Shown here: positions 1-36,955 of the stretch, in pieces
Layout: each line of letters opens with the position of its first letter
Numbering within the stretch: the stretch's first letter is position 1
The notes under the pieces: generated by a model
The model's input: the letters and a program-made list of their open reading frames with translations, nothing else
Told to the model about the DNA's origin: nothing
Databases searched by the model: none
Origin: Lactobacillus equicursoris DSM 19284 = JCM 14600 = CIP 110162
Lineage (GTDB): Bacteria > Bacillota > Bacilli > Lactobacillales > Lactobacillaceae
Assembly (NCBI RefSeq): GCF_001434815.1
Contig: NZ_AZDU01000021.1
Location: 1-36,955 of the forward strand
Reading direction: 5' to 3'
DNA: 36,955 nucleotides
Position numbers and translations under genes: made by a program

Positions 1-68
1 AATTCGCCCCCAATCTATGTCAACCGAGCTCGTTTTTCTAAAAAATCTCCCCCAACTTATAGCAACCA
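1..68 (-). repeat. 42-bp repeat array, two leftward copies
   Basis: Two copies of a 42-bp unit read on the minus strand. Each begins GGTTG (ending at 25 and 68) and has GGGGG at unit positions 15-19; the C-blocks lie at 7-11 and 49-53, exactly 42 bp apart. The copies agree over about the first 20 bases and diverge afterwards. They face away from the rightward copies that start at 74, so the array is divergent around 69-73. It probably continues to the left of the window. No coding capacity is seen. Confidence 0.75.
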
Positions 69-73
69 TCCTG

Positions 74-265
74 GGTTGACACAACTTGGGGGCGTAAATC
101 AGCAAAATCTTACCCGGTTGACATACTTCGGGGGCATAAATCGCCAAAATCTCACCCGGTTGACATACTTTGGGGGCATAAATCGGCAAAATCACCACCG
201 GTTGACATACTTCGGGGGCATAAATCAGCAAAATCGCGACCGGTTGACATACTTTGGGGGCAAAA
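74..265 (+). repeat. 42-bp tandem repeat array, five rightward copies
   Basis: Copies start at 74, 116, 158, 200 and 242 with exact 42-bp spacing; the last is cut short at about 265. The conserved part reads GGTTGACATACTTYGGGGG, then CATAAATC and a CAAAATC block; the end of the unit varies. There is no unique spacer between copies, so this is not a CRISPR array. Because 42 is divisible by three, a TTG-initiated reading frame of 14-residue repeats runs through it (76-360). I treat that frame as a by-product. The repeats could be transposase-binding ends of an insertion sequence (IS21-type elements carry multiple terminal repeats) or another protein-binding array. Function is not known from the sequence. 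Confidence 0.85.
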
Positions 266-291
266 ACCACACAGCACGCCACACAGCACAC

Positions 292-331
292 CAAAACAAA
301 AAGACCAAAGCACATCACGTGCTTTGGTCTC
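292..331 (-). terminator. terminator of the phn operon
   Basis: A perfect 12-bp stem (302-313 with 319-330) has a 5-nt loop. On the minus strand it is followed by a T-rich tract (complement of 292-301). It lies 32 bp past the stop of the last phn gene and also separates that operon from the repeat array. Confidence 0.9.
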
Positions 332-362
332 TAATTTTTAAGGATATATTCAATAATTAAGC

Positions 363-1163
363 TTAAACCAGCTTCTTCCGGATAGCACCGGAGATCCAGT
401 CGATGATGACCACCATCACGATGATCCCGAGCAAGATGATGCCGACCCGGCTCCATTGCCGGTAGTTCAAGGCAATCATCAATGGGTAGCCGATACCGCC
501 GGCCCCTACCAAACCTAAAACGGAGGCGGAACGAACGGACACGTCAAAGCGGTACAGGGTGTTGGACACCAGAGCTGGCATCAGGTCCGGCATCGTGGCA
601 AAAACAGCCACGTTGAACTTGGACCCACCAACCGCAGTAATGGCTTCGCTTGGGCCGTCATCCAAACTTTCGATGGCTTCAGAAAAAAGCATGGCCAGCA
701 TCCCCACTGAGTGGAAACCCAAAGCCAAGGCACCGGCTGGTGCGCCCGGCCCAACGGCCTTAATGAACATCAAGGCCAAAACGATTTCTGGGAAAGATCT
801 GATAAAAGTCAGCACGATCTTCCCGCTTTCTGATACCCAGAACTTCTTGTGGCGGGTGTTAGCTGCCCAAAAGGCAAAAGGTATAGAAATAATGGCTGAG
901 ATAAAGGTCCCTAAGAAGGCGATGCACAGGGTTTGCCAGAGCTGGGACACCAGGTCTTCGCCTGAGCCGTTATAAACGTAGGACCAGTCCGGATGGAACA
1001 AGCCGTTAAAAATGGCGCTGGTGATCTGGCCAGCCGTTGGCTTAATCCCCGTAAAGTCCAGCCCCGTGCAGGACCAAATTAAGACTACGATCGCTAAAAT
1101 CCAGCTGAGCCACTTGACCGCTCTGGTCTTAGCCGTGACTGGCTTTGGCGGTAATTTCTTCAT
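363..1163 (-). CDS. phnE: phosphonate-type ABC transporter permease, second subunit
   Basis: This is an inner-membrane permease of the PhnE type, predicted to pair with the neighbouring permease and with PhnC to import phosphonate or a related phosphorus anion. The protein has several hydrophobic helices and the BPD-transporter EAA-like loop (SEAITAVGGSKFNVAVFATM), followed by the family-typical SVLGLVGAGGIGYPL stretch. I chose the ATG at 1163 (MKKLPP, 266 aa), which sits 6 nt after a GGAG. An upstream in-frame ATG at 1175 overlaps the previous stop (TAATG) but has no ribosome site. It is the last gene of phnD-phnC-phnE-phnE. The true substrate cannot be told from sequence, and no C-P lyase genes are in the window. 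Confidence 0.9.
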   Translation of the reverse strand: MKKLPPKPVTAKTRAVKWLSWILAIVVLIWSCTGLDFTGIKPTAGQITSAIFNGLFHPDWSYVYNGSGEDLVSQLWQTLCIAFLGTFISAIISIPFAFWAANTRHKKFWVSESGKIVLTFIRSFPEIVLALMFIKAVGPGAPAGALALGFHSVGMLAMLFSEAIESLDDGPSEAITAVGGSKFNVAVFATMPDLMPALVSNTLYRFDVSVRSASVLGLVGAGGIGYPLMIALNYRQWSRVGIILLGIIVMVVIIDWISGAIRKKLV

Positions 1164-1174
1164 TGTCGTCTCCA

Positions 1175-1975
1175 TTAGCGCATCAACGCCTCCCTTGCCT
1201 TAGTTGAAATAAAGTCGATGACCAAGACTACCAAGAAGATAACCAGGATGATCATCCCTGTCTGGTTGTAGCTGAACATGTCCAGGGTGTTCTTCAGCTG
1301 CAAGCCGATACCGCCGGCCCCGATGTAACCCAGAACCGTGGAGGCCCGGACGTTGATTTCAAAGGCGTACAAGGCGTAGCTGACAAAGTATGGCATGATT
1401 TGCGGCATAACAGCAAACATGATGTTGTTCATCCCATTGCCGCCGACCGCCTTGATAGCTTCACTTGGACCAGGATCGATGGTTTCAATTGCTTCGTAAA
1501 AAAGCTTCACGACCACGCCAAAGGTAAAGACCGTCAAGGCCAAGATACCAGCTACTGGCCCAATCCCAACGATAGCAACAAAGATGGAACCTAAGAGCAA
1601 GTCAGGAATGGTTCTGATGATGTTCATGATGAAGCGCAAAACGCCGGTAATGACCTTGTTGTGAACGATGTTTCTAGCGATCAAAAGTGAGTAGATGAAG
1701 GCCAGGGCTGACCCGATCACCGTACTGATGATGGCCATCTTGATCGTTTCGACCAGGTAAGGAATGGCCGTACCAGCGTAAGACCAGTCAGGCTGCGCCA
1801 TTTGCACGAAAATTTCGCCAAATTGGTCGAAGTTGGCAAAAAATTCTGGCAAGCTAGTACCGGTGTTTTGGACGGATAAAACCAAGCCCAAGATCATCAA
1901 GATGACCCAGACCCAGTTCCACATCTTAAACTTCTTCTTGGGAAGCTTTAACATGTCACGATCTGTTTTGGACAT
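1175..1975 (-). CDS. phnE: phosphonate-type ABC transporter permease, first subunit
   Basis: Membrane permease of the PhnE family, 266 aa. A cytoplasmic N-terminal stretch (KLPKKKFKMW) is followed by about six hydrophobic segments. The EAA loop is SEAIKAVGGNGMNNIMFAVM, and the conserved STVLGYIGAGGIGLQL follows. It is clearly a paralogue of the downstream permease, so the channel is probably a heterodimer. The ATG at 1975 follows an AAGGAGG site that lies inside the 3' end of phnC, and only 2 bp separate the phnC stop from this start. That fits translational coupling. Confidence 0.9.
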   Translation of the reverse strand: MSKTDRDMLKLPKKKFKMWNWVWVILMILGLVLSVQNTGTSLPEFFANFDQFGEIFVQMAQPDWSYAGTAIPYLVETIKMAIISTVIGSALAFIYSLLIARNIVHNKVITGVLRFIMNIIRTIPDLLLGSIFVAIVGIGPVAGILALTVFTFGVVVKLFYEAIETIDPGPSEAIKAVGGNGMNNIMFAVMPQIMPYFVSYALYAFEINVRASTVLGYIGAGGIGLQLKNTLDMFSYNQTGMIILVIFLVVLVIDFISTKAREALMR

Positions 1976-1977
1976 TG

Positions 1978-2748
1978 TTAATCTTCCTCCTTACCCGTAC
2001 CGCCGTTGTAGATGCTGTCAAAGACGGATTGCGGCGTGTCTTCCATCTTGCCGTCGTAGACGATTTCGCCGGCCCGGACCCCGATCACCCGGTGGCCAAA
2101 TTCCTTGGCCAGTTCAATGGAGTGAAGGTTGGCTACAACAGTCATGTTGTACTTTTCATTCAGCATCCGCAGGTCTTCCATTACTTGGTGGGAAGTCTTG
2201 GGGTCAAGAGAAGCAGTTGGTTCGTCGGCCAAAATGATTTCTGGGTTTTGAGTCAGCACGCGGGCAATAGCCACTCTTTGCTGCTGACCACCAGAGAGTT
2301 CGTCGGCTCTTGAGTAGACTTTTTCCGCCATGTCCACGCTTTGCAAGGCTTCATAAGCTCTTTGCTTGTCTTCATTGGTGAACAGGTTAAATGTGGTCTT
2401 CCAAGTTGGGTAGTATGCAAGTCGCCCAGCTAAAACGTTACGCAACACGCTTGAACGCTTAACCAGGTTGAAGCTTTGGAAGATCATCCCGATCTTGCGC
2501 CGCATCAAGCGGAGGTTCTTGCCCTTAGCCTTGGTGATGGATTCGCCATCGATCAAGATGTCACCTTCAGAAATATCGTGCAGGCGGTTGATGGACCGCA
2601 GCAAGGTCGACTTGCCGGCACCGGACAAACCAACGATCACGATAAATTCACCCTTGTTGATCTTTAAGTTGATGTTCTTCAAACCAACGGTACCATTGTC
2701 GTAAACCTTGGTCACGTTCTTCATTTCAATCATCGGCTGTTCTGCCAT
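1978..2748 (-). CDS. phnC: phosphonate-type ABC transporter ATP-binding protein
   Basis: ATPase that drives the PhnD/PhnE importer on the cytoplasmic side of the membrane. Walker A is GLSGAGKST (about residues 40-48), the signature is [13 protein letters not shown], Walker B is [12 protein letters not shown], and the switch histidine lies in [11 protein letters not shown]. The start at 2748 ([12 protein letters not shown], 256 aa) follows AAGGAG at 8-nt spacing. A longer frame back to 2784 is open but has no ribosome site. Length and motifs are normal for PhnC. The gene lies about 110 bp downstream of phnD; that gap holds an inverted repeat (about 2786-2822, ATCGTG ... CACGAT) that could be an attenuator or an mRNA-processing stem giving more PhnD than PhnC. 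Confidence 0.93.
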
Positions 2749-2861
2749 TGAATATAACTCCTTAAAAAAATTTTGCCTAATCATTGAAAATCGTGTCCTA
2801 CATGAAGTGGGGCACGATTTTCACTATCAGTATTTTATTGATATCTTGTTATCAAGTCCTA

Positions 2862-3803
2862 CTACTTAGTAGCAGCCATCTTGTCGTACTTGCGGACAAT
2901 GTTAAAGTCTGAGTCCTTTGAAGGAGTGTAGCCTTCGTGGCTGTAGATGCTTTCAATGATCTTCAGACTCTTCTTGTTGTTGCGCAGGGATTCAAAAGCC
3001 TTAGTCAGCTTCTTCCGGAAGGCACTGCTCATGTCTGAACGAACGGAGACGGTATCGTTAGGGATACCCTTAGTGAAGTAGATTGGAACAACCTTCTTCA
3101 TGATGTTTGGTTGATCAGCCAAAACAGTGTTACGTGCGTCTTCGAAAGTGAAGGCTGCGTCAACGTCGCCGTTAAGAACGTCAAGAACTGCTTGGTCGTG
3201 GCCAGTAACCGTTACTAAGTTAGCGTTGCCCTTCTTAGTCAGGTCCAGGCCCTTATTCTTAAGTTCAGCAATTGGGAAGATGTAGCCGGCAGAAGAAGTA
3301 GCGTTTTGAACGGCAATCTTCTTGCCCTTCAAGTCCTTCCAGCTCTTGATCTTTGAGCCCTTCTTAACCAAGATTTCTGCCCGGTAGAACTTAACCAGCT
3401 TGTTGGTTTGCTTACCGCCTGGTTGCTTGATGCCGTAACGCAAAGCTTGAAGCAAAACGTCAGCAGCCTTTTGCTTGTGGGCTAATACGTAGCCATCTGG
3501 TGGCAAAAAGCCAACGTCAACCTTCTTGGACTTCATGGCTTCAACAACCGTGTTGTAGTCAGTTGACATTGAGATCTTAACTGGGACGCCAAGCTTCTTT
3601 GAAAGAATCTTTTCAAGTGGCTTAGCCTTAGCTTCCAAAGTAGAAGCAGCCTGACTAGGCACGAATTGAATGGTCAAAGGGTGTGACTTTGATGGAGTGT
3701 AGACCTTTGAGGAAGATGATGACTTGCTAGATGAGCAAGCAGTTGCTAAAACAGCAGCGGCAACAGTTACAGCACCAAACAGTGCCTTCTTGAACTTTTT
3801 CAT
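2862..3803 (-). CDS. phnD: phosphonate-type substrate-binding lipoprotein
   Basis: Solute-binding protein of the PhnD family, 313 aa, anchored outside the membrane. A lipoprotein signal peptide ends in LATAC with the lipidated cysteine at residue 23, followed by a serine-rich linker. The mature part starts with a PhnD-like segment (LTIQFVPSQAASTLEAKAKP); the DVGFLPPDGYVLAHK and WKDLKGKKIAVQN stretches are also typical. The ATG at 3803 follows AGGGGGAA. It is the first gene of the operon and has a strong promoter about 135 bp upstream. Family members bind phosphonates, phosphite or phosphate esters; which one applies here is unknown. Confidence 0.92.
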   Translation of the reverse strand: MKKFKKALFGAVTVAAAVLATACSSSKSSSSSKVYTPSKSHPLTIQFVPSQAASTLEAKAKPLEKILSKKLGVPVKISMSTDYNTVVEAMKSKKVDVGFLPPDGYVLAHKQKAADVLLQALRYGIKQPGGKQTNKLVKFYRAEILVKKGSKIKSWKDLKGKKIAVQNATSSAGYIFPIAELKNKGLDLTKKGNANLVTVTGHDQAVLDVLNGDVDAAFTFEDARNTVLADQPNIMKKVVPIYFTKGIPNDTVSVRSDMSSAFRKKLTKAFESLRNNKKSLKIIESIYSHEGYTPSKDSDFNIVRKYDKMAATK

Positions 3804-3942
3804 TAGTTCCCCCTGAAAAATGGATAATGAAATAAACAGTACAACAGCAACATAAGCAGCAGACGACTAACATTCATCTTTAACTGCTCATCGCGGAACC
3901 CAGTCGATAATTATTTGCTTTCTTCTTCTGCGTTCTTGAACA

Positions 3943-3972
3943 ATTCTAACAGAAATATTCGGGTTTTGGCAA
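3943..3972 (-). promoter_or_regulatory. phn operon promoter with long leader
   Basis: The -35 TTGCCA (3967-3972) and -10 TAGAAT (3943-3948) are separated by 18 bp, with an extended TGT in front of the -10. The predicted start near 3937 gives a leader of about 135 nt before phnD. The leader contains a CGACT...AGTCG pair that could close a stem (about 3864-3906). The rest of the 3804-4100 interval shows no gene. Confidence 0.6.
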
Positions 3973-4110
3973 GAGTTTTTGTAATTTTTTCCAAAAGGGA
4001 TTGCGCTATTCCAATTATCGATTCTAAAGGTTAATGAAATTTTGTAAATGACATGTAAAAATGTAAAAAGTCAACTGAAATCCGAACAAAAGTAAATTCG
4101 ATGTTAAGAA

Positions 4111-4151
4111 AAACAAAAATAAAAGAACGTTTGGATTTTATTCCAAACGCT
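4111..4151 (-). terminator. terminator of the universal stress protein gene
   Basis: A 10-bp stem (4126-4135 with 4142-4151, one G-U pair) has a 6-nt loop and is followed on the minus strand by a long T-rich tract. It lies about 30 bp after the stop codon at 4181. Confidence 0.85.
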
Positions 4152-4180
4152 CTCTTTTTAAGTTATACTCTTATCATAGA

Positions 4181-4654
4181 CTACTTAGCGGGCATGTTGT
4201 TGACGTCGGTTCTGACAATCAAGACGTCGGCCATGGCGTGTTGGTTAACGTATTCGGTAACTGACCCCATCAACATTCTTTCAACGGCGTTCAAACCGGT
4301 AGCCCCCATCACGATCAGGTTGTTGCCGTGGTCCTTGATGAAGTCGTAAGAAAGGATGCGCTTTGGGCTGCCGTAACGAATGTGGTAGTCCAGGTCGTCA
4401 AAGCCGATGTTGTCATGAGCCCATTGCTTCAAGCTCTTCAGGTATTCTTCTGAGTCTTGAGTCATTTGGTAAATGGTGTCACCAGAAATCAAGGTGTCTT
4501 GCATTTCGCCCATGAACTGTCTCGTGTCGATGACGTTCAAAACGTCGACATGGTAACCATTGTTGGCAGCGATCTTCACTGCCTTGTCAAAAGCACGTTC
4601 TGCGGATTCAGACCCGTCAACAGGTACTAAAATTTTGATTTTTTCTTCAGTCAT
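4181..4654 (-). CDS. universal stress protein, UspA family, ATP-binding type
   Basis: Small cytoplasmic protein of 157 aa with the Usp alpha/beta fold. The first strand reads IKILVPVDGSESAERA. Near the C-terminus is the nucleotide-binding motif G-2x-G-9x-G-S (GATGLNAVERMLMGS), so it belongs to the ATP-binding branch. I start at the ATG at 4654 (MTEEKIK), which has GGGAG 9 nt upstream. The earlier in-frame ATG at 4663 abuts that same site and is unlikely to be used. It is monocistronic, with its own -10 and terminator. Its stress role is inferred from the family only. Confidence 0.9.
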   Translation of the reverse strand: MTEEKIKILVPVDGSESAERAFDKAVKIAANNGYHVDVLNVIDTRQFMGEMQDTLISGDTIYQMTQDSEEYLKSLKQWAHDNIGFDDLDYHIRYGSPKRILSYDFIKDHGNNLIVMGATGLNAVERMLMGSVTEYVNQHAMADVLIVRTDVNNMPAK

Positions 4655-4696
4655 AGTGCTCATCTCCCGTATTCTGTATGTCTTTCGCTTACCTCT

Positions 4697-4705
4697 ATTT
4701 TAGCA
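4697..4705 (-). promoter_or_regulatory. extended -10 of the usp promoter
   Basis: TAAAAT (4697-4702) is preceded by TG at one-base spacing (TGCTAAAAT on the minus strand). The -35 is poor. It lies about 43 bp upstream of the chosen start. Confidence 0.5.
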
Positions 4706-4839
4706 TAACTTTCACTTTTTAAGGCGCTTTCGGAAAAATGTTGTTTTATTTATGTAAGCCCATTTTTCAAAAAGGTAAAAGACGATCAAAACGAAAAAAT
4801 TTAGTTGATAATCGATATACAATAGGAAGGAAAATTTTT

Positions 4840-5637
4840 ATGCAATTAAATCAGCACCTGCTCAAGATCCAAGGCGGCCGGAACTTCCGGGAACTGGGCG
4901 GCTACAAGACCATCTCCGGCAAAACGGTCAAAAAGCACAAGTTAATTAGAAGCGGCCACTTGAGCGACTTAACCAAAGAAGACCGGGAATACCTGGAAAA
5001 ATATGGTCTTAAGTATGACGTTGACTTAAGAACCAGCTTTGAGCGCGGCAAGCAGCCAGACCAAGAGCTGGCAGGCGTCAGCTACTTTGCGGATCCCGTT
5101 TTTGACGAAGACTTGACCGACTCCACGATGAGCATTTCTGACATGGCCAGACAAAGTGCTAAAGACGGCAACTGGGGCTACCAAAGAATGCTCTGGGCCT
5201 ACCAGAACATGGCTACAGGGAAAAATGCCAATCAGGCTTACCGCCACCTGTTTGAGCTGCTCTTGGGCAATGAAAAAGAAGGCGAAAGTGTCCTTTTTCA
5301 CTGCACCGCCGGCAAGGACCGGACTGGCTTTGGGGCCATCTTGATCCTATCTGCCTTGGGCGTGCCGATGGCAACTATTGAAAGAGACTACTTGTACACC
5401 AACCAAGCAGTTAAGGGCTTTGTGGATCAGCTGCTGGCCAAGGAGGAGGCCAAGGGGGCTAATGAAAACCTGCTTAAGACCTTCCACGACCTGCAGACAG
5501 TCCAACCAGCATATTTCGACTACTTATTTAAAACCATCAACCAGCAATATGGCAGCATTAATGCTTATTTGCATCAGCAAATTGGCCTATCTAACAAGGA
5601 CTTGCTGGATTTGCGGGAAATCTACCTAGAAGACTAG
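4840..5637 (+). CDS. tyrosine/serine phosphatase-like protein (Y_phosphatase3 type)
   Basis: Predicted cysteine-dependent phosphatase of 265 aa. The P-loop is HCTAGKDRTG (C-x5-R), which matches the family signature. The N-terminus NFRELGGYKT and the Asp-rich DVDLRTSFERGKQPD region are typical of the single-domain bacterial group (Y_phosphatase3, related to LipA/IphP-type enzymes). The start is the ATG at 4840 (MQLNQHLL), with AGGAAGG just upstream. The open frame runs back to 4738 but codes there for a basic non-conserved stretch with no ribosome site. No signal peptide is seen, so it is probably cytoplasmic. The natural substrate (phosphotyrosine, phosphoserine or phosphoinositide) is unknown. 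Its 3' end overlaps the convergent EIIA gene by 4 bp. Confidence 0.88.
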   Translation: MQLNQHLLKIQGGRNFRELGGYKTISGKTVKKHKLIRSGHLSDLTKEDREYLEKYGLKYDVDLRTSFERGKQPDQELAGVSYFADPVFDEDLTDSTMSISDMARQSAKDGNWGYQRMLWAYQNMATGKNANQAYRHLFELLLGNEKEGESVLFHCTAGKDRTGFGAILILSALGVPMATIERDYLYTNQAVKGFVDQLLAKEEAKGANENLLKTFHDLQTVQPAYFDYLFKTINQQYGSINAYLHQQIGLSNKDLLDLREIYLED

Positions 5638-6107
5638 TCTTTTTCCAAAAAGTCATAGATTGCTTGAGGATCAGTCAGGGCAAAGAGCTCTTTTAGTTCA
5701 CTAGGATTTGCCTGGCTTAGGTAAGTCATAGTCTGAGACAAGAGCTTGGCCTGGCCATCGGCCTTATCATCCAGCAGCATGAAACAAAAGCCCACCGGCA
5801 GGCTGACCTGGGGATCAACCATGCTGTGAAAAGTTACTGGCTTGAGCAATTTGATTGGCACCAGGCGGTCTTTTTTAACAAAAATCCCCTCAGTATGGGG
5901 AAAGGCCAGGTTTGGCAGGTCTGCACCCAAATTTTGGCTGGACAAGCCAGTCGGGTAGTCCTCTTCTCTTTCAATCACCTGGTCTAAAAAGCCGTCTGCT
6001 ACCAGCCCCTCTTTTAAGAGTCTTTGGTAGGCTTGGGTAAAGAGGTCTTCTTGGTCTTCAGCATCAATCACAAAACAGCTTGCCGGATCCAGTATTTTTT
6101 CAGTCAT
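5634..6107 (-). CDS. orphan PTS EIIA-like protein (galactitol/fructose type)
   Basis: 157 aa, similar to the PTS_EIIA_2 domain of GatA-type enzymes. The phosphorylatable histidine is expected to be His71 in NLAFPHTEG. The stretch GLSSQNLGADLPNLAFPH fits the active-site lid of this family. No EIIB or EIIC gene is nearby. The protein may therefore serve a distant permease, or be regulatory (compare stand-alone EIIA proteins such as PtsN). The ATG at 6107 follows a GAGG-containing site. The gene is convergent with the phosphatase gene, shares 4 bp with it, and no terminator separates them. Confidence 0.8.
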   Translation of the reverse strand: MTEKILDPASCFVIDAEDQEDLFTQAYQRLLKEGLVADGFLDQVIEREEDYPTGLSSQNLGADLPNLAFPHTEGIFVKKDRLVPIKLLKPVTFHSMVDPQVSLPVGFCFMLLDDKADGQAKLLSQTMTYLSQANPSELKELFALTDPQAIYDFLEKD

Positions 6108-6144
6108 TGCTATCGCCTCACTTTTTCACATAGTCGTTACTTCT

Positions 6145-6150
6145 ATTATA
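6145..6150 (-). promoter_or_regulatory. -10 box of the EIIA promoter
   Basis: A perfect TATAAT on the minus strand lies 38 bp upstream of the EIIA start. No convincing -35 at 16-18 bp is seen. Confidence 0.5.
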
Positions 6151-6211
6151 GACATGATTTTTCAAATCTATTAAGCGGAAAACGTTTTTTCTAAGAAAAA
6201 TCTAACTGCTG

Positions 6212-6240
6212 TTGATCAAACTATGATAAAGTAATATATG
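6212..6240 (+). promoter_or_regulatory. candidate promoter of ntd
   Basis: TTGATC (6212-6217), a 17-bp spacer and TATATG (6235-6240). The ribosome site AAGGAAGG follows at 6261-6268. Confidence 0.45.
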
Positions 6241-6279
6241 CACAAGATTTGCCAAAAAGTAAGGAAGGAACTACTAAAT

Positions 6280-6753
6280 ATGCCAAAAAAGACGATCTAC
6301 TTCGGTGCTGGCTGGTTCACTGACCGCCAAAACAAGGCCTACAAGGAAGCCATGGAAGCCTTGAAGGAAAACCCAACCATTGACCTGGAAAACAGCTACG
6401 TGCCTTTGGAAAACCAATATAAGGGCATCCGGGTTGACGAACACCCTGAATACCTGCACGACAAGGTTTGGGCTACTGCCACCTACAACAACGACTTAAA
6501 CGGGATCAAGACCAACGACGTCATGCTGGGCGTTTACATCCCTGATGAAGAAGACGTCGGTCTGGGCATGGAACTGGGTTACGCCTTGAGCCAAGGCAAG
6601 TACATTCTTTTGGTCATCCCAGACGAAGACTATGGCAAACCAATCAACCTCATGAGCTGGGGCGTCAGCGACAACGTCATCAAGATGAGCCAGCTGAAGG
6701 ACTTCAACTTCAACAAGCTGCGCTTTGACTTCTACGAAGGTGCCGTTTACTAA
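6280..6753 (+). CDS. ntd: nucleoside 2-deoxyribosyltransferase (type II)
   Basis: Enzyme of deoxynucleoside salvage that moves the 2-deoxyribosyl group between purine and pyrimidine bases in the cytoplasm. With the ATG at 6280 (MPKKTIYFGAGW; GGAAGG upstream) the protein has 157 residues, the length of the well-studied L. leichmannii enzyme. The nucleophile falls at Glu98 (GLGMELGYA), with Asp72 and Asp92 also in place. As far as I can recall that sequence, it is nearly identical throughout, which is the best species clue in the window. An upstream in-frame ATG at 6238 would add 14 residues unlike the family. Lactobacilli of this group depend on external deoxynucleosides, which fits this gene. 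Confidence 0.97.
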   Translation: MPKKTIYFGAGWFTDRQNKAYKEAMEALKENPTIDLENSYVPLENQYKGIRVDEHPEYLHDKVWATATYNNDLNGIKTNDVMLGVYIPDEEDVGLGMELGYALSQGKYILLVIPDEDYGKPINLMSWGVSDNVIKMSQLKDFNFNKLRFDFYEGAVY

Positions 6754-6775
6754 AAAAGACTACAGCTGACAAAAA

Positions 6776-6792
6776 GCCTAGCTTCCGCAATT
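6776..6792 (+). repeat. partial copy of the downstream terminator arm
   Basis: These 17 bases match 7091-7107, the left arm and loop of the terminator, at 15 positions, and both copies follow an A-run. The right arm is missing here, so no hairpin can form. The two copies are 315 bp apart and flank the small 89-codon gene. Confidence 0.6.
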
Positions 6793-6814
6793 CAAAATAA
6801 TTACAGGTAAACTT

Positions 6815-7084
6815 ATGGACAAAAAGCAAGAAAATGAGCTTTTAAAAATTCTACAGCTAGTTTTTGACGATCTGATATTTGAAAAATGTCAAAACGGCTT
6901 TTCCATTTATGCGCCTAATTTTGATGAAGCCCTACAGGTCCTCAATCTGCTGGGCAGCATGGGAGCCTACTTCAATACTGGCTACGAGCTTGACAAGGGG
7001 GATCCGCTTGCTAAAGCCCGCTTTATAATCACGGTCATTGATTTTGACAGGAATTGGCAAGATCATAGCCAAGACTACATCTAA
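6815..7084 (+). CDS. small hypothetical protein
   Basis: 89 aa, acidic (many Asp and Glu), with no membrane segment or signal peptide. I do not recognise a family. The ATG at 6815 has only a weak AGG nearby (ACAGGTAAACTT). The frame ends just before a strong terminator, and no terminator separates it from ntd 61 bp upstream, so it may be expressed by read-through. The composition looks like real protein (alternating hydrophobic and charged residues, FDEALQVLNLLGSMGAYFNT). The flanking partial terminator copy suggests the segment was inserted or duplicated here. Confidence 0.5.
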   Translation: MDKKQENELLKILQLVFDDLIFEKCQNGFSIYAPNFDEALQVLNLLGSMGAYFNTGYELDKGDPLAKARFIITVIDFDRNWQDHSQDYI

Positions 7085-7087
7085 CAA

Positions 7088-7131
7088 AAGGCCTGTCTTC
7101 CGCAATTTTGGAAGACAGGCTTTTCTTTTTT
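7088..7131 (+). terminator. strong terminator, probably bidirectional
   Basis: A perfect 11-bp stem (7091-7101 with 7110-7120) has an 8-nt loop and T-rich tail TTTTCTTTTTT on the plus strand. On the minus strand the stem is followed by CCTTTTG, so it may also end the kinase operon that stops at 7132. Confidence 0.9.
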
Positions 7132-8406
7132 CTAAAACTCCCGGGGTGCTTCTAAGGCATTTGGCACCAAGACCTCTGCTCTGAATTCTCCCCCGCCGCT
7201 GGCCAGCGCGGTTTTCGGACTAAAAGTTAACCGCAGACGGCCATGGTAAGGCTCAAGAAAGGATTTGACCTTGCCTAAGCCAATCCCTACCCGGCCGTTT
7301 GCTACAACATTATCTCTTTCTGACCCGATCTTGACCTTCTTCTCTGTTTGGTTAAGCACGGTCAAAAGCATGGTTTTCCCAGAAAACTTCAGCACCGCCT
7401 TAACCTGGTGGTCCGTGGCCAGTGAGGCTGCCTGGCAGGCATTTTTCAAAAGATTGCCGGTAATGATGCACAGATCCAGCTGCCGCAAGGCTAAGTTGCC
7501 AGGAATTACCCCAGTCCAGCTGATTTCAACCTGCGGGTACCGGGCAGCCAAGTCGCCAAGCACGGCATTGATTCCGTTGTTGCCAGTATCAATCAATTGC
7601 CGGGTCATCTGGCTGTTTCCAACCAGATCGTCGATATAGGCGGTCAAGTCCTGGTACTGGCCCGCATGGGCCAGCCCCTGCAGGCTGACCAGGTGCTGGC
7701 GGGCATCATGACGGAACTTCTTGGTTTCTTTCTCCCGGGCCAAAAGCGATTCATAGTAGTTTTCCTCAGCCTGGAGCAGCTTCTCTTGTTCACTCATCGC
7801 GCTTTTTAATTCCCAAACCCGGAATTGGTCTTGCAAAAGAGCCGTGTCCAGCCAGACGGCGGCCCCAGCTAAAGTGGCCTCCAGCAAGGGCCGGCCCAAG
7901 AAGGCCTGAAAGCGGCCGGCCGCCAAACCCGTTGCCCCCAAAGCCAGTATCTCCAGTAAGATCAGCAGCCACTTGGCTTTTCCTGGCCAGTTGCCAAAAA
8001 GATTTTTGACCTTAGGCACCAAAAGCAGGTAAACGAAAGTCAAGGCTACAGCAGCTTCAAAAACAAGATCAGCCGCGACCACTTCTTGACCAACCAGCTG
8101 CTTTAGACTCAGATCCAGCAGGCTTAAAACTGCATAGCTGCCCAGCTGGCGGAGGTCTTTTTCCTTTAAAGGCCCCAGCAAAGTTCGCCCCAGAGCAAGC
8201 AGGGCGTAGATCAAAGCTTCATTTAAAGGGCCCAGCAAAGGACCAGCTAGGCCGCAGATTAACAGACCAAAAACATAAATCCCCAGCAGCCAGACCGGCT
8301 TGATTTTCTCCTTAAAAAGATAAGTGAAAGCCAGGTAAAATTTGCTGAACTGCAGCAGGATGAAAGCCGCGTTCAAGAACGTCACGGCGTCGATTGACAA
8401 ATTCAT
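7132..8406 (-). CDS. sensor histidine kinase, GHKL/AgrC-like (HPK10-type)
   Basis: Membrane sensor of 424 aa, partner of the LytTR regulator just upstream. About six hydrophobic segments occupy residues 1-200, a short coiled-coil follows (about 203-230), then the phospho-acceptor His233 in FRHDARQHL. The ATP-binding domain has the N-box NLLKNACQAA (Asn322) and a G-box GRVGIGLG (about 367-374). This layout is that of peptide-pheromone sensors, but no pheromone gene is seen. The start is the ATG at 8406, with GGAGG 4 nt upstream. Only 13 bp separate it from the regulator gene. It is the last gene of the operon. Confidence 0.88.
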   Translation of the reverse strand: MNLSIDAVTFLNAAFILLQFSKFYLAFTYLFKEKIKPVWLLGIYVFGLLICGLAGPLLGPLNEALIYALLALGRTLLGPLKEKDLRQLGSYAVLSLLDLSLKQLVGQEVVAADLVFEAAVALTFVYLLLVPKVKNLFGNWPGKAKWLLILLEILALGATGLAAGRFQAFLGRPLLEATLAGAAVWLDTALLQDQFRVWELKSAMSEQEKLLQAEENYYESLLAREKETKKFRHDARQHLVSLQGLAHAGQYQDLTAYIDDLVGNSQMTRQLIDTGNNGINAVLGDLAARYPQVEISWTGVIPGNLALRQLDLCIITGNLLKNACQAASLATDHQVKAVLKFSGKTMLLTVLNQTEKKVKIGSERDNVVANGRVGIGLGKVKSFLEPYHGRLRLTFSPKTALASGGGEFRAEVLVPNALEAPREF

Positions 8407-8419
8407 GTTACCTCCAAAA

Positions 8420-9139
8420 TCACAGCGGCTGGGCATAAAAGCGCAAGTAGTCAAGCCAGGCAGCTTCTACAGCCTTGACCTGGCGGCGAGGGAGCAGAAT
8501 CGGCTGCTTTAGGCCAGCAAGGTAGAGCTGGTTATGCTTTAGATCGATGATATGCTGGTAAGCCACGATGTATTGCCGGCTCACCCGGCCAAACAGGGTA
8601 CTGTCAAGCTGATCTTCCCAGTACTTTAAGGGCTCAGGACTGATTACTTTTTTATCAGTCGTATAAATACAGCTCTGGTCCCCCAGACTTTCCAATAGAC
8701 GGATTTCATTTAAAGGCAGAGCGGTCATTGCCTTATCTGGCAGAGGAACTGCCAGCATTTGCTTGGCCAGGATTTCCTGGTAGGCTGCCTGCAAAACCGA
8801 GCGGATATCCTCCTTTTTCCAGGGCTTGAGCAGGTAGCGGAAGGCCCGGACCTCAAAGGCGGAAGGCATATAGCGGTCATAAGCAGTTAAAAAGACCAGC
8901 AAATCACTCCGCTTGTCACGGCGCAGGCGGCGGGCCGTCTCCATGCCGCTTGTGCCCGGCATTTCAATATCCAGGAAGATCAAGTTGTAGCTTTTTCCGG
9001 CTTCAAGCAGGTCATCCCCACTAGCGTAGCAATCGACATGAGCGGTGTTTAGCTCCATAACCAGCATCTTCCGCAAGTTTGCCCGTTCTTTTGCTTCATC
9101 GTCACAAACCGCAATCTGCAGGCCAAATTTTTCCTTCAT
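8420..9139 (-). CDS. LytTR-family response regulator
   Basis: 239 aa. The receiver domain (about residues 7-125) has the acidic pair in VCDDE, phospho-acceptor Asp57 (FLDIEMPG) and Lys105 (LLKPW). The C-terminal half (about 140-235) is a LytTR DNA-binding domain, with IYTTDKKVI and FGRVSRQYIVAYQHI typical. Such regulators bind pairs of short direct repeats about two helical turns apart. A pair of this kind lies at 11148-11179 in front of the operon, which suggests autoregulation. The gene follows the broken permease gene by 7 bp. Confidence 0.92.
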   Translation of the reverse strand: MKEKFGLQIAVCDDEAKERANLRKMLVMELNTAHVDCYASGDDLLEAGKSYNLIFLDIEMPGTSGMETARRLRRDKRSDLLVFLTAYDRYMPSAFEVRAFRYLLKPWKKEDIRSVLQAAYQEILAKQMLAVPLPDKAMTALPLNEIRLLESLGDQSCIYTTDKKVISPEPLKYWEDQLDSTLFGRVSRQYIVAYQHIIDLKHNQLYLAGLKQPILLPRRQVKAVEAAWLDYLRFYAQPL

Positions 9140-9146
9140 CCCTCAA

Positions 9147-10450
9147 CTATCCCTTCCGGCCAATCATCCGTTTAAATTCGACTTTTAGCTTTTGACTTAA
9201 AAGCTTTCCATATATCAAAGTATACAGCAGGATAAAGGAAAACTGGCAAAGAAGCAGGCTAGCCGGGCTTTCAGCATAAAGGACAAGCAAGACAGCCGCA
9301 GCCAGGAAACAAACAACTGCCGCCAAAGCAGCTGCCCCTGCAGCCGGTCGTAAAATTATTCTCCATTTGTATCCACTGGTAAACAAGGCGAAAAGCTTGG
9401 CCCGGTTGAGCTGAGCCCAGGCACTGGCCTGATAGTTCAAAACACTGACTAGTAAAAGCAGAAGCAAAACGCAGGTCAGCAGCTGCCACAAGCAGCTTTT
9501 TAAGTAGAGCTTGGCCAGGCTCAGCTTGCTTTGGGCGATCAGCTTCAAGCGGAATGGCTCTGGCGAGTAAGCCTTGGCCAGGCCGCGCCGCTTTAAGGCA
9601 GGAATCAGCTTAGCTGACCGGATAAAGAAAAGGTTGCCGGTTGACAAGGCTGAGTATAAAAAATCATGCATGTCATAAACCTGGCTGGGCCGTTTGCTGT
9701 AGATGAGCAAGGGGTGGCGGCAAAGCTGAAAATCTTGCGTTTCATTTAAAGCGGCCAGCTTTTTCCGGCTAGTCAATAAGTGCATCCCTTTCGGCACGGT
9801 TTGCCGCTTCGCAGTATTAAGCGGCAGGATTCTGCGCAAAAAATTTTGGCATTCTGCCGATAGATCAGTCAAGGCAACTTCCTTTAGGTCCTGCTGACTG
9901 ACACCGGCCAGCTTCAAGGCTTGATCGTTGACGAAAACAATGTGGTCATAGCCGCCTAATTCAGCTGGCGACGTTTGCATCTGGTCATCCATGATCAAGG
10001 ACAAAACTGCGTTGTCCTCCCCTTCCTCATCCTTGATCAAAGCTAGCTCAGCTGGATAATAAGCCTGCCGGTCCAAACAAACGCCCGTCATCATCAAAAC
10101 TGACGGCCGCTGGAGCTGACTGCCATTTCTCCTTTGACTGGTAATTTTCATAGGAACTTTTAGCCAGCAAGGCCGCTTGCGGCAGGGACCAGGCTAAAAG
10201 CAGCAAGGCTCCAAACGAAGAGGCAGGCAAAATTGTCCCGCCAAATTTCCAACCTTCTGATTCCAGCCAGCAGGCGAATGGCATCTTTGCGATAGCCAAG
10301 CTGCAAAGGCAAAAGCAGGCTCGTAGTATATAAAAGCAAGCTGCAGATCAAGGGCAGCCGATCTACTGCATCGCGGCCAGGACCAAGAGAATATAAGAAA
10401 ATAAGGGCTAGGATCAAGCTAGAGGCAGCAATGCTTATTTTATTACGCAT
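9147..10450 (-). pseudogene. frameshifted ABC transporter permease (bacteriocin-associated type)
   Basis: Three overlapping pieces in three different frames together look like one membrane protein. The first (10450-10160, MRNKISIAASSLILALIFLY) has two or three membrane helices. The second (within 10299-10048) continues the third helix into LLAKSSYENYQSKEKWQ. The third (within 10151-9147) carries an extracytoplasmic region and three C-terminal helices. Both frame changes go the same way, as if one base were gained (or two lost) each time. The start at 10450 follows GGGGGA within the ATPase 3' end (TGA CC ATG). Pairing with the small ATPase suggests the lactococcin-972-type exporter/immunity permease family (DUF1430); that identification is from context and memory. 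At about 434 codons it is also short for that family. Confidence 0.7.
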
Positions 10451-10452
10451 GG

Positions 10453-11079
10453 TCATTCCCCCAAACAAATCCGCGTATCGCATTTTTTCGCTAGGGCATC
10501 ATCGTGAGTAGCGATGAAGACAAGCGCGCCTGCCTGTGCCTGTTTTAAAAGCAAGTCGGTAACCAGCTGCCGGTTGGCCGCGTCCAAAGAAGCGGTCGGC
10601 TCATCTGCGTAGATTACCCGTCCTCCTTTATATAAAAGGCGGGCCAGGCCCAGACGTCGCTTTTCCCCGCCAGACAGCACGGCTGCTTTTTCATGAGCTT
10701 GCGCTAAACCAAGCATTTTTAAGTAATGCAAGGCTTGATCCTGACTCTTTTTTGCCTTAGTCAGCGAGACATTGTACAGCAGGCTTTCTCCATCGATGAT
10801 TCCAGCATCTTGATAGAGAAAGGCTGCCTTTTCCCGCCAAAATTTCTCCCTTTTTCTTGCTGGCCAGCTGTTAGCATTCTCACCATTGATCAAAATTTTT
10901 CCCTTGCTTGGTTGATCCAGCAAGCCGAGCAAGTTGAGCAGAGTGGTTTTGCCAGCACCGGACTGGCCAATCAAGGCAACTGTTTGCCCGCCATTGGCTT
11001 GAAAGGATAAATTTTGAAAAAGCAATTTACCTCCTACTTGCGCCGCAAGCTGATCGGCAGAAACGATTATTCCTTGCAT
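10453..11079 (-). CDS. ABC transporter ATP-binding protein (bacteriocin export/immunity type)
   Basis: Single ATPase domain of 208 aa. Walker A is GQSGAGKTT (residues 38-46), Q-loop YQDAG, signature LSGGEKRRLGLAR, Walker [13 protein letters not shown], switch histidine in FIATHDD. The compact size and close coupling to a permease resemble the putative bacteriocin-export ATPases of the lactococcin 972 group and MacB-like exporters. The ATG at 11079 follows AAAGGAGGAAGG. It is the first gene of the ATPase-permease-LytTR-kinase operon. Since the permease gene is frameshifted, this ATPase may have no working partner. Confidence 0.88.
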   Translation of the reverse strand: MQGIIVSADQLAAQVGGKLLFQNLSFQANGGQTVALIGQSGAGKTTLLNLLGLLDQPSKGKILINGENANSWPARKREKFWREKAAFLYQDAGIIDGESLLYNVSLTKAKKSQDQALHYLKMLGLAQAHEKAAVLSGGEKRRLGLARLLYKGGRVIYADEPTASLDAANRQLVTDLLLKQAQAGALVFIATHDDALAKKCDTRICLGE

Positions 11080-11112
11080 TGCGCTACCTTCCTCCTTTGT
11101 TTCAACACCACA

Positions 11113-11179
11113 ATTCTATCCCTAAAAGTAGTTTCAAAAACGTAAATGCCGATGAATGGTCGTCTGCGCCGATGAATGG
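11113..11179 (-). promoter_or_regulatory. LytTR-type operator and promoter of the ABC/two-component operon
   Basis: Two identical 12-bp direct repeats CCATTCATCGGC (minus strand; plus coordinates 11168-11179 and 11148-11159) are spaced 20 bp start to start. A -10 TAGAAT follows at 11113-11118, with no good -35. Relative to a start near 11106 the repeats lie at about -43 and -63. That is the usual place for an activating LytTR dimer pair. Confidence 0.7.
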
Positions 11180-11183
11180 CAGC

Positions 11184-11210
11184 AAAAAAGCCCGCTGATT
11201 AGCAGCGAGC
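11184..11210 (-). terminator. terminator of nagA
   Basis: An 8-bp stem (11190-11197 with 11203-11210, one G-U) has a 5-nt loop and a T6 tail on the minus strand. It starts 8 bp after the nagA stop and abuts the LytTR operator region. Confidence 0.8.
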
Positions 11211-11217
11211 TTCAAGT

Positions 11218-12369
11218 TCATTCTTCCCAGCGGATTTCCCCGCTCAAGTAGGTCTTCTCCAAGGTCAGGTCACTGTTCAAGACCAAGAAGTCAGCTGGCA
11301 AGCCGGGTGCGATTTGCCCGCACTGGTCCAGCAAGTGGTGGCTGCGAGCAGCATTGTAGGTCGCCATTTGGATAGCCTCTTGCTTAGTTACTAGACCCCA
11401 GTCAACCAGGTTCTTAACCCCGTTCTTGAGTTCCAAGACGCTGCCAGCCAGGTTGTCGCCATCCTTCAGCCGGGCCATCCCGTCTTTGACGTATACGGGC
11501 AGTTCACCCAGCATGTAGTCGCCATCCGGCATCATGCCGGCTTCCATGCAGTCGGTGATTAAGACGATGTGTTCAACCCCCTTGGCCGCTATCAAGGCCT
11601 TGATGGCCGGAATGGCTACGTGGTGACCATCGGCAATCAGTTCATTGTCCATGTTGTCCAAGGCCATGGCCGCATTAGCAATGTTTGGCTGGTTGTGGGA
11701 AAAGTCCGGCATCCCGTTGAAGGTGTGGGTAAAAATCTCCGCCCCCGCTTGCGCCGCTGCCTTGGCTTCATCGTAGCTAGCACTGGAGTGGCCTAGGGCG
11801 ATCATTACCCCGCGACTGGCTGCATAGCGGATGAAGTCGGTTGTCCCTGGCCGCTCTGGTGCGAGGGCAATCTTTTTCAGCATCCCTTTAGAGGCCTCCA
11901 GCCAGCGGTCCAGGTCTTCACGGTTTGGGTCCAGCATGTACTTAGGGTTTTCGGCCCCGGCATGTTCTTCCGTAAAGAAGGGGCCTTCAAAGTGGATCCC
12001 CTGGATTCTCGCGCCAGCTTCTTGCCCCTCATGGTCAGCAAACATCTGGCAGACCGCCGTCAATTGCTCGCTTGAAGCCGTCACCGTCGTTGGCAACCAG
12101 CTGGTCACCCCAGCGCCTAAGAGTGCCTTGGACAATTTATCGATCCCGGCCCAGTCGCTCTTCATCACATCTTCTTTAACTGAGCCATGGATATGGGTGT
12201 CAACGTAGCCTGGCGCTAATTCATAGCCAGTGTAGTCAACGATCTCCCCTTCTGGACGGGCATTTTCGGGGTAATAAGCTCCAAACTTGCCGTCAGTAAT
12301 TTCCAAGTAACCGCCCTCTTCTACGGCCTTCGGCAGGTAGAAGCGATCAGCGTGAACGTAATAATGCAT
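11218..12369 (-). CDS. nagA: N-acetylglucosamine-6-phosphate deacetylase
   Basis: Cytoplasmic amidohydrolase that removes acetate from GlcNAc-6-phosphate, giving glucosamine-6-phosphate for glycolysis or wall synthesis. 383 aa from the ATG at 12369 (MHYYVHADRF; GGAG at 7-nt spacing); the open frame runs 23 codons further back without a ribosome site. Metal and active-site residues are visible: VDTHIHG (His59, His61), HFEGPF (Glu128), LGHSSA (His194), HTFNGM (His215) and catalytic LITDCM (Asp273). It is monocistronic. No nagB or NagR gene is in the window, but a GntR-type operator lies over its promoter. Confidence 0.95.
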   Translation of the reverse strand: MHYYVHADRFYLPKAVEEGGYLEITDGKFGAYYPENARPEGEIVDYTGYELAPGYVDTHIHGSVKEDVMKSDWAGIDKLSKALLGAGVTSWLPTTVTASSEQLTAVCQMFADHEGQEAGARIQGIHFEGPFFTEEHAGAENPKYMLDPNREDLDRWLEASKGMLKKIALAPERPGTTDFIRYAASRGVMIALGHSSASYDEAKAAAQAGAEIFTHTFNGMPDFSHNQPNIANAAMALDNMDNELIADGHHVAIPAIKALIAAKGVEHIVLITDCMEAGMMPDGDYMLGELPVYVKDGMARLKDGDNLAGSVLELKNGVKNLVDWGLVTKQEAIQMATYNAARSHHLLDQCGQIAPGLPADFLVLNSDLTLEKTYLSGEIRWEE

Positions 12370-12402
12370 CTTTTTCTCCAATCTATTTTCCGATTTTCTT
12401 AC

Positions 12403-12438
12403 AATTGGTATTGTCCAATTTTTAGTCTTCTTTGTCAA
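12403..12438 (-). promoter_or_regulatory. nagA promoter with GntR/NagR-type operator
   Basis: The -35 TTGACA (12433-12438), a 17-bp spacer and -10 GACAAT (12410-12415). An 18-bp palindrome, AATTGGTATTGTCCAATT on the plus strand (12403-12420), with 6-bp arms and a 6-bp centre, covers the -10. It resembles the dre/NagR site type (TGGTATAGACCA). Repression relieved by an amino-sugar phosphate is the likely mode, inferred from the family. Confidence 0.7.
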
Positions 12439-12522
12439 TGAAAAAAAGCCATTATCATTTGCATATACAATTACTTTTTGTCAGTTATTTAATTCCCCTC
12501 CCCTTTCTAACGCCTTTTTGGC

Positions 12523-12528
12523 TATAAT
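12523..12528 (+). promoter_or_regulatory. -10 box of the GH31-like gene
   Basis: A perfect TATAAT lies 35 bp upstream of the start. No clear -35, and no MalR- or cre-like site, is seen near it. Confidence 0.5.
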
Positions 12529-12563
12529 TAAACTAGAGACATTATCAAGTAAAGGAACTTATT

Positions 12564-15554
12564 ATGAACGACTTGCAAACCTCTAAGCACCAACTTGGTT
12601 CTTTAGTTGGCGTCAATAAAAAAGATAATTACTTTGAACTTCATTATGCAACCGGCGAAGTGGCCCGGGTCTACCTGATTAGTGACGGGATTTTCCGCTA
12701 CTGGCTAGACCCCAGCCAAGCCTTTGCCGAAACTAGCGACATGCTGGTCACGCCCCAGCCTGATCCCGCCTATTTCCAAAAGGCCCATGCCCATGCCACT
12801 AGCGACATGTTCATCATCACCGTTGGCAGCTACAAGCTGATCTTCCAGCAAAAGACCGCCTTGTTCAGCATTTTTGACGAAGCAGTACACCGGACCCGGG
12901 TTAGCCAGGTTGCTCCTCTATTAATCAGCGGCAAGCACACTACGGAAATTATTAAACAAAGTCCGAATGAATACTACTATGGCGGCGGGGTCCAAAACGG
13001 CCACTTCAGCCATAAGGGTGAAAAGGTCCTAATTAAGACTGACGGGATCACTGGCCAAGATGGGGTCTTGGCTGCCGTACCTTTCTTTTGGACTAATTCT
13101 GGTTTTGGCGAATTCCGCAATACTCTGGCTCCTGGCAGCTATGACTTTGGCAGCCAAAATGAGCAAGTAGCAATCTTAAAGCACCGCAACCCGGTCTTTG
13201 ACAACTTCTATATAATAGGAAGTTCTCCGCAAGAAATTTTGCAAAGATACTACTCTTTGACGGGTCCTGCCCTGATGCCGCCACGCTTTGCCCTGTCCTT
13301 TGGCCACCTGGGCAACTTCTTGGATCCAGCTTGGAAGAAAGCCAAGGCCAAGAGTCACACGGCCATCCGCTTTGAAGACAATTCCTACTATAGTAAAGTA
13401 GCTGATGGCAAGCATCAGGCCAGCCTGAACGGGGAACAGGACTACCAGTTTTCAGCCCGGGCCATGCTGGACCGGTATAAGCGCTTTGACTTCCCGCTTT
13501 CCTGGATGATTCCTAACTATGAAAGTGAGAAAAATACTGATCCGCACGTTTTCGCCTCCTTTGCCGAATATGCTAAAAAGCTCGGCATCCACCCTGGCTT
13601 TTGGAGCGAAAATAGCCAAGACCTGCCAGATCATGCAGAATTAGCTGCCATCGATGACCCAAGCAGCGATTTGCCAGCAGTAAATGCTGCTTTAAGCAAG
13701 AAGAATCCGAAAGCCAAGCCAATCTCCTTAGTTAGAGATGGCCTGCGCCCCTTTCAACAAAGCAGCGCTTTAGCCTTTGGCGACGTTGGCGGGGACTGGT
13801 CCAGCATCAAGACCCAAATCGCCACCTTCCTAGGTGCCGGCTTATCCGGCATCCCCTTCATTGGGGCCAGCAGCGGCGGCAAGTTGGGTCAAGAAAATGC
13901 CCAAGTAGCAGTCCGAGACCTGGAATGGAAGACTTTCACTCCCCTCTTCTTTGTCACCGACGACCAAAGCCCACTGAGCAAGACCCCGTTTGCCTTCAAC
14001 AGCAAGATTTCCCGGGTAATGAAGGCCTACCTGCAGTTAAGAAACGAATTTCTTCCCTATATATATGCTCTCAGCCGCCAGGCTCAAGATGGTCTGCCAC
14101 TAGTGCGGCCGCTCATGATGGAATTCCCGCATGAGCAGATTGGCTATGGCCGGGACTTCGCTGACGAGTTTATTCTGGGTGACCAGATCTTGGTTGCACC
14201 GATCACCAATGGCAAGTCTGACAGCCAGGGCAATAGCGTCCGCGACCGGATCTACCTGCCAGACAAGCAAACCGTATGGATCGACCTCTTTACCGGTGAT
14301 CGCTTCATGGGTGGCCGAGTCTACAATCGCCTGAAGTACCCCCTCTGGCATCTGCCAGTCTTCGTCCGGGGCGGCTCCATTTTAGATTTAGGCCAAAGAC
14401 ACTTTGTCCTTTACCCATATGGCGACAGCTCCTACACCAGCTATGATGATAATGACCAAGTCGACTACGAGCACAACTTTGCCAAGACCGTTATCAGGAG
14501 CCGGGTTGACGACAGCCGCCTGCGAGTAATTATTGAGCCAACTGAAGGCTACTATCCGAACTTGACCATTAAGCAGGAAACCTTCCTTTATATCTACTGC
14601 GACCAGCATCCAGAAGACCTGGCCCTCCGGGTTGGCAAAGACGACGTTATCCAGCTGGAAGAGTATGGCAGTCCGGAAACCCTGGACCATGCTAAAGAAG
14701 GTTTTTACTACGATCCTCACTTTAGCTGGCCAAAGGGCTTTAGCGACCTAAACGACCAAAGCCGGCCAGCCTTGGTGATCAAGCTGCAAGAGCGGGACAT
14801 CAAGCAGGTCAAATTAGAATTAGTCGTTAACAACTTCTGCTTTGCCGGCGAGCAGCTAGTACACCAAATTACTGATGCTGCCTTGAAATTGCCAAGCAAG
14901 GTCGAAGTCGACCGAAGCAAGATCAGTGCTCACTCTTTAACTGTTAAGTGGGCCCAAAAGACGCCAAAGGTCCAGCTGGAATTAAATGGTCTGCTCTACA
15001 CCGGTATCAGCGGCAATATCTTCACCTTTACCGACTTAGCTGCCGACCAGGTTTACCAGCTGCGCCTGCGCTATGAGTCAGGCTACAAGGTTTCTGAATG
15101 GTCCGACTGGATCAAGGTCAAGACCAAGAAGGACCCTAAGGACTTTATCATCCAGAACTTGAAAGTGACCAGCAATGTCGACAGTGAACCAGGGCACCCA
15201 GCCAAGTACTTGCTGGACCAGCGCCTGGCTACCAGCTGGCAAAGTGCCAAGACTGACGAGCCAATCCAGCTCACTTTCACCTTTAAGGAAAAGACTGAAC
15301 TCAACAAGGTGATCTACGTCCCTGATGCCTTGCAAGCTGAAGGTCGGCCGCTCAAGATCAAGGCGGAAATTTCTACGGATGGCGACAGCTTCGTGCCTTA
15401 CGGTGAAGACTTCAGCTTCAACAGCGATGCCAAGAACAAGGTCATTGGCCTCCGGGGCGTCAGTGCCTGGGCGGTCCGCTTGACCATCTTGGACAAGACC
15501 GGTGATTTTGCCGCGGCTTCCAGCATCGACTTTTACCGGCCACTCGACAAGTAA
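12564..15554 (+). CDS. large GH31-like glycosidase homologue with fn3 and F5/8C modules
   Basis: 996 aa with no signal peptide, so probably cytoplasmic. Residues about 1-235 form the N-terminal beta-sandwich; the GH31 barrel follows (about 237-550). Near 770-860 is a fibronectin-III-like domain (HSLTVKWAQKTPKVQLELNG), and about 862-993 an F5/8C (discoidin) module. A GDV at 406-408 aligns with the acid/base Asp of GH31 (Asp407), and LSGIPFIG and EWKTFTPLFF match family blocks. I cannot find the segment carrying the nucleophile (WxDxNE or KTDVAW type): only about 45 residues lie between GFWSEN (345-350) and GLRPF (393-397). It could be inactive, regulatory or binding-only. RBS AAAGGA precedes the ATG. 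It converges on the mal importer operon, which suggests alpha-glucan use. Confidence 0.8.
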   Translation: MNDLQTSKHQLGSLVGVNKKDNYFELHYATGEVARVYLISDGIFRYWLDPSQAFAETSDMLVTPQPDPAYFQKAHAHATSDMFIITVGSYKLIFQQKTALFSIFDEAVHRTRVSQVAPLLISGKHTTEIIKQSPNEYYYGGGVQNGHFSHKGEKVLIKTDGITGQDGVLAAVPFFWTNSGFGEFRNTLAPGSYDFGSQNEQVAILKHRNPVFDNFYIIGSSPQEILQRYYSLTGPALMPPRFALSFGHLGNFLDPAWKKAKAKSHTAIRFEDNSYYSKVADGKHQASLNGEQDYQFSARAMLDRYKRFDFPLSWMIPNYESEKNTDPHVFASFAEYAKKLGIHPGFWSENSQDLPDHAELAAIDDPSSDLPAVNAALSKKNPKAKPISLVRDGLRPFQQSSALAFGDVGGDWSSIKTQIATFLGAGLSGIPFIGASSGGKLGQENAQVAVRDLEWKTFTPLFFVTDDQSPLSKTPFAFNSKISRVMKAYLQLRNEFLPYIYALSRQAQDGLPLVRPLMMEFPHEQIGYGRDFADEFILGDQILVAPITNGKSDSQGNSVRDRIYLPDKQTVWIDLFTGDRFMGGRVYNRLKYPLWHLPVFVRGGSILDLGQRHFVLYPYGDSSYTSYDDNDQVDYEHNFAKTVIRSRVDDSRLRVIIEPTEGYYPNLTIKQETFLYIYCDQHPEDLALRVGKDDVIQLEEYGSPETLDHAKEGFYYDPHFSWPKGFSDLNDQSRPALVIKLQERDIKQVKLELVVNNFCFAGEQLVHQITDAALKLPSKVEVDRSKISAHSLTVKWAQKTPKVQLELNGLLYTGISGNIFTFTDLAADQVYQLRLRYESGYKVSEWSDWIKVKTKKDPKDFIIQNLKVTSNVDSEPGHPAKYLLDQRLATSWQSAKTDEPIQLTFTFKEKTELNKVIYVPDALQAEGRPLKIKAEISTDGDSFVPYGEDFSFNSDAKNKVIGLRGVSAWAVRLTILDKTGDFAAASSIDFYRPLDK

Positions 15555-15585
15555 ATTTACGATTTTTTCTTATTTTTTAGCAAAA

Positions 15586-15620
15586 GAAAAACGCTTGGAT
15601 AAAATCCAAGCGTTTTTTGC
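15586..15620. terminator. bidirectional terminator between the GH31-like gene and malG
   Basis: A perfect 13-bp stem (15588-15600 with 15604-15616) has a 3-nt loop. There is a T6 tract on the plus strand and TTTTCTTTT on the minus strand. It serves the two convergent genes. Confidence 0.93.
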
Positions 15621-15649
15621 TTTGAGAAGGTAGAATCTTGATACTCTGT

Positions 15650-16507
15650 TTAACCCTTGTCAGCACCTGCGGTAATCCCACTAACGTAGAACTTCTGCAT
15701 AATGATGAAGAGGACTGTGATTGGGATCGCGATAATGACACAACCAGCCACGAATTGGGCAAAGAAGGTTGTCGCACTCCCTTTTGAAGAAGAAAGCATG
15801 TTGTACAGACCATAAGCGATAGTGTAGGTCTTTGGATTACCTGAAGTTGAAAGGATAATCCCGGAGAAGATAAAGTCTACCCATGGTGCCATGAAAGTGG
15901 TCAAAGCCGTGTAAACGATCATTGGCTTTGACAGCGGCAAACCGATCTTAGTGAAGACTTGCCACTTGGTAGCACCGTCAAGTTCAGCAGCTTCATCCAA
16001 GGACCGCGGAATCGTGTCGAAGAAACCTTTGGCAACATAGAAGCCAAGGCCGGCACCGCCGACGTAAACCAGGATTAAACCGCCGAGGTTCAGCATGTTT
16101 AGCCCCTTCAAGATGTAGTAAAGAGCGATCATGGACATAAAGCCTGGGAACATCCCCAAAACCAAAGCGATTTGCAGGAATGGCTTCCGCATCTTGAAGC
16201 GTAAACGTGAGAGCACATAGGCTACCGAAATTTGGATGAAAGTAGAGAGTGTAGCGGAGATGATGGCCACGATTAAGGTGTTAATGATCCAGTGCAGGTA
16301 AGGGAATTGGGAGTTGGTAAAGATTCCGATATAGTTCTGCAGGGTCCATTTTTCAGGTAAGAAAGTAGAGATAAAGCCAGTGTCATTGTATGAGAAGCTG
16401 GCAAAAACGATCCAAACGATCGGGATTAACCAAACGATAGCCAATACCGTCAGCAGGAAATATCTGAAGAAAAGGGATACTTTTCTCTGTCTTGAGTAAG
16501 ATTTCAA
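15650..16507 (-). CDS. malG: maltodextrin ABC transporter permease MalG
   Basis: Inner-membrane subunit of the maltose/maltodextrin importer, 285 aa with six hydrophobic segments. The EAA loop is DEAAELDGATKWQVFTKIGL, which contacts the ATPase. The start is a TTG at 16507 (16505-16507): AAGGAGGGATAAAATTG puts GGAGG 7 nt upstream, and no ATG or GTG fits as well. The ribosome site lies within the last codons of malF, and two bases separate the malF stop from the TTG. It is the last gene of malP-pgmB-msmK-malE-malF-malG and is followed by the shared terminator. Confidence 0.95.
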   Translation of the reverse strand: MKSYSRQRKVSLFFRYFLLTVLAIVWLIPIVWIVFASFSYNDTGFISTFLPEKWTLQNYIGIFTNSQFPYLHWIINTLIVAIISATLSTFIQISVAYVLSRLRFKMRKPFLQIALVLGMFPGFMSMIALYYILKGLNMLNLGGLILVYVGGAGLGFYVAKGFFDTIPRSLDEAAELDGATKWQVFTKIGLPLSKPMIVYTALTTFMAPWVDFIFSGIILSTSGNPKTYTIAYGLYNMLSSSKGSATTFFAQFVAGCVIIAIPITVLFIIMQKFYVSGITAGADKG

Positions 16508-16509
16508 TT

Positions 16510-17868
16510 TTATCCCTCCTTAAATGATGTCGTGTGACGGTAGGCAATTAAGGAAATCGTCGCACTCAAGATGAAGATCAAGATACCTAAAACGGCGGAA
16601 GCGTTGTAACGCTGTTGTTGACCGAAGGTCAAGTTGTAGAGCCAGTTGACCAAAAGGTCGGTTGACCCGGCGCCGTTGTAGTTGTTGTTCATAGGCTTAC
16701 CACCCGTCAGCAGGTAGATGACGTTGAAGTTGTTGATATTACCGATGAATTGTTGAATCAGTGATGGTCCCATTACAAAGAGAATTTGTGGGAAGGTAAT
16801 ATTGTGGAAGATTTGGAAGGCGTTAGCCCCGTCCATCCGAGCAGCTTCAATTTGATCTTGTGGCAAGTTCTGAATGATCGCCATTGATACCAGCATTGAA
16901 ACAGGAATACCAATCCACATGTTAACGATGATAACCGTTAACCGGGCTACCCAAGGGGCAGCTTCGTTGTCGATAAAGTGAATTGGGCTTGAAATCCAGC
17001 CCCAGTTTTGGAGCAAGGTGTTCAAAGGACCTTGAGCATCCAAGAACTGAGCCATCAGCAGCAGGGAAACGAATTGTGGAACAGCGTAAGCGACGATGAA
17101 GATCGTCCGCCATACCTTCCGGTGCTTGATGCCCTTTGATTCGATCAAGAGGGCTAACAAAACACCGCCCAAGAAAGTCGTTACCGTCGCAGCTACCGCC
17201 CAAACCAGGGTCCAGCCAAGGACTGGGAAGAAAGTCCCGGCCAGGTCCCCGGTCAGCACGCTCCCAAAGGCCTGGAAGCCAGTCCAGGAGAAGCCGATTG
17301 GGTGTTGCCGGTCATAGTTGGTAAAGGCCATGGAAATCATGAAGATCGTTGGCAAGACAGTGAAGAGGATGATCCCCAGCAAAGGAATGAACATCAAAGT
17401 GGCGTGAAGCCGGGAGTCAAAGAGACTAGCGATTTCTTCCTTGTTGGTGGCGATGTGCTTGCCATCGCGCTTCTTGATATAGTTGGCCCGAGTTGACCGC
17501 AAATTGATAATATACAACCAGATAAAGCCAATAACTAGGAAAATGGCCATGATCCCAAAGAGCAGGATCAATACTGAGTTGTCTGGCTGCTTGGTAATGT
17601 AGACGCCTTGCGCCTTGTCGAAGACGACTTTCTTAGTCTTAATCGTCCCTAGGTTGCTCAGCATGCTGAGCGCGCTAGCCCCGCTGAAGATAAACCAGCA
17701 GATAAAGATGATTTCTGATGCCAGCAAGCTGATCCCCTTGGCCCATTGCTTATTTTTTAAAGCACTGACACCCATGAAGAAGAAGGATAGCTTGTCAGCT
17801 GCATCCCCCTTTGACCACACTTCTTTATAGGTGGCAGCTGGAGGAATGTGTCCTTTTCTCTTAAACAT
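16510..17868 (-). CDS. malF: maltodextrin ABC transporter permease MalF
   Basis: Inner-membrane partner of MalG, 452 aa. The N-terminal 145 residues hold two extra helices (about 45-65 and 100-122) before the conserved permease core, as in MalF/GanP-type proteins. The EAA loop is QIEAARMDGANAFQIFHNIT. The ATG at 17868 follows AAGGAG at 11 nt. An out-of-frame ATG 4 nt after the same site opens a four-codon frame, which could reduce MalF relative to MalE. Confidence 0.95.
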   Translation of the reverse strand: MFKRKGHIPPAATYKEVWSKGDAADKLSFFFMGVSALKNKQWAKGISLLASEIIFICWFIFSGASALSMLSNLGTIKTKKVVFDKAQGVYITKQPDNSVLILLFGIMAIFLVIGFIWLYIINLRSTRANYIKKRDGKHIATNKEEIASLFDSRLHATLMFIPLLGIILFTVLPTIFMISMAFTNYDRQHPIGFSWTGFQAFGSVLTGDLAGTFFPVLGWTLVWAVAATVTTFLGGVLLALLIESKGIKHRKVWRTIFIVAYAVPQFVSLLLMAQFLDAQGPLNTLLQNWGWISSPIHFIDNEAAPWVARLTVIIVNMWIGIPVSMLVSMAIIQNLPQDQIEAARMDGANAFQIFHNITFPQILFVMGPSLIQQFIGNINNFNVIYLLTGGKPMNNNYNGAGSTDLLVNWLYNLTFGQQQRYNASAVLGILIFILSATISLIAYRHTTSFKEG

Positions 17869-17915
17869 TTTTCATTACTCTCCTTCTCAAGCTTAATTAA
17901 AGTTGTTGCGCTTAA

Positions 17916-19136
17916 TTACTTTTGAGAAATCTTCTTTGCGAACTTAGCAAGTTGTGCCTTGTATTGACTTGGCTTGATCTTGCCATCGTATGCGCCACTT
18001 ACCAGTGGAGCAGCACCATCCCAGAAGGTTGCCATTTGTGGCAGCTTTGGTTGCAATACAGAGTTGCCTGACTTAGCCATTTCAATAACGGCTACAGCAA
18101 CTGGGTCGCTCTTAACATCACTTGATGCTACGGCACTCTTCAAAACTGGGATTTGACCAGCCTTGTCGTGAGCGATCAATTGTGACTTCTTGTTGGTAAT
18201 GTAAGCTGCAAGTTCTGATGAAGCCTTAGCGTTTGAAGTGTGGGAGTTTACGGCAAATCCTTCGATACCCAAGAAGGCTTCAAGTTGAACCTTCTTGCCG
18301 CCAACAGTGACAGTTGGGTACTTAGCAACAGCAAAGTTCTTGCCCAAGATCTTCTTGATGTTGGCTGCGTTCCAAGGACCATCCATGATGGCAGCAGCGT
18401 TGCCCTTCTTCAATTGGTTCAAAGCGTTAGAGGTTTGCATAACGTTCTTGTTGCTCTTTTGCTTTGCGATCCAAGTCAAGGCGTTAACACCATTTTGGCT
18501 GTTGAAAGTTGAGCCCTTCAGGTCTTCACCGTTTTCGCCGTAGAGAGTAGTACCAGCTGAGAAGAAGACTGGCCACATCGTGTAGGCGTTAGTAAAGTCA
18601 GTTGCCAAGACACCCTTCTTAGTCAAAGTGTCCCAGTCCTTAACGTCGCTGGCTGAAAGCTTTGACTTGTTGTAGTAAATGGTGTCTGCTTGTTGAGCGT
18701 ATGGGTAGGCGTAAATCTTGCCCTTCCAGGTAACGCCCTTAGCAGCTTGGGATACGTAGTTCTTCTTGATGTTGGAAGTGTCTGATGGTGAAAGTGGGTT
18801 AATGTAACCAGCGTTTGCCATTTGACCTAATTGGTCGTTTGGAACTTCGAAAACATCGGCAGCCTTTGAGGCGTCCTTACCAACGTCAGTCTTAGCGTTA
18901 GCAGAACCGTTAGGACTTTGGGTAACCTTAACGGTAATGTTAGGGTGCTTCTTGTGGAAGTCCTTAACAATGCTCTTGTAGTATGATACCTGTTCGGTGT
19001 CAACCCACAAAGTCAAGGAAGCCTTCTTTTCGCTTGATGATGATGAACTACTGTTGCTGCTGTTTGAGCAAGCTGACAAACTTAAAGCAGCCAATACTGC
19101 TGCACTGCCCAAGGCAGCCTTCTTAAAGAAACTCAT
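17916..19136 (-). CDS. malE: maltodextrin-binding lipoprotein MalE
   Basis: Extracellular solute-binding lipoprotein of family 1, 406 aa. The signal peptide ends in LSLSAC (Cys23), followed by a long serine linker. The mature part (LTLWVDTEQVSYYKSIVKDF, then KAADVFEVPNDQLGQMANAGY) is typical of MalE/CycB. It captures maltose and longer maltodextrins for MalFG. RBS TAGGAGG precedes the ATG. The 82-bp gap before it holds an 18-bp palindrome but no clear promoter. Confidence 0.95.
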   Translation of the reverse strand: MSFFKKAALGSAAVLAALSLSACSNSSNSSSSSSSEKKASLTLWVDTEQVSYYKSIVKDFHKKHPNITVKVTQSPNGSANAKTDVGKDASKAADVFEVPNDQLGQMANAGYINPLSPSDTSNIKKNYVSQAAKGVTWKGKIYAYPYAQQADTIYYNKSKLSASDVKDWDTLTKKGVLATDFTNAYTMWPVFFSAGTTLYGENGEDLKGSTFNSQNGVNALTWIAKQKSNKNVMQTSNALNQLKKGNAAAIMDGPWNAANIKKILGKNFAVAKYPTVTVGGKKVQLEAFLGIEGFAVNSHTSNAKASSELAAYITNKKSQLIAHDKAGQIPVLKSAVASSDVKSDPVAVAVIEMAKSGNSVLQPKLPQMATFWDGAAPLVSGAYDGKIKPSQYKAQLAKFAKKISQK

Positions 19137-19147
19137 TTTTTCCTCCT

Positions 19148-19165
19148 AAAACAAACATTTGTTTT
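19148..19165. repeat. 18-bp palindrome in the malE leader
   Basis: AAAACAAATGTTTGTTTT (minus strand) has 8-bp arms around a 2-bp centre and lies just upstream of the malE ribosome site. A role as operator or mRNA stem is possible but unproven. Confidence 0.45.
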
Positions 19166-19218
19166 ATTTTTTAAATCATCTTGCAGCAACGCACTACAAG
19201 TTGATTAACTTAGTTAAA

Positions 19219-20325
19219 TTAATTGGTAAGCGTCACTTGGGTGTCCTTGTCGAAGAAGTGCGCGTTGTTCAAGTTGAAGCCAGCTTGAACCTTATCGCCT
19301 GGCTTGTGGAAGTCACGCGCGTTCACAACGCCGACAAATTCTGTCCCATCAGCCTTCATGTACAGCTGACTGGTTGCACCCAAAAGTTCTGAAACGACAA
19401 CTTCCGCGTTAACCGTGGCTTCTGGCCAGGTTTCCAGGAAGGCTTGTTCCATGTGGATGTCTTCTGGACGCAGGCCCATCACCACATCCTTGCCATTATA
19501 GCCCTTGGATTCCAGGATCTTGGCCCGGCCTTCAGGCACCTTCAGCTTGATGCCCTTGCCGTCATCAATGTAGCCATCCTTGTAGTTGACATTGAAGAAG
19601 TTCATTTGCGGTGAACCGATGAAGCCGGCAACGAATTGATTGGCTGGCTTGTTGTAGACTTCCTTAGGAGAGCCAATTTGCTGGATGCGACCAGCATTCA
19701 TAACAACAATCCGGTCAGCCAAGGTCATCGCTTCGGTTTGGTCGTGGGTAACGTAGATCGTGGTCGTCTTCAGGTTTTGGTGAAGCTTGGCGATCTCGGC
19801 CCGCATGGAAACACGCAGCTTAGCGTCAAGGTTTGACAATGGTTCGTCCATCAAGAAGATTGGAGCATCCCGGACGATGGCCCGCCCCAAGGCAACACGC
19901 TGGCGCTGCCCACCGGACAGGTCAGCTGGCCGCCGCTCCAAGAGGTGAGCCAGGCCTAAGACTTCAGCCGCGTTCTTGACGCGCTTGTCGATTTCCGCCT
20001 TGTCATAGTGGCGAAGCTTCAAGCTGAAGGCCATGTTGTCGTAGACGCTCATGTGTGGATACAAGGCGTAGTTCTGGAAGACCATGGCAATGTGACGGTC
20101 ACGCGGAGCTACGTCGTTCATGACCTTGCCGCCGATTTCCAAAGTACCCTTGGAAATATCTTCTAGACCCGCAATCATCCGCAAAGTCGTGGACTTACCA
20201 CAGCCAGATGGACCGACAAAGACGATAAATTCGTGGTCATCAATGTGCAGGTCAAAATCAGAGACTGAGTAGTCATCAGCATTTGGATACTTTTTGTAGA
20301 TGTGATTTAAGTTGATTTTTACCAT
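19219..20325 (-). CDS. msmK: multi-sugar/maltodextrin transporter ATPase
   Basis: Cytoplasmic ATPase of 368 aa that energises MalEFG. Walker A is GPSGCGKST, Q-loop VFQNYALYPH, signature LSGGQRQRVALGR, Walker B IFLMDEPLSNLD, switch His in YVTHDQTEAMTLADR. A C-terminal OB-type regulatory domain (from about residue 235; VVMGLRPEDIHME is typical) marks the MalK/MsmK subfamily, which may be controlled by EIIA or HPr and shared between importers. AGGTAAGGG precedes the ATG. It starts 10 bp after pgmB. Confidence 0.95.
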   Translation of the reverse strand: MVKINLNHIYKKYPNADDYSVSDFDLHIDDHEFIVFVGPSGCGKSTTLRMIAGLEDISKGTLEIGGKVMNDVAPRDRHIAMVFQNYALYPHMSVYDNMAFSLKLRHYDKAEIDKRVKNAAEVLGLAHLLERRPADLSGGQRQRVALGRAIVRDAPIFLMDEPLSNLDAKLRVSMRAEIAKLHQNLKTTTIYVTHDQTEAMTLADRIVVMNAGRIQQIGSPKEVYNKPANQFVAGFIGSPQMNFFNVNYKDGYIDDGKGIKLKVPEGRAKILESKGYNGKDVVMGLRPEDIHMEQAFLETWPEATVNAEVVVSELLGATSQLYMKADGTEFVGVVNARDFHKPGDKVQAGFNLNNAHFFDKDTQVTLTN

Positions 20326-20335
20326 TTTCCCTTAC

Positions 20336-21004
20336 CTAATTCCCTGCTTTTTTAAAAACTCTTTCAATTTCGGCTAAATCTAAAGCACTGGTTGAGCCCA
20401 CGATGTAGTCAGCTCCTTTTAAGACGACTGGGTCGCCGATGCCAACGGCAAACTGACCAGCAGCCTTGATGGACTTGACGCCAGCAGGAGCATCTTCAAA
20501 GGAGATTACTTCGTTCTTCTCAAGACCCAAGAGTTCTTGAGCCCGGATGTAAATTTCTGGATCCGGCTTGCCATGCTTTAAAGTAGCTGGGTCAACTCGG
20601 GCATCAAAGAGATCTTCCAGCTCCAGTTGGTGCAAGATCAATGGAGCGTTTTTAGATGCAGAAGCTAGAGCCAGCTTTAAGCCTTGAGCCTTGGCTTCAT
20701 GCAAGAGGTCCGCCATCTTAGGCAAGATGTCCGCCTTGGTCATCTTTTGGACAGCCTTGATATAAGCATCGTTTTTCTTAGCAGCTAAGGCTTCTTTTTC
20801 TTCTTGGGTATAGTCATTTTCTTTGTGGCCATATTCCAAGATGATTTCTAATGAGTCCATCCGGGACAAGCCGCGAAGCTTGTCGCCGAAGGACTCTGGC
20901 AGGTCAATGCCGATTTCCTTAGCCAGGTCTTGCCAAGCCTTCAGGTGGTAGACTGCTGAGTCAGTGATAACGCCGTCTAGGTCAAAAATTAATCCTTTAA
21001 GCAT
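20336..21004 (-). CDS. pgmB: beta-phosphoglucomutase
   Basis: HAD-superfamily enzyme, 222 aa. It converts the beta-glucose 1-phosphate released by maltose phosphorylase into glucose 6-phosphate. The motif FDLDGVITDSAVYH supplies the nucleophile Asp8 and the acid/base Asp10; LALASASKNAP (motif II) and ISFEDAPAGVKSI (motif IV) follow. The ATG at 21004 lies inside the end of malP (16-bp overlap), with AGAAGG 9 nt upstream. Such overlap implies coupled translation with its metabolic partner. An upstream open stretch to 21043 belongs to malP. Confidence 0.95.
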   Translation of the reverse strand: MLKGLIFDLDGVITDSAVYHLKAWQDLAKEIGIDLPESFGDKLRGLSRMDSLEIILEYGHKENDYTQEEKEALAAKKNDAYIKAVQKMTKADILPKMADLLHEAKAQGLKLALASASKNAPLILHQLELEDLFDARVDPATLKHGKPDPEIYIRAQELLGLEKNEVISFEDAPAGVKSIKAAGQFAVGIGDPVVLKGADYIVGSTSALDLAEIERVFKKAGN

Positions 21005-23262
21005 TGAGTTTGACCTTCTTTCAAAGTTACTTCTTGGTCCCAAACCTTAACAGTTAAGTCATTCCCAGAAACCAAAGTCAGCTTAGCGCCGTCCTTGTCA
21101 ACGGCAACGGCCAAGATGCGGCCTTGGTAGTTGATCTTGAAGCTGTAGCCGGTCCACTTCTTTGGCAGGAATGGAGCAAAGCTTACGCCTTTTTCGTTAT
21201 ACCGCATGCCGGCGAAGCCTTGAACGATTGACAGCCAGCTGCCGCTCATGGAAGTGATGTGAAGACCATCAACAGTGTCGTTGTTGTAGTTGTCCAGGTC
21301 AAGACGCGCCGTCCGTTCGTAAAGCTCAACTGCCTTGTCTTGCTTGCCAAGTTCTGCAGCCAAGATGGAGTGGATGGATGGGCTCAAGGAACTTTCATGA
21401 ACCGTCATTGGTTCGTAGAAGTCGAAGTTCTTTTCCTTCTGTTCCTTGGTGTAGCGGTCATTCAAGAAGTAGATCCCTTGCAAAACATCGGCTTGCTTGA
21501 TGAATGGTGACCGCAGGATCTTGTCCCATGACCAGTGCTGGTTCAGTGGCAATTGGTCAGCTGGGATGGTGTCCTTGCTCCGGATGTCCTTGTCCAAGAA
21601 GGTGTCGTGTTGAACGAAGATGCCTAGGTCTTTGTCTTCTGGCAGGTACATCTTGTCTACAATGTCTTGCCACTTAGCCAATTCTTCATCAGTTACGTTT
21701 AGCCGCTTCTTGGCAGCTTCCGTAGCCAGTGGCCAGCGTTCCAAGGTGTAACTGAGCAACCATCTAGCCATGGTGTTGGTGAACCAGTTGTTGTTGACGT
21801 TGTTTTCGTATTCGTTTGGTCCAGTGACGCCGTGGATCATGTATTGACCCTTGCGCTTGGAGAAGTGTACCCGGTCAGCCCAGAAGCGCGCCGTCCCTAC
21901 CAAAACGTCCATGCCTTCGTCTTTGACATAAGAGTCATCGCCAGTGTAGCGGGTGTATTGGTAGATGGCGAATGGGATATCCGCGTTACGGTGGATTTCT
22001 TCAAAAGTGATTTCCCATTCGTTGTGGCATTCAATCCCGTTGAAGGTAACCATTGGGAACAAAGCCCCTTTTAGCCCTTGCATCCGGGCGTTGTGGTAAG
22101 CACCTGGGAGTTGTTCGTGCCGGTATTCCAAAAGTGATCTGGTAACTTCCTTTGGCGCTACTGCCAAGTACATTGGCACGATGAAGGCTTCGGTGTCCCA
22201 GTAAGTAGCACCGCCGTACTTTTCACCAGTGAAGCCCTTTGGCCCAATGTTCAGTCGAGGGTCCTGACCGTAGTAGGTCATGAACAGTTGCAAGATGTTG
22301 AAGCGGATCCCTTGTTGGGCAGCAGCGTCGCCTTCGATGGTAACGTCACACTTTTCCCAGCGCTTGGCCCAAACGGCTTCGTGATCGGCCAAGTTGTCAG
22401 CGTAGGACTTTTCTTGCAGCTTAGCCATCAATTCGTCAGCCTTTTCAGCTTGATCGCTGTCAGCGACGTCACGGCTGTTAACTACGATAACGTCCTTTTC
22501 CAGTTCCCAGCTTTCGCCAGTTGCCAAGTGCTTTTCAAAAGTTTCGTCAACCAGGCCGCTCTTAGTAGCAACCTTGCCAGAAATCACTTGACCATCTTCA
22601 CGAACGGATTCCTTTAAAAGAACCGTAAATTGTGGAGTGCCGAAGTTGTTTGGCTTGGTCTTGAGCTGGATGCTGCGGCTTGATTCATCTTCGCCCAAAG
22701 CATCCCAGAAGCCTTCTTCGTAGTTGCTGTCTTCATTAAAGACGTTCCCATTCAAGCGGCTGGTTACTTGCAGATCAGCTTCGCCGCTTAACACGGTTGC
22801 CTTAACCTTGATCAGGGCTGCTTCTTTAATAACGACGCTCAAGAAGCGTTCAAATTCAAACTTCACACGGCAATCTTGCCCTTCGTAAATGAAGCTTCTG
22901 GTAAGCAGGCCTTGGTGCATATCCAGGCTGAGTTCAAAGTCGCTAACCTGGTCAGTAGCTAAGTCAAGCCGGTGACCGTTGATCAAGATTGGCAGGTCAA
23001 TGAAGCTTGGGGCGTTGATGGTCTTGCCAAAGTAGTCTGGGTAACCGTTCTTCCACCAGCCGACCTTGGTCTTGTCTGGGAACCAAACGCCAGCGTAGTA
23101 AGTACCTTTAAGGCTGTCGCCGCTGTAGCCTTCTTCGAAGTTGCCTCTCAGGCCCATGTATTCGTTACCTAAGGAAGTCATGCTTTCTTGAAGTCGCTTG
23201 TCTTCTTTTGAAAAAGTATGACTGGTCAACTTCCAAGGATCGATTTCAAAAATTCTCTTCAT
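20989..23262 (-). CDS. malP: maltose phosphorylase (GH65)
   Basis: Cytoplasmic enzyme that splits maltose with phosphate into glucose and beta-glucose 1-phosphate. 757 aa, the normal length. The catalytic acid should be Glu484 in GVTGPNEYENN; GGATYWDTEAF and NGIECHNEWEITFEEIHRN are other family blocks. The alternative GH65 enzymes (trehalose or kojibiose phosphorylase) are less likely because maltose genes surround it. It opens the malP-pgmB-msmK-malEFG operon. Its promoter carries a MalR-like operator and a cre-like site. Confidence 0.95.
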   Translation of the reverse strand: MKRIFEIDPWKLTSHTFSKEDKRLQESMTSLGNEYMGLRGNFEEGYSGDSLKGTYYAGVWFPDKTKVGWWKNGYPDYFGKTINAPSFIDLPILINGHRLDLATDQVSDFELSLDMHQGLLTRSFIYEGQDCRVKFEFERFLSVVIKEAALIKVKATVLSGEADLQVTSRLNGNVFNEDSNYEEGFWDALGEDESSRSIQLKTKPNNFGTPQFTVLLKESVREDGQVISGKVATKSGLVDETFEKHLATGESWELEKDVIVVNSRDVADSDQAEKADELMAKLQEKSYADNLADHEAVWAKRWEKCDVTIEGDAAAQQGIRFNILQLFMTYYGQDPRLNIGPKGFTGEKYGGATYWDTEAFIVPMYLAVAPKEVTRSLLEYRHEQLPGAYHNARMQGLKGALFPMVTFNGIECHNEWEITFEEIHRNADIPFAIYQYTRYTGDDSYVKDEGMDVLVGTARFWADRVHFSKRKGQYMIHGVTGPNEYENNVNNNWFTNTMARWLLSYTLERWPLATEAAKKRLNVTDEELAKWQDIVDKMYLPEDKDLGIFVQHDTFLDKDIRSKDTIPADQLPLNQHWSWDKILRSPFIKQADVLQGIYFLNDRYTKEQKEKNFDFYEPMTVHESSLSPSIHSILAAELGKQDKAVELYERTARLDLDNYNNDTVDGLHITSMSGSWLSIVQGFAGMRYNEKGVSFAPFLPKKWTGYSFKINYQGRILAVAVDKDGAKLTLVSGNDLTVKVWDQEVTLKEGQTQCLKD

Positions 23263-23296
23263 GATTCTTTTTCCCTCGCTCGTTCAATCTGGTTTA

Positions 23297-23351
23297 ATTA
23301 TCTATGATACTGCAATCGCTAACAAGATTGTTTTAAATGTTACCGATAACA
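23297..23351 (-). promoter_or_regulatory. malP promoter with MalR-like operator and cre-like site
   Basis: The -35 TTGTTA (23320-23325), a 17-bp spacer and -10 GATAAT (23297-23302). A 14-bp palindrome-like site TGTTACCGATAACA (23338-23351) ends 13 bp upstream of the -35. TGCAATCGCTAACA (23311-23324), a cre-like site, overlaps the -35. The two centres are 27 bp apart. The first is proposed as a MalR site, the second as a CcpA site; both assignments are inferred. Confidence 0.7.
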
Positions 23352-23355
23352 TAAT

Positions 23356-25059
23356 TTATTTCAGTTCAAAGACGTAGCCCTTGTTTGCCAGCTCTCCGCC
23401 TTGGTAGCCGCGACTTAAGGCTGCTTCAGTTCCTAATGAAACCGTTTTGCCAGTTGTGTTAAACCAGGCCTCGATCTTTTCATGGCCGTTTCTAACCACG
23501 TGGATCAAACCAGCTTTTGTTACTTCTAGCCAAGTTGCTGCCTGGCTGAGCGTTTCCCAGTGGTCCCGTCTAAACTGAATAATTTCGTGAACCGCCTGCC
23601 AAACCGGACTGCCATCTTGACTCCAGTCCATTGGCTTGCGACAATCTGGGTCTTCCCCGCCGCTCATTCCCATTTCTGTACCGTAGTAGATGCAAGGAGA
23701 GCCAGTTTGGACAAAGGTGAAGGCCAAAGCCTGCAGGGCCTTGTCTTCATCGCCCTTGGCCACCGTCTTGATCCGCGGCGTATCATGGGAATCCAGGACG
23801 TTTAACATGGCGGAATTCGTTTGTTCCCGGTACAAGAAGAGCTGGTCGGTTAAAAGTTCGGTCATGGTCTTGGCATCTTGCACGCCCTTTAAGAAGTGGT
23901 CGCCGATTTGACCGGTAAATGGGTAGTTCATCGTGCCGGAGAACTCATCGCCGTTTAGCCAAGGCTGGCTGGCGTGCCAGGATTCACCCAAAATGTAAAA
24001 GTCGGGCTTGATGGCAGTTACCGCATCTCTAAACTTTCTCCAGAAGCGGTGGTCGACTTCGTCAGCTACGTCTAAGCGCCAAGCATCAATGTCGAATTCC
24101 TTGATCCAGTAAGTAGCGATGGTTAACAGGTAGTCGACTACTTCTGGGTTAGCCGTGTTCAGCTTTGGCATGTGCTTTTCAAAGGCAAAAGTTTCGTAGC
24201 TTGGATCCTTTGGGTCATAGGGCTCAACCGGGAAGTGGTTGATGTGGAACCAGTCCTTGAAGCGGGATTTTTCGCCATTAGCCACAACGTCTTGCCATTG
24301 CAAGGAGGTATCGCCGATGTGGTTGAAGACCGCGTCCAGCATCACCTTCATCCCCCGCTTGTGGGCTTCGTTAACCAACTTGGCAAACAAAGCCTTGTCC
24401 CCAAATTCTGGGTCAACTTCTAAGTAGTCGGTCGTGTTGTACTTGTGGTTAGAAGCTGCCTTGAAAATTGGGCAGAAGTAAAGGCCGTTGACGCCTAATT
24501 TTTGCAGGTAGTCCAGATGGTCCAGAACCCCTTGTAAGTCCCCGCCATAGTAGTCATCTCTCCCCGGCTTATCGTCTGGCTTCCAAGGCTTAACGCCGGC
24601 TGGGTCGTTAGTCTTGTCGCCGTTGGCAAAGCGTTCTGGGAAGATCTGGTACCAAACAGTGCTCTTCACCCAGTCAGGCGTCTTGGTCATGTCGATCAAG
24701 TGGAAGTATGGCAGCTTGATGTAGTTGCTTGGGTCATCGTAGCTTTCCTGCTCATCCTTCCGGATGCCCCGGTCGCCATAAATTACTTTTTCCCCATCTT
24801 GGCCGACCACTTCAAAGAGGTAGCGGCAGCGGTGGTTGGGCATGGTTACGGTCGCTTCCCAATAGTCATTCACCTGGCCATGGCCGGCTAAAGCCATCTC
24901 GGCTCTTTTCAGTTCGGTCAGCGGTTCATAAATGTCGCCGTAGTATACGTAAACGGCTTTCACGTCCTTGCCGGTGTGCAGGCGCAGCTTCATGTCTTCC
25001 TGGCTGACCAAGTAGCAATCTTCACTTTCTGGTCTGTGTCTTAATGCAGCAACTTGCAT
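23356..25059 (-). CDS. neopullulanase/maltogenic amylase/cyclomaltodextrinase (GH13_20)
   Basis: Cytoplasmic maltodextrin hydrolase. 567 aa from the ATG at 25059 (MQVAALRHRPES; GAGG at about 7 nt). A first ATG six bases earlier lies too close to the ribosome site. Residues 1-120 form a CBM34-like N-terminal domain, as in this subfamily; the (beta/alpha)8 barrel follows with DAVFNHIG, WRLDVADE (nucleophile Asp330), ILGESW (acid/base Glu359) and LDSHDTPR (Asp426). It should trim maltodextrins or cyclodextrins to maltose and glucose for malP. Substrate preference cannot be set from sequence. Its stop at 23356 is only 4 bp from the malP operator. Confidence 0.93.
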   Translation of the reverse strand: MQVAALRHRPESEDCYLVSQEDMKLRLHTGKDVKAVYVYYGDIYEPLTELKRAEMALAGHGQVNDYWEATVTMPNHRCRYLFEVVGQDGEKVIYGDRGIRKDEQESYDDPSNYIKLPYFHLIDMTKTPDWVKSTVWYQIFPERFANGDKTNDPAGVKPWKPDDKPGRDDYYGGDLQGVLDHLDYLQKLGVNGLYFCPIFKAASNHKYNTTDYLEVDPEFGDKALFAKLVNEAHKRGMKVMLDAVFNHIGDTSLQWQDVVANGEKSRFKDWFHINHFPVEPYDPKDPSYETFAFEKHMPKLNTANPEVVDYLLTIATYWIKEFDIDAWRLDVADEVDHRFWRKFRDAVTAIKPDFYILGESWHASQPWLNGDEFSGTMNYPFTGQIGDHFLKGVQDAKTMTELLTDQLFLYREQTNSAMLNVLDSHDTPRIKTVAKGDEDKALQALAFTFVQTGSPCIYYGTEMGMSGGEDPDCRKPMDWSQDGSPVWQAVHEIIQFRRDHWETLSQAATWLEVTKAGLIHVVRNGHEKIEAWFNTTGKTVSLGTEAALSRGYQGGELANKGYVFELK

Positions 25060-25109
25060 CTTCATTCCTCACTTTTTCTGATTAAAAGTATCTCTATTTT
25101 TGTTTTTTC

Positions 25110-26771
25110 TTACTTGTTTTTTGCCGGCTTTTTCAAAACAACCCCGGCAAATGGCATCAGAGTCAATTGCTGCTCTTGCAGGTAGATTCCGCCCGCTTGC
25201 AGCAAGACCGACATCTGGCTTGGCAGGGTCAGCTGGGTCTTTTGAGCACTCAAGGAAACTACCACCAAGGCACTTTCCCCGTCCAGATCTCTTTGGTAAG
25301 CGACCAGGTCTGGTTCCGTGTCTAGCAGGTAGTAGCTGCCCTTGGCAAAGAGCGGCGTCTTTTTTAATTTAAAAAGTCTCCGGTAAAAGCTCAGCATGCT
25401 GTCAGGATCCTGGTCTTCGCTTGCCACCGTCACCTGGTCCTGGCTAATCCCGGTTAACCAAGGCTCATGCTGGCTAAAGCCGTGATTTTCCCCGTCATTC
25501 CAAGGCATGGTGCCTCTAGCTGGCAATTTATGGGTCAAGCTGGCCATCTTGAGGGCTTCTGCCTCACTAAGCCCAGCTTCCTCAGCTTCAGCTACAAATT
25601 CGTTAACTGTCTGGTCAGCGAATTGGTCAGCACTGGTAAAGTCCAGGTTGTGCAGGCCCAATTCTTCGCCGTAGTAGATGACCGGAATTCCCCGTTCCAA
25701 GTACATCAGCATGGCCAAGGATCTAGCTTGAACTTCGGTTTTAGCCACCCGGGTGGCTAAGCGGGCCATATCGTGGTTGCTCCAGTAAAGGGTTGGCGGA
25801 GCCTGCAGGGTCTGCTGCCAAACGGCCTGGTTTTGCTTGAAGCTTAGCCAGTCCATCTCCTTTGGCTGATACTGGTCTGAAAAGTCGGGGTTAACGCCGT
25901 CTTCTTTTTCCTTAAAGTAGCGGAAGGTGATAACCGAATCCATCAAGCCGTTTTCCGGCTTAGTGTAGTCTGCTGCCAGGTTGACGCTGGCGCTAGCGGC
26001 TTCACCTAAGAAGAAGGTATCTGGGTAGTCCTGCCGGATGCTGTCGCAGAATGGCTTGAGCCACTCCTGTACTTGGGGCAGGTTGGCAAAAAATGGCTCT
26101 GCGATTACCGGCTTGTCGTCGTCACTTGGGTATGACTGGCGCAGGTCAGCCTTGGCAATGTGGATGAAGGCGTCAAGGCGAAGGCCGTCAACGCCCTTGG
26201 CCAGCCAGAATTTAGCCGCCTTGGTCATTTCCCGGCAAACGGCGGGATTTTTCCAGTTTAAGTCCGGCATTTCCTTGGCAAAGAGGTGGAAGTAAGACTG
26301 GCCGGTCCCGGCTGGATCCTTGGCCCAGACGCTGCCGCCAAAGAAGCTGCCCCAGTTGTTGGGTTTTTGCCCATTTTTTCCGGCAAAAATATAGTAGTCG
26401 CGGTACGGGCTCTTAGGGTCGCTGATGGCAGCCTTGAACCAAGGGTGCTGGTCGGACGTGTGGTTTAAGACAAAGTCCATGATGAGCTTGATGCCAGCTT
26501 GGTGCAGGTCTTGAACCAAATTTTCAAAGTCGGCCATGGTCCCCATCACCGGGTCGATTTGGTAGTAGTCACTCACATCGTAGCCATTGTCTACGCCAGG
26601 CGACAGGTAAATCGGGTTCAGCCAAACGGCGGTGATCCCAAGATTTTTCAAATATGGAATCCGCTGACGGATCCCGTTTAAGTCGCCGATCCCGTCACCG
26701 TTGCTGTCTTGAAATGATTTTGGGTAAATCTGATAAATAATGGCGTTTTGCCATGCTTCCTGCTGTGTCAT
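25110..26771 (-). CDS. malL: GH13_31 alpha-glucosidase, alpha-1,4-type signature
   Basis: 553 aa, cytoplasmic. Family blocks are YQIYPKSFQDSNGDGIGD, MDFVLNHTSDQHPWF, GLRLDAF (nucleophile Asp200), FLGEAAS (acid/base Glu257) and SNHDMAR (Asp334). The residue after the nucleophile is Ala201. In this subfamily Val there goes with alpha-1,6 activity and Ala or Thr with alpha-1,4 activity, so this protein may prefer maltose-type linkages although such genes are often named oligo-1,6-glucosidase. It is the first gene of a malL-amylase unit. Its promoter has the same operator layout as malP. Confidence 0.9.
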   Translation of the reverse strand: MTQQEAWQNAIIYQIYPKSFQDSNGDGIGDLNGIRQRIPYLKNLGITAVWLNPIYLSPGVDNGYDVSDYYQIDPVMGTMADFENLVQDLHQAGIKLIMDFVLNHTSDQHPWFKAAISDPKSPYRDYYIFAGKNGQKPNNWGSFFGGSVWAKDPAGTGQSYFHLFAKEMPDLNWKNPAVCREMTKAAKFWLAKGVDGLRLDAFIHIAKADLRQSYPSDDDKPVIAEPFFANLPQVQEWLKPFCDSIRQDYPDTFFLGEAASASVNLAADYTKPENGLMDSVITFRYFKEKEDGVNPDFSDQYQPKEMDWLSFKQNQAVWQQTLQAPPTLYWSNHDMARLATRVAKTEVQARSLAMLMYLERGIPVIYYGEELGLHNLDFTSADQFADQTVNEFVAEAEEAGLSEAEALKMASLTHKLPARGTMPWNDGENHGFSQHEPWLTGISQDQVTVASEDQDPDSMLSFYRRLFKLKKTPLFAKGSYYLLDTEPDLVAYQRDLDGESALVVVSLSAQKTQLTLPSQMSVLLQAGGIYLQEQQLTLMPFAGVVLKKPAKNK

Positions 26772-26792
26772 AATTCGTTTCCTCCGCTATTT

Positions 26793-26847
26793 AATCTACA
26801 GAATTTATTGAGCGCTTACAATCACGCTGGCCCTGTTATCGGTAACA
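26793..26847 (-). promoter_or_regulatory. malL promoter with MalR-like operator and cre site
   Basis: The -35 TTGTAA (26816-26821), 17 bp, then -10 TAGATT (26793-26798). The site at 26834-26847 reads TGTTATCGGTAACA on the plus strand, exactly the reverse complement of the malP operator. A good cre, TGTAAGCGCTCAAT on the minus strand (26807-26820), overlaps the -35. Centre-to-centre spacing is 27 bp, as at malP. Confidence 0.75.
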
Positions 26848-26850
26848 AGC

Positions 26851-26886
26851 AAAAAAGGTCAAGCCGTCTTCAACGGTTTGACCTTT
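26851..26886 (-). terminator. terminator of malR
   Basis: A 14-bp stem (26854-26867 with 26873-26886, one G-U) has a 5-nt loop, and T6 follows on the minus strand. It overlaps the final bases of malR's downstream region and directly precedes the malL operator, insulating malL from malR. Confidence 0.92.
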
Positions 26887-26892
26887 CACTAG

Positions 26893-27852
26893 CTATTTAG
26901 TTGATTCCGCCTTTGATAAAGTCGGCTTGATAAACATTTCTCCTTGGGGAGCCCCGTTTTGGTTGATCTTGCGCAAAATTAGCTGGGCCAGGGTTTCGCC
27001 GATCTTCCATAGGTCCTGCTTGACCGTGGTGATCTTGGGTGAAGAAACCTTGTCCAGCAAAATACCGTCAAAGCCAATTACGCCGTAATCGCCCGGAATG
27101 TCCTTCTCCTCTTCCACTAAAGCCTGGATGACCCCAGTCGCAATCCGGTCACTGCCGCAAATGAAGCAGGTGTTCTTCGGATATTCAGACAAGTGCTCTT
27201 GCATGAAGGCCCGAGCCGCCGTAGTGCTGTTTTTCACCCGGTTGACGCTCGGGATCTTCTTGTTTTGCTGCATGGCATTCACATAGCCCGCTTCTCTAGA
27301 AAACTCAAAGGCTTCTTTAACATCCAGGCCGATAAAAACTAAGTTGCGGTAGCCCTGCTTTAGGGCATATTCTGTCGCCATCGTTTCCCCGCCTAAGTTG
27401 TCGGTATCAACGAAGTCGTAGCCGCCCCGGTTTTCGCCAAAAAGGATAAACGGCTCTTTCAAGGCGTTCAGCATCGGATAGTCGTCAACTCGCGTCCCCG
27501 TAATGACGAAGCCATCAGCCGGCCCCTGCTCAATCTGGCTGCCCTTTAACAGCAGCTGCAAGGAATAGTTCTTCTTCTTTAATTCCGTGGCCATGCCAAA
27601 CAAGATATTGGTATAGTACGGATCCATGTGGTCAATGTCTTCCAAGATCACAAACTTCACCACGCTGGTCTGGTTCTTGGCCAAGGCCCGGGCAGCATTA
27701 TTTGGATGATAGTTTAACTTGCGCATGGCATCTTCCACTACCACCTGCAGTTCCGGCGCGACTAGCTCTGGGTGGTTGATGACCCTAGAAACGGTCATCT
27801 TGGAAACATGCGCCTTTTGAGCCACGTCTTCCAAAGTAGCGGTTCTAGTCAA
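26893..27852 (-). CDS. malR: LacI-family transcriptional regulator, probable MalR
   Basis: 319 aa. The N-terminal LacI helix-turn-helix reads ATLEDVAQKAHVSKMTVSRV, followed by the hinge helix region (NNAARALAKNQTS) and a periplasmic-binding-protein-like sensor domain. The start is a TTG at 27852, with GGGAGGGG 6 nt upstream; the nearby ATG is out of frame. Lying inside the maltodextrin cluster it most likely binds the TGTTAYCGRTAACA sites at malP, malL and dexB. Whether it activates (as reported for Lactococcus lactis MalR) or represses is not shown here, but the sites lie upstream of the -35. Confidence 0.88.
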   Translation of the reverse strand: MTRTATLEDVAQKAHVSKMTVSRVINHPELVAPELQVVVEDAMRKLNYHPNNAARALAKNQTSVVKFVILEDIDHMDPYYTNILFGMATELKKKNYSLQLLLKGSQIEQGPADGFVITGTRVDDYPMLNALKEPFILFGENRGGYDFVDTDNLGGETMATEYALKQGYRNLVFIGLDVKEAFEFSREAGYVNAMQQNKKIPSVNRVKNSTTAARAFMQEHLSEYPKNTCFICGSDRIATGVIQALVEEEKDIPGDYGVIGFDGILLDKVSSPKITTVKQDLWKIGETLAQLILRKINQNGAPQGEMFIKPTLSKAESTK

Positions 27853-28005
27853 AAGGTTCCCCTCCCATCAAGGAATTAACTCTCTAATTTTCTCTAACGA
27901 ATTTATCTCTTCTCTCTTGAACAGTTTACCATAAAAAAAGCGCTTTTTCAGCCTTTCCGTTTTCGCTTACAAATTTAGAAAAAGCATATTTATTGAATAG
28001 GATAT

Positions 28006-29625
28006 TTATTTTTCAACTTGCAAAAGGTAAGCAGCATATGGCGCTAGTTTTCCTTCCTTTAATTCGTCTAACGAGTCTTGGTTGCTTAATAAAACTTTTG
28101 CCACTTGATCTTTAAGCGTAAACCTTTGCTCTGCGCCGGTCAAATTGCAGACAATCAGCCACTTTTCTTCTGCATTTTCCCGGTAGTAAGCCATCACCTG
28201 GTCTTGCGTGTCTAACAGGGTAAATGACCCATCGGTCAAGACACTATGTTGGTGTCGCAACTTAATTAAGGCTTTATAACAATAGTAAATAGAACCTGGA
28301 TCATTCAAAGCCGCTTGGACGTTGATTTTCGAAAAATTCGGGTTAACGCGGAGCCAGGCTTGGCCACTAGTAAAGCCGGCGTCATGACTGGCATTCCACT
28401 GCATCGGGGTTCTGGCATTATCCCGGCCCTGGGCATTGATGGACTTCAAGATGTCTTCAGCCTTTTCCCCCTTTGCTAGCCGTTCGTCGTACATCCGCCG
28501 GGCTTCGATGTCTTCAACTTCGTCAATCTTGGACACCGGGCAGTTTGTCATACCGATTTCTTCGCCCTGGTAGATGTAAGGCGTCCCCCGCAGGCCGTGC
28601 AGGAGAATCGCTAGCATCTTGGCGCTGACCACCCGTTTGTCTTGATCATTGCCAAAGCGGGAAACGATTCTTGGCAGGTCGTGGTTGTTCCAAAAGAGGC
28701 TGTTCCAGCTGTGGTTGAAGTCCAGCTTTTGCCATTTGGCTAAGACCGACTTAAGTTCGCCGCAGTCAACCGGCTTCGTGTCCCACTTTTCCTTGCCCTG
28801 TTGCTTGTCTAATTCAGTGAATTCAAACTGGAAGACCATGGACAGTTCTTTTCGGTCAGGGTCGCTGTAAAGCGGAGCGTTGTCTAAAGTGGCCCCCCAG
28901 GTTTCCCCTACCGTCAAAAAGTCCCGGTCGCCAAAGGTCTTCTCGTGCATTTCTTTCAAGTAGTCGTGGAGCTTGGGCCCATTGCCGGTAATACCCTTTT
29001 CCGGCTCCTTGCCGATCAAGTCGATGACGTCCATCCGGAAGCCGCCGATCCCCTTGTCGATCCAGAAGTTCATTAAGTCGTAGACTTTTTGCCGGAGCTT
29101 GGGGTTGGTCCAATTCAAGTCAGGCTGCTGCTTGGCAAAAATGTGCAGGTAGTATTGGCCGATTTCCTGGTCAAACTCCCAGGCGCTGCCAGAAAAACTA
29201 GATCGGAGGTCGTTAGGCTTTTCCTTGGCCCAAACATAGTAGTCGTGTTCTGGGGAGTCAACGTTTTTACGGGCTTCGACAAACCAAGGGTGCTGGTCAG
29301 AGGTGTGGTTGACGACCAGGTCCATTACAATCCGAATGCCCCGCTTGCCAGCTTCGGCGATTAATTTTTCCATGTCGGCCATAGTCCCGTAATTAGGGTC
29401 AATTGCCTCGTAGTCGGAAATGTCATAGCCATTGTCCACGCCCGGGGACTTGTAAACCGGGCACAGCCAGATGGCGTCAATGCCTAGGCCTTCTAAATAG
29501 TCCAAGCGGGAGATGATCCCCGGCAAGTCGCCAATGCCGTCGCCGTTGCTGTCTTGAAAAGACTTGGGGTAGATTTGGTAGATAACGGCCTTTTTCCACC
29601 AAGGCTCTTTCTTTGCTTGCGTCAT
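28006..29625 (-). CDS. dexB: GH13_31 glucan/oligo-1,6-alpha-glucosidase
   Basis: 539 aa, cytoplasmic. Blocks are YQIYPKSFQDSNGDGIGD, MDLVVNHTSDQHPWF, GGFRMDVIDLIG (nucleophile Asp199 followed by Val200), VGETWG (acid/base Glu241) and NNHDLPR. Val after the nucleophile and GITGNGPKLHDYLKEM are typical of DexB/oligo-1,6-glucosidase, which removes glucose from alpha-1,6 branches of isomaltose-type oligosaccharides. Trehalose-6-phosphate hydrolase is a less likely alternative. RBS AAGGAG precedes the ATG. It is a single-gene unit with its own MalR/cre-type promoter, and complements the Ala-type paralogue malL. Confidence 0.92.
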   Translation of the reverse strand: MTQAKKEPWWKKAVIYQIYPKSFQDSNGDGIGDLPGIISRLDYLEGLGIDAIWLCPVYKSPGVDNGYDISDYEAIDPNYGTMADMEKLIAEAGKRGIRIVMDLVVNHTSDQHPWFVEARKNVDSPEHDYYVWAKEKPNDLRSSFSGSAWEFDQEIGQYYLHIFAKQQPDLNWTNPKLRQKVYDLMNFWIDKGIGGFRMDVIDLIGKEPEKGITGNGPKLHDYLKEMHEKTFGDRDFLTVGETWGATLDNAPLYSDPDRKELSMVFQFEFTELDKQQGKEKWDTKPVDCGELKSVLAKWQKLDFNHSWNSLFWNNHDLPRIVSRFGNDQDKRVVSAKMLAILLHGLRGTPYIYQGEEIGMTNCPVSKIDEVEDIEARRMYDERLAKGEKAEDILKSINAQGRDNARTPMQWNASHDAGFTSGQAWLRVNPNFSKINVQAALNDPGSIYYCYKALIKLRHQHSVLTDGSFTLLDTQDQVMAYYRENAEEKWLIVCNLTGAEQRFTLKDQVAKVLLSNQDSLDELKEGKLAPYAAYLLQVEK

Positions 29626-29697
29626 TTTTTCTTTTTCTCCTTTTGTTGTTTTTTCTTACTTTTCTTGCTTCTATTGCTTATTTTTTATTTAGTGCCA

Positions 29698-29769
29698 ATA
29701 TAGCGCTCACATTTTTCAATAATTAACTATAGTCGTTCTGGCCCAAGAATCAAGCAGTTACCGCTAACC
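29698..29769 (-). promoter_or_regulatory. dexB promoter with variant MalR-like operator and cre-like site
   Basis: The -35 TTGATT (29748-29753), 16 bp, then -10 TATAGT (29726-29731). AGTTACCGCTAACC (plus strand, 29756-29769), a variant of the MalR-like site, ends 3 bp upstream of the -35. TGTGAGCGCTATAT (minus strand, 29698-29711), a cre-like site, lies just after the predicted start near 29719. Confidence 0.6.
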
Positions 29770-29794
29770 ATTTTTAGAAAAAAGAAAAGAGCAA

Positions 29795-29825
29795 AAGAAA
29801 AAAGCAGTCTTTATTGACTGCTTTT
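29795..29825 (-). terminator. terminator of the yibE-yibF-hydrolase operon
   Basis: A perfect 10-bp stem (29800-29809 with 29816-29825) has a 6-nt loop and T-rich tract on the minus strand. It lies 34 bp beyond the hydrolase stop. Confidence 0.9.
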
Positions 29826-29858
29826 AAGCGCAAAGGCTTGATATGACTAATTCAGTGC

Positions 29859-30731
29859 TTATTTAGGCATGTATAAATTAGTTAGTTTGTCCTTGTTTTC
29901 GTCATAATCAATTCCTGAGAAAACATGGGCCAGCCATTCCAGACTCAGTTTAAACCACTGAGCTACGTGCTGGTTGCCCTGCCAAGAAATGTCGTTGGTA
30001 GCTAATTCCGGCGTAGCCAAGGAGTAGCCGTGAAAGCCCGTGTCAAACATGTGGGCTTCGCACTTGACCCCATTTTTAAACAGGGCTTCTTCATAGGCCA
30101 TGGCATTGGTTGGCAGGCAGATCGGGTCATTCCAGGACTGGAAGATGAAGGTTGGCGGGGTCTTCGGCGTCACGCCCAAGGCCGTATCGACCAATTTTTC
30201 ATCATCTGGCAAGGCCCCGTCAGCCTTGCCCCCAATTTCAAAGGCCACCTTGTGAACGTCAGTCAGCGGGTAGCCCAAGATGGTGGCGTTAGGCCGCACC
30301 TGATCGTCCTCATAGCCAAACTGCTTTTGGTACTTAGGACTGTCAGCCAGGTAGTTGGCGGCACTAGCGATGTGGCCGCCAGCGGAAAAGCCGATGGTCA
30401 TGATCTTGTCTGGATCGATTTGGTAATCGACCGCATGATCCCGGTAATAGCTGACCGTGCTCAAGACGTCTAGCCCTGCATCGGGGTAGATCTTGCCTTC
30501 GTCTTGCAAGAGGTTGTAACTGACCACGCAGGCGTTAAAGCCGCGGGCCACATAGGCCAGCGCTACCGGCTCGCTTTCTTTGACCGACAGGTGAGTAAAG
30601 CTGCCGCCTGGCACCACGATGGCTAGTGGCCGCAATTTATCTAGCGGCTGATGGTGGTGCTTGACCGTATAAGTCGCAATGCTGTAGGTCCGCCCGTTAA
30701 AGTTCTTTAGTTCGATTTGTTTCGTTTCCAT
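29859..30731 (-). CDS. alpha/beta-hydrolase (esterase/lipase-like)
   Basis: 290 aa, no signal peptide, so probably cytoplasmic. The nucleophile is Ser116 in GFSAGGH, with Asp202 (SWNDPICLP) and His234 (TGFHGYS) completing the triad. VVPGGSFTHLS at the oxyanion position and the overall plan resemble BD-FAE/carboxylesterase-type hydrolases such as acetyl-xylan or short-chain esterases. The start is the ATG at 30731, with GTGAGG 6 nt upstream, and lies 35 bp inside the yibF-like gene. Co-expression with two YibE/F membrane proteins is likely. The substrate is unknown. Confidence 0.88.
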   Translation of the reverse strand: METKQIELKNFNGRTYSIATYTVKHHHQPLDKLRPLAIVVPGGSFTHLSVKESEPVALAYVARGFNACVVSYNLLQDEGKIYPDAGLDVLSTVSYYRDHAVDYQIDPDKIMTIGFSAGGHIASAANYLADSPKYQKQFGYEDDQVRPNATILGYPLTDVHKVAFEIGGKADGALPDDEKLVDTALGVTPKTPPTFIFQSWNDPICLPTNAMAYEEALFKNGVKCEAHMFDTGFHGYSLATPELATNDISWQGNQHVAQWFKLSLEWLAHVFSGIDYDENKDKLTNLYMPK

Positions 30732-31494
30732 TTTTTGCCTCACTTTTACTCCGGCTCATCCCCTTGGCCAGCAAGAAGCTAGCTAGCGGAATCGTCAACA
30801 ACACGCCCATTAGCGAATACATGATGATTAAGGCTTCGTTTACAAAAAGTTTATCATTTATTATCTCGCCAAAGGTATAGTGAAGGCGGTAATACCATAA
30901 AAATAATGACAAAAAGCTGCCAAACATCCCGTAGACGATGGTGTTCATGGCCGTCCCCAAAACGTCATAGCCAATCGCCCAGCCACTCTTTAAGAGCTCG
31001 TGCTCCTTGATTTCTGGCTTGGCCTTTTTTAATTCCAAAAGCCCTGAACTAATGGAAACCGCAGCTTCCGCCACTGCCCCCAGGGCCGAGAAGACGGCAA
31101 CCGTCACTGAAATTTCCTCGTAGCTGATCCCAGGCATCTGGGAGTGGCCAAGGAGGATTTCCCCAGCTTCAACGCCTAAGCCAGCCGCTTGAGCCAGGTG
31201 CTGGATGCCAATAATCAAGACGCTGACGGCCAGCAACACGATCAATGAGGCATAGAAAGAATTTTTGGCAACGGTATAGTCATGAGTCCCCAGGAAAATA
31301 ATGGTCACCAGCTTTAGGGGGACAAAGATCAGGGTGATCACCGGAATGCTGAGTCCCCAGGAGATCAACATGGCCACCAGGATTAAGAGGATGGTATTGA
31401 TCATCACGCTGAAAAAGGAGCGGATGCCGGTTTCCCCGCCAACGATGGCCATCAAGATGGCCAAGAGAATAATTAAGGCACCTAAGCTGCTCAT
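30697..31494 (-). CDS. YibE/F-like membrane protein, second
   Basis: 265 aa with about seven hydrophobic helices and the family's central segment (SVTVAVFSALGAVAEAAVSI, then AIGYDVLGTAMNTIVYGMFG). YibE/F proteins are widespread in Firmicutes with no settled function; transport has been guessed. The ATG at 31494 overlaps the upstream stop (ATGA), with GGGGG 8 nt before it. The C-terminal tail is hydrophilic and its coding sequence holds the ribosome site of the hydrolase. Confidence 0.85.
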   Translation of the reverse strand: MSSLGALIILLAILMAIVGGETGIRSFFSVMINTILLILVAMLISWGLSIPVITLIFVPLKLVTIIFLGTHDYTVAKNSFYASLIVLLAVSVLIIGIQHLAQAAGLGVEAGEILLGHSQMPGISYEEISVTVAVFSALGAVAEAAVSISSGLLELKKAKPEIKEHELLKSGWAIGYDVLGTAMNTIVYGMFGSFLSLFLWYYRLHYTFGEIINDKLFVNEALIIMYSLMGVLLTIPLASFLLAKGMSRSKSEAKNGNETNRTKEL

Positions 31495-32633
31495 TCCTTA
31501 TGCCCCCATTCTAAGCCCTTGATGGCTGCTTTTAATTCGCTCTTGAGGCTGCTTTTATCCTTGATAAAAATCAGGCTGCAGCCGGTCGCAAAGACCACCG
31601 TCAAAACGATCCCAATCGCTGACACCGCGCTTTGGGTGGCGCCCAGTGACATAGTGAAGTTAAAAGTCGTCCCAATCGTGTTGTTGTCTCTAAAATAGAG
31701 GATGGTCTCTGGCAGGGCTTCTGAAATAAAGAGGAGGACCAAGACATTGATCAAGGGCCCCATGATTTCCTGGCCCATGGTCCGGCCGCTTTGAACCAGC
31801 TCTTTAACGGTGATATGAGGCTTGTGCTGGATCAATTCATAAAGACTGGACACAATATCCGTTGCCTCGTCCATCACGGCTCCTAGAACCCCTAAGAGGG
31901 TCTGAGCCATAAAGATCCCCCGCACGTCCTGGGTCGCGTAGTCGCCCATTTCATAGTTGAGGTAGCTTTCCCCGGTCAGCTTGATTACCGCATAGCAGAG
32001 CCAGAAGGAAACAAAAAGGCCTAAGAGGGTTGCCAGCCAGGTGACCAGCATTTTTTGATTGATCCCTTGAACGATAGCCAGGCTGAAGAAGGACAAGACG
32101 ATATCAGCTAAGGAGAACATCCAAACGATGCCGCTCCCGTTCACTTGTACGTCCCACAGGATCAAGATGTAAAAAAGGATCCAGCTGACGGCCAAAGAGA
32201 AGACCAAGAGCCAGGATCTGCGGCCCACAATGGCTAGGAGCAAACCAAAAGTCATGGTCAAGGTTAAGACCAAGACCCAGTCTCTTTTCGGCGAAATCAG
32301 GGCTAAGACGCCCTTATAGATCTGGATAAAGACCCGCTGCCGTGCCCGGTACTTTTGACTGACCAGCTGCGAGGGAATATAGGTGTTGGTCACCGTATAG
32401 GTCTTCCCCTTGTACTTGCCGCTTAAGACCTTAACGTGGAGGTACTGCCGCCGCTCTTCGTCTTTATTGCCGTAGATGTCGGTTTCTTTTTTCAGCAGCT
32501 TGTCTTTGATTTTGTAATCGGTGATGACAGCTACGTCATTCTTGTAACCGGTCGTTTTCACATAGGTTAAGGCGGTCAGGGCCAAGCCTAGGATTAAGAG
32601 GAGGACCAGCCCTAGCCAACGCTTTTTCTGCAT
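31491..32633 (-). CDS. YibE/F-like membrane protein, first
   Basis: 380 aa. An N-terminal membrane anchor (LGLVLLLILGLALTALTYV) is followed by an extracytoplasmic beta-rich domain of about 90 residues (YLHVKVLSGKYKGKTYTVTN), then several helices. QTLLGVLGAVMDEATDIVSS and MGQEIMGPLINVLVLLF match the same family as the next gene. Together the pair probably form one membrane complex. It is the first gene of the three-gene operon. The ATG at 32633 has a modest AGG upstream. Confidence 0.85.
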   Translation of the reverse strand: MQKKRWLGLVLLLILGLALTALTYVKTTGYKNDVAVITDYKIKDKLLKKETDIYGNKDEERRQYLHVKVLSGKYKGKTYTVTNTYIPSQLVSQKYRARQRVFIQIYKGVLALISPKRDWVLVLTLTMTFGLLLAIVGRRSWLLVFSLAVSWILFYILILWDVQVNGSGIVWMFSLADIVLSFFSLAIVQGINQKMLVTWLATLLGLFVSFWLCYAVIKLTGESYLNYEMGDYATQDVRGIFMAQTLLGVLGAVMDEATDIVSSLYELIQHKPHITVKELVQSGRTMGQEIMGPLINVLVLLFISEALPETILYFRDNNTIGTTFNFTMSLGATQSAVSAIGIVLTVVFATGCSLIFIKDKSSLKSELKAAIKGLEWGHKE

Positions 32634-32674
32634 TGTGCGCCTGCTTTCTCTGATGTTTTGTCAATTGCCATATG

Positions 32675-32696
32675 TATATGTATTTAACTACATATA
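32675..32696. promoter_or_regulatory. inverted repeat upstream of the YibE/F operon
   Basis: TATATGTA and TACATATA are perfect 8-bp arms with a 6-bp centre, 42 bp upstream of the first YibE/F start and within an AT-rich promoter-like stretch. It is a possible operator; the binding protein is unknown. Confidence 0.45.
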
Positions 32697-32729
32697 TCTT
32701 TATTTTACCCTACTACTTAATCTTAATGC

Positions 32730-32755
32730 AAAAAAGGGACTGCTAACGCAGTCCC
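32730..32755 (-). terminator. terminator of the MerR/HTH gene
   Basis: A perfect 8-bp GC-rich stem (32736-32743 with 32748-32755) has a TAAC loop and T6 on the minus strand. Confidence 0.92.
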
Positions 32756-32780
32756 CTTTAACTTTTACACTTAATTAAGA

Positions 32781-33434
32781 TTAGCCTTTAAAAAGCTTCT
32801 TCCACCAAGGCCTCTTCTTGGGCTTCAGCTGCATGTCGGCCAAGGTCCGAAATTCTGGCCGGGCCTTTTGGGCATTTTCCTGCACCTTGTCCATGATATC
32901 CCGGCGGACTTCCTCGGTGCTCTTGCCCATGTCGGCTACGACCTGGGCTCTTTTTTCTTCGGCCGTCAAAGGCCGGTCAGGCTCCTTGGCCTCGCCGAGG
33001 TCCTCCAGGTCGTCAAAGTCTGGCAGGTCCAGGACGTCATCAGCTGGATCAGCCTTATTTTCTGCCGGTGCCATTGCTTGGGCTAGCTCAGCAACCTGAG
33101 TCTTTAAGGCGGCGATTTCTTCGTCTTTTTGAGCCAGGTTCTTCTTGAGCTCTTGGAACTCATCAGCCTTTGAGTCTTCAGCTGCTTGTTCACCAGCAAA
33201 CAGTTCCTGGGCCGCCTGGTCCAGGGTCTTGCCTTCTTTGTTCATTTCTTGCATCTTCTTCAAATCAGCGAGATTTTCCGCCGAATAACGGCGGGCGTTT
33301 TTCACATGGGAAAAATAAGCCGGGTTAGCAGTCACCTTTTCCACGATCTGCGAATACTTGCGCAAGGTTGCTTCGCTCACGCCTAATTGCTTAGCCGCTT
33401 CACTGGTTTTCATCTGCTCGCTTACTTCACTCAT
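32781..33434 (-). CDS. MerR-type HTH protein with coiled coil and basic C-terminus
   Basis: 217 aa. Residues 8-60 form a MerR-like winged helix (TSEAAKQLGVSEATLRKYSQ, with ARRYSAENLADLKKM). Residues about 90-118 are a coiled coil (QELKKNLAQKDEEIAALKTQ), then comes an acidic linker. The last residues, KPKKRPWWKKLFKG, are basic and aromatic like a membrane-surface anchor. There is no ligand domain, so a classic MerR regulator is unlikely. The plan recalls RacA-type DNA-membrane tethers or the plasmid/phage DUF3967-like group; this is inferred from architecture only. The ribosome site is weak. No terminator separates it from ddl. Confidence 0.72.
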   Translation of the reverse strand: MSEVSEQMKTSEAAKQLGVSEATLRKYSQIVEKVTANPAYFSHVKNARRYSAENLADLKKMQEMNKEGKTLDQAAQELFAGEQAAEDSKADEFQELKKNLAQKDEEIAALKTQVAELAQAMAPAENKADPADDVLDLPDFDDLEDLGEAKEPDRPLTAEEKRAQVVADMGKSTEEVRRDIMDKVQENAQKARPEFRTLADMQLKPKKRPWWKKLFKG

Positions 33435-33521
33435 CTTCTAAACTTTCTTTTTCTACTAATCTTCAATTAACAAAAAATCAACCACAGCAAGAACTTGTTT
33501 ACTAGTATTTCTCTTTGACCT

Positions 33522-34607
33522 TTAGTCGTGCTTGTGCAAAAGCGTCTTCTTGTGAGCGTAGCGTTCCATCGCCAGGTCGATCAGCTTGGTGATCAGGTCT
33601 GAGTAAGAAATGCCAGCTTCTTCAAAGAGCTTTGGATACATGCTGATGTTGGTAAAGCCTGGCAGGGTGTTCAATTCGTTAAAGATCACTTCGCCATCTT
33701 CCCGCAGCATGGAGTCGATCCGGGCCATGCCAGAGCATTCGGTTACCCGGTAGATCTTCAAGGCATTGTCGCGAACCTTTTGAGCGACTTCATCAGGGAT
33801 TTGGGCTGGGATTTGCAAGGTCGTCGTTGACGCATTGCTGTACTTGTTGTCGTAGTCGTACCAGCTGTTAGCGGCGTTGATGATTTGACCAACGCCGGAA
33901 ACGATTGGTTGGTCGTTGCCCAAAACGGCCGTTTCAACTTCCGTACCAACGATGCCTTCTTCAACCAAGACCTTGTCGTCGTACTTAAAGGCTTCAGCCA
34001 AGGCGTCTGCGTAGTTGGAGTCGTCAACCACGTGGGTGATGCCGACTGAAGAGCCTTGGTTGGATGGCTTAACAAAGAGGTTATTGGTGCCTAATTGCTG
34101 GCTCACCCATTGGTAGTCATGCTTAGGATTTTGAGCATCATCATATTCGTAGCGCTTGATGGTCACCCACTTGGCAACAGGAACGCCAACTCTTTGGGCC
34201 AGGATCTTGGAGAATTCCTTGTCCATGGTTACGCTGGCTGCCAAAACGTCGACGCCGACAAATGGCTTGTCGATCAGGCGGAAGAGGCCTTGCAAAACGC
34301 CGTCTTCACCTAAGTTGCCGTGCACGATTGGGAACAAGACGTCCAGTTCTGGCCGGTCTGCTAAAGCAGCGATATTGGACAGGTTGGCAGCCTTACTTGG
34401 CTTTTCCACCATGTAGGATGGGTCTTCCAAAACCTTGAATGAGTCTTCCTCGCTGGTCATGTAGCCAGCGTTCGTGATCCAGATTGGGTGAACGTCAAAC
34501 TTGTCTTTGTCAATTGCCTTGTAAATGTTGCCGGCTGACGTGATGGAAACTTCATATTCTGAAGAATTCCCACCAAAAATCAAGCCAACTTGCGTTTTCT
34601 TCGTCAT
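33522..34607 (-). CDS. ddl: D-alanine--D-alanine ligase
   Basis: 361 aa ATP-grasp enzyme that makes the D-Ala-D-Ala end of the peptidoglycan precursor. Blocks include IFGGNSSEYEVSITSAGNI, PIVHGNLGEDG, LFVKPSNQGSSVGI and FNELNTLPGFTNISMYPKLF. The second-substrate region reads SWYDYDNKYS. Tyr (rather than Phe) there is the mark of true D-Ala-D-Ala ligases, so vancomycin sensitivity is expected. AAAGGAG precedes the ATG. It is transcribed divergently from the CAP-domain gene. Confidence 0.95.
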   Translation of the reverse strand: MTKKTQVGLIFGGNSSEYEVSITSAGNIYKAIDKDKFDVHPIWITNAGYMTSEEDSFKVLEDPSYMVEKPSKAANLSNIAALADRPELDVLFPIVHGNLGEDGVLQGLFRLIDKPFVGVDVLAASVTMDKEFSKILAQRVGVPVAKWVTIKRYEYDDAQNPKHDYQWVSQQLGTNNLFVKPSNQGSSVGITHVVDDSNYADALAEAFKYDDKVLVEEGIVGTEVETAVLGNDQPIVSGVGQIINAANSWYDYDNKYSNASTTTLQIPAQIPDEVAQKVRDNALKIYRVTECSGMARIDSMLREDGEVIFNELNTLPGFTNISMYPKLFEEAGISYSDLITKLIDLAMERYAHKKTLLHKHD

Positions 34608-34635
34608 TATATTATCTCCTTTGTACCAATTCTCA

Positions 34636-34641
34636 ATTATA
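34636..34641 (-). promoter_or_regulatory. -10 box of the ddl promoter
   Basis: A perfect TATAAT on the minus strand, 29 bp from the start. A short inverted repeat CCGA-AAAC-TCGG (34642-34653) sits in the -35/-10 spacer. The -35 is weak. Confidence 0.5.
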
Positions 34642-34730
34642 CCGAAAACTCGGCCCTTTGGCGCACTTTATTAACGAATTTTAGGCTTTTTTATCGAGTT
34701 TTATCCTGTTAAAAAAATGCCGGAATCGGC

Positions 34731-34736
34731 TATAAT
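34731..34736 (+). promoter_or_regulatory. -10 box of the CAP-domain gene
   Basis: A perfect TATAAT, with TTAAAA 16 bp upstream (34709-34714) as a possible -35. The spacer holds GCCG-GAAT-CGGC (34719-34730). AAAGGGG at 34746-34752 is the ribosome site. Confidence 0.5.
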
Positions 34737-34761
34737 ATAAATTAGAAAGGGGTTGATGATC

Positions 34762-36093
34762 ATGCGCCACAAAACTATACCTATACTGCTTTTCTTGACG
34801 CTGTTGCCAGCTAGCGCCGTGCCAGTCAGCGCGGCAGCTTTTACGCCGCAAGAACAGGCCGAAGTCCAGCGTTTCCAACGGGAATACCAAGCCCTGAACA
34901 AGGCAGTCTACACCAAGCAAAATCTTTATGGCACAGTACCTTCATTGAAGAAGCCTTTTAAGGCCGGAACCTTAAAGGCCAGCTACGTCAATGATCAATT
35001 AGCCTACATCAACTACTACCGCGATCTCTTTGGCCTGACGGCCGTTAAAACTACTAAGCAAGGCAACAAGGATGCCCAGACGACCGCTGCCGTGATGGCG
35101 GCGATCAACGCCAATCCTTTTATCAACCAGCACGGCTTGCCAAGCGAAAAGCGTCCGCGCTACATCTCTAAGAAAAATTGGGCCCTGGCGCAAGACATCT
35201 CTAACAGCGCTAACCTGAACTTTAACGCTAGCCCCCAAAGCGCCGGCGACGTCATTACCGACCTCTTGACGGACCGCTACAACCTGTCAGGGTCTGACAC
35301 CGGCCACCGGGCCTGGATTTTGTCGACACGCTTAAGCAAGATCTCAGTCGGGGCGGCTTATGGCACCAACGGCTACCGCTACTCGGTCAACCAAGTCCTA
35401 AATGTTGGCGACAGTTCCCGGACAGCCAGCCGGGAGATGGTGGCTTATCCAAACGCCGGCATCTTCCCGATTGAGCTGCTCAGCGGGACTGGAGTGGCCT
35501 GGTCGCTTTATTTTTCTAACAAGATCTATAACTCCGTGCCAAAGATCACAGTAACAGACAACGACACGGGCGAGACGGTAACGGCCACCAACGTGAAGAA
35601 CTACAGCTACTACGGCTTTGGCAACTTCCAGAAGGTCATCACCTACTCCCCAAGCAACCTGAAGCTGGTCGACGGCCACCAGTACACGGTGGTTGCTAGC
35701 GATTTGGCAACTTACAGCTTTAAGCTTTTTAAGCAAAGCGGAACCAGCCAGAGCTCGGCAAGCACCGTCAAGTCTTCCAGCACCCAGACCAAGTCCAAGC
35801 TCAGTCAAAAGGACCTGGACCAAAAGGGGCTGGCCAAGTACCTCTACAAGGTCGGCAAGAAGATTTCCAAGGTTAAGACTAAGAAGGTTACTACAACCAA
35901 GGCCGTAAAAAAGAAAACTAAGTCCAAGAAGTCCAGGAAGTCTAAGAAGTCCAAGAAGTCCAGGAAGTCTAAGAAGTCTAAGAAGTCCAGGAAGTCCAAG
36001 AAGTCCAAGAAGTCCAGGAAGTCCAGGAAGTCCAAGAAGTCTAAGAAGACTTCTAGCAAGAAAAAGTCTAGTAAGAAATCAAGTAAAAAGTAA
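34762..36093 (+). CDS. secreted CAP/SCP-domain protein with Lys-Ser-Arg repeat tail
   Basis: About 443 aa from the ATG at 34762 (MRHKTIPILL; ribosome site 9 nt upstream; an ATG at 34756 is too close). A Sec signal peptide (hydrophobic core ILLFLTLLPASA, cleavage near VSA-AA) leads into a CAP domain, with LAYINYYRDLFGL and TGHRAWILS visible, to about residue 210. A beta-rich region follows to about 325, then a Ser/Thr linker, and a tail of 14 KSK/KSR units (about residues 387-428). No LPxTG or LysM is seen. The very basic tail may hold the protein on teichoic acids or other polyanions. CAP proteins in lactobacilli are surface proteins of uncertain role. Confidence 0.85.
   Translation: MRHKTIPILLFLTLLPASAVPVSAAAFTPQEQAEVQRFQREYQALNKAVYTKQNLYGTVPSLKKPFKAGTLKASYVNDQLAYINYYRDLFGLTAVKTTKQGNKDAQTTAAVMAAINANPFINQHGLPSEKRPRYISKKNWALAQDISNSANLNFNASPQSAGDVITDLLTDRYNLSGSDTGHRAWILSTRLSKISVGAAYGTNGYRYSVNQVLNVGDSSRTASREMVAYPNAGIFPIELLSGTGVAWSLYFSNKIYNSVPKITVTDNDTGETVTATNVKNYSYYGFGNFQKVITYSPSNLKLVDGHQYTVVASDLATYSFKLFKQSGTSQSSASTVKSSSTQTKSKLSQKDLDQKGLAKYLYKVGKKISKVKTKKVTTTKAVKKKTKSKKSRKSKKSKKSRKSKKSKKSRKSKKSKKSRKSRKSKKSKKTSSKKKSSKKSSKK
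35920..36045 (+). repeat. 9-bp coding tandem repeat, 14 units
   Basis: Units AAGTCYAAG and AAGTCCAGG encode KSK or KSR, mostly in the order KSK-KSK-KSR (27-bp higher unit). Near-identity at the DNA level makes slippage and length change between strains likely. Confidence 0.9.
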
Positions 36094-36111
36094 GAAGTAA
36101 GAAGTAATAGC

Positions 36112-36768
36112 ATGACCCAGCACCACGATGAATTAAACTGTATCAGCCATGTCCCGATTTTTAAGAATCTGCCCCTTGAGCTGCGCCGCGACCTGGTTCA
36201 CATTTCCACCCACCAGCAATTTTTCAAAAAAGGCAGCCTGATGCACTCGCCTGGCGACGGCCGCCTGTCCGTGATGTCGCTTGACTCCGGCAAGGCCAAG
36301 ATCTACAGCCTGAGCGAAGATGGCCATGAGCAGGTGATCAGCCTGATGCAGCAAGGCGACATCAACGGCGAAGAAAACTTGTTTGACACAGAAAACGACG
36401 ACCTCTTTATCGAAGCCTTAGAAGACAGCACCGCTTGCTCCATCAACTATTCCGACTTTCAGAAGCTGCTCTTGAAGTCGCCGGAACTGTCTCTACACCT
36501 GCTAAACGAGTTTGGCAGACGGCTGGTCACCGCGCAAAAGAACGCGGTAAGACGGAACTCCATGGAAGCCGGCCCACGCTTATTTGCTACTTTAGTAGAC
36601 TATGCCGATGAAGCGGGGTCAAATACTTTTACCCTGCCCTTAAAGAAAAAGGACCTGGCTAGCTTGCTGGGGATTACGCCAGAAACCCTGAGCCGAGAAT
36701 TCACCAAGCTGAAGAAAGAAGGCTATATCACGGCCAAGGGCAAGCAAATTACAATCTTAAAACAGTAA
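36112..36768 (+). CDS. flp: Crp/Fnr-family regulator, FLP-type
   Basis: 218 aa. An N-terminal cyclic-nucleotide-like beta-roll (about 12-130), a dimer helix (about 120-150) and a C-terminal winged helix with recognition helix TPETLSREFTKLK. There are only two cysteines, Cys10 (NCISHVPIF) and Cys109 (STACS). L. casei FLP likewise uses a pair (Cys5 and Cys102) as a redox disulfide switch, so the same mechanism is proposed. No iron-sulfur cysteine cluster is present, unlike Fnr. It starts 18 bp after the CAP gene with a weak ribosome site and may be co-transcribed with it. A terminator follows. Confidence 0.88.
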   Translation: MTQHHDELNCISHVPIFKNLPLELRRDLVHISTHQQFFKKGSLMHSPGDGRLSVMSLDSGKAKIYSLSEDGHEQVISLMQQGDINGEENLFDTENDDLFIEALEDSTACSINYSDFQKLLLKSPELSLHLLNEFGRRLVTAQKNAVRRNSMEAGPRLFATLVDYADEAGSNTFTLPLKKKDLASLLGITPETLSREFTKLKKEGYITAKGKQITILKQ

Positions 36769-36797
36769 AAAAGCCGTGCTTTCGCACGACTTTTTTA
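36767..36797 (+). terminator. terminator of the flp gene
   Basis: Stem GCCGTGC (36772-36778) with GCACGAC (36784-36790), one mismatch, flanked by A and T runs, ends in T6 on the plus strand. Confidence 0.85.
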
Positions 36798-36800
36798 CTT

Positions 36801-36955
36801 GGCTAACAACAATTGGGGGAATAAATTGACCAAAAAAGTCCATGGCTAACTACATTAGGGGGAATAAGTTGCCCAAAAATGTCATGGCTAACTACTTCAG
36901 GGGGAATAAATTGCCCAAAAATGTCATGGCTAACTACATTAGGGGGAATAAGTTG
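36801..36955 (+). repeat. second 42-bp tandem repeat array
   Basis: Copies start at 36801, 36844, 36886 and 36928 (spacing 43, 42, 42) and run off the window. The unit begins GGCTAACTACWTYAGGGGG, then AATAARTTGCC and an A-rich block with GTCAT. It shares period, strand and the unit position of GGGGG (15-19) and ATAA (21-24) with the array at 74-265, though other bases differ. A relation to insertion-sequence ends is possible, but no transposase gene is visible. Confidence 0.85.

Follow-up and report, generated by a model that had tools for sequence, protein, structure and literature searches.

A probable GH31 pseudoenzyme encoded beside amino-sugar genes in Lactobacillus

A GH31-like gene opposite nagA

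We analysed a stretch of 36,955 nucleotides from Lactobacillus equicursoris (NZ_AZDU01000021.1, positions 1 to 36,955, hereafter the window), in which an open reading frame on the forward strand at 12564–15554 encodes a GH31-like protein of 996 residues, here named GH31*. The preceding gene, nagA, lies on the opposite strand and was recognised by TIGR00221 (266.6 bits, cut-off 225.65). The features of the two genes and of the region between them are as follows.

11218–12438, minus strand: nagA, GlcNAc-6-phosphate deacetylase, more probably starting from the ATG at 12369 (TIGR00221)
12404–12419, no strand: operator-like palindrome ATTGGTATTGTCCAAT, between nagA and GH31* (motif search; same type before nagB)
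12523–12528, plus strand: −10-like TATAAT of GH31* (motif search)
12564–15554, plus strand: GH31*, gene for a GH31-like probable pseudoenzyme, 996 aa (ORF, Pfam, homology, AlphaFold model)
12666–13145, plus strand: N-terminal galactose-mutarotase-like domain, residues 35–194 (Pfam PF13802)
13269–14093, plus strand: TIM-barrel part, residues about 236–510 (Pfam PF01055 and structure matches)
13641–13655, plus strand: strand LAAI (360–363) and D364, predicted equivalents of the nucleophile strand and its Asp, with the preceding helix deleted (models, alignment)
13782–13784, plus strand: D407, acid/base column (alignment)
13863–13880, plus strand: GASSGG (434–439), replacing the xSDMDG-type motif of intact relatives (alignment)
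14091–14384, plus strand: GH31 C-terminal domain, residues 510–607 (PF21365)
14916–15119, plus strand: fn3-like domain, residues 785–852 (Pfam, sub-cut-off)
15168–15509, plus strand: F5/8 type C domain, residues 869–982 (PF00754)

As an intact relative for comparison we used L173, one MAG contig of an uncultured Lactobacillus (CAMJXI010000022.1), which encodes a 1078-residue GH31 protein with the motifs KTDVAW, GDQVGG and GSDMDG. The PF01055 match in GH31* covers residues 372–503 only, the C-terminal part of the barrel. Since the match is equally partial in L173, it is no sign of a deletion in GH31*.

An earlier note, made from the sequence of this DNA, had described the open reading frame, which is real, and had assigned fn3 and F5/8C modules and no signal peptide to its product. 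The F5/8C module lies above the Pfam cut-off (E = 1.4e-11), while the fn3 module falls below it (13.0 vs 25 bits; that of L173 is slightly above), although the structural model superposes onto a solved relative as far as residues 847–855. The N-terminus lacks strong hydrophobicity, in line with the note on this point (maximum 1.28 in a hydropathy window, which is no signal-peptide predictor and separates poorly from export-signal-like relatives at 1.76–2.52). The protein is probably cytoplasmic.

Fold and catalytic region of the GH31* protein

We compared GH31* to known proteins by sequence and by fold. The nearest solved relative by sequence was the GH31 α-N-acetylgalactosaminidase of Enterococcus faecalis (phmmer, E = 8e-149), with the alignment broken between GH31* residues 351 and 373. 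The same enzyme was on top in Foldseek (E = 1.7e-89, TM of 0.81 by query length), and its best VIA-align superposition gave a Z-score of 43.6 (821 residues, 1.7 Å). The PDB entries 7f7q and 7f7r are titled as its D455A and D455N substrate complexes, and the numbering would make D455 the E. faecalis nucleophile, falling in the alignment gap. GH31* shows sequence and fold similarity to the characterised GH31 α-N-acetylgalactosaminidases, which we take to be subfamily GH31_18. Its score against MalA (NCBIfam NF040948) was 126.2 bits, below the curated cut-off of 800.

The AlphaFold model of GH31*, built from 46 sequences (pLDDT 90.8, pTM 0.90), contains a strand at 343–348, a strand at 360–363 (LAAI) and a helix at 366–380. 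The control model, of L173 (pLDDT 87.4, with residues 413–421 under 50), has a strand at 372–377, a helix at 396–403 and a strand at 407–410 (VLKT), directly after which comes the nucleophile, D411. Because D364 and D411 both directly follow the corresponding strand (LAAI or VLKT), D364 is the predicted counterpart of D411. Thus, the models indicate that the nucleophile strand is retained in GH31*, with D364 in place of D411. The connections around it are altered: the β3–β4 link comprises 11 residues in GH31* vs 29 in L173 and has lost the helix within it (396–403 in L173), and the stretch after the nucleophile strand is 24 residues vs 33, so that part of it is gone.

The earlier note had held that the nucleophile strand was missing, and had named an Asp from residues 350–392 at the nucleophile position as evidence to the contrary. 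D364 appears to be such a residue, judging from predicted secondary structure and alignment, and the strand itself is present in the model. The note's motif readings fared better. GFWSEN (345–350) and GLRPFQ (393–398) are separated by 42 residues (about 45 in the note), neither KTDxAW nor WxDxNE is present in the 996-residue protein, D407 falls in the acid/base column, and GASSGG stands at 434–439 where the note had seen a GSDMDG-type motif replaced.

In GH31* and its three closest relatives, Asp occupies the two catalytic columns (D364 and D407) as well as position 392. In the alignment, nine residues invariant among the intact rows are replaced in GH31*: N253L, R254D, D255P, W367S, W394L, W404A, D436S, D438G and W468Q. 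Around the active site, the intact-row invariants NRD, W, GYGAGYGQ and SDxDG are not kept. From their place beside the motifs, the replaced residues would line the pocket. Hydrolysis by the GH31* protein itself appears unlikely.

The alignment comprised 52 distinct orthologues and 20 intact rows, after removal of L091 (another GH31) and one extra ORF of L082. The stretch aligned to residues 340–400 measures 51–68 residues in all 52 orthologues and 86–89 in the 20 intact rows; being common to every distinct orthologue, the shortening is not due to chance. KTDxAW is found in none of the orthologues, and in L173 and 19 of the 20 intact rows, the remaining row having KTDVVW. Both catalytic columns are Asp in 20/20 intact rows. 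Among the orthologues, the nucleophile column holds D in 16, N in 16, A in 6, T in 5, E in 3 and other residues elsewhere. The acid/base column, in the GDxxGG segment, is not conserved in the clade either (D 31/52, G 8, A 6, N 3, E 2, others). Both columns are Asp in 12 of the 52 orthologues, GH31* and its three nearest relatives among them; one column is Asp in 23 and neither in 17. We conclude that, as far as sequence can indicate, canonical hydrolysis would not be the shared function of the clade. The earlier proposal of a non-catalytic relative is therefore supported at the level of the clade, with both Asp residues in so few orthologues and the invariants replaced, and not by the route given for it, the strand being kept.

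A total of 43 residues are conserved in the clade but not in the intact relatives; beyond about residue 865 this comparison is with L173 alone, most other intact rows being gapped there. Seven lie in the N-domain between 103 and 183 (I103, F104, H109, R112, E128, G164 and E183), three in the F5/8C domain (957–964) and 13 in the barrel (236–510, 28% of the chain), which led us to reject the idea that such residues avoid the barrel. The clade-specific acids, E128, E183, E552, E806 and D924, are all outside it. We also rejected the idea that the barrel has acquired a new fixed Asp/Glu pair, as there are no acids among the 13.

Distribution, selection and gene neighbourhood

Full-length orthologues of GH31* were found in 67 of 74 genus relatives as well as in its own genome, at 39–73% identity and without internal stops; one of the 67 copies is cut by a contig end. 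The seven genus genomes without a full-length copy are each less than 90% complete or more than 5% contaminated. In a draw of 397 genomes from the family, an orthologue at E = 1e-130 was present in 25 genomes and in one of 40 genera, its own. A scan of named records gave 51 loci, 49 of them with Lactobacillus titles. The Prevotella-titled locus has intact motifs, and the Faecalicatena-titled one, at 67% identity, is probably a mislabelled record.

Whole-gene dN/dS was 0.02–0.09 in ten close pairs (barrel dS was saturated in one), which argues that GH31* is not decaying; for nagA it was 0.01–0.06 in seven pairs. The F5/8C segment alone reached 0.38 in one of the ten pairs, on a dS of 0.036. GH31* is thus retained in almost all Lactobacillus genomes searched, and the selection acting on it is of roughly the strength seen for nagA.

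Counted from match coordinates, nagA lies within 2.2 kb of GH31* in 61 of 68 genomes, from which the fragments G029 and G070 were excluded. The seven others are G005, G009, G013, G027, G034 (contig end), G054 and G056. The near-complete G054 and G056 keep GH31* and have no nagA match at E = 1e-60, with a missing piece possible in G054, where GH31* is 289 bases from a contig end. Because these two genomes keep GH31* without a nagA match, NagA is disfavoured as an obligatory partner. In a 42-locus set, GH31* stands opposite nagA in 37 loci, with two genes intervening in 2 of these. For the named loci, counted without L173, L177 and L178, nagA is upstream in 42 of 48, room exists without nagA in 4, and there is no room in 2. 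The two locus sets overlap in genomes and were not summed.

In one locus, L064, a GntR-UTRA regulator and an AgaS-family SIS protein (427.6 bits, below the curated cut-off of 529.2) lie between GH31* and nagA, and nagA is followed by PTS components IIB, IIC, IID and IIA of the mannose/sorbose type. This gene order is repeated in L069 and, as far as IID, in L. johnsonii (L166). One study takes AgaS as a signature of GalNAc use and gives the name agaA to deacetylases clustered with it (PMC5583593). The gntR-agaS-nagA locus is likely a GalNAc-use locus.

On the other side of GH31* in the window, malG lies 95 bases past the stop codon and is followed by a maltose/maltodextrin cluster. This maltose operon breaks the gene order otherwise common in the genus, and adjoins GH31* in only 4 of the 42 loci.

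Of 42 loci, 41 have the pattern G[CTG]?TATAAT within 120 bp of the GH31* start, the exception being a locus whose ORF was taken from a start further upstream. A palindrome, TGGT-N4-ACCA, is present in 27 of 42 GH31*/nagA intergenic regions (shuffles: mean 0.025, maximum 1), and such palindromes are presumably NagR binding sites. A looser pattern was found in 28 of the 42 intergenic regions (shuffles: mean 0.2, maximum 3) and in 12 of 13 regions upstream of nagB (mean 0.14, maximum 1). In the window, ATTGGTATTGTCCAAT at 12404–12419 is one mismatch from TGGT-N4-ACCA. None of the five loci lacking an adjacent nagA has the palindrome, so it may serve nagA alone. Across 12 whole genomes it is hardly enriched (82 forward vs 68 reversed-control matches), and 13 of 18 further sites inspected lie inside genes. 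It is thus meaningful only beside nag genes. PMC3616900 lists NagR as a universal aminosugar regulator of Lactobacillales.

The L173 gene stands opposite gntR-agaS-nagA-nagA. In a maximum-likelihood tree, L173 falls between two groups, the 52 orthologues, set apart by a branch with SH-aLRT 100, and the remaining 20 intact rows, set apart by one with 99; its position as sister of the 52 depends on the midpoint root, in a quick tree search with long rows flagged. The shared locus is a stronger argument than the tree for common descent of L173 and GH31*. Together, they offer a before-and-after pair in which a change of job is directly testable.

Proposed role and comparison with known systems

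Several explanations of GH31* were weighed. Missing catalytic motifs, and the raised F5/8C dN/dS in one pair, would suit a decaying pseudogene or an assembly artefact, but this is refuted by the stop-free full-length copies, the low whole-gene dN/dS, the shortening shared by 52 distinct proteins and the −10 sequence kept in 41/42 loci, and we regard its probability as negligible. The earlier note had looked to maltose, isomaltose and nigerose as substrates, a framing that finds no support, the close relative being an α-N-acetylgalactosaminidase and the usual neighbour nagA and not a maltose operon. The proximity of malG and its cluster would favour GH31* as the α-glucosidase of the adjoining maltose operon. 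However, GH31* is transcribed towards malG, so it is outside that operon, mal genes adjoin in so few loci (4/42), the MalA score reaches 126 of 800 bits and the closest solved relative is a GalNAcase; we rejected this explanation as very improbable. Regulation of an active GH31 GalNAcase paralogue in the same cell, by GH31* as a dead subunit or decoy, was also rejected and has hardly any chance of being correct. Intact paralogues are present in some species of the genus, but GH31* is the sole PF01055 match in the genome of the window, and an intact GH31 query at E = 1e-100 hits 69 genus genomes, 51 of them only once.

Because D364, D407 and D392 are all present, the GH31* protein could be active. 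In that case it would be a glycosidase whose D364/D407 pair works in a remodelled pocket on a different substrate; this would apply at minimum to the delbrueckii group (the window and L003–L005). The position of D364 directly behind the retained strand, as for D411 in L173, the presence of all three Asp residues in the four delbrueckii-group members and the strong purifying selection are consistent with this. Yet both Asp residues occur in only 12/52 orthologues, so that activity would persist in patches within a clade mostly lacking the pair, and the nine replacements from N253L to W468Q are found here too. On balance we consider an active glycosidase unlikely.

We computed directly the homology, the predicted fold, the loss of motifs, the selection, the presence across the genus, the linkage to nagA and the intact copy at the locus, and we think it probable that GH31* is a GalNAc-locus enzyme turned pseudoenzyme within an amino-sugar gene node. 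That it is retained almost throughout the genus, in most cases next to an amino-sugar gene, suggests a newly acquired function. We propose that the ancestral protein was an intracellular GH31 α-N-acetylgalactosaminidase encoded opposite gntR-agaS-nagA. In the ancestor of the GH31*-carrying Lactobacillus, the catalytic region would have been dismantled by deletion of the β3–β4 helix and replacement of W, D and R residues, with loss of GalNAc glycoside hydrolysis. Both catalytic Asp columns would then have been free to vary, while the remaining protein stayed under strong selection. Today the protein may act by binding and thereby tune the NagA/NagB node; the most likely ligands would be an amino sugar, the corresponding phosphate or one of the node's own proteins. 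Candidate surfaces are the clade-specific N-domain residues within 103–183 and the F5/8C residues 957–964, and the 13 clade-specific barrel residues possibly form a remodelled pocket.

We put forward tentatively a more specific version, in which a genus-wide cytoplasmic pseudo-glycosidase, derived from a GalNAc-releasing enzyme, might sense an amino sugar or its phosphate and control the NagA/NagB node at GlcNAc-6-phosphate, where cell-wall recycling meets glycolysis. Given its GH31 domains, GH31* would most likely be labelled an α-glucosidase by automatic annotation. Should it be a pseudoenzyme, predictions of carbohydrate use in the genus count an activity that is absent, and an amino-sugar metabolism component has gone unrecognised. 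A literature search covering few subscription journals gave no paper on GH31_18 in Lactobacillus and, among the titles listed, none on nagA-linked GH31, inactive or pseudoenzyme GH31, or agaS/nagA in Lactobacillus.

Comparison to the E. faecalis enzyme (PDB 6m76, 6m77, 7f7q and 7f7r) reveals the same fold and the same domain order up to the fn3-like domain (821–844 residues, RMSD of 1.7–1.9 Å, VIA Z-scores of 43.2–43.6, 33–34% identity), and the superposition stops at GH31* residue 847–855, ahead of the F5/8C domain. Unlike this enzyme, GH31* lacks KTDxAW and the helix before it, and has lost many intact-row invariants. One deposited E. faecalis chain is titled an LPXTG cell-wall anchor protein, whereas GH31* has no strongly hydrophobic N-terminus. 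L173 matches GH31* in its Pfam domains, fn3 and F5/8C among them, and in their order, and its N-terminus similarly lacks strong hydrophobicity (1.45). It is placed opposite nagA as in other species of the genus, flanked on its other side by genes for an esterase and two YibE/F proteins, but differs from GH31* in its intact motifs and in the gntR and agaS genes that separate it from nagA. A review describes pseudoenzymes in general as keeping a conserved fold under selection after loss of catalytic motifs (PMC10211241), features that GH31* shares; the main text of that review contains none of the terms glycosid, glycosyl hydrolase, carbohydrate and chitinase.

Gene order and the nagA start

The order usp-TyrPase-NDT-nagA-GH31*-esterase-YibE/F pair-ddl, in which GH31* denotes the gene for the probable GH31-like pseudoenzyme and nagA that for GlcNAc-6-phosphate deacetylase, is widespread in the genus and is retained in the window. 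Here the usp-to-ddl order is broken up by two blocks (7132-11079 and 15650-29625). One of them, on visual inspection, resembles a set of histidine kinase, response regulator and ABC genes; the other is the maltose operon. The listed nagA ORF (11218-12438, reverse strand) starts at TTG 12438, and comparison with relatives suggests a start at ATG 12369.

GH31* in other genomes

The GH31* orthologue at locus L066 (genome G063) retains the letters KTD at the nucleophile strand (LVIAKTDSPK, aligned to window residues 358-366) and has G in the acid/base column. Judged by these residues, it is in an intermediate state. The record of L130 (JAEDAG010000001.1), titled Faecalicatena absiana, holds a Lactobacillus delbrueckii-group locus (67% identity) with nagA and malG, a maltose operon gene, adjoining GH31*; the assembly is probably mislabelled or contaminated.

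A CAP-domain protein

The window also encodes a CAP-domain protein (34753-36093; PF00188, 24.4 bits vs a cut-off of 21.1), whose C-terminus is an extended tail of repeats rich in lysine and serine (KKSRKSKK...). This tail recalls the cationic tails that bind DNA or the cell wall.
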